Positions 1 to 64,000 of a stretch of 64,000 bases of DNA are shown piece after piece. Origin of the DNA: Nevskiaceae bacterium (GTDB lineage Bacteria > Pseudomonadota > Gammaproteobacteria > Nevskiales > Nevskiaceae); the NCBI GenBank assembly GCA_021731445.1, contig JAKFXK010000010.1, positions 1 through 64,000 on the forward strand. Direction: 5' to 3'. A program made the translations under genes and the position numbers. The first letter of the stretch is position 1; every line of letters begins with the position of its first letter. The notes under the pieces are model-generated. The model made no database searches. It was not told the DNA's origin and was given only the letters and a program-made list of their open reading frames with translations.

Positions 1-404
1 GCACTGGCCAGTTGCGCGACAGCCTGACGCTGGCCCCAGCGCCACAGCGGCAAATCAAAACCGGCTTCGGACTCGGTCACGCCCTGGCGGGTTTGCAGGC
101 GGTCGCTGAGGTAGCGCAGCTGCACACTCGGCGCGCCTGCGATGAGGCTGCGGCTGCGGGCTTTGGCATCGGCAGCGCCCTCTACCTGCGCGGCCAGCAA
201 GGCCGCGCCGGGTGCGCGCGCTACGGCGGCCTCGAAAGCCTGCTTGAGCGTCAGCGAGACATCAGTGGCAATCAGCGCGTTTTCCTCATCGGTGAGTGCG
301 CCGGACTCCTGCGCCTGTGCCAGTGGCGTGAGCGCAGTGAGAAACGCGAAGGCGATGAGGCATTTCAGATGCCTGATGCGGGATGTGGCGGGTGGTCTCG
401 TCAT
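1..404 (-). CDS. TolC-family outer membrane efflux protein, N-terminal part (truncated by window edge)
   Basis: Minus-strand reading from 404 gives MTRPPATSRIRHLKCLIAFAFLTALTPLAQAQESGALTDEENALIATDVSLTLKQAFEAAVARAPGAALLAAQVEGAADAKARSRSLIAGAPSVQLRYLSDRLQTRQGVTESEAGFDLPLWRWGQRQA...; signal peptide plus TolC-like N-terminus. Missing from the ORF track because it runs off the edge. Confidence 0.8.
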   Translation of the reverse strand, partial: MTRPPATSRIRHLKCLIAFAFLTALTPLAQAQESGALTDEENALIATDVSLTLKQAFEAAVARAPGAALLAAQVEGAADAKARSRSLIAGAPSVQLRYLSDRLQTRQGVTESEAGFDLPLWRWGQRQAVAQLAS

Positions 405-561
405 GGCGAAGTCGGTTAGGGCTTGGAACGCTGCCTACGTTCGTCTTCACCACCTTGCCGGACGGTGTCCGAACCATGAACAAACGTTAATGTGATGGCC
501 ATGTTCCGGTTAGCGGCGCGGGCCTACGCTGTCGGCACTTCAAAACAACGAGGAGTCCGCC

Positions 562-1155
562 TTGCCCACAATCACCAAGCCCCGTTCGCCCGGCCTGCGC
601 TTCAGTCACGCCGTGCTCGGCGTGGCGGTCATCCACCAGTTGATCGGTTCGGAGTGGATGGCCAAGCCCTGGAAGATGGCAGAAGCCAGCGCCCTGCAAG
701 CAACACTATTCGAGCTGCACGAATGGGCCGGGCTGACGGCGACCGTGATGCTGATGGTGCTCCTGGTCAGCCTGTTCCGCCGCGCTCAGGGTGGGTTCTT
801 CAGCCGCTACTTCCCCTGGCTGGCGGCGGCGGGGCGCAGTGGCCTCTGGTCAGAGGCGAAGCAGGCCCTTGGCGGCTTGAAGAAACTGACACCGCCCACC
901 TCACAGCAGACCGAGCATCTGGCCACTGCCGTACAAGGCCTGGGCTTGCTGATCCTGCTGTTCTTCACCGTCACCGGCACGGCGATGTGGCTGCTGGAAG
1001 ACAACCTTGATCTGATGCACCGCATCGGCAGCATCCATGAACTCGGCGCGCTGCCGCTCAAGCTGTATCTGCTCGGCCATGTCGGCATGGCGGTGATTCA
1101 CGAGTGGCGCGGCGAAGGCCTGATGCGCAAGATGTTTGCCGTGCGCGGGGGCTAG
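562..1155 (+). CDS. cytochrome b561 / cytochrome b-type membrane protein
   Basis: Four hydrophobic helices with conserved His (RFSHAVLGVAVIHQ, FELHEWAG, HELGALPLKLYLLGHVGMAVIHEW). Confidence 0.75.
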   Translation: MPTITKPRSPGLRFSHAVLGVAVIHQLIGSEWMAKPWKMAEASALQATLFELHEWAGLTATVMLMVLLVSLFRRAQGGFFSRYFPWLAAAGRSGLWSEAKQALGGLKKLTPPTSQQTEHLATAVQGLGLLILLFFTVTGTAMWLLEDNLDLMHRIGSIHELGALPLKLYLLGHVGMAVIHEWRGEGLMRKMFAVRGG

Positions 1156-1158
1156 GCG

Positions 1159-1836
1159 ATGCGCATTCTGGTGGTGGAAGACGATGCCGACATCGCAGGG
1201 TTTCTGTGCAAGGGCCTGCGCGAGGCGGGGCATGTCACCGACCATGCGCCGGATGGTCGCAATGGATTATTTCTGGCGACCGGCGAGGCCTACGACGCCA
1301 TCGTGCTCGACCGCCTGATGCCGCAGATGGACGGCCTCTCGATGCTCGCCGCCCTGCGCGCCACCGGCTCGCGGGTGCCGGTGCTGATTCTCTCGGCCCT
1401 TGGGCAAGTCGATGAGCGCATCAAGGGCTTGCGGGCGGGTGGCGATGACTACTTGGTCAAGCCCTTTGCCATCGCCGAACTGTTGGCGCGACTGGAAGTG
1501 ATTACCCGTCGCGGCCTCATGCCCGCCGCTGAGAACCGCCTGCGGGTGGCTGACCTCGAACTCGACCGCATGGCGCACACCGTCAAGCGCGGTGGTGAGG
1601 TCATCACCCTGAAGCCGCAGGAATACCGGGTGCTGGAGTTTCTGCTGCGCCACGCAGGCCAGGTGGTGACGCGCACCATGCTGCTCGAAGGTGTGTGGGA
1701 CTATCACTTCGACCCGCAGACCAACGTCATCGACGTGCATCTCTCACGGCTGCGCGCCAAGGTGGACAAAGCCCCCTGGAAGCCGCTGATCCACACCCTG
1801 CGCGGCGCGGGATATTGCCTGCGTGAACCGGAGTAG
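1159..1836 (+). CDS. OmpR-family response regulator
   Basis: MRILVVEDDADIAGFL receiver domain, VLDRLMP phospho-Asp region, LVKPF, and C-terminal winged helix (VIDVHLSRLRAKVDK...IHTLRGAGYCL). Confidence 0.95.
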   Translation: MRILVVEDDADIAGFLCKGLREAGHVTDHAPDGRNGLFLATGEAYDAIVLDRLMPQMDGLSMLAALRATGSRVPVLILSALGQVDERIKGLRAGGDDYLVKPFAIAELLARLEVITRRGLMPAAENRLRVADLELDRMAHTVKRGGEVITLKPQEYRVLEFLLRHAGQVVTRTMLLEGVWDYHFDPQTNVIDVHLSRLRAKVDKAPWKPLIHTLRGAGYCLREPE

Positions 1837-1838
1837 CC

Positions 1839-3185
1839 ATGCGTCTATCCACCTCTGCGCGCCTGACCCTCGCCAACAGCAGCCTGCTGGCCCTGAGCTT
1901 CAGCGCCTTGCTGCTCCTCGTGATCTGGCTGGCTGATCGCTTCATGGTCAGCCATGTGCAAGAGAGTGTGGCCGCCGAGCTGCACATCATGCAGGCCGAG
2001 TTGCAGGTGGATGGCGTGCGGGGTGTCACCGCGCTTATCAATCGCCGAATGGCAAACCTCACGCTCAACCACGACCGCCTGTATCGGTTTGAAGATGCGC
2101 AGGGGCTCAAGCTGGCGGGCAATGTCGAGAGCTGGCCGGTCACGTCGGTGGCGCAGGAGCAATCATTCAAGCTGCCGAGCCGCAAATATCCCGGCGAAAC
2201 CGAGGTGGTGCTGCAATGGTCTCGGCTCCTCGATGGCAGCCGCTTGTTGGTGGGTTTTGATGAAATCGAAGTGGCGTCGGTGCGCGGCGACATCCGCCGG
2301 GCTGCGCTCTGGAGCTTGGGCGCGATGCTGCTCATCTCGCTGACGGCGGGCTTTCTACTCACCCGCGCCGCACTCAAGCCGGTCGAAGCCATTCGTGCGG
2401 CGGCACAACGCATTCTGGAAGGTGATCTGCACCACCGCATCCCTGCACGGCCTGATGGCGATGAGTTCGACCGGCTGGGAGTCACGCTCAATTCCATGCT
2501 GGATCGCATCAATGGCCTGATTGCCTCCGTGCGCGGGGCCACCGACAACATCGCCCACGACCTGCGCTCGCCACTCACACGCCACCGCTCGCGGCTCGAA
2601 GCCGCACTTAGCAATCCCCCCAGTGCCGAGGAGTTGCAGCCCTGGGTCGAAAAACATCTGGCTGATCTGGATCAGGTGCTCGCCACCTTCCAGTCGCTGC
2701 TGCGCATCGCCAGTGTGGAGTCGGGCTTGCTACGGCAGGAGTTTTCGCCCTGCGATGTGGCTGCGCTCGTGCAGGATGCCGCCGACTACATCGAGCCCTT
2801 GACCGATCAAAAGCAGCAGCGACTCCAGCTGTCTGTCGAGCCAGGCCCCCTGCTGAACGGGCATCGGCACCTGTTGTTTCAACTGCTCATCAATCTGCTC
2901 GACAACGCCGTGAAGTTCAGCCCGCCGCACACCGCGATAAGGGTTGCGGCGCGAGTGACCGAGGGCCACTGGCAACTGAGCATCACCGACGCCGGGCCTG
3001 GCATTGAACCGGCGCAGCGCGAGCGTGTTTTCGAGCGGCTGTATCGACTCGATGCCTCGCGTCACACCCCCGGCCTCGGCCTGGGGCTCTCGCTCGTCAA
3101 GGCCATCGTCACCCTTCACGCGGGACACATCGAGTTGCAGGACAGCACGCCCGGCACGCGTGTGGTGGTCACGCTGCCGGTTTGA
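1839..3185 (+). CDS. sensor histidine kinase
   Basis: HAMP region, H-box (NIAHDLRSPLTRHRSRLE), N-box (INLLDNAVKFSPP), G-boxes (DAGPGIEP, GLGLGLSLVKAIV). Starts 2 bp after the response regulator stop. Confidence 0.95.
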   Translation: MRLSTSARLTLANSSLLALSFSALLLLVIWLADRFMVSHVQESVAAELHIMQAELQVDGVRGVTALINRRMANLTLNHDRLYRFEDAQGLKLAGNVESWPVTSVAQEQSFKLPSRKYPGETEVVLQWSRLLDGSRLLVGFDEIEVASVRGDIRRAALWSLGAMLLISLTAGFLLTRAALKPVEAIRAAAQRILEGDLHHRIPARPDGDEFDRLGVTLNSMLDRINGLIASVRGATDNIAHDLRSPLTRHRSRLEAALSNPPSAEELQPWVEKHLADLDQVLATFQSLLRIASVESGLLRQEFSPCDVAALVQDAADYIEPLTDQKQQRLQLSVEPGPLLNGHRHLLFQLLINLLDNAVKFSPPHTAIRVAARVTEGHWQLSITDAGPGIEPAQRERVFERLYRLDASRHTPGLGLGLSLVKAIVTLHAGHIELQDSTPGTRVVVTLPV

Positions 3186-3261
3186 TTGGGCCGATGAGAA
3201 CTCTTCCTCAGCTAAAACTTGACCTTGCAGCAGGCTGCGTTAGGCACCCATACTCTCGATC

Positions 3262-3711
3262 GTGAAAATCATCCGCGCCATGCTGATCTGGATACTGGCT
3301 TTCTCCCTTCCGATAGAGGGGATGGCTGGCGTTTCGATGGCGCACTGCAAGGACATGTCGCTGATGGCTTCGACCGCGGCCGCCGAAGCCCCTGGGGCGC
3401 ATGACCACGCCGCGATGATGGCGATGGGCGGCATGAGTGACGAGGCTTCGATGGCTGGAATGAGTCATGCACAGCCTGGCGCGTCTGCCGAGCAAACCAG
3501 CGACGATATTGCAAACGCGGCATGTGAATGCGGGTGCAAATGCAGCGGTGACTGTGTGGTGGCTTGCAGTGGAATGATGGTTTCGCTGCTGCGCGTCGGG
3601 TTTTTAATGGATGGCAAGGCCGCTTCAGTAGCAACCGCGATTCCGCACGGACAGGCGCATGCCGCCTACCGTCACGCGCTCTTGCGACCGCCATCCGCCG
3701 TGGCGCTCTGA
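3262..3711 (+). CDS. small secreted Met/His/Cys-rich protein, CopL-like metal-binding
   Basis: Signal peptide, Met/His-rich middle (HDHAAMMAMGGMSDEASMAGM), Cys cluster (CECGCKCSGDC). Confidence 0.6.
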   Translation: MKIIRAMLIWILAFSLPIEGMAGVSMAHCKDMSLMASTAAAEAPGAHDHAAMMAMGGMSDEASMAGMSHAQPGASAEQTSDDIANAACECGCKCSGDCVVACSGMMVSLLRVGFLMDGKAASVATAIPHGQAHAAYRHALLRPPSAVAL

Positions 3712-3850
3712 TCGCCACGGCCTACCGAAAAACCGCACGCTGACAACCAGCCGCGAGCGCACTTGCTAAAGGTGCTGCTCCACAGGTGACTTCGCAGACC
3801 GAGGCGATCCGTGATGCACGGATTTCGCTTCCCTCTCGAAGGAGTACCTC

Positions 3851-5620
3851 GTGGTTTACAACTCGTTTCCCTCTACACGCACCGCCGTGGTGCTGGCTGC
3901 ACTCAGCCTGACGGCTTGCGCCAGCCTGCCTCCCGATCTGGGTCGGGCCGATGTCGCCCAAGTCGTCAGCGCCCGTGGACAGTCGCTACCCAGCGGGGAC
4001 ACCTCGCAGCTTTCAGCGCAACTGCTGGCGCAGCCGCTCACACCCGATAACGCCATCACGCTGGCGCTCATCCACAACCCGGCCGTGCGGCAAACCACGG
4101 CCCAGCTTGGCTTTGCCGCAGCGGATGTCTATGAAGCCGCGCGTATCGCCAACCCCGTGTTCAGCCTCTCGCGGCTGACCTCCAATGATCCGGCTGCGGT
4201 GTCGGCCCAGATTGGTCTTGGCATCGCGCTGAGCTTTACTGATCTGATTTTGCTGCCCGCCCGAAGCCGTTATGCCAAGGCGCAGTTCGAGGCCGTGAAG
4301 CTGGAGGTTGGCAGCAGCACACTCAAACTCGCCGCCGAGGTGCAGGCAGGCTGGTATGCCTTGGCGGGTGCCGAACAGGCTGCGACGCTGAGCGCCCGCG
4401 TGGCCCAGGCGGCGCAGGCGTCGGCTGATCTCGCGCAGCGATTCTTCGATGCCGGCAACATCAGCAAACGCGAGTTGGCGCTGGAGAAGGCCGCCGCCGC
4501 GCAGACGCAACTTTCGGCACTGTCGGCACAAGCTGCTGCTCAGCAGGCGCGCAGTGTGTTGAGCCGTCGGATGGGCCTCTCGGCCTCGCAAGACCAGTGG
4601 CATCTGGCAGGCGGCTTGCCTGCCCCGCTAGCTACAGAGGACGCACTGGAGCCCTTGCTGAAGCTCGCGGCCGAAAGCCGTCTGGATGTCGCCGCAGCCC
4701 GACAGAGCGCCGATGCCATCGCCAGCGCCTACGGCCTCGAACGTCGCACACAACTGCTGGGCCCGATTGAAGTGAGTTATCAGCGTCAGCGCGAAACCGA
4801 TGGCAGCCGAGTGATTGGCCCTGGGCTTTCAGTCGCCATACCGCTGTTCAATTGGGGATCGGGCCGTGTCGCACGGGCGCGGGCGCAACTGGACGGCGCA
4901 GAGGCCGAACTCGCTGCCCGTGAACTGGATGCAAGCAATGACGTGAAGGCTGCCCATGCGGCGGTTCAAGCCGCTAAATCCCTGGTGGTGAAATACCGCG
5001 ATGGGCTGATTCCACAGCGCGAAGCGGTGGTCGATCAGATGCAGCTCGAAGTCAACTACATGTTGATCGGTGTGTTCGAGCTGCTGGCCGCCAAGCAGCA
5101 GCAATACGACGCCTATTCGGGTTACCTCGATGCCGTGCGCGACTACTGGCTGGCCCGCACAGAACTCACCCGCGCCGTAGGACGCAAGCTACCCAGCAGC
5201 GATCAGGCCGCATCCGACACCCTCGACGCCGAGGCCCTTGCCAAGCCCAAGGGCGGCGGCATGAACCACGGTGCGATGGGCCATGACATGTCCGGCATGT
5301 CGGGTGAAGGCATGGAGGGCATGGATCACTCAGGTCAGGACACGTCGAAGATGCAGGACATGGATCAGAAGGATGAAGCCAAGCCGTCCGGTGGCGCGGC
5401 CGCGATGCCGGAGATGAAGGGGATGGACCACTCCGGGCACAACATGTCTTCCATGCCGGGCATGGAGAAATCCACCTCGCCCAAAACGGATAGCGCCCCT
5501 CGCGCCAAACAGCAGACCGAAATGCCAGTGAAGCAGGACGCCGCGAGCGAAGCCCCTGCGGAAACTCCCGTGAGCAAGCCGAAGCCGAAAGCACCCCAGA
5601 CCGACCATCAGGGCCACTGA
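3851..5620 (+). CDS. TolC-family outer membrane protein with Met/His-rich C-terminal extension
   Basis: Lipoprotein signal (LAALSLTACAS), TolC heptad regions, and a ~120-aa tail with MNHGAMGHDMSGMSGEGMEGMDHSG...MKGMDHSGHNMSSMPGM. Confidence 0.85.
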   Translation: MVYNSFPSTRTAVVLAALSLTACASLPPDLGRADVAQVVSARGQSLPSGDTSQLSAQLLAQPLTPDNAITLALIHNPAVRQTTAQLGFAAADVYEAARIANPVFSLSRLTSNDPAAVSAQIGLGIALSFTDLILLPARSRYAKAQFEAVKLEVGSSTLKLAAEVQAGWYALAGAEQAATLSARVAQAAQASADLAQRFFDAGNISKRELALEKAAAAQTQLSALSAQAAAQQARSVLSRRMGLSASQDQWHLAGGLPAPLATEDALEPLLKLAAESRLDVAAARQSADAIASAYGLERRTQLLGPIEVSYQRQRETDGSRVIGPGLSVAIPLFNWGSGRVARARAQLDGAEAELAARELDASNDVKAAHAAVQAAKSLVVKYRDGLIPQREAVVDQMQLEVNYMLIGVFELLAAKQQQYDAYSGYLDAVRDYWLARTELTRAVGRKLPSSDQAASDTLDAEALAKPKGGGMNHGAMGHDMSGMSGEGMEGMDHSGQDTSKMQDMDQKDEAKPSGGAAAMPEMKGMDHSGHNMSSMPGMEKSTSPKTDSAPRAKQQTEMPVKQDAASEAPAETPVSKPKPKAPQTDHQGH

Positions 5621-5686
5621 ACCATGACCACATTCCCAACACTTTCCCCGGCGCATCGCGCTATTTCCAAACATCGGAGTTACCCC

Positions 5687-5995
5687 ATGAAAAACACCCT
5701 CATCACCACCCTCGCAGCCGCCCTTTTCACCTTCGCGCAGGGAACGTTTGCACACGACCCGGCAGAGCACGCCAAAGAAGCCGCAGCTGCGAAGGCAGGC
5801 CCCAACTGCGAGGCCATGAAGAGCATGGATCACTCGAAGATGGACCCGAATGATCCTGTGATGAAAGCCATGATGGCCAAGTGCGCGGGCAGCCAGAAAT
5901 CTGCCGAGCAGAAAGGCATGGAGGGCATGGATCACTCCAAGATGCCCATGCCCGCAACTGCACCCAAGAAAGCAGAAGCACACGGGAGCCACTGA
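5687..5995 (+). CDS. periplasmic Met-rich copper-binding-like protein
   Basis: Signal peptide MKNTLITTLAAALFTFAQGTFA, then repeated MKSMDHSKM / MEGMDHSKM. Confidence 0.65.
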   Translation: MKNTLITTLAAALFTFAQGTFAHDPAEHAKEAAAAKAGPNCEAMKSMDHSKMDPNDPVMKAMMAKCAGSQKSAEQKGMEGMDHSKMPMPATAPKKAEAHGSH

Positions 5996-7500
5996 TGAGT
6001 ACCAAGCCCGACCATCCGCAAGCCCTTGAGGCAGCCGAAACGCTGTTCACGCGGCGGCATCTGCTGCAACTTGCCGGGACGGCTGGCCTGTTGGCTGGTG
6101 TCTCACGCCCGGCACTGGCGCAGCACGAGGGCCACGACATGTCGTCCATGCCCGGCATGAACATGCCTGCAAAGGACAGCGCCCCCTCAAGCAATCCTGC
6201 CCCCGACGCGGTGGCGCCCAGCCAAGTGAAGAGACACCCGCAAGGCTATCTGCCAGTACGCACCCTCAACGGCTGGACGCTGCCCTACACGATGAAGGGC
6301 GGCGTCAAGGAGTTTCACCTGGTTGCCGAGGAAATCGAGCACGAGTTCGCGCCCGGCTCGCGCGGAAAATGCTGGGGCTACAACGGCACCACGCCCGGCC
6401 CGACGCTGGAAGTTGTGGAAGGCGACCGCGTCCGCATTCTCGTGACCAATCGCCTTGGTGAATCCACGTCCGTGCATTGGCATGGCATTGACTTGCCCAA
6501 CGGCTACGACGGTGTGGGTGGCTTGAATCAGCCGCACATCCAGCCAGGTGAGACGTTCGAGTACGAGTTCACGCTCAAGCAGCACGGCACGCACATGTAT
6601 CACCCGCATGCCGACGAGATGACCCAGATGGCGTTCGGGATGATGGGGCTGTTCATCATTCACCCGAAGGCGGGTGAGGACGTAAAGATCGACCGCGACT
6701 ACTGCTTCCTGCTGCACAACTGGGCGATGCACCCCGGCACCTACCGGCCCGACCCCAGCATCATGGTCGATTTCAATCTGTGGACGTTCAACAGCAAGAC
6801 CTTCCCCGCCATCGAGAATCTGGTGATGCGCACAGGAGAGCGTTGCCGCATCCGCATCGGCAACCTGTCGCAGTGGAATCATCCGATTCACCTGCACAGC
6901 AACCCCTTCTGGGTGACGGGCAGTGATGGCGGGCGCTGGCCGCGTAATCAATGGCGGCGCGAAGTCACCGAGATCGTCGGCGTCGGACAGATGCGCGACA
7001 TCGAGTTTGTCGCCACCGAGCCAGGCGATTGGGCCTTTCACTGCCATATGGCCCATCACACGATGGGGCCGATGGGTCATGGCACCCCCAATACCGTCGG
7101 CGTGGATCAGTCGGGCGTCGAGGCCGAGATTCGGCAGATGCTGCCGGGCTTCGCCGCGATGGGTAAGTTCGGCATGAGCGAGCACGGCGGCCATGTGGCG
7201 ATGGGCCTCGCCGGGCCGGACAACACACTACCGATGATGACCGGCGAAGGGCTCTACGGGCCTATCGAAATGGGTGGGATGTTCACGGTGCTGAAGGTGC
7301 GCGATCAGCAGAAACCGGGCGACTTCAGCGATCCCGGCTGGTATCGCCACCCCAAGGACAAGATCGCCAAAAAAGTCAGTGGCGATCCGGCATTCGGCAC
7401 CCCGCACCGCCGTCAGCCCTACGGCCCCTCGTCTTCACCGGCAGCGACGCCGACAGTACCGCCGATGGAATCCATGGATCACTCGAAGCATGGCAAGTAG
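5995..7500 (+). CDS. copA: multicopper oxidase, copper resistance CopA-like
   Basis: Twin-arginine signal (TRRHLLQLAGTAGLLAG); multicopper oxidase motifs HWHGIDLPNGYDG, GTHMYHPHADE, NHPIHLHSNPF, HCHMAHHTMGPMGH. Confidence 0.9.
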   Translation: MSTKPDHPQALEAAETLFTRRHLLQLAGTAGLLAGVSRPALAQHEGHDMSSMPGMNMPAKDSAPSSNPAPDAVAPSQVKRHPQGYLPVRTLNGWTLPYTMKGGVKEFHLVAEEIEHEFAPGSRGKCWGYNGTTPGPTLEVVEGDRVRILVTNRLGESTSVHWHGIDLPNGYDGVGGLNQPHIQPGETFEYEFTLKQHGTHMYHPHADEMTQMAFGMMGLFIIHPKAGEDVKIDRDYCFLLHNWAMHPGTYRPDPSIMVDFNLWTFNSKTFPAIENLVMRTGERCRIRIGNLSQWNHPIHLHSNPFWVTGSDGGRWPRNQWRREVTEIVGVGQMRDIEFVATEPGDWAFHCHMAHHTMGPMGHGTPNTVGVDQSGVEAEIRQMLPGFAAMGKFGMSEHGGHVAMGLAGPDNTLPMMTGEGLYGPIEMGGMFTVLKVRDQQKPGDFSDPGWYRHPKDKIAKKVSGDPAFGTPHRRQPYGPSSSPAATPTVPPMESMDHSKHGK

Positions 7501-7518
7501 CGCTTGCAGGAGCCTGGA

Positions 7519-8574
7519 ATGAAACGATTCAAGACAGCAGTTGCCCTCGTCGCTGTGGTCGCCATCGGAGGACTGGGGTTCATCTACTCCGGCGTCTATC
7601 CGATGAGCGCGGACGATGCGCACTCCAAGCCTGTGTATTGGGCGCTGGAAACCTTGCGTGAGCGATCCATTGCCGCCCGCACCCGCGACATCGAAGTGCC
7701 ACCGCTCGATGACCCGCAGATGCTGCTCACCGGTGGCGCGGACTACAACGACATGTGCGCGGGCTGCCATCTGAAGCCTGGCAAGACGTCGTCCGAGATG
7801 AGTGCCGGGCTCTACCCGCAGCCGCCCAATCTTGCGCTGGGCATCGAAGGCCACGCCGGGCATGAGGGCGGGCATGGCGATGTGAACACCAGCGCCGCAC
7901 GGCGGTTCTGGATCATCAAGCACGGCATCAAGGCCAGCGGCATGGCTGCGTTCGGGCCAACACATGACGACGCGCGCATCTGGGCGATGGTGGCCTTTCT
8001 GCAAAAGCTGCCGACGCTCGACCCTGTCCAGTATCAAATCCTCACGGCCCGTGCCGAAGGCGAGATGCAGGGAATGGATCACGAGAGCGATGCGCCCCAA
8101 GCCGCCGCCAGCGAAGTCAGCGCAAGGGATTCAAAAAGCGATGTGCATGACGGCATGAAAATGACCCAGCCTCATACCGCCGCAGCGGCATCGACGCCAG
8201 AGCAGGTGATGGCCGCGTTTCAGGCCGCCATGAAGTCCGGCGATGCGGCCTTGGTGAAACGCTGGCTGGCTCCCGAAGTGCTCATCTACGAAGGCGGTGC
8301 CGCTGAGCGTTCGCGCAACGAATATGCGGCACACCATCTCGGTGCCGACATGGCCTTCCTGAAGCAGTCACGGGTTGAAATCATCAAGCAATCTAGCGGC
8401 GGTGGTGACGATGCGGCCTGGGTCACGACCGAGTCCCGCATCCGTGGCGAGTCATCAAAAGGCAAACCGATTGATGTCGCCAGCACCGAGACGGCCCTGC
8501 TGAAGAAGACCGCCGAGGGCTGGCGCATCGTGCATCTGCACTGGTCATCGCAGGACTTCAAGGCTGTGCCCTAA
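7519..8574 (+). CDS. cytochrome c domain fused to a SnoaL/DUF4440-like (NTF2-like) domain
   Basis: Membrane anchor, haem-binding CAGCH, MDHE segment, then TPEQVMAAFQAAMKSGDAALVKRWLAPEVLIYEGG...GWRIVHLHWS. Confidence 0.75.
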   Translation: MKRFKTAVALVAVVAIGGLGFIYSGVYPMSADDAHSKPVYWALETLRERSIAARTRDIEVPPLDDPQMLLTGGADYNDMCAGCHLKPGKTSSEMSAGLYPQPPNLALGIEGHAGHEGGHGDVNTSAARRFWIIKHGIKASGMAAFGPTHDDARIWAMVAFLQKLPTLDPVQYQILTARAEGEMQGMDHESDAPQAAASEVSARDSKSDVHDGMKMTQPHTAAAASTPEQVMAAFQAAMKSGDAALVKRWLAPEVLIYEGGAAERSRNEYAAHHLGADMAFLKQSRVEIIKQSSGGGDDAAWVTTESRIRGESSKGKPIDVASTETALLKKTAEGWRIVHLHWSSQDFKAVP

Positions 8575-8614
8575 TGCGTGCTCTATCCACTACTGGCGCA
8601 GGACGGCAACGCCC

Positions 8615-9676
8615 ATGAACCCTCGCGGCATCAGTGCCCGTGGTCTTGCGCGCCTGCTGCGCGAGCAGCTGCCACCGTTGGTGCTCGACGCGCGCCACAC
8701 CGAGTCGTTCCAACGCACGCCAGTCGGCATCGCCGGCGCGGTACCGATCTTCATGGACGAGCAGCCGCCCACCATCCCCGATCTGCCGCGCGGCGTGGCT
8801 GTCATTGTCTATTGCCATTGCAGCAGACAGACATCGAGCACCCGCGTCGCGCAATGGCTGCTTGGCGCGGGCTACGCCGATGTCAGCGTGCTGGAAGGTG
8901 GCTGGACGGCTTGGCTACGCGAGGGCGGCGACAGCGCCGCCCTCAACTTCGGACAACGCAGGCGCATCACTGGCTGGGCGACAGTGAAGCACCTCGCAGA
9001 CGGCGGCTCGATTGCCGAGGCTGCGTTCTTGAAAGGGCTGAAGCTGCCGGTGAAGCGCGAGCTGGCAGTGCTGTTTGTGGACATGGTGGATTCGACACAG
9101 TTGTTCGCCAGCCATACACCAGAGCAGGTGCTGACACTGGTGCAGAGCTTCATGCAGATCGTCGTGGACGCTGCCGTAAGCCACTGCGGCGACGTAAATG
9201 ACTTTGAGGGCGACGGCGCACTGCTCTACTTTGCGTCGCCAACCGATGCGGTAGCCGCAGCACTCACCATGCGTGCTGCGCTGGCAGTGCGCCGCAATGC
9301 ACAGCCCGAATTGCCACAGGCACGCTATGCCATCGACATGGGTGCGTTGGTCATCGGCCACGTTGGCGGTCGTGAACGACGCGGCCTGTCGTTCATCGGC
9401 ACCGCCGTCAACACGGCTGCGCGCCTGCTCAAGGCTGCACCTGTCGAGGGAATCATAACGACCCGTGCAGTTGTTGCGGCACTGGCGGCTTCGTCTGCCA
9501 GCGACCGCGCCTCGCTTTTTCACCCATTCCCGCCTGCTGTGCTGCTGAAAGGGTTTAGCACGCCAGTGGATGTGTTCTGCCTGCCATCAGGCAGCGAATT
9601 GCAAAGCTGTGAAGTGTCACCCGTCATCAACCAAAAACTACCTCCATTCAGCGAGACTCACCATGAAAACCAGTAA
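8615..9676 (+). CDS. rhodanese domain - class III nucleotide cyclase domain fusion
   Basis: N-terminal rhodanese (VYCHCSRQTSSTRVAQWLLGAGYADVSVLEGGWTAWL) followed by class III cyclase motifs (ELAVLFVDMVDSTQLF, DFEGDGALLYF, FIGTAVNTAARLLKAA). Confidence 0.85.
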   Translation: MNPRGISARGLARLLREQLPPLVLDARHTESFQRTPVGIAGAVPIFMDEQPPTIPDLPRGVAVIVYCHCSRQTSSTRVAQWLLGAGYADVSVLEGGWTAWLREGGDSAALNFGQRRRITGWATVKHLADGGSIAEAAFLKGLKLPVKRELAVLFVDMVDSTQLFASHTPEQVLTLVQSFMQIVVDAAVSHCGDVNDFEGDGALLYFASPTDAVAAALTMRAALAVRRNAQPELPQARYAIDMGALVIGHVGGRERRGLSFIGTAVNTAARLLKAAPVEGIITTRAVVAALAASSASDRASLFHPFPPAVLLKGFSTPVDVFCLPSGSELQSCEVSPVINQKLPPFSETHHENQ

Positions 9677-10079
9677 GCCACGATCCGCACAGCTCGCCAA
9701 TGTTCAAAGCCTGCCGCATAGCCTGGCTTTTGGGCTGCGAGGGGGTCACTCCACCCTCATTCTGGACGTCCGTCCCCGCCAGAGCTTCGTACAGCGCGCT
9801 CTTGGGCTGGCCGATGCCGTTCCGATCTTCTCTGACGATACGCCCTTGCTGCTGCCCGACATGGATCGTGCCCATCCGATCCTGGTCTATTGCGACTCCG
9901 ACCAGCAGAAGTCCTCGCATCAGGTTGCTCAGTGTTTGATCGCGGCTGGCTACCTACATGTCTGGGTCATGGATGGTGGATTGGCCGCATGGAACCAATC
10001 CCGGAGCCGCAGCGCCCTAGTGAGCCTGGACGCGCGCGAGCCGATCAAAAACTGGATTGCGGCGCCGTCGGCGGTTTGA
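9663..10079 (+). CDS. rhodanese-like protein (catalytic Cys position is Ser)
   Basis: DAVPIFSDDTPLLLPDMDRAHPILVYCDSDQQKSSHQVAQCLIAAGYLHVWVMDGGLAAW; start overlaps the upstream stop by 14 bp. Confidence 0.75.
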   Translation: MKTSKPRSAQLANVQSLPHSLAFGLRGGHSTLILDVRPRQSFVQRALGLADAVPIFSDDTPLLLPDMDRAHPILVYCDSDQQKSSHQVAQCLIAAGYLHVWVMDGGLAAWNQSRSRSALVSLDAREPIKNWIAAPSAV

Positions 10080-10113
10080 GTCTTACCCTTCGATTCTCTG
10101 GCTTGGAAACACG

Positions 10114-10641
10114 ATGAAACATCAACAGCAGCCGCGCGGAAGTCGATCTGGCTGGCATAGTTTGTCGGCACGGCAGTGGATGCTGATCGGCTCCGTCGCG
10201 GTGAGCCTTGCCTTGGTCGCCCTCGCGTTGATGCGCTGGGATCAAACCCAGGCAGATACGCCGCCACCGAAAGGTATGGTCGTGGTTTACAAATCCCCTG
10301 AATGCGAATGCTGCGCGCGCTGGGTCACGCACTTGAAGGCCAGTGGGATCGCGGTGCAAGTGCGTGAAGATGTGCCGCTCACGCTGGTCAAGAAGCGTCT
10401 GCAAGTGCCGCAAGCCTTGTCCAGCTGCCATACAGCGGAGGTGGATGGCTACGTCATCGAAGGACACGTCCCAGCAGAAGATATTCGGCGCTTGCTACAG
10501 GAGCGTCCGCGCATCTCAGGCATCGGGGTTGCAGGGATGCCCAACGGCTCTCCGGGCATGGAAGGCTATGGGCCGGACGAGCACTACCAGACCATGCAAT
10601 TCGATGCAGCAGGCAAGATAAGCGTCTACTCAGCACACTGA
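10114..10641 (+). CDS. DUF411 metal-binding protein
   Basis: VVYKSPECECCARWVTHLKASG...SCHTAEVDGYVIEGHVPAEDIRRLL; N-terminal membrane anchor. Confidence 0.9.
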   Translation: MKHQQQPRGSRSGWHSLSARQWMLIGSVAVSLALVALALMRWDQTQADTPPPKGMVVVYKSPECECCARWVTHLKASGIAVQVREDVPLTLVKKRLQVPQALSSCHTAEVDGYVIEGHVPAEDIRRLLQERPRISGIGVAGMPNGSPGMEGYGPDEHYQTMQFDAAGKISVYSAH

Positions 10642-10642
10642 A

Positions 10643-11590
10643 ATGGAGGAATCCCTTTTGCCCAATCTTCTCAAGTGGTCGGCCTATCTGCTGCCGGGGC
10701 TGGTCGTTGCTGTTGGCCTAAGCCTTTGCACAATCATTGCTTTGCGCCATTACGAGGACGCGCTGCGGAACTTCACTCCTGAGCCGCCGGAGACGATTCT
10801 CACGCATCCAGAAAACACCGGCATCCAGGGCCTTGAGGATGCCTCGTTCATCAGCAGCGATCACACCCTGATCGGGGCGTGGTATGTCCCTTCACACAAC
10901 GGCGCTGCGGTCGTTCTGGTGCATGGAACCAGCGCAGACCGGAGCTCGCTTCTGGTCGAAATGAAAAGCCTGGCGGCGGCGGGCTTTGGGGTGCTGGCTT
11001 ACGACGGCCCTGGATACGGCCTCAGCGGAGGCAGCGTTTGCTGGGGCGACGATTCGACAGCAGCCCTGAGTGCTGCCATCGGCTGGCTGGCCGCGCGCCC
11101 TGAACTGAAGCCGGGCCGCATCGGCGCGCTCGGCCTCTCGATGGGGGGATATGTGCTCACGCAGTTCGCGGCCCACGATCAGCGTCTGCAATCACTGGTG
11201 CTAGAGGCGGTTCCTCCCGACATGATCGAGACCACGCGCTGGCAGCATCGGAAATGGGGCTTCCTCAGCGAACAACCCGCGCTCTGGGCACTTAGGCACT
11301 CGGCGATGCCCTTGGATCATCCAGGACCCAAAGACCTCATCGCGGCCATCGCCCCGCGTCCCCTTCTGATGATCAGCGGCGATCAGGATCAGACCGTGCC
11401 GCTGTTCATGACCCGCCAACTGTTCGACCTCGCTTCAAATCCAAAATCACTCTGGGTTGTGGCGGGTGCGGGGCACGGTCGATATGGAGAGGTCGCACCG
11501 GAGGAGTACTCCCGTCGGCTTGCGGCCTTTTTCACACTGACCTTGCTGCATGACGTGACTCCCGTTGAAGATCGGGGGGCACATACATGA
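10643..11590 (+). CDS. alpha/beta hydrolase
   Basis: VVLVHGTSADRSS, nucleophile elbow GALGLSMGGYV, late His GAGHGRYG. Confidence 0.9.
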   Translation: MEESLLPNLLKWSAYLLPGLVVAVGLSLCTIIALRHYEDALRNFTPEPPETILTHPENTGIQGLEDASFISSDHTLIGAWYVPSHNGAAVVLVHGTSADRSSLLVEMKSLAAAGFGVLAYDGPGYGLSGGSVCWGDDSTAALSAAIGWLAARPELKPGRIGALGLSMGGYVLTQFAAHDQRLQSLVLEAVPPDMIETTRWQHRKWGFLSEQPALWALRHSAMPLDHPGPKDLIAAIAPRPLLMISGDQDQTVPLFMTRQLFDLASNPKSLWVVAGAGHGRYGEVAPEEYSRRLAAFFTLTLLHDVTPVEDRGAHT

Positions 11591-12012
11591 AGGCTGCGGG
11601 CCGAAGAAGCAAGCTCCCCTTGGCCGCAGTCCGTGTCGGAGCAGATCTCATGCATGTCGGCACGGTGCGTGACTCGATTGACCAGTTTGGCTCACGTTAT
11701 CTGGAGAGGGTTTTCACCGCCGCCGAGATCGAATACTGCCAACGCAGCGATGGTGAAATGCACCGTCGTTTCGCGGCACGGTTCGCGGCCAAGGAGGCAA
11801 CGCTGAAAGTGCTGAGGCCCGACCAGCACTGGCTCGACTGGCGCACCATCGAGGTCATCAAAATGCCGGGAGGATGGTGCGAGATGAGATTGCATGGACC
11901 TGCCGAGGCACTGGCAAGGCGCGCGGGGGTCGTTGCGCTCTCGGTCAGCCTCAGCCATGAGAAGTCCTATGCCCTTGCGATGGTCTCGGCCATCATTCAT
12001 CAGGATGTATAA
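11587..12012 (+). CDS. acpS: holo-[acyl-carrier-protein] synthase (4'-phosphopantetheinyl transferase)
   Basis: VGADLMHVGTVRD, FTAAEIEYC, RFAARFAAKEATLKVL, VSLSHEKSYALAMV. Confidence 0.85.
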   Translation: MKAAGRRSKLPLAAVRVGADLMHVGTVRDSIDQFGSRYLERVFTAAEIEYCQRSDGEMHRRFAARFAAKEATLKVLRPDQHWLDWRTIEVIKMPGGWCEMRLHGPAEALARRAGVVALSVSLSHEKSYALAMVSAIIHQDV

Positions 12013-12115
12013 GCACCTATTGTTGCTGTGTTTTGTTCATTAAACTGTCTACCTGCGACCAGCAGTCGTTCGTTCTCCAAAAGCCGTTACAACTACCATC
12101 GAAGGGTTCCCCACC

Positions 12116-12361
12116 GTGACCATCGTCAACGATATTCGCCAAGTCCTCAAAGACCATGCAAGGCTCTCCGCCGATACCACCACGCTCGCGGAGGACGCTG
12201 ACCTCTACCAAGCCGGATTGACCTCCCACTCCAGTGTCAACGTCATGCTGGCACTTGAAGGCAAGTTTGATGTCGAGTTCCCAGACCGGATGTTGAAGCG
12301 TGGCGTGTTCGGCAGCATCGCCAGCATCCGCGATGCGATCACCGAACTCACTGCGGCCTGA
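12116..12361 (+). CDS. stand-alone carrier protein
   Basis: 81 aa, GTG start; DADLYQAGLTSHSSVNVMLALEGKFDVEFPDRML is a carrier-protein fold signature with the pantetheine Ser region. Confidence 0.85.
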   Translation: MTIVNDIRQVLKDHARLSADTTTLAEDADLYQAGLTSHSSVNVMLALEGKFDVEFPDRMLKRGVFGSIASIRDAITELTAA

Positions 12362-12402
12362 CCACAACAGCATCAAATATTGCAGGCCAATTGGGGGAGA
12401 GG

Positions 12403-13563
12403 ATGAAAAACGACACCAGAATCAAGATTGCCCAGCGTATCGGCAGTGACATCGCTGCCAAGCACGCGCTGGATGTAGACAAGAACTCGCGCTTCCCGAC
12501 AGAAGCGATCGCTGCGCTCAAGCAGGAAAAACTGCTCTCGGCACTGGTGCCTGTAGAGCTTGGCGGTATGGGCATGGAAATGACCGAACTGACGGCGCTT
12601 TGCACCGCGCTCGGCCAGCACTGCGCGGCGACCGCGATGGTATTTGCCATGCACCACATCCAGGTGGCCTGCATTGTCCGCCACGGCTTGGGGTCGCCTT
12701 TTTTTCGCAGTTATTGTCAAGAATTAGTCGAGAAGCAGATGCTGATCGGCTCGGTGACTTCCGAAGTCGGCGTTGGTGGCGATACCCGCTCCAGCATCTG
12801 CGCGGTCGAGGTTGCTGGCGACCGCTTCACACTCAACAAGGACGCCACCACGATTTCCTACGGTGCGCACTCCGATGATCTGCTCATCACCTGCCGCCGC
12901 GATGCCAGCGCCGCACGCAGCGATCAGGTGATGGTGCTGGTGCGCAAGGGCCAATTCACCTTGGAGCAGACCTCGCAGTGGGACACGCTGGGCATGCGCG
13001 GCACTTGCAGCCCCGGTTTCAAGCTCACATCCAGCGGTTCTTCTGAACAGATCGTGCCCGGTGCCTATGCCGATTCGTCGAGCCAGACGATGGTGCCCTA
13101 TTCGCACATCCTCTGGGCTGGGCTGTGGCTGGGCATCGCCAGCGATGCGGTCGCCCGCGCTGCGACGTTTGTGCGTGCTGAAGCCCGACGCAATCCAGGC
13201 GTCACCCCACCTACGGCGCTGCGTCTGGCGGAAGTCACAAACACCTTGCAGTTGATGCGCTCCAACGTGCAGGCGGTGTCACAGGAGTGCGAAGAACTCC
13301 AGAAGTCAGCCGAGGGCAACGAGTCGCTGTTGACTATCGGCTTCGCATTGAAGATGAACAATCTCAAGATTTCGACTTCGACGTTGATGGTGCAGGTCGT
13401 GCATCAGTCGCTACTGATCTGCGGAATCATGGGCTACAAGAACGACAGCAAGTTCAGCCTCGGTCGCCACCTGCGCGACTCACACTCCGCACAGCTGATG
13501 GTGGGCAACGACCGCATCTACGCCAAGAGCGCGTCGATGCTGCTGGTCTACAAGGACGAATAA
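12403..13563 (+). CDS. acyl-CoA dehydrogenase family protein
   Basis: LLSALVPVELGGMGMEMTELTALCTALGQHCAATAMVFAMHH; VEVAGDRFTLNKDATTISYGAHSDDLLITCR; TSQWDTLGMRGTCSPGFKL; C-terminal helical domain. Confidence 0.85.
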   Translation: MKNDTRIKIAQRIGSDIAAKHALDVDKNSRFPTEAIAALKQEKLLSALVPVELGGMGMEMTELTALCTALGQHCAATAMVFAMHHIQVACIVRHGLGSPFFRSYCQELVEKQMLIGSVTSEVGVGGDTRSSICAVEVAGDRFTLNKDATTISYGAHSDDLLITCRRDASAARSDQVMVLVRKGQFTLEQTSQWDTLGMRGTCSPGFKLTSSGSSEQIVPGAYADSSSQTMVPYSHILWAGLWLGIASDAVARAATFVRAEARRNPGVTPPTALRLAEVTNTLQLMRSNVQAVSQECEELQKSAEGNESLLTIGFALKMNNLKISTSTLMVQVVHQSLLICGIMGYKNDSKFSLGRHLRDSHSAQLMVGNDRIYAKSASMLLVYKDE

Positions 13564-13574
13564 GGGGGCGCGCC

Positions 13575-14480
13575 ATGCAATACGACAACAAATCTCTCTA
13601 CGACGGCCTGGTCGCCAGCGGCCTCATCATCCCCACCGGTGAGCCGGGCGTGTTTGGACGCAATGCGGTGTTCGAGGACGTGCTCGAACGCTTTAACGGC
13701 CTTGTCACCCAGTTGGCCCAAGCCGATGGTGCGGAAAAGTTCACCTTCCCGCCCACGCTGGCACGCGAGGTGTTCGAGAAGAGTGGCTTCATGAAGTCCT
13801 TCCCGCAACTCGCTATGGGCGTAGTGAGCTTCTGCGGTTGCGGCAAGGATCACGCCGAACTGGTTTCGCGCATCGCTGACGGCAAGTCTTACGACGACCT
13901 GATGACCCGCACCGGCGTCGTGCTGATTCCTGCCGCCTGCTATCCGATCTACCCCAGCTTCACCGGCACGCTGCCTGAGGGCGGGCGGCTGGTGGACATG
14001 ACGCATTGGGTATTCCGCCATGAGCCTTCGGAAGAGCCCACGCGGATGCAGTCTTTCCGCGTCCGCGAGTTCGTCCGCGTCGGCTCCCCGGAGGCGGTGA
14101 TCGAGTGGCGCAACATGTGGTTGCAGCGTGGCTTGACGCTGTTGCAGTCGCTGGGTCTGCCCGCCCAAGAAGAGGTAGCGTCTGATCCCTTCTTCGGCCG
14201 CGTTGGCAAGATGCTCGCCAACAACCAGCGTGAGCAGAAGCTCAAGTTCGAGGTGGTGGTGCCGGTGATCTCCGAGGAGAATCCGACCGCCGTGTGTTCA
14301 TTCAACTACCACCAAGATTACTTCTCGAAGACCTTCGAGATCATGCAAGCCAACGGCGAGCTGGCGCAGACCGCTTGCCTCGGCTTTGGTCTGGAAAGGG
14401 TCTGCATGGCGCTGTTCAAGCACCACGGGTTTGATCCCAAGCAGTGGCCAGCCGCCGTTCGCAGCAAGCTCTGGCCGTGA
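13575..14480 (+). CDS. amino acid--[acyl-carrier-protein] ligase (class II seryl-tRNA-synthetase-like, no tRNA-binding arm)
   Basis: Class II motif 2-like FRHEPSEEPTRMQSFRVREFVRVG and motif 3-like LGFGLERVCMALFKHHG; about 300 aa with no N-terminal coiled coil; adjacent to a carrier protein gene. Confidence 0.85.
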   Translation: MQYDNKSLYDGLVASGLIIPTGEPGVFGRNAVFEDVLERFNGLVTQLAQADGAEKFTFPPTLAREVFEKSGFMKSFPQLAMGVVSFCGCGKDHAELVSRIADGKSYDDLMTRTGVVLIPAACYPIYPSFTGTLPEGGRLVDMTHWVFRHEPSEEPTRMQSFRVREFVRVGSPEAVIEWRNMWLQRGLTLLQSLGLPAQEEVASDPFFGRVGKMLANNQREQKLKFEVVVPVISEENPTAVCSFNYHQDYFSKTFEIMQANGELAQTACLGFGLERVCMALFKHHGFDPKQWPAAVRSKLWP

Positions 14481-15460
14481 GTGCTGTCCGCGTTTTACCA
14501 CTGAGTTCGGCGAACTATGAGGTGCATCATCTGCACCGCGAAGATCGCGCCTGGGTGGAAAAGAACTGTTACGTGGATGTCTGGATCGAAGCCATTCATG
14601 CACTGGGGCTTGATCCCACCGCCATGCTGGCGTTCACGGTCGGCCTAGATTTTGAGGGCGACCAGTGGGCGTTTTTCAAGCCACCGCATCGGGACTTGTC
14701 ACAGCTTTACGGAATTGATGTTTTTGAGCTGAATGTCTGGCGCGGCGACATCCTCGCCCATGCGCAGCACCACGCCCGCGAAGGCAAGCTGGTGTTTACC
14801 GAAGCCGATGCTTTCTGGATGCCCGATACCTCTGCCACCGACTACCGTCGGCAGCACACCAAGAGCACCATCGTTATCAACGCGATTGATGACGAAAACC
14901 AGCGACTGGGTTACTTCCACAACGCGGGCTATCACGAGTTGAAGGGCGAGGATTTTGCCCACCTGTTCCGCGTCGGCTACCCCCACGATCCTGCGTTCCT
15001 GCCGCTTTTTGCTGAGTACGCGCGGGTGGATCGAATCGAGCGTCTACCGATTCAGAAACTGGCCACAGTTTCGATAGACCTGCTGCGTGCCCATGTGGCG
15101 CGTCTGCCCTTGGTCAATCCTATCCGCCGTTTTGCGGCGCAGTTTCCACAAGATGTGGCTTGGCTTCAGAACGAGGGTCTGCCGCTGTATCACGGCTATG
15201 CGTTTGCCACCCTGCGGCAGTTGGGGGCCAATTTCGAGCTGGCTGCGATTTACCTCGACTGGTTGTCCACGAACGGTGAGAGCGGACTCGGTGATGCGCA
15301 GGTCGCTTTCTCCGAGATTTCGTCGGGTGCGAAGGCACTGGTCCTAAAAACGGCAAGGGCTGTCAATGCCAAAAAAACGGTGGACTTTGCACCGCTGTTG
15401 GAAGAAATGGCAGGAGCCTGGGATCGCGGCATGGAGTGCCTCAGGGGACGGTTGCGCTGA
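14477..15460 (+). CDS. DUF1839 family protein
   Basis: GTG start overlaps the ligase stop (GTGA). HREDRAWVEKNCYVDVWIEAIHALGLDPTAMLAFTVGLDFEGDQWAFFKPPHRDL is characteristic. Confidence 0.8.
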   Translation: MSAVRVLPLSSANYEVHHLHREDRAWVEKNCYVDVWIEAIHALGLDPTAMLAFTVGLDFEGDQWAFFKPPHRDLSQLYGIDVFELNVWRGDILAHAQHHAREGKLVFTEADAFWMPDTSATDYRRQHTKSTIVINAIDDENQRLGYFHNAGYHELKGEDFAHLFRVGYPHDPAFLPLFAEYARVDRIERLPIQKLATVSIDLLRAHVARLPLVNPIRRFAAQFPQDVAWLQNEGLPLYHGYAFATLRQLGANFELAAIYLDWLSTNGESGLGDAQVAFSEISSGAKALVLKTARAVNAKKTVDFAPLLEEMAGAWDRGMECLRGRLR

Positions 15461-15469
15461 CACCTGCCG

Positions 15470-18019
15470 ATGCCTCTCATTCTCTCCAATTTCAGCGGCA
15501 ATGCTCCTGCTGATCTGAGTCTTTCGCAGGGATGGGAGTTGGCGATACTCCCGACCAGCACGGCACTCGATCCCGGCTCGCTGATGGCGGCCGCACCCGA
15601 ATGGTTGTCTGCGCAGGTGCCAGGCACAGCAATGTCGGCCCTGTTTGCCGCAGGCCGCGCCAGCTTTACTCAACTGACTGCACTGGATGCGCAGGACATC
15701 TGGTATCGCTGCTGCTTTGCCTCAGACGTGGCGCAAGCGCAGCAGTTTCTCGTGTTTGAAGGACTCGCTACGCACGCCGAGGTTTGGCTCAATGGCAAAT
15801 GCATACTAGAATCCAGCAATATGTTCGTTGCGCATCGCGTAGCGGTGAGCTTGCAAGCGCACAACGAGTTGTTGATTCGCTTCGCTTCGATGCAACAGGC
15901 GCTCAAGGCGCGTCGCCCGCGCCCGCGTTGGCGCACTCGGCTGGTCGAACAACAGCAGTTGCGCTGGATGCGCAGCAGCCTCTTGGGCCGCATCCCGGGC
16001 TGGACGCCCGCTACGCCCGCCATCGGCCCCTGGCGACCTATTCGCTTGCAGGCAACTGCACAGTTCACCTGCGAGCAACTGGATGCGCAGGTAAGCCTCG
16101 ATGGCGAGACCGGCCTGGTGGCGCTTTCGATGCGTCTATGTGCGGCGGCAGCCAATGTGCAGATCACCACCGCCCGCTTAATTGTTGGTGATACCGAGTC
16201 ACCCTTGAGCGTGCAGGCCCTCGACAACGGCAACTGGCAACTGCAAGGCATAGCCCGCATCCCCGATGCGCGCCTGTGGTGGCCACATACACACGGAGAA
16301 CCCGCGCGGTATGCGGTTGCCGTCGTGATCGAAACCCGCGAGGGTGCGCAGCGTCTTGATTGCGGTCATACCGGCTTCCGCCAGATCACCCTGCACAGCG
16401 AGGGCGATGCCTTCGCGCTTTCCGTCAACGGCGTGCCGGTGTTCTGCCGGGGCGCTTGCTGGACGACCACCGACATCCTCAATCTCGTCGGCAGCCAAGC
16501 CGCCACGCGGCAAGCCCTGTTGCTGGCGAAAGAAGCCGACATGAACATGCTGCGCGTCGGCGGCACCATGTTCTACGAGGCCGATCATTTCTACGCGCTC
16601 TGCGATGAGCTGGGCATCCTGCTCTGGCACGACTGGATGTTCGCCAACATGGATTACCCGGCGGAAGACCCGGAGTTCGTGGCGAGTGTCGAGACCGAGG
16701 CGCGGCAGTTTCTGCACCGCACACAACTTTCGCCCTGCCTCGCGCTGCTCTGCGGCAACAGCGAGATCGAGCAGCAGGCCGCGATGCTGGGCCTCGAAAA
16801 GCCGCTCTGGCGCAACCGCCTGTTTGCTGAGCTGCTGCCGGCCATCGGCATTGCCCTGCGGCCAGATGTGCCGTATTGGCCTTCGAGCCCCGCCGGTGGT
16901 GTGCTGCCATTCCAGGTGGATTCCGGGGCCGCGCACTACTTCGGTGTCGGCGCTTATCTGCAACCCCTGAACGATGCGCGCCGCTCTGGCGTGCGCTTCA
17001 CCTCCGAGTGTCTGGCCTTCGCCAACGTGCCGGAAACAGAGACCATTGAAGCCCTGTTGGGCGAGGGCCAGTCGCCGTTGCATCATCCGTTGTGGAAGGC
17101 TCGCGTGCCCCGCGACAGCGGCCCCGGCTGGGACTTCGACGATGTGCGCGACCATTACCTTGCCGAGCTGTTCAAGGTTGATCCGATGCGTCTGCGCTAC
17201 GCCGACATGGATCGCTATCTGGCCTTGAGCCGGGTTGTGACGGGCGAAGTGATGGCTGCGGCCTTCGGCGAATGGCGGCGCCATGGTTCGAGCTGCGCGG
17301 GCGGCATTGTCTGGTTTCTGCGCGACCTTTGGCCTGGTGCGGGCTGGGGGGTGGTGGATTCGTTCGGCAACCCCAAAGCGGCCTGGCATTACCTCAAGCG
17401 CGTGCTCGCCCCGGTGGCACTGCTCATCACCAACGAGGGCGTGAACGGCTTGGCACTGCACGCCATCAACGACGGTGCGCAGGCCATCGCCGCGCGGATC
17501 ACGCTCACCCTCTATCGGCATGGTGAGCAGGCCGTTGCCGAGGGTCAGCAGGAGGTGCTGATCCCGGCACGGGGCAGTGTGCAACTAAGGGGCGATGCAC
17601 TGTTCGGTCACTTTCTCGATACCACGTACACCTATCGCTTCGGGCCATCGGGACACGATGTTGCGCACGCCGTATTGCGAGATACCGCTACGGGCGAAGT
17701 GCTGGGTTCTGACTTCTTCTTCCCGCTTGGCCACGCCTTCGCAGTGCAGCCTTCGCTGGGGATGGAAGCCGAAACGCTGGCGCTGGCAGATGGCTGCTAC
17801 CAAGTGACGGTGCGCAGCGCGCGCTTCGCACAGTCGGTTTCCGTTGAGGCTCCCGGCTTCCATGCGAGCCACTGCTACTTTCATCTACAACCGGGCGGTA
17901 TGCAGCAATTGCAGCTGATGCCCAAACAGCCAGGAGCGCGCCTTCACGCAACATTGCAAGCCCTCAATACCCACCAGCGCGTGAAACTGGTGCCTGTGTT
18001 GCGCGAGGTATCCACATGA
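15470..18019 (+). CDS. glycoside hydrolase family 2-like (beta-mannosidase-like) protein
   Basis: Jelly-roll domain (EVWLNGKCILESSNMF), LRVGGTMFYEADHFYALCDELGILLWHDWMFANMDYP, and LLCGNSEIEQ acid/base region. Confidence 0.8.
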   Translation: MPLILSNFSGNAPADLSLSQGWELAILPTSTALDPGSLMAAAPEWLSAQVPGTAMSALFAAGRASFTQLTALDAQDIWYRCCFASDVAQAQQFLVFEGLATHAEVWLNGKCILESSNMFVAHRVAVSLQAHNELLIRFASMQQALKARRPRPRWRTRLVEQQQLRWMRSSLLGRIPGWTPATPAIGPWRPIRLQATAQFTCEQLDAQVSLDGETGLVALSMRLCAAAANVQITTARLIVGDTESPLSVQALDNGNWQLQGIARIPDARLWWPHTHGEPARYAVAVVIETREGAQRLDCGHTGFRQITLHSEGDAFALSVNGVPVFCRGACWTTTDILNLVGSQAATRQALLLAKEADMNMLRVGGTMFYEADHFYALCDELGILLWHDWMFANMDYPAEDPEFVASVETEARQFLHRTQLSPCLALLCGNSEIEQQAAMLGLEKPLWRNRLFAELLPAIGIALRPDVPYWPSSPAGGVLPFQVDSGAAHYFGVGAYLQPLNDARRSGVRFTSECLAFANVPETETIEALLGEGQSPLHHPLWKARVPRDSGPGWDFDDVRDHYLAELFKVDPMRLRYADMDRYLALSRVVTGEVMAAAFGEWRRHGSSCAGGIVWFLRDLWPGAGWGVVDSFGNPKAAWHYLKRVLAPVALLITNEGVNGLALHAINDGAQAIAARITLTLYRHGEQAVAEGQQEVLIPARGSVQLRGDALFGHFLDTTYTYRFGPSGHDVAHAVLRDTATGEVLGSDFFFPLGHAFAVQPSLGMEAETLALADGCYQVTVRSARFAQSVSVEAPGFHASHCYFHLQPGGMQQLQLMPKQPGARLHATLQALNTHQRVKLVPVLREVST

Positions 18020-19842
18020 GCGTCTTGCAGTCTGCGCCGCAAGCACCCGCCGCCTACCCGGTGGCCTTCGACCGCGAAGGCCGCCAGCTCTTTGGCTGGT
18101 ATCACCCGCCGGCAGTCCGCGAGGGCCAGACCCGCGACTGCGCGGTGGTGATGTGCAATCCAATCGGCTACGACGCCATCTGCACCTACCGCCACTACCG
18201 CGTGCTCGCCTTCCAATTGGCTGAGGCGGGCTTCGCGGTGCTGCGTTACGACCATCACGGGACTGGCGACTCCGCAGGCAACGATGAAGACCCGAAGCGG
18301 ATTGCGGCATGGATCAACGGTGTATCCAGGGCTGTGGAGTTTGCGCAGCAACGCAGCGGAGCCAGCAAGGTCAGCCTGTTCGGGGTGCGCTTCGGCGGCA
18401 CGTTGGCGCTGGCTGCCGCTTCTGCGCAAACGCTGGCAACTTCAGTGGTCGCATGGGCACCGTTCGCATCGGGCGCTCTCTATCTGCGTGAGATGCGCGT
18501 GCTGCGGATGGCGCGCGACACGGACAGCGACACCCCACCCGTCGCCCACGATGCCGGGGCCGATGTGGGCGAAGAGGCGGCAGGCTATCTGCTGACGGCT
18601 TCAACCATTGCCGAGTTGGGGGAACTAAGCCTGCTCGCTGGCAATGCCCCACCAGCAGCAGAAATCCTGTTACTGGCGCGGGATGACATCCCGTCCAGCG
18701 AGAAGCTGGCGCGCCATCTCATCAAAACCGGCTGCAAGGTTGAACAGCTTACGGTGCCGGGCTACGCCGCGATGATGCTGGATACCTTCGATGCGGTGGT
18801 GCCGCAAGCCGCGCTCACGGAAATCGGCAACTGGCTGTGCGAACGTTACGGCTTGCAGGCCAGCAAACCTGCACTGCCTGCCAGCGACGTGCCGCGACTA
18901 ATTGCTGGAAGCCGCGGTGCTGAGTCGGACGTAGCGGAAACGCCGGTGTTGTTCGGCCCGGAGGGGCAGTTCTTCGGCATCGTTTCCGAATCATTGATTC
19001 CACAGGGAGAACGTGGCGGCACGGGCGTGATTTTTGTGAACGTTGGCTCCAACCACCACATCGGCCCCAACCGGATGTATGTCACCCAAGCTCGCGCGTT
19101 GGCGTCACTGGGCTTTGTGAGCCTGAGGATGGACATCGGCGGCGTGGGCGAAAGCCCGGCCAGCCCCGGTCACGCCGAGAACCACCTCTACGCCATGCAC
19201 TCGGTGGCAGATGTGCGGTGCGCCGTGCAGTTTATGCGGGACCACAAACAGGTGACCAAAGTAGTGCTGATCGGCGTCTGTTCAGGGGCCTATCTCTCCT
19301 TCCATACCGCCCTGTCCGACCCCGCCATCGCCAGCGTGGTGCTCATCAACCCGCAAACTTTCACTTGGCGAGAGGGTGATTCGCTCAAGCTGAGGATGAG
19401 CAGCGATATCAGGCCTTTGGGCTACTACAAGCGAAACATTCTGAAGCCAGAAGTGTGGCTGCGCCTGATGAAAGGCAAGCTCAATGTCAGGCTTATCGTG
19501 AGTGGAGTCAGCGCCGTGCTGTGGCGGCGCATAAGAACCCAGCTGGCCACTTCGTTTGAGCGAGATGACCCCGCCAACGATTCGACTGCCCCGCTGAATG
19601 TGAGAGGCAGCTTCCGCAGGCTTTTGAAGCGAGGAATGAATGTCTATCTGCTCTACAGCGGCAATGACGGCGGGTTGCCTGAGATGGGCACCCAACTGGG
19701 GCGTGGCGCCTCGTCCGTTCGCAAGAGTCCGCATTTCAAGCTGGAGATCGTCGATGGAGCCGATCACACCTTTACCCCGCTCTGGGCACAGCGTCGGCTA
19801 CTGGATTTGCTGACACAACATCTGATGCGTCTCTACGGCTAG
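18016..19842 (+). CDS. tandem alpha/beta hydrolase-like protein (exosortase-associated hydrolase type)
   Basis: Two copies of the fold: FGWYHPPAV...LRYDHHGTGDSAG...FGVRFGG and FFGIVSES...LRMDIGGVGESPA...IGVCSGA. Confidence 0.75.
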   Translation: MSVLQSAPQAPAAYPVAFDREGRQLFGWYHPPAVREGQTRDCAVVMCNPIGYDAICTYRHYRVLAFQLAEAGFAVLRYDHHGTGDSAGNDEDPKRIAAWINGVSRAVEFAQQRSGASKVSLFGVRFGGTLALAAASAQTLATSVVAWAPFASGALYLREMRVLRMARDTDSDTPPVAHDAGADVGEEAAGYLLTASTIAELGELSLLAGNAPPAAEILLLARDDIPSSEKLARHLIKTGCKVEQLTVPGYAAMMLDTFDAVVPQAALTEIGNWLCERYGLQASKPALPASDVPRLIAGSRGAESDVAETPVLFGPEGQFFGIVSESLIPQGERGGTGVIFVNVGSNHHIGPNRMYVTQARALASLGFVSLRMDIGGVGESPASPGHAENHLYAMHSVADVRCAVQFMRDHKQVTKVVLIGVCSGAYLSFHTALSDPAIASVVLINPQTFTWREGDSLKLRMSSDIRPLGYYKRNILKPEVWLRLMKGKLNVRLIVSGVSAVLWRRIRTQLATSFERDDPANDSTAPLNVRGSFRRLLKRGMNVYLLYSGNDGGLPEMGTQLGRGASSVRKSPHFKLEIVDGADHTFTPLWAQRRLLDLLTQHLMRLYG

Positions 19843-19850
19843 GTGCCACC

Positions 19851-20474
19851 ATGATCGCAAGCCAACAGCCGATGAGAGCCGTGAGATCGGAGCCGTGTGT
19901 CCAATCCATCGTCCCTGATTACCAGGCTGCCTGGTTTGCAGGACACGACCGGATTGTTGCACCGATACGCCGCCATTTGACGGTTTTCCCGGAGCATAGT
20001 CAGTGCCTTGTGGACATCGGGGCGGGTGATGGATCAGTGCTTGATGACATCGCCAGCCGCCTGCCACAGTTCAAGCAACTCGTCGGCATCTCTGCGGATC
20101 AGCGTGGGCTCAGCTTGGCCCAGGTACGCATCCACCACGATGCAAGGCTGCGATTTCACTGCGGCAATCCTTGGGCCTGGCTGCGACGTCATGTGTATGG
20201 GCATGGGCAGGCCATCATCTTCAGCTATGACAACCTATCGGTGGTGCCAGAGCCGCTCTTGATGGATTGGTTTGCGGAGCTAGCTGATCTCGGCATTGCC
20301 GCCCTCGCTTTGGTGGAGGCGCGCGACGGAGGCTGCGGACAACTGCCAGAATTATTGCGGCGCTGCGGATGGAAGGTTGAGCACGCTGAGAGCGCCTACC
20401 AAGATGAGCGAGCCTGGTGGCGAGTGTTCGCCAGCTTTGACACGACAGATGCATTACTGGGGTTTTTCGCATGA
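19851..20474 (+). CDS. class I SAM-dependent methyltransferase-like
   Basis: Motif I LVDIGAGDGSVLDDIASRLPQFKQLVGISAD. Confidence 0.65.
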   Translation: MIASQQPMRAVRSEPCVQSIVPDYQAAWFAGHDRIVAPIRRHLTVFPEHSQCLVDIGAGDGSVLDDIASRLPQFKQLVGISADQRGLSLAQVRIHHDARLRFHCGNPWAWLRRHVYGHGQAIIFSYDNLSVVPEPLLMDWFAELADLGIAALALVEARDGGCGQLPELLRRCGWKVEHAESAYQDERAWWRVFASFDTTDALLGFFA

Positions 20475-21127
20475 TTGCCGTACTTGGCGCGGGCGGCTTC
20501 GGTCTGGCAATGGGCCACGCCATTAGCCGCACGGGACAGAGCTTCTGTTTCGGAGTGCGCGAAGTGGAGACCGTGGCGGTCTCGGTTGATGCCATCCAAA
20601 AAATGGACGCGCTGAAGACCTGCACCGGAGTTCATGCAGTAGAGACTGCAATTCGTTCATCAGACTTGGTGATCCTCGCCGTCCCTTATGCAGCCGCCAC
20701 ACCGCTGGTGCAATCCATCACTGACTGGTCGGGCAAGATTGTCGTGGACTGCACCAACCCCTTGAAAGCTGGCCTGACCGGCCTTGAAGTGGGTCACAAT
20801 GATTCCGCCGCAGAACAGATCGCCCGTCACGCTAGTAATGCGAGAGTGGTCAAGGCATTTTCGACATTGAGCGCCTACGTGCTTGAGCACCCGACTTTCG
20901 GCACTGGCCGCGCCTTTCTGCCGGTGTGCGGCGACGACCCTGAAGCGCGCGCCCGGGTCATTGAACTCGGCCGCTTGATGGGTTTCGACGTGGTGGACAT
21001 CGGCCCTCTGGCTCACGCGCGTTACATCGAACCGTTTGCCATGCTGGGCATCCAGCTGGCGGTGCAACGTCGCTACGGGCATGGCTTTGCGCTGGGTGTG
21101 ATGCAGCGCGAGCGCGTCGCCGTTTGA
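20471..21127 (+). CDS. NAD(P)-binding protein, NADPH-dependent F420 reductase-like
   Basis: MIAVLGAGGFGLAMGHAISRTG Rossmann motif; DLVILAVPYAAATPLV; IVVDCTNPLKAG; ARVVKAFSTLSA. Confidence 0.75.
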   Translation: MIAVLGAGGFGLAMGHAISRTGQSFCFGVREVETVAVSVDAIQKMDALKTCTGVHAVETAIRSSDLVILAVPYAAATPLVQSITDWSGKIVVDCTNPLKAGLTGLEVGHNDSAAEQIARHASNARVVKAFSTLSAYVLEHPTFGTGRAFLPVCGDDPEARARVIELGRLMGFDVVDIGPLAHARYIEPFAMLGIQLAVQRRYGHGFALGVMQRERVAV

Positions 21128-21166
21128 ATCGGAATTGGCACCATGCAATCAACCAGAGGATCTGAG

Positions 21167-21688
21167 ATGCCCGATAACACCAACCCCGCTTCAACACCGA
21201 CGCAGTGGCGGCATCCGCTGCCGCGCATTGCTGCAACCGGATTGATGCTCTGTGTGCTCAGCGCCTGTGGAAGTGCAGAACTGCCACGATCCCTCAGCAC
21301 CAGTGACCCAGGGCCGCTCAAGCGATCCACTCCGCTCGATGCCAAACAGGTGATCGAAGGCAGTCCAGCCACATACACCGACGACGTCTACCAGTCCGCA
21401 GATGGACAATTGTTCGTAGCTTACTGGAGCGCCAGCGCGGGGCGGTTCACATGGGATTACACCGACATCAACGAAGTCATCACCATCTTGGAAGGTGAGG
21501 CCTTCGTGAAGACCTCGGATGGCAAAACCCATCATCTGAAGCCGGGCGTCACTTTAACCTTCGGCAGCGGTGATTTCGCCGAATGGCATGTGCCCAATTA
21601 CATCCGAAAGGTCGCTGTAGTGCAGCGTTCGCCCAAGCCTTTGGTTCGCAGGATCATCGACAAGATCAAGAAGACAATCGCTTCATAG
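21167..21688 (+). CDS. cupin-domain (DUF861-like) lipoprotein
   Basis: Lipobox LSACGS; FTWDYTDINEVITILEGEAFVKTSDGKTHHLKPGVTLTFGSGDFAEWHVPN. ORF can start at 21143 or 21167. Confidence 0.7.
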   Translation: MPDNTNPASTPTQWRHPLPRIAATGLMLCVLSACGSAELPRSLSTSDPGPLKRSTPLDAKQVIEGSPATYTDDVYQSADGQLFVAYWSASAGRFTWDYTDINEVITILEGEAFVKTSDGKTHHLKPGVTLTFGSGDFAEWHVPNYIRKVAVVQRSPKPLVRRIIDKIKKTIAS

Positions 21689-21732
21689 CGCAGCTGTCTG
21701 AGGGCGCTGGGCCTGGTCTAGACACCATCTGC

Positions 21733-21764
21733 TTGACTCTGGAGTCGAGTCCAGACTGCAAGCT
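21733..21764 (+). promoter_or_regulatory. MerR-family (ZntR-like) operator/promoter
   Basis: TTGACTCTGGAGTCGAGTCCAGACTGCAAGCT: -35 TTGACT, long spacer with CTGGA-GTCGAG-TCCAG dyad, weak -10; 20 bp before the merR start. Confidence 0.75.
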
Positions 21765-21783
21765 AGCTCTGAGGTTAACGATC

Positions 21784-22212
21784 ATGTCCAAAACCCTGAT
21801 GACGATTGGTGCTGCCGCGAAGTCGGCAGGTGTTGCAGTAGACACAGTGCGCTACTACGAGCGCGAAGGTCTGCTCGCCAGTGCGACCCGCACGGCCAGT
21901 GGCTATCGCGTGTTCGCTGCGGCCGATGTCGAGCGTCTGCGCTTCATCCGCAAGGCGAAGTCACTCGGCTTCACGCTGGCTGACATCGCCGAACTGTTGC
22001 GCTTGCAGGATGGCGGCGGGCCACGCACCGAAGTGCGTCAGCGGGCCAGGACAAGGATCGAAGACCTCAGCCGCAAGATCGCGGCGCTGACTGCCATCCG
22101 CGACGCTCTCGTCGTGCTGGAAAGTCAGTGCCACGGTCGCGGCACGGTCGCCGGCTGCCCGATCATCCAGGGCGTGCAGGCGGTTTCTCTGGCTGACCCA
22201 TTGGAGTACTGA
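21784..22212 (+). CDS. MerR-family metal-responsive regulator
   Basis: MTIGAAAKSAGVAVDTVRYYEREGLL HTH; dimerisation helix; C-terminal metal loop CHGRGTVAGCPII. Confidence 0.9.
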   Translation: MSKTLMTIGAAAKSAGVAVDTVRYYEREGLLASATRTASGYRVFAAADVERLRFIRKAKSLGFTLADIAELLRLQDGGGPRTEVRQRARTRIEDLSRKIAALTAIRDALVVLESQCHGRGTVAGCPIIQGVQAVSLADPLEY

Positions 22213-22213
22213 C

Positions 22214-22798
22214 ATGACCACCCACACGCACCCGAACACCGGCAAAGCGGACTGCTGCTTCACTCACGCAACACACAAGGAAGATGTGCAGACCGCACCC
22301 ACTGCGAGCTGTCATCGGGATGAGGTGTCGAAACCTTCCACCGCCGCGCACGAGCACAGCCATCACGCCAGCAGTGGCTCGATGGCCAGCCTCACTACCT
22401 CGGCGACGCTGCACTGCCTTACGGGCTGTGCCATCGGTGAGTTCGTCGGCCTTGCCATCGGCGTCAGCCTGGGCTTGAGTCCCTGGGCCACGATGGCGCT
22501 GGCGACGGCGCTGGGCTTTGCCAGCGGCTACAGCCTGGGTCTGTGGCCTCTGGTGAAGCGCGGCATGAGCTGGGGTGCTGCGTTCAAGACCCTGTGGCTG
22601 GGCGAGACGATCTCCATCGCCGTCATGGAGTTCGCCATGAACTTCACCGACTACCACGTTGGCGGCGTGACCGCCGGCTCGATCCTCGCCCCGGCTTTCT
22701 GGCTGGGCTTCGCCTCTGCAATCCCCGCCGGGTTTGCCGCAGCCTGGCCGGTGAACTGGTGGCTCTTGAAGCGCAGCATCAAGAAGCCCTGTCACTGA
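22214..22798 (+). CDS. DUF4396 membrane protein
   Basis: His-rich N-terminus, then TSATLHCLTGCAIGEFVGLAIG...EFAMNFTDYHVGG...PVNWWLLKRSIKKPCH. Confidence 0.8.
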   Translation: MTTHTHPNTGKADCCFTHATHKEDVQTAPTASCHRDEVSKPSTAAHEHSHHASSGSMASLTTSATLHCLTGCAIGEFVGLAIGVSLGLSPWATMALATALGFASGYSLGLWPLVKRGMSWGAAFKTLWLGETISIAVMEFAMNFTDYHVGGVTAGSILAPAFWLGFASAIPAGFAAAWPVNWWLLKRSIKKPCH

Positions 22799-22806
22799 CA
22801 TGCCAG

Positions 22807-22863
22807 CTCGCCCCAGCGATTGGAAAGGCCAGGCCCGCATGGGTCTGGGCTGGGGCGAGTTTG
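22807..22863 (+). terminator. stem-loop, probable terminator downstream of DUF4396
   Basis: 11-bp perfect inverted repeat CTCGCCCCAGC (22807-22817) / GCTGGGGCGAG (22849-22859) with an internal GGCCC-gcat-GGGTC hairpin, followed by TTTGT. Confidence 0.5.
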
Positions 22864-23075
22864 TAGGCGTCACGGGCGACAACGCGCCGCACACTTACCT
22901 GCGGTGCAGATATGGATACAGCTGCGCTGGTCATGTCTAAGATGACTGATCGCTCTGACGCGCTCTCGATGGTCTTTGGTCTGAACTGAGACCTACAAGC
23001 CAACAAGCCGCTGCAACCTGAAAGAAGGTGTCAAAAGCCAGTGCAGTAACAGACATTGCTCGTGGCGCATCCAGA

Positions 23076-23414
23076 TCAACCTTGCGAGCGCGTCTCCAAT
23101 TGCAGCAGCACGATGCCAAGAATAGTTGCAGCCAAACCCGCTGCCTTCATCCACGACATGTGCTCTTTGAACACCACGACGCCGATGACGGCGACGAAAG
23201 CGATGCCGACGCCGCTCCAGATTGCATAGACCACGCTGATGTCCATCTTCTGCACCAGATGGGCCACCAGCACCAGCGCCACGCCAAACCCGCCCGCGAC
23301 CCCGACCCAGGCCCAGGGCCGCTCCCAACCGTTGGCGAGTTTCAGGCAGCTGGTGCCGAGCAGTTCGGCCAGGATGGCGATGGTGAGCAGCACCCAGGGA
23401 TTGAAACTGTTCAT
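23076..23414 (-). CDS. SMR-family multidrug/quaternary ammonium transporter
   Basis: MNSFNPWVLLTIAILAELLGTSCLKLANGWERPW...YAIWSGVGIAFVAVIGVVVFKEHMS. Confidence 0.9.
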   Translation of the reverse strand: MNSFNPWVLLTIAILAELLGTSCLKLANGWERPWAWVGVAGGFGVALVLVAHLVQKMDISVVYAIWSGVGIAFVAVIGVVVFKEHMSWMKAAGLAATILGIVLLQLETRSQG

Positions 23415-24400
23415 GTGGTGGCCTGCGGGTGTGTGGTGTGAGATGCCATACGGTGACAGGTGCAGTTGCCCCAGCGGTAGAGGCGCAGCTTGTGCAGCAG
23501 TCCGGGTGCTTCGATGGTCACGGCGCCGACGGCGATTTCCCACGGCGTGAGGCCGAATACGGCGAGGCTGATCGAGGGCTCCAGCGACACCACGGCGTGC
23601 CAGGTCTTGCTCGGCACGAACACCGCATCGCCCGCTTCCACCCGCGCATACAGGCCCTGCGCCTTGGCAAAAGCCGCGCGTTCTTCGGGCTGTGCATCGA
23701 GCTGCGAGATATTGATATCGCTGAGCGTCGCACCCCAGTCGTATTTCCTGGACCGACAAAGAAACGCGCTCTGATCGGGCGGAAAGAACAGAAACTCCTT
23801 CACACCGGCTACTTGGCAAAACCAGTTGTTGGGTGCGTCGTAGTGCAGGCCCGTCACGGTATTGGCGGGGCCGATGAAGGTGTATTCCCAGGTGCGCCGA
23901 AGGCCGGGCCAGAGTTGCGCGATGGCGAAATCGTCGCGTAGTTCTGGAAACTCCTTGAGGATGTGCCACTGCGCCAGATACACCTCGTGGGCGCTGAAGG
24001 TTTTCAGGTAATCCCAGTCCAGATGGAAGCGCTCGCCGGGTGCAAGTGCGGTGCGGCGGCGATTGGGCAGCAGGCCGATGTCGTCGATGCGCGTATGGCG
24101 GATGTTCGCCGCCGCCTGAGCCAACTGGCGCAGATACGGTGCCACGGCCTGGATCACCGGCTCGCGGGTGACGCCCTGCTCCACCAGCCCATTCTGAAAG
24201 CTGGTGACCACCTCCGAGCCATCGGCACGCCGCAAGTCGGCGAGCTTGTCGAAAGTCCAGTTCTGCGAGGCTGGCCATCGCTCCACCGCTCCCTTGACCA
24301 ACAGCGGACGACTGCGTGCTTTGAAGCCACCGCTGGCTTCCAGCTCGCGCCAATGCATGGTTTCAACCTGTTCAAACTGCGGGCCAAGATAGCGGCTCAT
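23411..24400 (-). CDS. cupin_8 / JmjC-like oxygenase-family protein
   Basis: Metal-ligand pattern HYDAPNNWF...KTWHAVVSLEPSISLAVFG; RPLLVKGAVERWPASQNWTF typical N-terminus. Confidence 0.8.
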   Translation of the reverse strand: MSRYLGPQFEQVETMHWRELEASGGFKARSRPLLVKGAVERWPASQNWTFDKLADLRRADGSEVVTSFQNGLVEQGVTREPVIQAVAPYLRQLAQAAANIRHTRIDDIGLLPNRRRTALAPGERFHLDWDYLKTFSAHEVYLAQWHILKEFPELRDDFAIAQLWPGLRRTWEYTFIGPANTVTGLHYDAPNNWFCQVAGVKEFLFFPPDQSAFLCRSRKYDWGATLSDINISQLDAQPEERAAFAKAQGLYARVEAGDAVFVPSKTWHAVVSLEPSISLAVFGLTPWEIAVGAVTIEAPGLLHKLRLYRWGNCTCHRMASHTTHPQATT

Positions 24401-25830
24401 GGGGATGCTCCAACCGTTTTCGAGGGGACGGCAACAAGGGGCGGTACGGCCTGCCAGCTACCGCCCAGGGCGGCGTGCAGGGCCAGAGCGGAATCAAGCT
24501 GTGCGCGGGTATTGCGGATGGCCTGCTGCGCAGATTCAAGCTGCGCATCTTCAGCGGCCAGCATATCGAGCCGGCTTTTTCGTCCAGCGAGAAGTTGCTC
24601 GACAGCCGCTTTCAGCTCGGCCTGTTGCCGCGCCTGTGTGGCGAGCAGTGCTTGCTGCTGTTCGACAGCGGCCTGCCGCGCCTGTAGGGCCTGTTCGACA
24701 TCGGAAAATGCGGCCAGCCCAGCCTTGCGATATTCCAGCAGCGCGATCTCGGCTTCCCGCTGCCTGGCATCGAGTCGCGCCGCGCGCGCGCCACCGTCGT
24801 AGAGCGGCAGGCTGATCTCAGGGCCGATGCCGAACAGTCCGACGCTACCCGACAGCGCCCGATGCAGCAGGTCGGTGGCTAGCCCCAGCTCTGCTGTCAG
24901 CCGGAACTGTGGGAACTGTTCGGCGCGAGCAACGCCAATTTGAGCCTGCGCTGCTTGCAGGCGTGCAGCCGCTGCACGCAGATCCGGGCGGCGTTGCAAC
25001 AGTGTGGATGGCAGGCCGGCTGGCACCGTGGGCTGCACGATGCCGCGCAAGGCCTGCGGGCCAATGCTGTAGCCCTCTGGCAACTGGCCGCACAGCAGCG
25101 CCAGCCGCCACTCGCTGCGCTGGCGTTGGCGCTGCCACTCGCGCTGCTGCGCCTGCAACAAGCCAAGCGCCTGCTGTGCGGCGGCCACTGGTTGGCGGTC
25201 GATGCGGCCTGCATCCTGTCGCGCCGTTTCCAGCGCCAGGCGTTGTTCGGCGAGGACGCTGCGCTGTTGCAGCAGGCCCCGTTGTTCGTCGGCTTCGGCA
25301 ATGTCGAAAAAATGCTGCGCCACCTGAGTCGCCAGCAGGATGCGCGCGGTTTCAAGGTCGTAGCCCCTTGCCATGGACTCCGCCTCGGCACTGCTCACCA
25401 GCCCGCTGACCCGACCCCAGAAGTCCAGCTCATAACTGGCATTGAGACCCAGCCGGTAGATGGTGGGATTGCGACCGCTGCGATCCCGCACCGCAACGGC
25501 GGCGCTATCCACCGGCCCTGCATTCAGACTCAATGACGGCTGCTGCAAAGCGCCCGCTTCCAGCTCGGCATCGCGGCCTAAACGCAGGCGCTGGGTGGCG
25601 ATCAGCAGATCGGGATTGGCGGCTGCCGCTTGTTGCAGCAGTGCCAATAGCGCGGCATTGCCGAAGCGCATCCAGAACTCGCCTGCCGCATCCGGCACTA
25701 CCGATTCGCTGCCGCCTGTCTGCCACGCGGCAGGCGTGGGCAGCACCGGGGCCGGTGCCAGCGGCGCGCTGGCGCAAGCACTCAGCGTGAACACCCACGC
25801 CAGCAGCGCGCAGCGGCGACCGGCCGTCAT
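24397..25830 (-). CDS. TolC/NodT-family outer membrane efflux lipoprotein
   Basis: Lipobox LSACAS; LLQRRPDLRAAAARLQAAQAQIGVARAEQFPQFRLTAELGL; FGIGPEISLPLYDGG. Confidence 0.9.
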   Translation of the reverse strand: MTAGRRCALLAWVFTLSACASAPLAPAPVLPTPAAWQTGGSESVVPDAAGEFWMRFGNAALLALLQQAAAANPDLLIATQRLRLGRDAELEAGALQQPSLSLNAGPVDSAAVAVRDRSGRNPTIYRLGLNASYELDFWGRVSGLVSSAEAESMARGYDLETARILLATQVAQHFFDIAEADEQRGLLQQRSVLAEQRLALETARQDAGRIDRQPVAAAQQALGLLQAQQREWQRQRQRSEWRLALLCGQLPEGYSIGPQALRGIVQPTVPAGLPSTLLQRRPDLRAAAARLQAAQAQIGVARAEQFPQFRLTAELGLATDLLHRALSGSVGLFGIGPEISLPLYDGGARAARLDARQREAEIALLEYRKAGLAAFSDVEQALQARQAAVEQQQALLATQARQQAELKAAVEQLLAGRKSRLDMLAAEDAQLESAQQAIRNTRAQLDSALALHAALGGSWQAVPPLVAVPSKTVGASP

Positions 25831-26738
25831 GGCGCACTGCCCATGCGCACGATCACGCGCTGGCCGATCAGCAGCGGCACTTCGCCCAGCGACAGGATGC
25901 ACTCGACGACACGATCATCCTTGGCGGCAGCGCGCACCTCTGGCAGGGCACGCACCGGGCCGACGGCGCGGGCAATGCTCAGCAGCTTGGCCGGATAGAT
26001 GCGGCCATCACCTGCCTCGGCCTCGACGGTCGCATTCATGCCGATCTTGAGATGGGCAATCAGGCGCTCATCGACTTCGGCACGCACGATCAACGGCGCA
26101 TCGGGCGCAAACCAGATCACCGGCGCGCCGACGCTGACCGATTCACCCCGATGCACTTCTGCGCGCAGCACCCGCCCGCGTCGGGGCGCCAGGATCACTC
26201 GCTGCTTCAGTTGCAGCGCGAGGCGCTGCTGTTGCAGGCGGCTGCCGTCGTCGGCGAGCTGCGCGGCTTGCAGGCTGGCCTTGAACGATTGCACCTGGGC
26301 CTCGGCCTGCCGCAGCACATCGCCAGCCTCGGCCTGTATCGCAACCAGTCTGCGCAGGCGCAGCGCCTCATCTTCCGCGAGTGCCAATTGCCGACTCAGC
26401 GCCTGCACCGCCTGCTGCCCGCGCTTGCGTTCAAGCGCAATGACTTGCTCGTCAAGCCGCAGGGCTTGCTCATCCAACCGCATCAATACGGCACCGGCGG
26501 CAACTGGCTCGTCGCTGACCGCGGCGATCTCGCTGACCACGCCATCACCCTTCGCACTGAGGCGGCGCGTGCCGCCCTGCACATCGACCCAGCCAGGTGC
26601 GGCAGCGAGCGTGGTGACATTGCCCGCCGATTGCGCGCTGACGGCCTCGCGCGGCTCTGACAATTGCCAGAAGCCGATGAACATCGAGCCGACGATGGCC
26701 AACGCCAACAGCAAGAGCAGCCAAAGTGAGCGTTTCAT
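25827..26738 (-). CDS. HlyD-family periplasmic adaptor (DevB-like)
   Basis: N-terminal TM; VDVQGGTRRLSAKGDGVVSEIAAVSDEPVAAGAVLMRLD; ILAPRRGRVLRAEVHRGESV. Confidence 0.85.
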   Translation of the reverse strand: MKRSLWLLLLLALAIVGSMFIGFWQLSEPREAVSAQSAGNVTTLAAAPGWVDVQGGTRRLSAKGDGVVSEIAAVSDEPVAAGAVLMRLDEQALRLDEQVIALERKRGQQAVQALSRQLALAEDEALRLRRLVAIQAEAGDVLRQAEAQVQSFKASLQAAQLADDGSRLQQQRLALQLKQRVILAPRRGRVLRAEVHRGESVSVGAPVIWFAPDAPLIVRAEVDERLIAHLKIGMNATVEAEAGDGRIYPAKLLSIARAVGPVRALPEVRAAAKDDRVVECILSLGEVPLLIGQRVIVRMGSAP

Positions 26739-27460
26739 GCAGCCTCGCCGGTAAGGGGTGAGCGCACGGCAGGTGCCATGCGCTGGTCTTGGTGGATAAC
26801 GCCGTTGCGAAGCTGCAACACGCGCTCGGCGTGGCACATCAGCTGCGGGTCGTGGGTGACGACGATGACCGTGGTGCCATGGAGATGCGCGATGTCTTGC
26901 AACAGCGCGACCACCCGTTCGCCATTGCTGCTGTCGAGCGCGCTGGTGGGTTCATCGGCGAACAGCACCCGGGGCTGGGTGACCAGCGCACGGGCAATGG
27001 CAACGCGCTGCTTTTCGCCGCCGGAGAGCTCACTGGGTCTGAGCTGCGCGCACGCCGACAAGCCCACTTCGGCCAGCGCGGCTTCGGCGCGTGCCTGCGC
27101 TCGCGCCTTCAGCTCGCCGCCAAAGCGCAGTGGCAAGGCTACCTGCTCTAAAGCGGTCAATGCCGGGAACAGATTGAAGCCTTGAAAGATGTAACCGCAG
27201 TGCTGATAGCGGAAGCGTTCCAGCGCACGCGCGGTCAGCGACCAGAGCATGGTGCCGCTGACACTCACCTGCCCTGCATCGGGTCGAAGCAAGCCGCCGA
27301 GTGCGGCCAGCAGGGTGGACTTGCCAGAACCGGATGCGCCCATCACCAAGGTCACCTCGCCCGGCCAGAACTCGACCGAGAGCCGGTGCAGCACGCGGGT
27401 CTGCGCCGCACCGCGACCAAAGCTGTGCATCAGATCGGCGGCGACGACGCTGGCCGTCAT
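26735..27460 (-). CDS. ABC transporter ATP-binding protein (DevA/LolD-like)
   Basis: Walker A GASGSGKST, signature LSGGEKQRVAIARAL, Walker B VLFADEPT. Confidence 0.95.
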   Translation of the reverse strand: MTASVVAADLMHSFGRGAAQTRVLHRLSVEFWPGEVTLVMGASGSGKSTLLAALGGLLRPDAGQVSVSGTMLWSLTARALERFRYQHCGYIFQGFNLFPALTALEQVALPLRFGGELKARAQARAEAALAEVGLSACAQLRPSELSGGEKQRVAIARALVTQPRVLFADEPTSALDSSNGERVVALLQDIAHLHGTTVIVVTHDPQLMCHAERVLQLRNGVIHQDQRMAPAVRSPLTGEAA

Positions 27461-28587
27461 CGCAGCAGCTCCGCCGGTTGCAGCCGATACAACTCGCGTA
27501 GCGCCAGCAAGCCCGAACACACTGCGGTGAGCAATCCCACCGCCATGGCCACCGCGATACCGAGACCACTGAGGGCAAACGGCACGTAAAAGTGCTGCGC
27601 CAGCTGCGCCACCAGCGCCACCAGCAGCAGCATGAGCACGCCGCCACCCGCGCCGATCCACGCCGCCTGTTCAACGATGACTGCACCCAAGCGCGCCGCC
27701 GGCACGCCGATGGCGCGAAACGTGGCGTATTCGCGCAGCTGGCTCAGCACCACGCCGCGCAGGGTCTGGCTGGTGATGACCACCGCAATCAGCAGGCCCA
27801 GCACGGTGGAAAATAGAAACCCGGCCCCGACGCCAGATTCTTCCAGCCACCAGCGTTGCGACTGCTGCGAAAGCTGCACGCGCGTCCAGGCTTTGGCGGT
27901 CTTGGGCGGTAACAGGGTTAGCAAGTCATTGACCACGGTTGCAGGCTCGGCACCCTTTCGTAGTTCTGCCAGCACAAAGGTGACCAGGCCGACATCGTCG
28001 CCCTCGCGGTCGAGCAAGCCGCGCAGGGTTTGCTGCGAGGTGAACACATAAGTGGTGCCAATACTGCGCAGGCCCTGGCTCAACCCCACCACGCGCACGC
28101 GGTGGCCATTGATCTCGGCCATGCCCGCCGTCGTCGTATCCAGCTTGTTGGCCTCGCTGCGATCCACCACCACGGTATTGGGCGTGGCAAGCAAGGCGCA
28201 GAGCCATTGCTTGAGCGGTGCCGGGCAGCTCAGGGCGCTGGCGGATGGACTGATGCCGACCACGGTGACTGGCAGCGTCGTGCCGCTCGCACTGCGCCAG
28301 CTGCCATCACGCACCCGCAGCGTTTCAGTGCGGGTGATGTCGGCATTGGCCCGCACGAGTGCGGCCAGCGAGGCGGGAATCTCTGCGGACTGATCGAGGC
28401 TCTGAGTGGCCGGTGCCGTGATCCAAACAGACGCCGCCGTGCTGTCAGCCAGCACCGTGACGGTGCCGAACATGCCCACCAGCAGCCCCAGTTGCACCAG
28501 CATCAGCACGCCCGCGAACGTCACCGACAGCAGTGCTGGCAGAAAGCGTCGCCACTCGAACAGCAGGATCGTGCGGGCCAGCGACAT
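27457..28587 (-). CDS. ABC transporter permease (DevC/FtsX-MacB-like)
   Basis: N-terminal TM, large periplasmic loop, three C-terminal TMs; REYATFRAIGVPAARLGAVIVEQA. Confidence 0.85.
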   Translation of the reverse strand: MSLARTILLFEWRRFLPALLSVTFAGVLMLVQLGLLVGMFGTVTVLADSTAASVWITAPATQSLDQSAEIPASLAALVRANADITRTETLRVRDGSWRSASGTTLPVTVVGISPSASALSCPAPLKQWLCALLATPNTVVVDRSEANKLDTTTAGMAEINGHRVRVVGLSQGLRSIGTTYVFTSQQTLRGLLDREGDDVGLVTFVLAELRKGAEPATVVNDLLTLLPPKTAKAWTRVQLSQQSQRWWLEESGVGAGFLFSTVLGLLIAVVITSQTLRGVVLSQLREYATFRAIGVPAARLGAVIVEQAAWIGAGGGVLMLLLVALVAQLAQHFYVPFALSGLGIAVAMAVGLLTAVCSGLLALRELYRLQPAELLR

Positions 28588-28596
28588 GGCAAGGGT

Positions 28597-29316
28597 CTAC
28601 TCGTTGTCCTTGCCATAGAGCAGCTCGCGCGGCGGCGCGCCGTCGTAAACCCGGTTCAAGCGCATTTGCAGATAGGCGCTGCGCACAAAGATGTAAGGGT
28701 CGAAGGCATTGTCGATCAGCGACTCGCTGCCGATCAGTTTGCTGCGGGCATCCACTATCTGCCCACCCAGCAATGCCACTTCTTCGGTCAGCGGCACATA
28801 GCTGCCCAGTTGCGTCGGCGAGTCGGCCAATCGCCCCAGCAGATCGCGGTTGGTGCTCGGCCCCAGCAAGGGCAGCATCAGATACCAGCCCTCGCCCACC
28901 CCATAGCTGCCCAAAGTCTGGCCGAAATCTTCGCGGTTGCGAGGCAGGCCCGCGTCGGTGGCGACATCCATCAGTCCTGCAAAGCCAGCCGTCGTATTCA
29001 GCAAGAAACGGCCGGTATCGGCAGCGGCCTGTCTGACCTTGAATTGCAGCAGATCGTTGACGATGGTTCGCGGCTCGTCGAGATTGTTGAAGAAATTACT
29101 CACCCCTTTGCGCGCAAAGTCGGGCGTCACTTTCTGGTAGCCCAGCGTCACGGGTTTCAACACGTATTTATCAGCGCTGCGATTGAAGCTGAATACCGCG
29201 CGATTCACCGGCTCCAGTGGGTCGCTGGGATTATCCAGCGGCGCGTGCGCACAGCTCGCCAGCCACATCGCGCTGCCCACGGTGAGCAGTGATGACCATC
29301 CACTACCTTGCGTCAC
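28597..29316 (-). CDS. mlaA: MlaA/VacJ-family phospholipid-transport lipoprotein
   Basis: Lipobox LASCAH; DPLEPVNRAVFSFNRSADKYVLKPVTLGYQKVTPDFARKGVSNFFNNLDEPRTIVNDLLQ. Confidence 0.9.
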   Translation of the reverse strand: MTQGSGWSSLLTVGSAMWLASCAHAPLDNPSDPLEPVNRAVFSFNRSADKYVLKPVTLGYQKVTPDFARKGVSNFFNNLDEPRTIVNDLLQFKVRQAAADTGRFLLNTTAGFAGLMDVATDAGLPRNREDFGQTLGSYGVGEGWYLMLPLLGPSTNRDLLGRLADSPTQLGSYVPLTEEVALLGGQIVDARSKLIGSESLIDNAFDPYIFVRSAYLQMRLNRVYDGAPPRELLYGKDNE

Positions 29317-30533
29317 TTGAAGTCGCTCATCATCTGGTCGAGCAAGGACAAGCCCTCGGTGCTGCGGATGCAGTTGCCGATGTAGGACGGAAAGCTCGGT
29401 GCCAGCTCGAAGCCCTCATCCAGCAAGCGCTGGTTATCGAACTTGTAGTTGAGCAGCGAGAAGCCGCCATAGAGCTTCACCGCCTTGGTCACCAGACGGC
29501 GGTTGGTAATGCCCAGACGTGCCTTGAAGTCGGGCACCAGCGAGGGAATATCGCTCTCCTTGATCTGCTGCCAAGAGGCTGCGAGCGACGGGATGTGACG
29601 GGCATCCGACATCGCCAGTTCGATGTCCCTGAAGCTCGCGCATCGAGGACCGGCAGAGATGTGGTAGAGGTCGCTACTCAGGTGCTGTTTGTAGGTCAGC
29701 AGCAGCAGTGCTTTGGCGCAGTAGTCCACCGGGATGACATCCACGGTTTCATCCAGGCTGCACATGAAGCGGCCCAGATCCTGCGCCATGCGGAACACCC
29801 AGAAGATGCTGCTCGAAGGCTTGCAGCCCAGTAGGGTGTGGCCCACCACAATCGAAGGCCGTGCCACCACCAGCGGCAGACCGGGGATCATCTTCATCTG
29901 GCGCTCAGCCTCGGCCTTGGAAGCCGTATACGGCACCAGGTGGCCTTCGGCCTCCGGCAATTGCCAGCTCTCCTGCACCGGCGACACCTTGCCTGCACCG
30001 CAAGCCATCGCCGTGCCGATGTGCACGAATCGTTCGAGCAATGGCGACTTCGCCATGCGCTTGGCAAACGCCACAGTTCCAAACACGTTCACCGGCCAGA
30101 TACCGGGGTGGTTGCCAAACGAGGCGACTGCGGCACAGTTCATGACGTGCGTCACCCGGTTGAGGCGCACATCGTCAGCAAAGGCTTCCACATCGGCCAG
30201 ATCACCCAGCAGGATTTGCCGGGTGCTCAGCTGTTCGAGCGGTGCAATCTTCGACTCAAAGCGGCCTAGTGACTCGACCACGCGCTGCAAGCCTTCTTCA
30301 AGTGTTTTGGCACGCACCAGAAACAGCAGGCTGTCGATGCGACCGCTTTCCATCGCCGCGATGGCGCAAGCGCCGCCTATGAAGCCGGTGGCCCCGGTGA
30401 TGAGCGTCATCGATTGCGGCGTGCGCAGATGTTCGCTGGGGCAAGACACCATCATCGGCAACGCGAGTGGGAGCTTGGTATGGATCGCACGCCCTTGGGT
30501 GGGCGTTCTGGCCTCAGGGTGGAACTGTTGCAT
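29313..30533 (-). CDS. extended SDR / fatty acyl reductase-like (thioester reductase-type) protein
   Basis: MTLITGATGFIGGACAIAAMESGRIDSLLFLVRAKTLEEGLQRV; YTASKAEAE YxxxK motif. Start uncertain (30533 or 30410). Confidence 0.8.
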   Translation of the reverse strand: MQQFHPEARTPTQGRAIHTKLPLALPMMVSCPSEHLRTPQSMTLITGATGFIGGACAIAAMESGRIDSLLFLVRAKTLEEGLQRVVESLGRFESKIAPLEQLSTRQILLGDLADVEAFADDVRLNRVTHVMNCAAVASFGNHPGIWPVNVFGTVAFAKRMAKSPLLERFVHIGTAMACGAGKVSPVQESWQLPEAEGHLVPYTASKAEAERQMKMIPGLPLVVARPSIVVGHTLLGCKPSSSIFWVFRMAQDLGRFMCSLDETVDVIPVDYCAKALLLLTYKQHLSSDLYHISAGPRCASFRDIELAMSDARHIPSLAASWQQIKESDIPSLVPDFKARLGITNRRLVTKAVKLYGGFSLLNYKFDNQRLLDEGFELAPSFPSYIGNCIRSTEGLSLLDQMMSDFK

Positions 30534-30597
30534 GGGAATCCTTCAGTCGGCACCGCAAACCGGTTTGTTTGCGTGCTGAGCAGTAGAGGCCCCGCGC

Positions 30598-30614
30598 CTT
30601 AAGAAACTATTAGG
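30598..30614 (-). promoter_or_regulatory. candidate OmpR/PmrA/QseB-type tandem site upstream of the SDR operon
   Basis: Minus-strand CCTAAT-AGTTT-CTTAAG; ~65 bp upstream of start 30533. Confidence 0.45.
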
Positions 30615-30801
30615 CGCTTCAGATGTGATTCAGCGATCGTGGTCGGCGCGATCAACGGTGCGATGTAAGACGCTGACTGGGATCATGGCCCAAGCCCCGA
30701 CGCGATGTCGCCCCACCTCACCACGCCTGATTCATTTCGGCTTCAGCCGCGCCAATGAGTATCGGTAGTCAATTATTTGTCCTTCCACCGGAGTCAATGG
30801 A

Positions 30802-31134
30802 ATGAATCGTTTGATGAGCAGTGCAGCTTTGAGCTTGATGTTGGGCATGGCAGGTCATGCCATTGCCAACGACGCCACTGGCGCGATTATCGGTGGCGTG
30901 ATCGGTGGCGGCGCCGGGGCAGCGGTCGGGCACTCTGTAGGTGGACGCGATGGCGCCATTATTGGAGGTGCCATCGGCGGTGGCGCCGGTGCGGCCATCG
31001 GCAGCAATGCGGGCGGCCGACATCCGGCCCAGCCGCAGTATCGTTCGCGCGGCGATGAGCACGACCACGACGACAAGCATCACGGTCGTAAACACGGCAA
31101 GAAAGACAAACACCGTGACGAACACGATGATTAG
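30802..31134 (+). CDS. glycine-zipper protein with duplicated zipper unit
   Basis: Signal peptide; GAIIGGVIGGGAGAAVGHSVGGRD + GAIIGGAIGGGAGAAIGSNAGGRH; His/Asp/Lys-rich tail. Confidence 0.8.
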   Translation: MNRLMSSAALSLMLGMAGHAIANDATGAIIGGVIGGGAGAAVGHSVGGRDGAIIGGAIGGGAGAAIGSNAGGRHPAQPQYRSRGDEHDHDDKHHGRKHGKKDKHRDEHDD

Positions 31135-31154
31135 TCAGCAGATGATTTGCACTT

Positions 31155-31187
31155 AATGAAGTCGGCCGAAAGGCCGGTTTCTTCATT
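31155..31187. terminator. bidirectional terminator between convergent genes
   Basis: AATGAA-gt-CGGCC-GAAA-GGCCG-gttt-cTTCATT region; GNRA loop; lies between + gene end 31134 and - gene end 31183. Confidence 0.65.
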
Positions 31188-32019
31188 GAGACGATGAAAA
31201 ATGGAGTGCATTCACACGTGACGCGGAAAGCTCTAGCCGATATCGAGCAATCTCCTCGCCGCTGGCGTGCTGAAAATAGAACGCCTGCTTCCAATCAAAA
31301 GGACGGTCGCGGCCACCGGCGATGCCGTGCAGCCGATAGGGCCGATACAGCTTGTAGAAGTTCCGGGCGAAGACCTTGAACAGTTGTCGCCCCAGCAAGC
31401 GTGAAAGCCAGTGCATCACCGCAACGACCCACCAGGGCGAGCTGGCGAGGCAGAACTTGAGCTCCGGTGAAAGCTCCCGATCCGGTTGTTCAAGTGCCAG
31501 CAATTTAGCAGTGAAGGGTCGGAATGCCTGACTGCCAATGGCAAACAGGGATTGCTGGATCGGCCACTTTGGGGTTTTTCTCAGCGCGCGGCCGAACAGC
31601 AGCACGTCCGGCTTGAGAGTTGCAAGCAAGTCGGACATTGCTTGTGCCGAGAGCAAGACATCCTGCTCTACATACACCAAGGCATCAAAGCCACAGGCCT
31701 CGGCATATTGCAGTCCAAGCACAACACTGAGCGTCCACCCACTGAGATGTCCTGTGGCGTTTTGCGAATGGCCTGGATTTTGAGTCAGGCGCAATACCAC
31801 CTCATTCTTCAAACCGCCGATTAGTGTCGCTGGCGGAGAAACCGGCGAGGCCGAGTCCACGACCAACAGGCTGCACTCCATGCCTTGGGGCAGTGCGCGT
31901 TCAAGCGACTGCGCCCACAAGCGTCGAAATGCCGCACCGCGAATCTCATCCACGCCGTAGGTGTCGTAGTTACGCGGAATATCGCTGCAATACCAGCCGC
32001 TCACGATCAGTATTTTCAC
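31183..32019 (-). CDS. glycosyltransferase-like protein of unknown specificity
   Basis: MKILIVSGWYCSDIPRNYDTYGVDEIRGAAFRRLW; GFDALVYVEQDVLL (acidic ExD-like motif). Confidence 0.5.
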   Translation of the reverse strand: MKILIVSGWYCSDIPRNYDTYGVDEIRGAAFRRLWAQSLERALPQGMECSLLVVDSASPVSPPATLIGGLKNEVVLRLTQNPGHSQNATGHLSGWTLSVVLGLQYAEACGFDALVYVEQDVLLSAQAMSDLLATLKPDVLLFGRALRKTPKWPIQQSLFAIGSQAFRPFTAKLLALEQPDRELSPELKFCLASSPWWVVAVMHWLSRLLGRQLFKVFARNFYKLYRPYRLHGIAGGRDRPFDWKQAFYFQHASGEEIARYRLELSASRVNALHFSSSQ

Positions 32020-32170
32020 AGAGCCTCGAAGATCAGCATCACATGTGGGTCAAGGGCTAGCGCGGTGTGAGTCCAGCGACCACACGAGGTTCCACTCGTT
32101 CAGCCTCCATATCTCCCCCCACGCCTTGTCGAACGAATCGCATCCTGCTGCTTGTGCGTGCAGTGCGCGC

Positions 32171-33619
32171 TTAGCCCAGTTCTACCGGGATGAACAGGCG
32201 TTGACCATCCCGTTGAATCAGCAAGGCCAGCGGTGCCTGCGCGTTGTTGCTCAGCATCACCAGTTGTTGGATGCTGGTCAGGAGGGCCCCGTTCGCTGAG
32301 ATCACGATATCGCCAGCCGCGATTCCTGCGGCGGCGGCCGCTTCGTGCACAGCTTCAACCATCAGTCCTGTGGTCTCGGTCTGCTGCTGCTCGGCCGCAC
32401 TCAGGGGTCTCAGCGCAAGACCCAGTCGGGCCGCTTCTGCACCGTCGGGAGACGGCGTCACCGGGAGTCTCGCCGACAGCTCACCGAGTTGCGCCGTCAA
32501 GCGGCTGATCTGGTGTTCGCGCCAGATTTCAATGACCACCTTCTGCCCCGGTGCGAGTGCGGCCACCTCGCTGGGCAGTGCCGAAGATTCAACGACCGAA
32601 TGTCCATTGAAGCGCAGGATCACGTCTCCCGCCTTCAACCCCGCCAGATCGCCAGAGCTGCCGCGATCCACCTTTGCAATCAGAGCGCCTTCCGGTTTCG
32701 TCAAGCCAAAACTGCGTGCCAGCATGCCGTCGACAGGTTGCACGGTGACGCCCAGTTTGCCACGCGTAACATGCCCGCTGGCTTGTAGTTGCTGGCTGAC
32801 GTTCATCGCCACGTCGATCGGGATGGCGAACGAGATGCCCTGGTAGCCGCCGCTGCGGCTATAAATCTGCGAATTGATGCCAATCACCTCACCCGCCAGG
32901 TTAAAAAGCGGGCCGCCAGAGTTGCCGGGATTGATGGCGACATCGGTCTGCAAGAATGGCACGTAGGAGCCGTCGGGCAGCACCCGCCCCTTGGCACTGA
33001 CGATGCCCTGCGTGACGCTGTTCTCCAGCCCGAACGGCGCCCCGATCGCTACCACCCATTCACCGACGGCGACCTTGCTGGAATCACCGAGTCGCACGGT
33101 GGGCAGACCCTTGGCGGCGATTTTCAGCACGGCGACATCACTCGCCTCGTCCAGGCCGATGACCTTGGCGGTGAACTCGCGGTGGTCGGTTAGTTTGACG
33201 ATCACTTCTTTCGCATCGGCGACGACATGCGCATTGGTGAGCACGACCCCGTCCGCTGCAACGATGAATCCAGAGCCTTCACCATAAACCGTTTGCTGTG
33301 ACCCACGCGGCGTCTGCTGAAATGGCGACGTGGCGCTGCCAGGCCCCATACCGGGGCCACGAAATGATCGGGGTGGTGAGCGCTCCTGATTGGCGGTCTT
33401 CACCCCTTCACTGACAGTGATGTTGACGACGGCAGGGCCATACTGCCCTACCAGTGCGGCGAAATCAGGCAACACGATCTGTCCTGCACGAATCGTCTGG
33501 CTCGTCTCTACGGACACATCAACTGCATCGGTCGCGAGTGCAATGATGGGGAGGGCCAAGAGTGCAGCGCCGAACCCGGAAAGTGCAGAGCGTCTTCGGC
33601 GGAAGCAAAAAAGCGGCAT
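32171..33619 (-). CDS. DegP/MucD-type periplasmic serine protease with PDZ domains
   Basis: VVLTNAHVV, DVAVLKI, NPGNSGGPLFNL catalytic motifs; two PDZ-like regions. Confidence 0.9.
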   Translation of the reverse strand: MPLFCFRRRRSALSGFGAALLALPIIALATDAVDVSVETSQTIRAGQIVLPDFAALVGQYGPAVVNITVSEGVKTANQERSPPRSFRGPGMGPGSATSPFQQTPRGSQQTVYGEGSGFIVAADGVVLTNAHVVADAKEVIVKLTDHREFTAKVIGLDEASDVAVLKIAAKGLPTVRLGDSSKVAVGEWVVAIGAPFGLENSVTQGIVSAKGRVLPDGSYVPFLQTDVAINPGNSGGPLFNLAGEVIGINSQIYSRSGGYQGISFAIPIDVAMNVSQQLQASGHVTRGKLGVTVQPVDGMLARSFGLTKPEGALIAKVDRGSSGDLAGLKAGDVILRFNGHSVVESSALPSEVAALAPGQKVVIEIWREHQISRLTAQLGELSARLPVTPSPDGAEAARLGLALRPLSAAEQQQTETTGLMVEAVHEAAAAAGIAAGDIVISANGALLTSIQQLVMLSNNAQAPLALLIQRDGQRLFIPVELG

Positions 33620-33680
33620 GGCGTCATCCTTAACGACTCGGCGAAAGGCCGGGGATCGGATGCCATGTTGCAGCGGCAAT

Positions 33681-33697
33681 CTTAGGTGGTCGTTAAG
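33681..33697. promoter_or_regulatory. candidate OmpR/PmrA/QseB-type tandem site upstream of degP-like gene
   Basis: CTTAGG-TGGTC-GTTAAG, 11-bp repeat spacing, ~62 bp upstream of start 33619. Confidence 0.35.
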
Positions 33698-33806
33698 AAA
33701 ATCCGGCGGTGCGCATCGAGATGCGCTGCACTGCGCCCGAACACACAGCCCTGCGGGATGCAGCATGGCCACTGTGCTTGCGGCCCAATGCAATACCGCC
33801 CAGGTC

Positions 33807-33834
33807 TTGACGACGCAGACTCCATTCGTAAGAC
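33807..33834 (+). promoter_or_regulatory. candidate sigma70-like promoter
   Basis: TTGACG, 16-bp spacer, TAAGAC (weak -10) in a non-coding stretch. Confidence 0.35.
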
Positions 33835-33889
33835 TCAGTAGGGATTGTTTGCATGTTTAGGTCGTATGGCGAAAGTGCCGACGACGATA

Positions 33890-33920
33890 CTGAGGCCGCC
33901 AACAGCGGCCTCAGTTGTTT
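33890..33920 (+). terminator. orphan intrinsic terminator-like hairpin upstream of the TIR gene
   Basis: Perfect 10-bp stem CTGAGGCCGC-caaca-GCGGCCTCAG followed by TTGTTT. Confidence 0.65.
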
Positions 33921-34021
33921 CCGGGGCTGGGAATGTATTTTTGCTGCGTCGATGAAGCTGGATACCTTGCTGCTCTGTCGTCAACAAGCTCCATCGCACT
34001 CCCCTTACTGGTCATTTCTCA

Positions 34022-35092
34022 ATGTCTGCCTTGAGTGCTCACTACGAACTGCCGAAAAACGTCGAGCGCTACCTGGCCGCCCTGTCTGAGCTTTATGGGC
34101 ATGAGGGAAAGCGGCAGTTGCAGGAACTCATCGTCAATGCGGGTATCGTCGTTCATGAGGGATGGAGCACCGATAGCTGGAATGGCGGAACCTATGGGCA
34201 TGCGCTGTTTCTGACAATCCCCAAACCGCTTTTTTTAAGTTGCGTGAAGCAGAAGGATGAACTGAGCGCGCTCATTGCGACCGACTTGAACAAACTTCAC
34301 TCCTTCAAGAACGAGTGCATCGCCGAGGTGTTCATCGACCTCGCCGCAGGCGATAACCTGGACTGGCGCAAGGAGTCCGGGCTACAAACCATGGGCAAGA
34401 GAATCACCAGCCCTGATGCCATCAAACGAATCTGGGATGACGACTGCTTTCGCTTGTTCCTCAGCCATAAAACAGAGGTCAAGAAAGAGACGGCGGAATT
34501 GAAGGCACAGTTGCGAGCCTTCGGATTTTCCTGCTTTGTTGCGCACGAAGACATCCAGCCCACTCAAGCCTGGCAGGACGAGATCGAAAACGCGCTTGCC
34601 AGCATGGATGGCTTCGTCGCCCTGCTGACAGATAACTTTCACGAGAGCTACTGGACTGACCAGGAAGTTGGGTATGCCTTCGCCCGCGGCGTGCCGCTGA
34701 TCTCCGTACGTCTGGGCAAGGATCCGTATGGCTTTATCGGAAAGTTTCAGGCTTTGTCTTGTAGCTGGGCGTCGGCGGCTGAAGAGATCGTCCGCCTGCT
34801 ACTCAAGAACGACCGTGCTTTCAGCGCCTACATCAAAGCCATCCGCGCCTGCCCGAACTGGGACGCCGGCAATGTGCTTGGGCTGGCCCTCCGGGGTGTC
34901 GCGGGCTTGTCAGCGCAGCAAGTGGACGATCTGATATCGGCCTACAACGAGACTGACGAACTGCGTGGCAGCTTTGCCTTCAACGGCAGCAAGTCGGGGC
35001 AATATGGCCCCGGCTTGATCGCGCATTTGAATCGACAAGGCGCGCGACAATTTCGTCGCTCACCGCAGCGCCTGATCGAGGACGCACCGTGA
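34022..35092 (+). CDS. TIR-domain protein with uncharacterised N- and C-terminal regions
   Basis: CFRLFLSHKTEVKKETAELKAQLRAFGFSCFVAHEDIQPTQAWQDEIENALASMDGFVALLTDNFHESYWTDQEVGYAFARGVPLISVRLG; WTDQE = WxxxE. Confidence 0.85.
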   Translation: MSALSAHYELPKNVERYLAALSELYGHEGKRQLQELIVNAGIVVHEGWSTDSWNGGTYGHALFLTIPKPLFLSCVKQKDELSALIATDLNKLHSFKNECIAEVFIDLAAGDNLDWRKESGLQTMGKRITSPDAIKRIWDDDCFRLFLSHKTEVKKETAELKAQLRAFGFSCFVAHEDIQPTQAWQDEIENALASMDGFVALLTDNFHESYWTDQEVGYAFARGVPLISVRLGKDPYGFIGKFQALSCSWASAAEEIVRLLLKNDRAFSAYIKAIRACPNWDAGNVLGLALRGVAGLSAQQVDDLISAYNETDELRGSFAFNGSKSGQYGPGLIAHLNRQGARQFRRSPQRLIEDAP

Positions 35093-35129
35093 CTGTGAAG
35101 CGATGTATCTGCGATGGACAAGGCAAGTC

Positions 35130-36464
35130 ATGACGATCACCCGCAGCGTGCCTCCACCGTATCCCCGAAGCCCAACGGCATTGACGCGCGTCTTCGGCAA
35201 TGCGGGCAAGCTGCTGGGCGGAAAATTGGCGGCGGCGGTGATCGGTCTGGTTTATCTCTCACTGGCGGCCCGCACCTTGGGACCGCGTGATCTTGGCGTG
35301 TTGGTGCTGATCGGTTTCTACACGCTGCTCGTTGGTAATTTTCTGGTGGTGCAGGGCTGGCACACACTGCTGCGCTTTGCGCCTGAATGCCCGGACGACG
35401 TTGCCTTCTGCCGCCTGTTCCAATACTTGGGAGCGATCGAAGTGGGCAGCGGTATCCTCGCCATCTGCCTGGCTGCTCTGGCGGCGGCACCCTTGGCTCC
35501 ACTGCTCGGCTGGCCGCCAGAGGCCAGCGGGCTGGCAGCCCTGTATTCGCTCGCCATCATCTCCAACATGCAGACCACACCGGCGGCCGTGCTCAATCAC
35601 TTCGATCGCTTTGATCTGCTCACGGCTCAGCAGTTGAGCGGCCCGCTGGTGCGACTCGTGGGTGCTGCCCTAGCCTGGGCGCTGGAGGGCGGCTTGACCG
35701 GATTCGTCATCGCCTGGCTGCTCGGCTCCATCGTCGAAGGCCTCGTGCAATGGCTGCTGGCGCTGTACGAGCTTCAACGCCGCCGGATGCTGAAGCCGGG
35801 TTGGTCGTGGCCACGCGGGATGAGTGCTCGCCATCCCGGCATCGTGCGCTTTCTCATCACCAACAATCTCGACATCGGCTTAGCCGACGCCACAGGCCGC
35901 ATCACGCCCTTGGCCGTGGGTGCCATGCTGGGGCCAGCGGCGGCGGGCCTGTATCACCTCGCACTGCGGCTGGGCATGGTGCTGGCGCAGCCGGTGCTGG
36001 TGCTCGGCCGCACGGTCTACCCGGAGCTCTCTGCCCTCGCCGCGCGCGGCGCACACGCTGCGGCCCTGAAACTCGCGCAGCGAACCGGACTAATTGCAGT
36101 CGGCTTTGGCCTGGTGGTCTGCGGCGTGTTTGTGGTGGCGGGCAAGGCCTTGCTCACGCTGGTTGGCGGACCGGGATTCGAGGGTGCTTATGTGGTGCTG
36201 CTGCTGATTGCAGGGGCACGCACGGTGCATCTGTTCGGCTTCCCTTTCGGCTCGGCGCTTGTGGCCTTCGGGCGGCCGCAAGCCATGCTGTGGATCAATC
36301 TGCTGGCCACGGTCGTACTGCTGCCCTTGCTGGTGCTCGCCGTGCTGCGGCTGGGTTTGTCTGGGGCCGGATTTCATGCCCTGGCTTATGCGTTGTTGAC
36401 CGTCGGCGGCGTGCTTCTGGTATTGCGCCGCAGTACTCAGCGAGAGCTGCCAACTACCGTCTGA
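35130..36464 (+). CDS. oligosaccharide flippase (Wzx-like, MOP superfamily)
   Basis: Multiple TMs; GKLLGGKLAAAVIGLVYLSLAARTLGPRDLGVLVLIGFYT. Confidence 0.85.
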   Translation: MTITRSVPPPYPRSPTALTRVFGNAGKLLGGKLAAAVIGLVYLSLAARTLGPRDLGVLVLIGFYTLLVGNFLVVQGWHTLLRFAPECPDDVAFCRLFQYLGAIEVGSGILAICLAALAAAPLAPLLGWPPEASGLAALYSLAIISNMQTTPAAVLNHFDRFDLLTAQQLSGPLVRLVGAALAWALEGGLTGFVIAWLLGSIVEGLVQWLLALYELQRRRMLKPGWSWPRGMSARHPGIVRFLITNNLDIGLADATGRITPLAVGAMLGPAAAGLYHLALRLGMVLAQPVLVLGRTVYPELSALAARGAHAAALKLAQRTGLIAVGFGLVVCGVFVVAGKALLTLVGGPGFEGAYVVLLLIAGARTVHLFGFPFGSALVAFGRPQAMLWINLLATVVLLPLLVLAVLRLGLSGAGFHALAYALLTVGGVLLVLRRSTQRELPTTV

Positions 36465-36468
36465 AGCG

Positions 36469-37587
36469 ATGCACATCCACTACCTCATCAATGGTTTGAA
36501 CGGTGGCGGGGCAGCATTTCCCATCCCCGATCTGGTGGCGTGCATGAAGGGGCATGGCCACTCCGTGCGGGTGCTGGCCCTGACGCGGCAAGATGGCAAA
36601 TCGGCCGTGCGGCTCGATGAAGCGGGTATCGACTGGGCAGTGCTCGATGCCGGGTCTGGTCACTGGCTGACTGCCGCCCACACACTCGACGAACTGCTGC
36701 GTGAGGATCGCCCCGATGTGCTCTGGACCTCCCTCACACGCGCCACGGTCTACGGGCAGCTACTGGGCAGGCGGCATCGAATCCCGGTGGTGAGCTGGCA
36801 ACACAATGCCTACCTCAAACCAGCCAACCGCCATCTGCTGCGATGGACCCAAAAACTCAGTCGGCTCTGGATCGCCGATTCTCAAACTGTTGCTGACTTC
36901 ACCGCCCGCGAGTTGGGCGTCGATCCCGGTTTGATCGTGCAATGGCCGATCTTCCGCGCCCGCACCGATGTCGCTCAGGCCAAGGCGGCGGTGCGCAAGG
37001 AACGCCTTCGCATCGGGAGTCTCGGCCGCTTGCACCCCAACAAGTGCTACTCGCATCTGATTGCTGCCGCAGCGCTGTTGAAGGCTGAGTCTCCCTCGCT
37101 GGCGCAGCGGGTGGAGTTCGTCATCGGCGGCAGTGGCAAGGAACACGCGAGCTTGCTTGCACAAGCCCGCGACCTTGGCCTGGACAATGTCCACTTCGAG
37201 GGCTTTGTCGAGAACACGGCCGATTTTCTGGCCAGCCTGCACGGCTACATTCAAACCTCACACCACGAGGGCATGTGCATTGCCGCCCACGAGGCCATGC
37301 AGGCAGGCCTGCCGGTGATTGCTACCGCCGTTGGTGAATTACAGCGAAGTGTGCTGCACGGAAAAACCGGATGGCTGTGTGCGGTTGGCGATGTGCAGGC
37401 CTTGTGCTCAGCAGTGGTGGCGCTAGCCAGCGATCCGACGGAGGCAGCCGTGATGGGCGTAGCAGGCCGTAGCAGGGTGCTTGATCGCTACGGTGATGCC
37501 GCCTTTCAACGCGCGGGGAGCCAAGTAATTTCAAGAATTGAAGCCCTGGTGACTGAAGCTCACGGTCGATCTGGAGCACCGCAATGA
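36469..37587 (+). CDS. GT4-like glycosyltransferase (GT-B fold)
   Basis: MHIHYLINGLNGGGAAFPIPDLV; IGSLGRLHPNKCYSHLI; FVIGGSGKEHASLL; HHEGMCIAAHEAMQAGLPVIAT. Confidence 0.9.
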   Translation: MHIHYLINGLNGGGAAFPIPDLVACMKGHGHSVRVLALTRQDGKSAVRLDEAGIDWAVLDAGSGHWLTAAHTLDELLREDRPDVLWTSLTRATVYGQLLGRRHRIPVVSWQHNAYLKPANRHLLRWTQKLSRLWIADSQTVADFTARELGVDPGLIVQWPIFRARTDVAQAKAAVRKERLRIGSLGRLHPNKCYSHLIAAAALLKAESPSLAQRVEFVIGGSGKEHASLLAQARDLGLDNVHFEGFVENTADFLASLHGYIQTSHHEGMCIAAHEAMQAGLPVIATAVGELQRSVLHGKTGWLCAVGDVQALCSAVVALASDPTEAAVMGVAGRSRVLDRYGDAAFQRAGSQVISRIEALVTEAHGRSGAPQ

Positions 37588-37955
37588 GGCGATTTATATC
37601 GCTCGCCCTGCTGCTGCCGATGTCTGGCGATGCCGCTGGACTATCAGCCCGCTCCAAGACTGAGATTTCGCACCTGCTCACTTATGTCGCCACTTCCGGC
37701 TGCGACTTTTACCGCAACGGCAGTTGGAACCCCGCTGCGGCCGCCTCCAAGCATCTGGAGAGCAAATACCACTACTTGGCAAATCGCCAAAAAATCTTGG
37801 ATGCCGAGCAATTCATTGCCAAGGCCGCAACTCAAAGCAGTGTGAGCGGCACTGCGTATCAGGTTCGCTGTGAGGGCATTGCAGCAGTGCCGAGCGCCAT
37901 ATTCATGACGGAAGAACTGCTGCGCTTTCGCCAACACTTAGAGGCACGGCCATAA
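37584..37955 (+). CDS. DUF5329 family protein
   Basis: Signal peptide; EISHLLTYVATSGCDFYRNGSWNPAAAASKHLESKYHYL. Confidence 0.75.
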   Translation: MRRFISLALLLPMSGDAAGLSARSKTEISHLLTYVATSGCDFYRNGSWNPAAAASKHLESKYHYLANRQKILDAEQFIAKAATQSSVSGTAYQVRCEGIAAVPSAIFMTEELLRFRQHLEARP

Positions 37956-39207
37956 CGCCCCATTCCGCCACTTGAGCCTCACGCAGACGCAGCGACGCCT
38001 CGCGTTCGGCGATGTAATCGCGGGTCAGCGGCACCGTGTCGTTGCGCACAGCGAGCTGCACTTGAAACACCACCACGTCATCGTGGCGAAACACCGCCTC
38101 GCAAGACGCCAGGTAGAACTCCCACATGCGGCAGAAACGCTCGTCGCTCAGCGCCTTGGCCTTGTCGCGGTTGGCAGCGAATCGCTCGCGCCAGATTCGC
38201 AAAGTTGAAGCGTAGTGAATGCGCAATACTTCGATGTCAGTCACCACGAGGCCAGAGGCCTCAATGGCGGGCATCATCTGCGACAGTGTTGGCGTGTAGC
38301 CGCCTGGGAAGATGTATTTGTCGAGCCAAGGCTCGGCATGAACCGGCACGCCGGTACAGCCAATGGTGTGCAGCAACATCACGCCATCGTCTTGCAACAG
38401 GCGGCGGCAGTGGCGGAAGTAGGTTTCGTAATGCGGCAAACCGACATGCTCGAACATGCCGACCGAGACGATGCGATCAAACTGGCCTTGCAGCTCGCGG
38501 TAATCCTGAAGCCGATACTCGATACGCTTCTGGAGCCGCTTTTGCTCAGCCCTGTATTTGGCGGTCTTCAGCTGCTCTTGCGACAGCGTGATGCCCAGCA
38601 CGCTATCCGCATCGGCCACTTCGGCCAGATACAGCGCCAGGCCACCCCAGCCGCAGCCAATGTCGAGCACACGCTGGCCGGGGGTGATGTTGAGCTTGGC
38701 GGCAATGTGGCGCTTCTTGGCGAGCTGCGCTTGTTCCAAGGTTTGGCCCGGATGCTCGAAGTAAGCGCAGGAATACTGCCTTCCGGCATCCAGGAACAGG
38801 TCATACAGGCTTTCACCGAGATCATAGTGATGCGCGACATTGCGCTCTGATCGTTGGCGATCGTTGCGCTGGGTTCTGCGGCGGCGGGCGAAGCGCAGCG
38901 AGTCGAGCGCTTCCAGCCAGCGATTGGGCTTGGCGTTCTGCACGTTCTGCATATTGTTGATGAGCAGCGCCATCACCTCGTAGAGCGTGCCCCGCTCCAC
39001 CACCCAGCGGCCGTCCATGTATAGCTCGCCGAGCTGCATTTCAGGGTCGATCAGCAAGGCCCACTCGGCTCTCGCGTCACTGAAGCGGATGGCGAGCGAT
39101 GCCGTCGGTGCGTCGCCCACAACGAAACGCTTGCCCTTCGCGGTTACCACTTCCAGTGCGCCGCGCGTGACCAGACTGCCGAGCAGTTTGTGCAAGAGTG
39201 ATTTCAT
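37903..39207 (-). CDS. cfa: cyclopropane-fatty-acyl-phospholipid synthase
   Basis: VAHHYDLGESLYDLFLDAGRQYSCAYFEHPGQTLEQAQLAKKRHIAAKL; VLDIGCGWGGLALYLAE; WLDKYIFPGGYTPTLSQM. Confidence 0.95.
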   Translation of the reverse strand: MKSLLHKLLGSLVTRGALEVVTAKGKRFVVGDAPTASLAIRFSDARAEWALLIDPEMQLGELYMDGRWVVERGTLYEVMALLINNMQNVQNAKPNRWLEALDSLRFARRRRTQRNDRQRSERNVAHHYDLGESLYDLFLDAGRQYSCAYFEHPGQTLEQAQLAKKRHIAAKLNITPGQRVLDIGCGWGGLALYLAEVADADSVLGITLSQEQLKTAKYRAEQKRLQKRIEYRLQDYRELQGQFDRIVSVGMFEHVGLPHYETYFRHCRRLLQDDGVMLLHTIGCTGVPVHAEPWLDKYIFPGGYTPTLSQMMPAIEASGLVVTDIEVLRIHYASTLRIWRERFAANRDKAKALSDERFCRMWEFYLASCEAVFRHDDVVVFQVQLAVRNDTVPLTRDYIAEREASLRLREAQVAEWGVMAVPLSVGESAAVLPS

Positions 39208-39211
39208 CCGA

Positions 39212-40444
39212 TCAACCTCCTGAACGAGAGAACTGCTGGGTGGCCGCAAACTCGGCAATGGCTTCGGCCCCACGCAAGGACGAAGGCTTGTCAGTGAGAT
39301 CGAAGCTGTAGTTGAAGAGGTCCTTTTGGGTATCGCGGTAATACGAGTGGCTGGCAAAGGCCGCATCAATGGCAGCTTCAAGATGTGTCGCGTCATCGAG
39401 CACCGGCCCGGCCTTCCAATGCCGGTAGTTGTCATCGTCTGACCAGGAAGCGCTATGCGAGTTGAGAAACGCGCAAGGGCGCGGACGGTGCAAGAACTCG
39501 TAGATCTGGCTGCTGGCATCGCCCAGATAAAAATCCGCCGCCTGGGTGTAGCTCATGTCGCAACTCTTTTCGCTACCCGTGTCGATGAGCATGTGCGGGC
39601 AGTGGCGATAGCGCGCCGGGATGTCACCGGGCGTGTCGAGGCTCAGACAATCCAGCGAGACCTGCACACTTTTCTTGAACAACATGACGTGCGGCGCAAA
39701 GATGAGGTTGTATTTGCCAGACTGGTAGAACGCCTCAAGCACCTGCTGACCGTCCCGATACCAGGACGAAAGATGCGGCGAGCAATGCGGGTTGTAGAGC
39801 ACGGTTGGCCGGTCGTTGTTGAACAGCCTGGGTCGTGCCTCGGTGTTTGCGTGCAGATCAAACTTGGCGTAGCCGATGATCGCGTGGCGACTGTTGCGCA
39901 GCAGTCCGGCGGTCTCCAACCGATCACGGATTTTCATCCCCGACATCAGCACCAGATCAAACTTGCCGCTGGCGCGATCAAAGCCGATCTCACGATCTCC
40001 GGCGCCATGCCGGGTATGGACGAACTTCAAATGCTTGAGCCCGAAATGGCTACGCAGCAGCAGGCTGGTTTTCTCCGGCACGACCAGCAGATCGAGGCTG
40101 CGAAACAGCGAGCGGTTGGCCAGCAGCACGGCAATACGGGTAAACGGCAGCACGCGGTCAAGCGGCCCTTGCAACAGGCGCAGCCACGCCGGCAAGCGCA
40201 GCAGACGGATATCGCACCGGGGCAGCAAATACTGTTGCGCAGCGCGTTGCAGATAGTCGAACTGCGCCTGACTGCTTACCAGCAGCAACACCTGCATCTC
40301 CGGTGCGTGCCGGATCAACTCCAGCGCAATCGGAGCGCTGTGCGCCACTTGATGCAGATGGTCATGGTTGAACAGAAACCCACAGCGCACCGTCGTTTCG
40401 CTAGCAGCTGCTTTGGTTGCCGCTGCCGTCTTTTTCGCACTCAT
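39212..40444 (-). CDS. CDP-glycerol glycerophosphotransferase-like protein
   Basis: FVHTRHGAGDREIGFDRA, VLYNPHCSPHLSSWYRDGQQVLEAFYQSGKYNLIFAPHVMLF, DFYLGDASSQIYEFLHRPRPCAFLN. SD GAGGCAG before ATG 40444. Confidence 0.75.
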   Translation of the reverse strand: MSAKKTAAATKAAASETTVRCGFLFNHDHLHQVAHSAPIALELIRHAPEMQVLLLVSSQAQFDYLQRAAQQYLLPRCDIRLLRLPAWLRLLQGPLDRVLPFTRIAVLLANRSLFRSLDLLVVPEKTSLLLRSHFGLKHLKFVHTRHGAGDREIGFDRASGKFDLVLMSGMKIRDRLETAGLLRNSRHAIIGYAKFDLHANTEARPRLFNNDRPTVLYNPHCSPHLSSWYRDGQQVLEAFYQSGKYNLIFAPHVMLFKKSVQVSLDCLSLDTPGDIPARYRHCPHMLIDTGSEKSCDMSYTQAADFYLGDASSQIYEFLHRPRPCAFLNSHSASWSDDDNYRHWKAGPVLDDATHLEAAIDAAFASHSYYRDTQKDLFNYSFDLTDKPSSLRGAEAIAEFAATQQFSRSGG

Positions 40445-40500
40445 CACTGCCTCACAGTTCATGGCCCGATATGCGGGCGCCACGACCTTGAGGTGGAAAA

Positions 40501-40517
40501 ATTAAGTGGGAATTAGC
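40501..40517 (-). promoter_or_regulatory. candidate OmpR/PmrA/QseB-type tandem site
   Basis: Minus-strand GCTAAT-TCCCA-CTTAAT, 57 bp upstream of start 40444. Confidence 0.5.
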
Positions 40518-40590
40518 TCCCGTTCAGTTTGCGATCAACGGGTTTTCCGGGGCCGCTCCAAGTGGTCCCAGTCGCGACATGAAGGCACCG

Positions 40591-41376
40591 CTAGATGCAG
40601 GATTGCAGAGCGCAATCGGCTGACCCGGCGGTATGCAGTCCATAGAACGCGACAGCACTCGAATACGAGCTGGCGACGTGCCAAAACCCAAAGCCCAGCC
40701 AGATCAGCACGGCAATCAGCCCCAGCATCAGCGGCCGCGCGCGCGCGTGGTCAAACTGTGGCTGTTGCAGAGCAAATGCGCTGGTGAGGCTCAGTCCCAG
40801 CAGCACCCCACCGAGCACATCCGAAGGCCAATGCGCCGCCAGATACACCCTTGAGATGGCAACGCTGGCAATCGCTGCCGCGGCGGCAACGATCACCACC
40901 GCCTTTTTGCGAGCCGACAGGGCATTGCTGACGAGCCATGCCAGAGCACTCCACAGTGCCGCCTCCGAAGTGGCATGACCGCTTGGGTAGCTGAAAGCCT
41001 GCCTGCCGGTGTAGTAATCCATAGGCCGGGGGATCGCCATCCCCATCTTCAACAGGGGGATGCCCCAGGCGACCAGCAGCATCATCAGAGCGAAGCCGGC
41101 TGCGAGCCGCCAACAGCGTCGCCACAGCAGCCAGGCGACACAGGCCAGCGTCACGACGGTATTGACGATGCCATCGCCCAGCAGCGTCACCGTCAGCATG
41201 AAGGCATCAAGTTGCTCGCTGCGCCCGCTCTTCAAGCTGTCGCTGACGAAGCTATCGAATGGCTGGCTGCTGGCTGTCAACACCGCCCCGGTGACCAGCA
41301 GAAAAGCCGCACCCGTGAGCAGCAGGCAAAAGTCGAGTGCCTGCCAGCGATGTGAACGCTCGGCGGGGGATGTCAT
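40591..41376 (-). CDS. PAP2-family phosphatase
   Basis: FSYPSGHATSEAALWSALAW and RVYLAAHWPSDVLGGVLLG. Confidence 0.9.
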   Translation of the reverse strand: MTSPAERSHRWQALDFCLLLTGAAFLLVTGAVLTASSQPFDSFVSDSLKSGRSEQLDAFMLTVTLLGDGIVNTVVTLACVAWLLWRRCWRLAAGFALMMLLVAWGIPLLKMGMAIPRPMDYYTGRQAFSYPSGHATSEAALWSALAWLVSNALSARKKAVVIVAAAAAIASVAISRVYLAAHWPSDVLGGVLLGLSLTSAFALQQPQFDHARARPLMLGLIAVLIWLGFGFWHVASSYSSAVAFYGLHTAGSADCALQSCI

Positions 41377-44300
41377 GTTTTGGAGACCGTCACGCCATCG
41401 CGCGTCGGCGCGCGCAGAAACGCCATCGCCAGCAGCGGCAACAACATCAGGCACAACAGGGTGGATGACGCCAGCCCCCCCAGGATCACGATCGCCATCG
41501 GGCCTTCGATTTCCTGCCCGGCGGCACTGGCGTTGAGTGCGACCGGCAGCAGGCCGAGTGCGGCGAGGCCCGCCGTGAGCAGCACCGGCAGCAGACGTTC
41601 GCGGGCGGCGCGCAGTGCGGTGGCGATATTCCAGGGTGCCGCCTCGTGCAGCACCAGATGATCGAGGTGCGACAGCAGCAGAATGGCGTTACGCGCGGCA
41701 ATGCCGAACAGGGTGACGAAGCCCACCAGCGAGCCCAGCGAGAGAATGCCGCCGGTGCCGGCAACAGCAATCGCCCCGCCGACCAGCGCGAACGGCGCGG
41801 TGAGCAGCACCAGTGCGGCGCGGCGGGCGTCGCCCAAGCCAACGATGAGCAGCAGCGTCATCAGCACCAGCGCCAGCAGGCTGTTGCGACCCAGTTCGCG
41901 GGTGGCGGCGGCCTGGGCCTCCGCCTCGCCGGTGATGCGCAGGGTGACGCCATCCGGCAGCTTGTTTGCCGCCAGGGCCGTCTCGGCACTGCGGACGAAT
42001 CCGGCCACGTCGGCGGTGGCGGGATTCACCGTCACCACCTGCCTGCGCAGCGCGGCTTCGTGTTCGATCACTGAGCGGCTGTCTTCGATGCTGAGATCGG
42101 CGACTTGCTCCAGCCGCACTGCGGGGCCGGCGGCACCGCGCACCAGGAGCTGTCGCAGATTGTCGATGCTGGGCGCGGCATCGCCCACCAGCCGCAGGGT
42201 GACGGGCGTGACGCGGTCGCCCGCAAACACCTGGGCAGCGCGCACGCCCTGATGCGCGGCTTGCAGCGTCTCGGCAATCTCGCCGGGGCGGATGCCATCC
42301 AGCGCCATCGCCTCGGTGTTGAGCTGCACCACCACGGCGGGCGAACGCTCGGCAACACGCACTCGCACATCCGCCGCCTGCGGCAGGCCGCGCAAGGTGC
42401 TGGCGACCTGTTCGGCGGCGCGGTCGAGTGCGTCGAGATCGTTGCCAAACAGCGTAAGCACCACGGCGGCGGTGGAGCCGGAGATCGCCTCGCCGATGCG
42501 GTCGCCGAGAAAGGTCGTCACGTCCGATTCCACCCCGGGCTGGCTGCCGACGATGCCGCGAATCTGCTCGGTGATGCTGGCTTCTTCACTGGCGGAGACC
42601 GGCTTGAGGGCGATGTGGAACTCGGCCTGGTTGACGCCCCAGGTGTCTTCGGCGGCTTCGGCGCGGCCCAGCTGTAGTTCTGCCGAACGCACACCGGGGA
42701 TGGCGATGATCTCAGCACTCATCCGCGTGCCGAGGGTGCGCATGGCGGCGAGGCCGGTATCGGGCGGAGCGGTGAGCTGGGCGACCACATGACCCTCCTT
42801 GAAGGCCGGCAGCAGCTCTCGGCCAAAGCGACCCAGCACCAGCACGGCAGCGAGCGCCAGCAAGGCGGCAGCGACCACCGCCACCCGCAGATGCCGTGCC
42901 AGGGCGATCAACAGCTTGCTCTGGCCGCGCTTGAGGTGGTGCAGCCAGCCCGGTTCGTCGGGCAGCCGCCCGCGCAGCAGCAACAAGCACAGCGCAGGCG
43001 TGACCGTGAGCGCCACCACCAGCGAGGCCGCCACCGCCAGCAAAAACGACAGGGCCAGTGGCCGGAAGAACGCGCCCTGCAAGCCGCCCAGCGCGAGAAT
43101 GGGCACGAACACCAGCATGACGATGGCGGTGGCGAACACCACCGGTTTGCGCACTTCCAGCGAAGCGGCAAACACCACATCCAGCAAGCTGGCGTCGGCG
43201 GCGCGTGCGCGCAGTCGGCGGGCGATGTTCTCGACATCAATCACCGCGTCGTCCACCACCACGCCGATGGCCACTGCCAGTCCACCCAGCGTCATGGTGT
43301 TGAGGCTGACGCCAAAGGCTTGCAGCACCGAGACTGCCGCCAGTAAGGACAGCGGAATCGAGACAAACGAGATGAGCGCAGTGCGGGCGTTGCGGAGCAC
43401 GAGCAGCAACACGATGAAGGTGAGTGCTGCGCCAATCAGCAGGCTCATCTGCAGATGGCCCAGCGCGGCCTCGATGAAATTGGCGGGCCGGTGCAAGGCG
43501 GGCACCAGGGTGATCTGTTCTCGCTCCAGCACCGGCTTCAGCTCTGCCAAGGCCTTCTCTACGGCGAGCGTGACGCTGAGCGTATTGGCACCGTATTGGC
43601 TGGCCATGGCCACCAGCACGCCGGGCTGGCCGTTGATGAGCGCATCGCCAAACGGGGGCGCGGCCAGGGCCTCGACTTCGGCCACGTCGCCGATGCGGAT
43701 CGGCCGGCCGGCGCGGGCGGCGACCACGGCATTTTCGAGCGCGCCGGTGTCGAGGCCGCTGACGGCGGTTTGCACCGAGAGACGCTGGCTGCCGTTGTCC
43801 TGAAAACCCAAGCCGCGCACGGCAACGAGGTCGCGCAGGGCATTGCTGAGATCCGCCAGCGTCAGGCCACGCGCCACCAGCGCATCGGGCCGCGCCGTCA
43901 CTGCCAGCTCGCGCTGGGCACCGCCGTAGATGGCCGCGCGCGCCACGCCCGGCACGGCGAGCAAGCGCGGGCGCACTGTCCACTGCACAAAGTCGCGCAA
44001 TGCCATCGGGCTGCGGGTGGTGCTGGTGAAGCCGACCTTGAGCAGGTCCATGGTCGAGGAGGTCAGCGGCGACACGCTCGGCACGCCGGTGCCGGGTGGC
44101 AGCACGCTAGCCGCGCTGCTCATCTGCTCGATCACAGTCTGCCGCTGGCGAAACGGATCGCCCGCGCCAAAACCGACGCGCACCACCGAGAGGCCTTGCA
44201 GCGATTCGGAGCGGATGCTTTCCACGCCATTGGCACCGTTGACCAGCGATTCGAGCGGCCGGGTCACCAGGGTTTCGACCTGCTCGGCGGCCAGGCCCGG

Positions 44301-44459
44301 CGCTTCGGTCTGCACCGTGAAGACGGCGGGGGCGAACTCCGGGAAGACATCGAAGCGCGCCTGCCTGAGGTGCTGCACGCCGAGCAGCAGGGCCAGCACC
44401 ATCAGCGCGGCGACCACAGCGGCATGGCGCAGGCTGAGTCGAACGATTGCCGACAACAT
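41373..44459 (-). CDS. HME-type RND efflux pump (CzcA/CusA family)
   Basis: RFDVFPEFAPAVFTVQTEAPGLAAEQVETLVTRPLE; VAIGVVVDDAVIDVENIARRL; 1028 aa. Confidence 0.9.
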   Translation of the reverse strand: MLSAIVRLSLRHAAVVAALMVLALLLGVQHLRQARFDVFPEFAPAVFTVQTEAPGLAAEQVETLVTRPLESLVNGANGVESIRSESLQGLSVVRVGFGAGDPFRQRQTVIEQMSSAASVLPPGTGVPSVSPLTSSTMDLLKVGFTSTTRSPMALRDFVQWTVRPRLLAVPGVARAAIYGGAQRELAVTARPDALVARGLTLADLSNALRDLVAVRGLGFQDNGSQRLSVQTAVSGLDTGALENAVVAARAGRPIRIGDVAEVEALAAPPFGDALINGQPGVLVAMASQYGANTLSVTLAVEKALAELKPVLEREQITLVPALHRPANFIEAALGHLQMSLLIGAALTFIVLLLVLRNARTALISFVSIPLSLLAAVSVLQAFGVSLNTMTLGGLAVAIGVVVDDAVIDVENIARRLRARAADASLLDVVFAASLEVRKPVVFATAIVMLVFVPILALGGLQGAFFRPLALSFLLAVAASLVVALTVTPALCLLLLRGRLPDEPGWLHHLKRGQSKLLIALARHLRVAVVAAALLALAAVLVLGRFGRELLPAFKEGHVVAQLTAPPDTGLAAMRTLGTRMSAEIIAIPGVRSAELQLGRAEAAEDTWGVNQAEFHIALKPVSASEEASITEQIRGIVGSQPGVESDVTTFLGDRIGEAISGSTAAVVLTLFGNDLDALDRAAEQVASTLRGLPQAADVRVRVAERSPAVVVQLNTEAMALDGIRPGEIAETLQAAHQGVRAAQVFAGDRVTPVTLRLVGDAAPSIDNLRQLLVRGAAGPAVRLEQVADLSIEDSRSVIEHEAALRRQVVTVNPATADVAGFVRSAETALAANKLPDGVTLRITGEAEAQAAATRELGRNSLLALVLMTLLLIVGLGDARRAALVLLTAPFALVGGAIAVAGTGGILSLGSLVGFVTLFGIAARNAILLLSHLDHLVLHEAAPWNIATALRAARERLLPVLLTAGLAALGLLPVALNASAAGQEIEGPMAIVILGGLASSTLLCLMLLPLLAMAFLRAPTRDGVTVSKT

Positions 44460-44462
44460 GCG

Positions 44463-45371
44463 CTATTCCGCCTTGCGCACAGTGCTGGCCCAGCGCACCG
44501 CAGCGGCGTTACGCAGCACCACGCGGGCTTCCGCCGGAGGGCCGCTCACCAGCACACCGCTGTCATCCTCAGCCAGCACTTGCACCGTCTGGCGACGGTA
44601 GTGGCCTGCGGCGGTTTCGAGGTAGACGAAGCGGCCCTGCGCATCGCTCAACACCGCCTCTGGCGGCAGCTGCTGGCCCTGCTGCGCAGCACCGGTGACC
44701 GACACCGCCAGCACCCGCCCCGGCTGCAATGCCGAGGTCGCCGCCACCGCCAGCAGGCTGGGGCCGGTGTAGCTGGGGTCGCTGCTGGCCGCGAGACCGA
44801 GCAGACGCAGCGGCAGCGCACCATCGGCAATGCGGATAGTTGCGACGGGATCGACCGGCGGGTTGCCGCTCAAGCCGATGCGCAGCAGCGCCGCACGGCC
44901 CTCAGCGAGCGACGCCAAGAGTTGACTGCGCTCGTGTGCGGGCAGCTTGGCGAGGCCCTGCCCCCATTCCAGGCCGATCCGGCGCTTGGCGGCGGCCAGA
45001 CGGGCCGCATCCGCGCGTGCCGTGGCCTGTGCGGTTTCGGTGGCTTTGCGGGAGACGGTTTCGTCAGCGGCGAACAGACGCTCGCTGCGCCCTGCCTCCG
45101 CCCGGGAGGCGGCAGCGGCGGCGGCCAGTGCTTCGATCTCGCCACCCAGCAGCGCCAGGGGCGTGGGGTCGAGCACCGTGGCATAGCCGGTGAGGCGCGG
45201 CGGCGTGCTGACCATCGGCACCATCGCAGCCTGCACTTCGGAGCGCCGCACGTCTTCGGCGCTGAGGGTGATATCGGTGGCTGCGACTGGCGCTGGCTCG
45301 GTGGCGGTCAAGCCCTTGCTCGCCAGCAGCAGGCACAGCAGCACGAACGATGGAATGCGGTGGGTGGTCAT
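44463..45371 (-). CDS. RND periplasmic adaptor (HlyD/CzcB-like)
   Basis: Signal peptide; GYATVLDPTPLALLGGEIEALAAAAAASRAEAGRSERLFAADETVSRKATETAQA. Confidence 0.8.
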   Translation of the reverse strand: MTTHRIPSFVLLCLLLASKGLTATEPAPVAATDITLSAEDVRRSEVQAAMVPMVSTPPRLTGYATVLDPTPLALLGGEIEALAAAAAASRAEAGRSERLFAADETVSRKATETAQATARADAARLAAAKRRIGLEWGQGLAKLPAHERSQLLASLAEGRAALLRIGLSGNPPVDPVATIRIADGALPLRLLGLAASSDPSYTGPSLLAVAATSALQPGRVLAVSVTGAAQQGQQLPPEAVLSDAQGRFVYLETAAGHYRRQTVQVLAEDDSGVLVSGPPAEARVVLRNAAAVRWASTVRKAE

Positions 45372-46753
45372 GGCGTTGGCTGCTCGGAGAAGGGCTTGCG
45401 GTAGGCATCTTCCAGCGCAGCAAACGCGCGCTGGGCGTCGAGTGCAGCGGCGGCGGTGAGCAGCGCGGCTTCGGCTTCTGCGGTCTCTGCCGCGAGCAGG
45501 CTTGGGCGGTCGCTGGCTCCTTCGGCCAAGAGCTTGCGCTCGGTCGCCGTCAATCGCGCGAGCCGCTGTTGATTGGCGCGTGCGGCCTGCCAGTTGGCTT
45601 GCGCGACCGGCCATTGGCGCTCGGCAGATTCCATCTGCGCAAACAGCGCCGCCTGCACCGCCAGCACATGGCGTGCGGCCAGTTCGCGTCGCGCCAGCGC
45701 CTCGGCAATCGGCCCCTCGTTGCGGTTGAACAGCGGGATCGGAAAGCCGACGCTGAGCTGGTTCTTGCGCACGCCGTGATCCCAGGTATAGGCCGGCGAG
45801 ACGCGCACATCCGGTGTGCGCCGTGCGACCTCGGTCTGCAAGCCCAGTTCGGCAAGATCGGTCTCGCGCAAGGCACGCAGCAGCTCTGGCCGCGCCAGCA
45901 GCGCGGCTTCGCGGTCGCTCTGGCTGACGATGGCGATGCGCTGCGCAGGGTCGCTTAGGTCAGGCCCGCGCAGTAGTGCTTCGGCGATGGCGGAGACCGG
46001 CACCCCGACCGCACTGGCGAGACGCTGGCGGGCGTCGGCGAGGCGCTGCCCCGCGAGCTGCTGGCGCTGGTGGGCAGCGGCAACATCCAGTTCCGCGCGC
46101 AGCACTTCAGCCGCCGCGCCCTCACCGACCGAGAGCCGCAGGCGTGCAGAGGCCAGCAGCCGCGCGCGCTGGTCAATCAGGCGGCTGAGCACGGTGGTTT
46201 CAGCCTCGGCCGCGGTCGCATCCAGCAGGGCGATTCGTACCGCACTGCGCAACTGCCAGAGCGCATCGGCGAGGTCGGTGCTCGCAGCCTGGGTTTGCAG
46301 CAGCGCGACCGCCTTGGCGCGGTCGCGGCTACCGGCCGCCTGCAACAGAAAGTCCACCGCCACCCCATACAGCCAGGCGGGCATTCCGGCGGCGGCGGCG
46401 ATGTATTCGGTGGAAAGATTCAGGGTGGGGTTGGGTCGCTGTGCGGCGGTGATCTCACCCGCCTGCGTCAGCGCCAGTCGGGCGCGCATCTCGGCCAGCA
46501 TGGGACTGCTGGCCTGTGCGGCCTGAAACCACTGGGCAAGGCTCCAGCCCTCGGCCAGTGGCGGCAGTTTCAGCGCGGCGGGGTCCAGCTGACGGGCCTC
46601 GTAAGCGCGCAGGCTGACAGCGGCATCGGGCTTTGCGGTCGGAGGCTGGCTGGCGCAAGCCGTGAGCCAGACACACAGCAGCATCGCTGCCGCCTTGAGG
46701 GCCTGCGCAGGCGACACGGTGCTCGGTGACGCTGAAGTCGGTGCAAGGCGCAT
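45368..46753 (-). CDS. TolC-family outer membrane efflux lipoprotein
   Basis: Lipobox LTACAS; TolC repeats; VSPAYTWDHGVRKNQLSVGFPIPLFNRNEGPIAEA. Confidence 0.9.
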   Translation of the reverse strand: MRLAPTSASPSTVSPAQALKAAAMLLCVWLTACASQPPTAKPDAAVSLRAYEARQLDPAALKLPPLAEGWSLAQWFQAAQASSPMLAEMRARLALTQAGEITAAQRPNPTLNLSTEYIAAAAGMPAWLYGVAVDFLLQAAGSRDRAKAVALLQTQAASTDLADALWQLRSAVRIALLDATAAEAETTVLSRLIDQRARLLASARLRLSVGEGAAAEVLRAELDVAAAHQRQQLAGQRLADARQRLASAVGVPVSAIAEALLRGPDLSDPAQRIAIVSQSDREAALLARPELLRALRETDLAELGLQTEVARRTPDVRVSPAYTWDHGVRKNQLSVGFPIPLFNRNEGPIAEALARRELAARHVLAVQAALFAQMESAERQWPVAQANWQAARANQQRLARLTATERKLLAEGASDRPSLLAAETAEAEAALLTAAAALDAQRAFAALEDAYRKPFSEQPTP

Positions 46754-46765
46754 GAACGCGGAAAC

Positions 46766-46796
46766 CAAAAAAGGCCGCAGTCGGGAAGACTGCGGC
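46766..46796 (-). terminator. rho-independent terminator
   Basis: Minus strand GCCGCAGTC-ttccc-GACTGCGGC-CTTTTTTGG: 9-bp perfect stem plus T-run. Confidence 0.85.
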
Positions 46797-46872
46797 TAAG
46801 ACATCCGCCGGGCTTGGGAAGGGCGCACCGGCGGCAGGGAGGAAACCGAGAAAGACAGTGTTCGAGTCAACT

Positions 46873-46889
46873 ATTAAGCCTGTATTAGG
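46873..46889 (-). promoter_or_regulatory. candidate OmpR/PmrA/QseB-type tandem site upstream of tolC-hlyD-RND operon
   Basis: Minus-strand CCTAAT-ACAGG-CTTAAT, ~120 bp upstream of start 46753. Confidence 0.5.
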
Positions 46890-46911
46890 GGCCAGGCACC
46901 GCGTGAACGTT

Positions 46912-48231
46912 TCAGCCAGTCAGTGGCAGTCGCACGCGCACCAGCAGGCCTGAGCCGCTTGCACCGTCTTCCAGCGTGATGCGGCCGCCGTGACGCTCGA
47001 CCACCTGGCGGGCGATGGCGAGGCCCAATCCGGTGCCGCTGGAGTCGGCCATGCCATCCCGCACGAATCGCTCGAACACCGCCTGCCGGCGTTCGGGGGC
47101 GATGCCCGGTCCGGTGTCGCAGACGGTGAGTTCGGCATCGGCATCGACCCGCTTGAGCGCGACATCGACCCTGCCCCCGGCCGGGGTGTGGCGAATGGCG
47201 TTGTCGAGCAGATTGGTGAGCAGGCTGCGCAGGCCCTCGCCGTCGCTGTGAATGCTCAGGGGCTGGCTCTCGACCAGTCCGAGATCCACCTGCTTTTGTG
47301 CAGCCAGCGGGAACAACTCAGCCAGCACGGTCTTCAGCAGCACTTCGAGATCGAGCGTGGCAAAGCACCGCTCTTGCGGAGTGCCGGGTTCGCTGCGGGC
47401 CAGCGCCAGCAACTGGGCGACGAGACGGCTGGCGCGATCGACCCCCTGCTTGAGGGCGTCGATGGCTTCGCGGCGGTCGCTGTGGCTCATCGCCCCCTGC
47501 ACACGCTGCACCTGCAAACTCACTACCGCGAGCGGTGTGCGTAGTTCGTGGGCGGCATCGGCCAGAAAGGCCTGCTGCCGTTGCGCTGCCTCGGCCTGGC
47601 GGGTCAGCAGTTCGTTCAAGGCGTCGATGACAGGCATCAGCTCGCGCGGTGCGCGATCCACCACCACCTGGCTGCGCTTGGCGGCACCGTGTCGCTGAAG
47701 CTGTTCCGCCAACGAGCGCAGAGGCCGTAGTAGCCGTGAGACGGCCCAGGCCGTGAACAGACCGATCAGCGGCAGAATGAGCAACAGCGGCAACAGCAGC
47801 CGCCCTGCACTGATGGCAGCCATCTCCTTTCTGGCCGAAAGGGCTTGGGCCACTTGCAGCCAGCCGCCGTCCGGCGTGGCGATGGAATACATGTGCCACT
47901 CATCGTCGGCGTTCCGCAGCTCCGAAGGCCCGGCTCTGGTCGGCATGGGCGCACGATCTTCGAGATCAGAGGCGTAGGTCAGAAGCCCTTCACGGCTCCA
48001 GAGCTGGATGACGATATCGTCGTCCTCCTCGGTCAGATGAAGTTGAGCCTGCTGCGCCAGGGCTTGGGGCGTGAGGTTGTTGGCGATCACCTTCAGACGG
48101 TCATCGAACAGCTCATCCAGCTCTTCCATCGACTGCCAGTACAGGCCCACCGAGGCGACGGCCCCCCCCACGAACAGGCCGACCAGCAGAGTCATCACCA
48201 GACGTCGTCGCAGCGAGGTGCTCTGGTTCAT
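46912..48231 (-). CDS. sensor histidine kinase (QseC/PmrB-like)
   Basis: AHELRTPLAVVSLQVQRVQG H-box; LLTNLLDNAIRHTPAGG; GLGLAIARQVVERHGG. Confidence 0.95.
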   Translation of the reverse strand: MNQSTSLRRRLVMTLLVGLFVGGAVASVGLYWQSMEELDELFDDRLKVIANNLTPQALAQQAQLHLTEEDDDIVIQLWSREGLLTYASDLEDRAPMPTRAGPSELRNADDEWHMYSIATPDGGWLQVAQALSARKEMAAISAGRLLLPLLLILPLIGLFTAWAVSRLLRPLRSLAEQLQRHGAAKRSQVVVDRAPRELMPVIDALNELLTRQAEAAQRQQAFLADAAHELRTPLAVVSLQVQRVQGAMSHSDRREAIDALKQGVDRASRLVAQLLALARSEPGTPQERCFATLDLEVLLKTVLAELFPLAAQKQVDLGLVESQPLSIHSDGEGLRSLLTNLLDNAIRHTPAGGRVDVALKRVDADAELTVCDTGPGIAPERRQAVFERFVRDGMADSSGTGLGLAIARQVVERHGGRITLEDGASGSGLLVRVRLPLTG

Positions 48232-48893
48232 GCGGTCTCCTTGCGAACGAAATAGCCGACGCCGCGCGCATTGCCGATAAAGTCAGCGTTCAACTTGCGG
48301 CGCAGCGCGTGAACATGCACCTCAAGAGCGTTGCTGGCGATCTCTTCATCCCAGCCGTAAAGCCGCTCCACCAGTTGCTCCTTGGTCCACACCCGGCCCG
48401 GTTGCTCCAGCAGCGCGGTCAGCAGCGCGAACTCGCGGCGGGTGAACAGCACCTCCTGCCCTGCGTAGCTGCCCTCGCGGGTGGCAAGGTCGAGACTGAG
48501 GCCGAGGTGTTCGATATTGGGCTGGGCATTGCCTGCACGCCGCCGAGCCAGTGCCCGCAAGCGCGCCAGCAACTCGTCCAGCTCGAAGGGCTTGACCAGG
48601 TAATCATCCGCACCACTATCCAGTCCCTTGACCCGATCGGCCACGGCATCGCGGGCGGTGAGAATCAGCACTGGCGTGTCTGAGCCTGCGCGGCGTGCGT
48701 CAGTGAGCACCCGCAGGCCGTCACGTCCTGGCAGGCCCAGGTCGAGCAGCACCATGTCGTAGCTCGTGGCCTGCCAATGCGTGCTGGCGGCAAGGCCATC
48801 GCGCACCCAGTCCACGGCATGGGTGTGCTGGGCGAGGCTTTTTTGCAGCGCCTCGCCCAGCATCGCATCGTCTTCAACCAGCAGGATTCGCAT
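48228..48893 (-). CDS. OmpR-family response regulator (QseB/PmrA-like)
   Basis: MRILLVEDDAMLGEAL; DLGLPGRDGL; LVKPFELDELLARLRAL; ASNALEVHVHALRRKLNADFIGNARGVGYF. Confidence 0.95.
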   Translation of the reverse strand: MRILLVEDDAMLGEALQKSLAQHTHAVDWVRDGLAASTHWQATSYDMVLLDLGLPGRDGLRVLTDARRAGSDTPVLILTARDAVADRVKGLDSGADDYLVKPFELDELLARLRALARRRAGNAQPNIEHLGLSLDLATREGSYAGQEVLFTRREFALLTALLEQPGRVWTKEQLVERLYGWDEEIASNALEVHVHALRRKLNADFIGNARGVGYFVRKETA

Positions 48894-48925
48894 GGTGTGT
48901 CGGCTCTCTGAAACAGGCCTTGAGC

Positions 48926-49300
48926 TTAGTCAGCCAGGCCCTTGGCCGCACCTTCGTGCTCATCTTCGCCCTCGTCGCTGTCATCAGCCTTGCTCGACAG
49001 CACCGCACCGGTCACGGCATCGAGGCGCACTTCACGCACATCCTGCCCATTCACCAGTTCGATCTCGTAGGCCAGCGGGCCTTCGTCCCCTTCCAGCTCG
49101 GCCTTGACTGCCTTGCCGCCAAACTGGGTCTGGCTGCGGGCGATGGCATCGCTCAGGGTGATCTTGGCGGCCTGCGATTCACGAATCGCGTCGTTCTCAG
49201 GGACCGCCTGTTTGGCCGCAATGGCGACGGTGGCAGAGGCGAGCACGAGGCCACCGGCAATGAGCAAAGCGGGTTTGGTCCAACGTTTGAAAGCAGTCAT
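48926..49300 (-). CDS. PepSY-domain protein
   Basis: Signal peptide; ITLSDAIARSQTQFGGKAVKAELEGDEGPLAYEIELVNGQDVREVRLDAVTGAVL. Confidence 0.9.
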   Translation of the reverse strand: MTAFKRWTKPALLIAGGLVLASATVAIAAKQAVPENDAIRESQAAKITLSDAIARSQTQFGGKAVKAELEGDEGPLAYEIELVNGQDVREVRLDAVTGAVLSSKADDSDEGEDEHEGAAKGLAD

Positions 49301-49356
49301 GGAGATTCCTTCATCAAGAGGCGGCTTATGCCGCTGAAGCATCCTCGCTGCGCAGA

Positions 49357-49373
49357 ATTAAGTGGGCATTAGC
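49357..49373 (-). promoter_or_regulatory. candidate OmpR/PmrA/QseB-type tandem site upstream of PepSY-RR-HK operon
   Basis: Minus-strand GCTAAT-GCCCA-CTTAAT, 57 bp upstream of start 49300. Confidence 0.5.
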
Positions 49374-49387
49374 TTTCGCCGAAACTG

Positions 49388-50722
49388 CTATCGAGTCGGC
49401 CAGCGCGTGTGATGGTCGTCGATCACAAAGGCATGAGCGTGCTGCGATGCAGGCGCGTGCGCTGCCAGATGCGGGTGATCGGCAGGCAGATCATCGTGGC
49501 GATGCGCTAGCGCGTCGCTGTCTTCCTGCGGCCAGAACCAGTGCGCCAGCGCGATGCCAAGCAGAGCCAGTGCCGCCATGGCCCAGAGTGCGGCCGCGAT
49601 ACTGACCTTGGCCCCCAGCCAGCCGACTACCGGGTAGGCGATCAGCCAGCAGGCATGGGAGAGCGAGAACTGTGCGGCGAACAGGGCGGGACGATCCCGC
49701 TCATTGGATGAGCGCCGCAGCAGGCGTCCGCCGGGCGTGACCAGTCCGGCATAGCTCATACCCAGCAGCAGCCAGCCGCTGAGCATGGCCGGCCATTGCA
49801 GTGCCGGTGTGAGCTGCCGCCACGCCACCGCGACGGCGATCAATACGCCGCAGAGCATCGTTGCCGCCGTGAGCATCACGCTGCGATCGCTGTAGCGCGT
49901 GAGCAGGCGCGGCAGCAACAGCGCCACCAGCATCGAGCCCGCGCCGTAGGTCGCTAGTGCAATGGCAACCGCACTCTCCGGCCGCGACAGGCCCTCGCGC
50001 ACGATCACCACGGTGTTGACGATCACCATCGCGCTGCCAGCGGCGGCGGTGAGCGTGAGGGCTAGCAGGCCGCGCAAGCGCGGGGTGGCCAGATAGATAC
50101 GCAGGCCCTGGGTGAGCTTGCGACCGACCCTGAGCTGTGGCCCGGCGGCAGGCGCCACTGGAAGCACCACCGAGAGCACCAACAGTGCCGAGCCAATGAA
50201 GCCAACCGCGGTGCCGAAGAACAAGCCCTGGTAGCTGATGACCAGCAGCAGCGCGGCCGCAAGCGCCGGACTCAAGAGATTTTCGAGGTCGTAGGCCAGG
50301 CGCGAGAGCGTCAGCGCGCGGGTGTAATCCGCCTCATCCGGCAGCACCTCCGGAATGGTCGCCTGAAAGATCGGCGTGAACGCCGCCGAACTGCTTTGCA
50401 GCACGAAGATCAGCAGGTAGATCTGCCAGATCTGATCCACCCAAGGCAGCAGCAGCACCACGGCCAGTCGGCTGACATCGAGGCTCACCAGCAGCGTGCG
50501 GCGCGGCAGCCGATTGGCGTAGGCGCCGGCGACGGGCGCGATCAGCACATAGGCGACCATCTTGATGGCGAGCGCCGTGCCGAGCACGGCACCGGCATCC
50601 TTGCCTGCCAGGTCATAGGCCAACAGGCCGAGTGCGACGGTGGCCAGACCCGTGCCGACCAGCGCCACGATCTGCGCGAAGAACAGTTGGCGATAGGTTC
50701 GGTTCTTCAGGATGGAAAACAT
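49388..50722 (-). CDS. MFS transporter
   Basis: MFSILKNRTYRQLFFAQIVALVGTGLATVALGLLAYDLAGK; ANRLPRRTLLVSLDVSR; 12-TM pattern. Confidence 0.85.
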   Translation of the reverse strand: MFSILKNRTYRQLFFAQIVALVGTGLATVALGLLAYDLAGKDAGAVLGTALAIKMVAYVLIAPVAGAYANRLPRRTLLVSLDVSRLAVVLLLPWVDQIWQIYLLIFVLQSSSAAFTPIFQATIPEVLPDEADYTRALTLSRLAYDLENLLSPALAAALLLVISYQGLFFGTAVGFIGSALLVLSVVLPVAPAAGPQLRVGRKLTQGLRIYLATPRLRGLLALTLTAAAGSAMVIVNTVVIVREGLSRPESAVAIALATYGAGSMLVALLLPRLLTRYSDRSVMLTAATMLCGVLIAVAVAWRQLTPALQWPAMLSGWLLLGMSYAGLVTPGGRLLRRSSNERDRPALFAAQFSLSHACWLIAYPVVGWLGAKVSIAAALWAMAALALLGIALAHWFWPQEDSDALAHRHDDLPADHPHLAAHAPASQHAHAFVIDDHHTRWPTR

Positions 50723-50735
50723 GCGCGTGCTCCGA

Positions 50736-51329
50736 TCAGCCCGGCCGGTAGAGCTTCTCGAAGTAGCCACTGACCTTGACCGTAATGGTCACGGCCTCCG
50801 TGCCCTTGTTCTTCCAATACCAGCCATGCGAGCCGCCGAAGGGGGCGGTGAAACTGCCGTGGCCTTCGGACTTGGCGCGATCCTTCCAGTGGGTCGTGAA
50901 GTTGTCGCCATCGTTCGGCTTCTCGCCGTGCATGTCGAAGTTCACCGGGCCGCCGGTGCTCTTCCAGCTGAAGACGAAGGCCTCGCCCGCCTTCATCTGC
51001 GCCTTGATCTCGGCCCCTTCGTTGGCTTGCAGGGTGAGCGTCATCTCGCCGCTCTGGTAGGGCGTGGGCTGCTGGATCACGCTCTCGATCACCGCTGCTG
51101 GCGCGTCGCTCATCACCACAGCAGGCGCTGGGACCGCTGCGCTCTCGGCAGCAGCGGGTGTGTGCAACGCCGTCAGGCCCATTGCCTTACCCAGGCCGGT
51201 GGGGTCAATGCCGTATTCGGCGGGCAGAACGGCGGCAATCAGGATGCCCCCGGCAGCCACCACCGCAAAGGCGGTCGCCTTGAGCAGCTGCAGCGTCGTG
51301 GCGTGCAGTGTGGGGTTGGTTTCGGTCAT
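50736..51329 (-). CDS. membrane-anchored periplasmic protein of unknown function
   Basis: One N-terminal TM; SGEMTLTLQANEGAEIKAQMKAGEAFVFSWKSTGGPVNFDMHGEKPNDGDNFTTHWKDR. Confidence 0.6.
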   Translation of the reverse strand: MTETNPTLHATTLQLLKATAFAVVAAGGILIAAVLPAEYGIDPTGLGKAMGLTALHTPAAAESAAVPAPAVVMSDAPAAVIESVIQQPTPYQSGEMTLTLQANEGAEIKAQMKAGEAFVFSWKSTGGPVNFDMHGEKPNDGDNFTTHWKDRAKSEGHGSFTAPFGGSHGWYWKNKGTEAVTITVKVSGYFEKLYRPG

Positions 51330-51339
51330 GGCAGTCTCA

Positions 51340-52035
51340 TCAGGATTGGAAGTAGCCGGCGAGCTGGTAGCCGGTGAGCACGAAGCCCGCCGTCATCAGC
51401 ACCATGTTGGCGGCAAAGGCTTGGCGGGTGAAGGCGCTGGTGCGCCGCCAGAAACCCATGACGATCAGGATGGCCGCGAGCGCCAGCAGCTGGCCGATTT
51501 CGACGCCGACGTTGAAGGCCAGCATGTTGGGCACCAGGCCGTCTTTCGACAGCGCGAAGTCTTGCAGCTTGGTGGCGAGTCCGAAGCCATGAAACAGGCC
51601 GAAGATCAGCACCGCTGCCTTGGTGTTGGGCTGAAACCCCAGCACGCGCTGAAACGCGCCGAGATTGTCGAGCGCCTTGTAGACCACCGAGAGGCCGATG
51701 ATGGCGTCTACCAGATAGGGGTTGACGTGCGTGCCGCTGAGCACGCCGAACAGCAGTGTGCTGCTGTGGCCGATAGCGAACAGGGTGACGTAGAGGCCGA
51801 CATCCTTGAGTCGATACAGGAAAAAGATCACCCCGAACAAAAACAGCAGGTGGTCATAGCCCGTGACCATGTGCTTGGCACCGAGATACAGGTAGGGCAA
51901 CAGTTGCGCGCCCTGCGCGGACTCGATGAAAGCGCCGTCGTCTTCCGCCACGCCATGCGCGGCGGCGGCACCGGCCCAGAGCAGGCCGGGCAACAGCAGG
52001 GTGAGTGCGTGGCCTATGCGATGCAGCGTGCTCAC
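51340..52035 (-). CDS. HupE/UreJ-family protein
   Basis: MVTGYDHLLFLFGVIFFLYRLKDVGLYVTLFAIGHSSTLLFG; AVLIFGLFHGFGLATKL; FNVGVEIGQLLALAAILI. Confidence 0.85.
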   Translation of the reverse strand: MSTLHRIGHALTLLLPGLLWAGAAAAHGVAEDDGAFIESAQGAQLLPYLYLGAKHMVTGYDHLLFLFGVIFFLYRLKDVGLYVTLFAIGHSSTLLFGVLSGTHVNPYLVDAIIGLSVVYKALDNLGAFQRVLGFQPNTKAAVLIFGLFHGFGLATKLQDFALSKDGLVPNMLAFNVGVEIGQLLALAAILIVMGFWRRTSAFTRQAFAANMVLMTAGFVLTGYQLAGYFQS

Positions 52036-52262
52036 GGCTGCTTGGGTGCGGCGGGAGCGGCTTCAGCGGCGGGCGCAGGCTCTGCCTTCTTCGCCGCTGG
52101 CTTGTGCGCGTGCTTGGGCTTGGGCGTGCTGGCCGCAGGCGGGGCCGACTTGCTCACTTCGGGCTTCAGCGGCAGCGGCGTTTCATCGTCATGCTGGGGA
52201 TGGGCGAAGGCCGGTGCGGCGAGCAGGCAGAGCAGCAAGGGGGCGATCAACTTTAGTTTCAT
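52032..52262 (-). CDS. small secreted Lys/Pro/Ala-rich protein
   Basis: Signal peptide MKLKLIAPLLLCLLAAPAFAHPQHDDETP, low-complexity tail; overlaps hupE start by 4 bp. Confidence 0.5.
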   Translation of the reverse strand: MKLKLIAPLLLCLLAAPAFAHPQHDDETPLPLKPEVSKSAPPAASTPKPKHAHKPAAKKAEPAPAAEAAPAAPKQP

Positions 52263-52337
52263 GGGTGATTCCTTGGGGAGGTGACAGGGTGACTGATGAC
52301 TACTGGTGACGGTACGCATGCGAGCTGCAATGAGGGT

Positions 52338-52868
52338 TCACGGCCAGGGCCTTGGCGTGCCGCGCTCATCGAGCAGCACCATATCCTGCGTCGCCCCCTC
52401 GCCGACATGGGCGGCATCGAGGCGGATGTCCTTGATCTGCAAGCCCAGGCCAACCGGCCGTTCACGCGCCAGCCGCCGCAGGTTTTCGGCATTCACATGG
52501 CCGTCGATGAAGTAGCCCATGTAGCGGGCCGGATGGCAGCCTCTTGCGGTGCTGGGCACGCGCCAGTTGCGGCGCACGAGGGCGAGGTCGTCAATCTCGA
52601 CATCGCGCACCGTGAAGCCCTCGGCGCGCAGTGCCTCCATCCAGCCGGCGGCGCAGTTGCACTGGTGCGTCCACGCCACTTCGACGAGCTTTTCGGGTGC
52701 CACCGGGAACAGCGTCTGCCAATTCAGAATGACCGCAGCCAGCGCGCCAAAAGGCAGCGCGATGCCGAGCGCGATCTTGAGTTCCTTGGGCACTCGGCTA
52801 GCGGCCTCCGGCTTGGTGCTGAGCTTGGGCTTGGCCGATACGCTGCGGGGCGTCGATTTACGGGGCAT
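52338..52868 (-). CDS. divergent DUF411-like protein
   Basis: WTHQCNCAAGWMEALRAEGFTVRDVEIDDLALVRRNWRVPSTARGCHPARYMGYFIDGHVNAENLRRLARERP. Confidence 0.7.
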   Translation of the reverse strand: MPRKSTPRSVSAKPKLSTKPEAASRVPKELKIALGIALPFGALAAVILNWQTLFPVAPEKLVEVAWTHQCNCAAGWMEALRAEGFTVRDVEIDDLALVRRNWRVPSTARGCHPARYMGYFIDGHVNAENLRRLARERPVGLGLQIKDIRLDAAHVGEGATQDMVLLDERGTPRPWP

Positions 52869-52883
52869 GTGCCGGTCGTCCAC

Positions 52884-54506
52884 TCAGTCGAAACGCCCGC
52901 AGACTGTCGGGGAGACGGCACTGGGGTTGGCATCGAATTGGGTGAATGCCTGACCGAGGATGCGGCCATCAAACCCCGCACCTTCGGGGAAATCTGCTGC
53001 CTGGATGTTCAGCCCCAGCAGCCAGGCCACCGTCGGCGTGATGTCGATGTTTTCGGCCTGTTCGGGCAGGCGGTCAAAGTCGCTGACGGTCGGGCTTGAA
53101 GCGGCGATGACCTGCCCCTTCTTCACCCACGGTGAGCCGCCACTGATGAGCATGACGTTGCGGAAGGTGACCGGATGGCCGTGGTTGCCAGGGATGGGAT
53201 TACCCGTCGCATCCGGCTCCGAAAACTTGAAGCCGCGCGCCGAGACCAGCACCAGATCGCCGAGGTTGGGATGCTTGGAGACGAGACTGCTGGGCATGGT
53301 GCCGTCGGGGTCGGCGGCGTCATCAGTGGTGTACCAGGCCCCGGCGATCTGCGCGGCGTTGGTGGGGCGCGTGGCGCCGGGGCAGAGCGTGGCGCAAGGA
53401 GTGGTGCCGACGAGGCAGGCGCGCGCGGCGCGCAGCGCGGCTTGTCGCTGGGCCAGTGGCAGGCTGCGATCCATCACGTAAATGCTGTCGCTGCCGCCGT
53501 TCTGCACAGCGGTCATCGGCGTGAAGCAGCTGGCGAGTGCGTCCAACGTGCTCTGCGTGGAGATGCCGTTAACGAAGGGATTGGTGGCGATGTCGGTGCC
53601 GTGGTCGCTGGTGACGATCATCACGGTGTTCTCCCACCGGCCTGCATCTTCGAGCGCGGTGCGCAGACGGCCGATCTGGGTATCAGCCGTCACCAGTGCA
53701 TTGGCGCGCGCGGCAGTGCCCAGGGCATGGGCGAAGCGATCGACATCGCCGAGGCTCACGAAGAAAAAGTCCGCATCCGGCAACTGCGTGAGCGCCTGCT
53801 GCATGGTGGGCGCATCGGGGGTGTATTCAAAGCCGGGGCCGATGTAGGCCGGGCTGGTGGTCGGGTCCCAGTGGGTATCCGGGATGGCGTTGAACACTTT
53901 CGTGTTGCGGTTGGCGCGCATCGGGTCGAAGGCATCGCCTGCGAAGATCTCGAACATGTACTTTTTAGACATGGTCGCGCCGGTCTTGATGGCGGGGTTG
54001 ATGCCCTTCACGCGGCATTGCTGGTCGATCCAGGTGAAGACGGTGTTGGCGGTGAGTTCTTCCGGCAACGAAAGGTCACGCTCGACGGGATTCAGCGGGT
54101 CAAGAAAGTCGATGAAGTTGTTGGTGGCGATGCCGCTGCGGGCCGGGTTGATGCCCGTCATCATCGCCACATGGTTGGGGATGGTCTCAGCCGAGAAAAT
54201 CGCGCGGCTCTCGTTGTAGAAGGTGCCTTCGGTTTTCAGCGCATTGAGGTTGGGCGTGGTGGCGGTGATCTCTTGCGGCATAAGGCTATCGACCACGGCA
54301 ACGACCACGGTGAGCTTCTTCGCACCCAGCACCGGTGGCGTGCTCGGTGGGGTGCTTGGCGGCGTTGACGGCGGCGTGCCTGGGGCCGGTTTCGGCGTGG
54401 TCGGTGCGTTGCCCAAGTCAGGCGCGGAACTCATGCCGCAACCGGCAATGAGCAGCGTGGCGGCGATGCCGACGAATGGGGTGAACAGTGTGCGATGGAG
54501 TGGCAT
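52884..54506 (-). CDS. alkaline phosphatase / type I phosphodiesterase-family lipoprotein
   Basis: Lipobox LLIAGCGM; VVVAVVDSLMPQEITATTPNLNALKTEGTFYNESRAIFSAETIPNHVAMMTG; MIVTSDHGTD. Confidence 0.85.
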   Translation of the reverse strand: MPLHRTLFTPFVGIAATLLIAGCGMSSAPDLGNAPTTPKPAPGTPPSTPPSTPPSTPPVLGAKKLTVVVAVVDSLMPQEITATTPNLNALKTEGTFYNESRAIFSAETIPNHVAMMTGINPARSGIATNNFIDFLDPLNPVERDLSLPEELTANTVFTWIDQQCRVKGINPAIKTGATMSKKYMFEIFAGDAFDPMRANRNTKVFNAIPDTHWDPTTSPAYIGPGFEYTPDAPTMQQALTQLPDADFFFVSLGDVDRFAHALGTAARANALVTADTQIGRLRTALEDAGRWENTVMIVTSDHGTDIATNPFVNGISTQSTLDALASCFTPMTAVQNGGSDSIYVMDRSLPLAQRQAALRAARACLVGTTPCATLCPGATRPTNAAQIAGAWYTTDDAADPDGTMPSSLVSKHPNLGDLVLVSARGFKFSEPDATGNPIPGNHGHPVTFRNVMLISGGSPWVKKGQVIAASSPTVSDFDRLPEQAENIDITPTVAWLLGLNIQAADFPEGAGFDGRILGQAFTQFDANPSAVSPTVCGRFD

Positions 54507-54540
54507 GAGTGCGCCTGCGAGAAGGATGGTGAAACTAGGT

Positions 54541-61071
<6,531 letters not shown>

Positions 61072-61076
61072 GGAGA

Positions 61077-62447
61077 TCACTTGGAATTGGGGGTATTTGG
61101 GGTGGAGCTGCCCGCCGTGGGCAGGGCGGTGCCGGTGAGCCGCTCGATCTCGGCACTGAACAGATGCGCGTGGCTTGCGGCCTCGATCAAGGCCCGCTGC
61201 ACAGTGACGCGCTCGCGCTGGGCATCCACCCATTCGAGATAGCTGTAGCGGCCGCGCTGGTAGGCGTATTCGGTCTCCTTCAACGCTTCTTCCATCTCCG
61301 GCAACACCTTGTCGCGCAGCATCTCGGCCTCGGTGATGGAGTGCTTCAGCTCCTGCACCAGCTCGAAGAGCTTGGTCTCGGCCTTGAGCTTGGCGGCGGC
61401 CGCTTCGGTCTCGATGCCTTCGCGCAGCGCGCGCGCTTCGGCAATCGCGGGCTGGGCGGTGCGCGCGCCAAACAGCGGCACCGAGAACCCGGCGACGAAG
61501 GCCGCATCGCCATCCTCTTGCAGGCGACGGACACCGGCAGAGACGGTGATGTTGGTGCGCGTCTTGGACTCGGCCACACGCAGTTCCGCATCGCGCTGGC
61601 GGGCTTCGGTGGCAAAGCGGGTGAAGTCCGGGCTGTTGACGAGCTGGGCGCTCAGGGCTTGGTAATCGCCCACATCGGGTAGGCGAAATAGATCCGCCGT
61701 CACCGCGCCGAAGTCCGCCGTCGAAGCCCCCCACAAGGCGGCGAGCTTGATGCGCGAGGTGATCAGTTCGTGCTCGGCGTGTTCCTCTTCCACTTGGGCG
61801 CGGCTGAGCACGATGTTGGCGCGGTGCAGCTCCACCTCTGGCGACTTGGCGGCCACCACGCGGCGCCGCACCTCACTCACCGTGCGTTCGGCCAGCTTCG
61901 TGGCGAGCTGGGTGAGCTTGAGCTGCTCTTGATCCGAGGCGACGTGGATGAACTGGCGCGAGACCTCGGCCAGCACATCGAGTTGCGCGGCCTGGGCGCT
62001 GACGTCGATGCCGCCGAGGCCGAGACGTGCGGCTTCAATGCGCCGCGCGCGCTGGTCACCCAGCTCGATCACCTGCGAGAGCGCGAAGGTCGCCTCGGCG
62101 GCATCGAAGCCGCGCGTGCGGCCGGTGCCGAGTACGTTCTCCAGCTCGCTGTTGAACACCGGCGCGGGCTTGAGCGATGCGCCGTCAATCCGCGCTGACT
62201 GCGCCTTGAGCTGAAAGGCGAACTGCTTGAGATCGGGGTTGCCCGCCAGCGCGGCGCTGACGGCCTTGCTCAAGCTCAGCGGCGGCAGCGCGGCGATGGC
62301 TTGCAGTGCCGATTCGTCATGGACATGCGCAGCAGGCAGGGCAGCGGCAAAGGCGGTGGGCGCGAACAGCCCTGCGGCCATCGCCAGCCCGAAGTGGGAC
62401 AGCGTGTGAGATACCAATCGAGACACGGGGATTCTCTCCAACGACAC
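61077..62447 (-). CDS. czcC: TolC-family outer membrane protein, CzcC-like (start uncertain)
   Basis: LPPLSLSKAVSAALAGNPDLKQFAFQLKAQSARIDGASLKPAPVFNSELENVLG; TolC-type helical repeats. Confidence 0.85.
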   Translation of the reverse strand: MSLERIPVSRLVSHTLSHFGLAMAAGLFAPTAFAAALPAAHVHDESALQAIAALPPLSLSKAVSAALAGNPDLKQFAFQLKAQSARIDGASLKPAPVFNSELENVLGTGRTRGFDAAEATFALSQVIELGDQRARRIEAARLGLGGIDVSAQAAQLDVLAEVSRQFIHVASDQEQLKLTQLATKLAERTVSEVRRRVVAAKSPEVELHRANIVLSRAQVEEEHAEHELITSRIKLAALWGASTADFGAVTADLFRLPDVGDYQALSAQLVNSPDFTRFATEARQRDAELRVAESKTRTNITVSAGVRRLQEDGDAAFVAGFSVPLFGARTAQPAIAEARALREGIETEAAAAKLKAETKLFELVQELKHSITEAEMLRDKVLPEMEEALKETEYAYQRGRYSYLEWVDAQRERVTVQRALIEAASHAHLFSAEIERLTGTALPTAGSSTPNTPNSK

Positions 62448-62536
62448 CCCTCGCCAATGGCGAGCCGCGTATGCGGCGTGGAGGGTGTGATACCGCTTGC
62501 GCGGCAGGACGAAAGCCTGCCGCAACAGGGCAAGCG

Positions 62537-63028
62537 TCAGACGGCTGTGGAGTGCAGCCGAGGTGGCCCGTTGGCGGGCGGGTGCAGCGAGAAAGGATGT
62601 CGCCGGGGTGCGGGATCGGGGTCACGCGGGCGTGGCAGTGCGCGTGGCACACGCACCAGCAACAGGAGCGTGGCCAGCATCAGCAGGCCAAGCGGCAGCA
62701 GTTTCAGGGTGAGTTTCGAGAGTGCATCGCCGAGTGCGCTGACTTCGACATCGCCGTGGGCGTGATGCCCCGCCGCAGCGGCCTCGGCGGCATCATGATG
62801 CTCATCGTCGTGGATGCCCGCATCGGCGAAGTGCAGCTCGCTGGCGACCGGGTGAAACGCACTGCTCGACTCGCCGTGCAGGTGACGATGCACCCCCATG
62901 ATCTGTGCAAACAGCAGCGCCCCGGCCATGAGGGCCAGAAGGAGATATTGCTTGGGCGGGGGGAATTTCACGAACTTGAGAATATCAGCAACCAGAAATG
63001 GTTCAGACGGGACAAAGTTGGCGGCCAC
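62537..63028 (-). CDS. His-rich membrane protein of unknown function, Czc-locus associated
   Basis: TM, then VHRHLHGESSSAFHPVASELHFADAGIHDDEHHDAAEAAAAGHHAHGD, then TM. Confidence 0.6.
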   Translation of the reverse strand: MAANFVPSEPFLVADILKFVKFPPPKQYLLLALMAGALLFAQIMGVHRHLHGESSSAFHPVASELHFADAGIHDDEHHDAAEAAAAGHHAHGDVEVSALGDALSKLTLKLLPLGLLMLATLLLLVRVPRALPRPRDPDPAPRRHPFSLHPPANGPPRLHSTAV

Positions 63029-63076
63029 TGTCGAGCACGCTCTGGCTACTGCAACGCTGTCTGAAGTGGTCGGCGG

Positions 63077-64000
63077 TCATGCGGCAATGCCACCCGCAGC
63101 GAGAGCCTCAACGGCCGAGCCTGAGTTGATCTCAATGGTAATGTGAACCAATTCTTCGTGAATCGCCAACTGCTTGCGGAAGTAATGCGGTTCCACTGCC
63201 GCCCACGTGGAGAGACCGACGATGCAGGCGTACTGGTTCTTACCCACACGCCAGACATGCAGATCGTCGATGCGGGCCGCAATCGGGCTGGCGGCAATCA
63301 CCTCACGGATTTCATCGACGACCGGAGCCTGCATTTCCGCATCGAGCAAGACGCGGCCACTGTCGCGCAGCAGTCCTTTCGCCCATACCGCAACCAAGCC
63401 TGCACCGACGATTCCCATCAAAGGGTCAAGCCAGCTTGCGCCCCAGATCATGCCGCCGATGAGCGCGACGATGGCCAGCACCGACGTGGCCGCATCTGCA
63501 ATCACATGCAGGTAGGCCGAACGCAGGTTGAGGTCTTGATGATCGCCGCCGTGACGGTGCCCGTGTGCGTCACGGTGGTGGCCATGATCGTCGTCATGCT
63601 TGTGCCCACCGCGCAGTAGCCACGCACAGGCCAGGTTCACCGACAAGCCCACCACCGCGATGGCAATGGCCTCCTGATAGTGAATCGTGGTCGGCGTAAT
63701 CAATCGCTGCACCGATTGCACCACCATGAGTGCGGCAATGCCCAGCAAAAGCAAGGCGCTGGTGTAGCTGGCCAGGATTTCGATCTTCCAGGTGCCGAAG
63801 GCAAAGCGTGAGTCCTGCGCCAAGCGTCTGGAAAAGGTGTAGGCCAGCACTGACAGGCCCAGCGCGAGCGTGTGCGAACTCATGTGCCAGCCATCCGCCA
63901 GCAGCGCCATCGAGTTGTAATACCAGCCGCCTGCAATCTCGATGACCATCATCAACGCGGTGAGCACCACGGCGCGGGCGGTATTCTTCTCCGCGAGCGG
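63077..64000 (-). CDS. CDF-family cation efflux protein (truncated by window edge)
   Basis: Reading continues upstream to 64000 (PLAEKNTARAVVLTALMMVIEIAGGWYYNSMALLADGWHMSSHTLALG); His-rich loop HKHDDDHGHHRDAHGHRHGGDHQD. Confidence 0.9.
   Translation of the reverse strand, partial: PLAEKNTARAVVLTALMMVIEIAGGWYYNSMALLADGWHMSSHTLALGLSVLAYTFSRRLAQDSRFAFGTWKIEILASYTSALLLLGIAALMVVQSVQRLITPTTIHYQEAIAIAVVGLSVNLACAWLLRGGHKHDDDHGHHRDAHGHRHGGDHQDLNLRSAYLHVIADAATSVLAIVALIGGMIWGASWLDPLMGIVGAGLVAVWAKGLLRDSGRVLLDAEMQAPVVDEIREVIAASPIAARIDDLHVWRVGKNQYACIVGLSTWAAVEPHYFRKQLAIHEELVHITIEINSGSAVEALAAGGIAA

Follow-up and report, generated by a model that had tools for sequence, protein, structure and literature searches.

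Selenoproteins are mostly redox enzymes, and copper and sulfur stress operons of the CsoR/CstR type are regulated by DNA-binding repressors, not by a fused cyclase. A rhodanese family with a CxU active loop, LYCAU, is listed as rhodanese-like form 3 in a 2026 review of the prokaryotic selenoproteome, the main text of which does not contain the word 'cyclase' and mentions no such fusion (PMC13188914). Among class III cyclases, guanylate cyclases have Glu in place of the adenine-specifying Lys, and C, S, T, H, A or G as the second base-recognition residue (PMC4215837; PMC7384201). Literature searches for a rhodanese-cyclase fusion, a selenoprotein cyclase and LYCAU, with most subscription papers outside their scope, returned nothing relevant, and there is no earlier description of a rhodanese-cyclase fusion in the literature searched. 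Here we describe such a fusion gene from a copper-resistance locus of a Nevskiaceae genome. The locus lies within the window, by which we mean the whole stretch of 64,000 nucleotides that was analysed (Table 1).

Table 1. Positions in the window of the fusion gene, its domains and key residues, and the neighbouring genes
Feature	Coordinates	Strand	Basis
Response regulator and sensor kinase, head of copper locus	1159..3185	+	Pfam
Outer-membrane efflux protein (OEP)	3851..5620	+	PF02321
Multicopper oxidase (CopA/PcoA type)	5995..7500	+	PF07731/PF07732
Cytochrome c and SnoaL-like protein, upstream neighbour	7519..8574	+	Pfam
Rhodanese-class III cyclase fusion gene	8615..9676	+	ORF, PF00581 and PF00211, AlphaFold2 model, full-length homologues
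Rhodanese domain, residues 13-102	8651..8920	+	Pfam, NCBIfam
Active-loop CxC: C67 codon 8813-8815, C69 codon 8819-8821 (TGC)	8813..8821	+	Alignments
Linker, residues 103-147	8921..9055	+	Alignments
Class III cyclase homology domain, residues 148-291	9056..9487	+	Pfam; fold match to CyaC/CyaB/Cya2
D156, first metal-binding Asp	9080..9082	+	Invariant in alignment
C191 of HCGDV motif	9185..9187	+	Invariant in family alignment
D196, adenine-specifying Lys position (G-3 of GDG)	9200..9202	+	CyaC/CyaB alignment
D200, second metal-binding Asp	9212..9214	+	Invariant
S259, Asp/Thr base-recognition position, 7 residues before transition-state Asn	9389..9391	+	Alignment
N266 ... R270, transition-state pair	9410..9424	+	Alignment
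Rho2, stand-alone rhodanese	9663..10079	+	Pfam, identity to fusion, tree
DUF411 (CopG-type) metal protein, downstream neighbour	10111..10641	+	PF04214

The fusion gene, its locus and its distribution

According to the list of open reading frames, the gene encodes a protein of 353 amino acids. Pfam Rhodanese (PF00581) matched the N-terminal domain, active-loop Cys included, with 42.4 bits (cut-off 22.2), and Guanylate_cyc (PF00211) matched the C-terminal domain with 30.5 bits (cut-off 21.9). In alignments, the linker ends just ahead of the cyclase in a conserved IAExAFLxGxxLPxRR motif. The AlphaFold2 model, computed with 26 related sequences, comprised two confident, well-formed domains (mean pLDDT 88.2) and a disordered tail at residues 330-353. 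By Foldseek, the cyclase half was matched to CyaC (2bw7, 1wc1), CyaB (3r5g) and the guanylyl cyclase Cya2 (2w01) with E values of 1e-13 to 4e-15 and a target TM-score of about 0.8. The fusion of a rhodanese to a class III cyclase, as predicted by the first-pass annotation, is hence backed alike by the reading frame, both Pfam domains, the structure model and the Foldseek matches. The existence of full-length relatives at 42-58% identity indicates that the fusion is a conserved gene and not a chance product. A scan for promoters and terminators around the gene yielded nothing above chance.

The gene order at the locus is OEP, small protein, multicopper oxidase, cytochrome c/SnoaL, fusion, Rho2 and DUF411, with the two-component system located upstream; about 40 bases separate the upstream neighbour from the fusion start. 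These Pfam assignments agree with the copper-resistance setting proposed previously. Within the flanking sequence covered, metal-efflux genes accompanied the fusion in all 13 Salinisphaerales loci examined, ten of which had a multicopper oxidase homologue and eight a DUF411 gene. A P1B-type ATPase with heavy-metal domains, an RND pump, a cation-efflux protein or a MerR regulator occurred at other Salinisphaerales loci. Beside the copper locus, inspection of translations by eye revealed a region (11587-20471) encoding a holo-ACP synthase-like protein, a carrier protein, an acyl-CoA dehydrogenase, an aminoacyl-tRNA-synthetase-like carrier-protein ligase, a large glycoside-hydrolase-like protein and alpha/beta hydrolases, which looks like a carrier-protein aminoacylation cluster.

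The start of the stand-alone rhodanese gene rho2 overlaps the end of the fusion by 14 bases, and this overlapping gene was absent from the first-pass annotation. Rho2 is 40% identical to the rhodanese domain of the fusion and was found in two of the 58 genomes of the family set. In one genome of the window's own genus (L108), the orthologous operon, with a multicopper oxidase of 89% identity, has its slot filled by Rho2 alone. Rho2 is rare in this set and clusters with the fused rhodaneses in a tree of rhodanese domains, which suggests that it is a fused copy that lost the cyclase domain.

A search of 61 related genomes gave near-full-length matches in 13, the window's own included, and the fusion was present in 11 of the 58 genomes of the Nevskiaceae family set. 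In a scan of named genomes, the fusion was also found in Sinimarinibacterium, Algiphilus and Oceanococcus, and more distant members with 36-42% identity occurred in metagenome-assembled genomes (MAGs) of Myxococcota ('Deltaproteobacteria'), Binatota, Rokubacteria, Methylomirabilota and Tectomicrobia. Of 369 genomes sampled class-wide around the window, only the window's own had the fusion; in two class-wide searches around the distant MAGs, only a few per cent of the genomes were positive, and no full-length relative was found in a plasmid collection. Based on the few matches in the class-wide search and the three wider samples, we concluded that the fusion family is real but rare. One copy from a Salinisphaeraceae MAG (L026, 10001-10933) has an in-frame TAA within the cyclase domain and is probably a pseudogene or an assembly error. 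Three further relatives (L041, L042 and L043) consist of the cyclase without a rhodanese and carry the same HCGDVKDYEGDG motif; their genomes have tRNA-Sec, and SelB exceeded the cut-off in two of them.

Catalytic and base-pocket residues of the cyclase domain

Alignments of the family revealed that D156, D200 and R270 are invariant and that the whole CGDVxDxxGDGAxLYF block is conserved. Both metal-binding Asp residues are thus kept, as had been noted, and so is the transition-state pair N266 and R270 in the window protein. Across the family, position 266 is occupied by N, H, S or P; relatives without the Asn need not be inactive, since the active cyclase Ma1120 has Ala at this position (PMC4215837). 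All family members also share C191 of the (H)CGDV motif, which none of the canonical cyclases in the alignment has and which may represent a second redox or persulfide site.

The first-pass annotation had also suspected substitutions at the Lys and Asp/Thr positions and had called for an alignment of the class III catalytic positions. Profile alignment to CyaC and CyaB placed D196 at the Lys position and S259 at the Asp/Thr position, so that both are indeed substituted. D196 is invariant across the family, and residue 259 is S, A, L or T. In 19 other class III cyclases from a pattern scan, the Lys position was occupied by K (13), R (3), N (2) or Q (1). Asp is nevertheless found at this position in L010 and L013, two further cyclases of the window genome, which makes the change unusual rather than unique. 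These two unrelated class III cyclases (contigs C82 and C95) carry KDHAGDG or KDYAGDG, with Val or Thr at the partner position.

Where adenylate cyclases are recognised by Lys plus Asp/Thr, the window protein has D196 and S259, and measured against the guanylate cyclase pair it has Asp, not Glu, together with Ser. Judged by sequence, this combination of an acidic and a small residue resembles the pocket of guanylate cyclases more closely than a dead site, as both metal-binding Asp residues and the Arg are invariant. GTP would be the most likely substrate, given the Asp196 in place of the adenine-specifying Lys and the small residue 259; specificity for GTP is an extrapolation, as the residue at the Lys position of known guanylate cyclases is Glu and not Asp. 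We infer GTP as a tentative candidate; that no nucleotide is turned over appears unlikely, ATP slightly more so, and a pyrimidine NTP improbable.

Of the alternative readings, the one that survives best, unlikely as we consider it, holds that the rhodanese domain is an ordinary enzyme of sulfur transfer or thiol redox chemistry and serves to detoxify sulfane sulfur or Cu(I)-thiol products, the cyclase-like domain being a degenerate nucleotide-binding regulator without second-messenger output. Such a role would fit the replacement of both the Lys and the Asp/Thr of the base pocket, the variable transition-state Asn and the operon of L108, in which Rho2 takes the slot without a cyclase. However, conservation of the metal-binding Asp residues, the Arg and the CGDVxDxxGDGAxLYF block is unexpected for a decaying site, and Rho2 has lost the second Cys of the loop. 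It is improbable that the protein is an adenylate cyclase producing cAMP under rhodanese control with a base pocket that is arranged differently: an invariant acidic residue occupies the place where adenine N1 needs a donor (PMC7384201), although the nearest structures are the adenylyl cyclases CyaC and CyaB and although L010 and L013 also combine Asp at the Lys position with Thr or Val.

A Pycsar-like pyrimidine cyclase acting in phage defence is very improbable. The PycC models of PADLOC matched the cyclase domain with 64.9 bits, and one clade B PycC uses an Asp in base choice (BcPycC Y50/D94/R97; PMC11224242). An ordinary cyclase of the window genome scored higher on the same models (75.8 bits), so the match is not diagnostic, and the PycC assignment of the fusion was rejected on this ground. 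Moreover, neither a TIR nor a TM effector lies beside the fusion, the neighbours of which are copper genes.

Cysteine and UGA at the second position of the rhodanese loop

The active-site Cys that had been recognised in YCHCSRQ is C67, which lies at the canonical catalytic position of rhodaneses and is conserved in the family alignment. It is followed by an extra Cys, C69, which the earlier reading had passed over and which corresponds to UGA in relatives. A Y-C-x-C loop was present in all fused Salinisphaerales members, and both loop positions were conserved in every fused member, as Cys or with UGA at position 69. An in-frame TGA at the C69 codon was observed in eight members (L031, L033-L039; e.g. 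YCT(TGA)PEDASS) and in two partial members that were found later, L101 (YCL(TGA)TGETSS) and L105 (YCS(TGA)PGEATS). The codon was accordingly UGA in ten of ten non-Salinisphaerales relatives covering the site and UAA or UAG in none, and in the complete members the reading frame stays open past the TGA through both domains. In L037, TGA occurs at both loop positions (3520-3528, Y-UGA-T-UGA-P), making it a possible UxU selenoprotein.

SelB (TIGR00475) exceeded the cut-off in the genomes of seven of the first eight UGA members (L031, L033, L034 and L036-L039); the L035 genome yielded SelB as a weak C-terminal fragment only. Scores of 71-77 bits for tRNA-Sec were obtained in five of these eight genomes (L031, L033, L036, L038 and L039), three lacking a strong match. 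The Myxococcota genome of L101 and L040 (G455) seemingly holds two partly masked fusion copies, one of them with UGA (YCL-U); it has a tRNA-Sec of 71 bits, yet SelB did not exceed the cut-off. None of the Nevskiaceae genomes searched, including the window genome (87% complete), had SelB over the cut-off. Matches to the tRNA-Sec model (RF01852) stayed below 50 bits in Nevskiaceae, and those of 45-50 bits were taken as cross-hits of long-arm tRNAs because SelB is absent there. Directly 3' of the UGA, the next 48 nt fold into a hairpin; its apical stem has five pairs, its short loop includes a G, and one of its pairs is exchanged between U-A and C-G. UGA members formed 8-12 of its 12 pairs compared to 5-9 in Cys members, a contrast that is partly built in, since the structure was derived from UGA sequences.

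When compared with NCBIfam, the rhodanese domains of the window protein and of all relatives tested matched NF041203, rhodanese_LYCAU '(seleno)protein', best. The window protein scored 56.9 bits and the relatives 48-84 bits, below the curated cut-off of 115, and we thus regard the window protein as a relative of LYCAU and not as a member. It is itself no selenoprotein, having TGC at codon 69 and a genome without SelB over the cut-off. The distant relatives combine an in-frame UGA aligned with Cys, Sec machinery and a SECIS-like hairpin, and they appear to carry selenocysteine at the rhodanese active site. In the rhodanese-domain tree, the UGA member L101 is nested within the Cys clade of Salinisphaerales (support 100/99), which indicates that Cys and Sec were exchanged at site 69. 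The domain anatomy and this exchange are, at the level of sequence, the established part of our reading.

That the UGA codons are sequencing errors, true stops or marks of pseudogenes, leaving nothing special about C69, is hardly credible: every UGA member stems from a MAG, and among the first eight genomes three are without a strong tRNA-Sec and one without a full SelB, but an artefact would not be expected to strike one codon in ten of ten cases and several phyla, always as UGA and with frame and domains intact thereafter, alongside matching SelB and tRNA-Sec, a rightly placed hairpin and a selenoprotein family as top match.

In both Rho2 copies C67 is retained, whereas Ser takes the place of the second Cys (YCDS and YCQS). 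With C69 or UGA in every fused member and Ser in both Rho2 proteins, the second chalcogen goes with the cyclase. These two cases, which are related to each other, give a hint that C69/Sec69 serves the coupling to the cyclase.

Proposed function and comparison with known systems

We propose that the fusion is a cytoplasmic chalcogen-switch (thiol/selenol) nucleotide cyclase. C67 and C69, or C67 and Sec69 in relatives, would form a reactive pair that changes its state under sulfur, redox or copper stress, the candidate states being a persulfide, a disulfide or selenylsulfide, or a Cu(I) thiolate. This change would pass via the linker to the cyclase dimer and alter the production of a cyclic nucleotide, with cGMP as the most likely product. 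We infer the sensing, the activity and the substrate, and hold it quite possible, though short of probable, that such a switch responds to reactive sulfur, redox state or Cu(I) and controls a nucleotide cyclase that may prefer GTP. The window genome encodes eight cNMP-binding domains over the cut-off, which could act as readers of the signal; no dedicated cNMP receptor gene lies beside the fusion at the locus.

The first-pass annotation had suggested a sensor of sulfur or metal stress with a cyclic nucleotide as its output. As a class of explanation this is still the best. A Pfam scan of the neighbours of UGA members revealed neither a common partner nor metal genes, and their placement among unrelated genes, outside copper islands, points to copper as a lineage-specific use and not the general ligand. 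As the copper link is specific to Salinisphaerales, the core function is more likely sulfur or selenium redox than copper as such. A further-reaching proposal, which we consider doubtful, is that the family represents a new type of signalling enzyme: a Sec (or Cys) of the rhodanese loop would itself be the direct sensor of reactive sulfur, selenium or metal and would control the synthesis of a cNMP, possibly cGMP or a non-canonical one, the Cys form having been recruited into copper resistance in Salinisphaerales. If true, selenium and sulfur chemistry would be tied to second-messenger signalling through a Sec that sits in the sensor domain of a cyclase. For experiments, the Cys/Sec exchange singles out the residue of interest, stand-alone Rho2 provides a natural control, and the uniform change of Lys to Asp allows a direct test of the substrate.

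The fusion shares the fold and the catalytic metal and Arg residues with CyaC (1wc0), CyaB (3r5g) and the guanylyl cyclase Cya2 (2w01), but differs by Asp196 for Lys, Ser259 for Asp/Thr, the invariant Cys191 and the rhodanese sensor. Pycsar PycC cyclases likewise have a class III fold with altered base-pocket residues; the residues altered are different, and the fusion has a metal-resistance context and no defence effector. A sulfurtransferase adjoining metal or sulfur stress genes is a likeness to the rhodanese-containing copper and sulfur stress operons of the CsoR/CstR type. With NF041203 rhodanese_LYCAU the family has in common the CxU/CxC active loop (CxC in the window, CxU in relatives); LYCAU is a stand-alone model of 126 residues, whereas the rhodanese of the window is fused to a cyclase and uses Cys.
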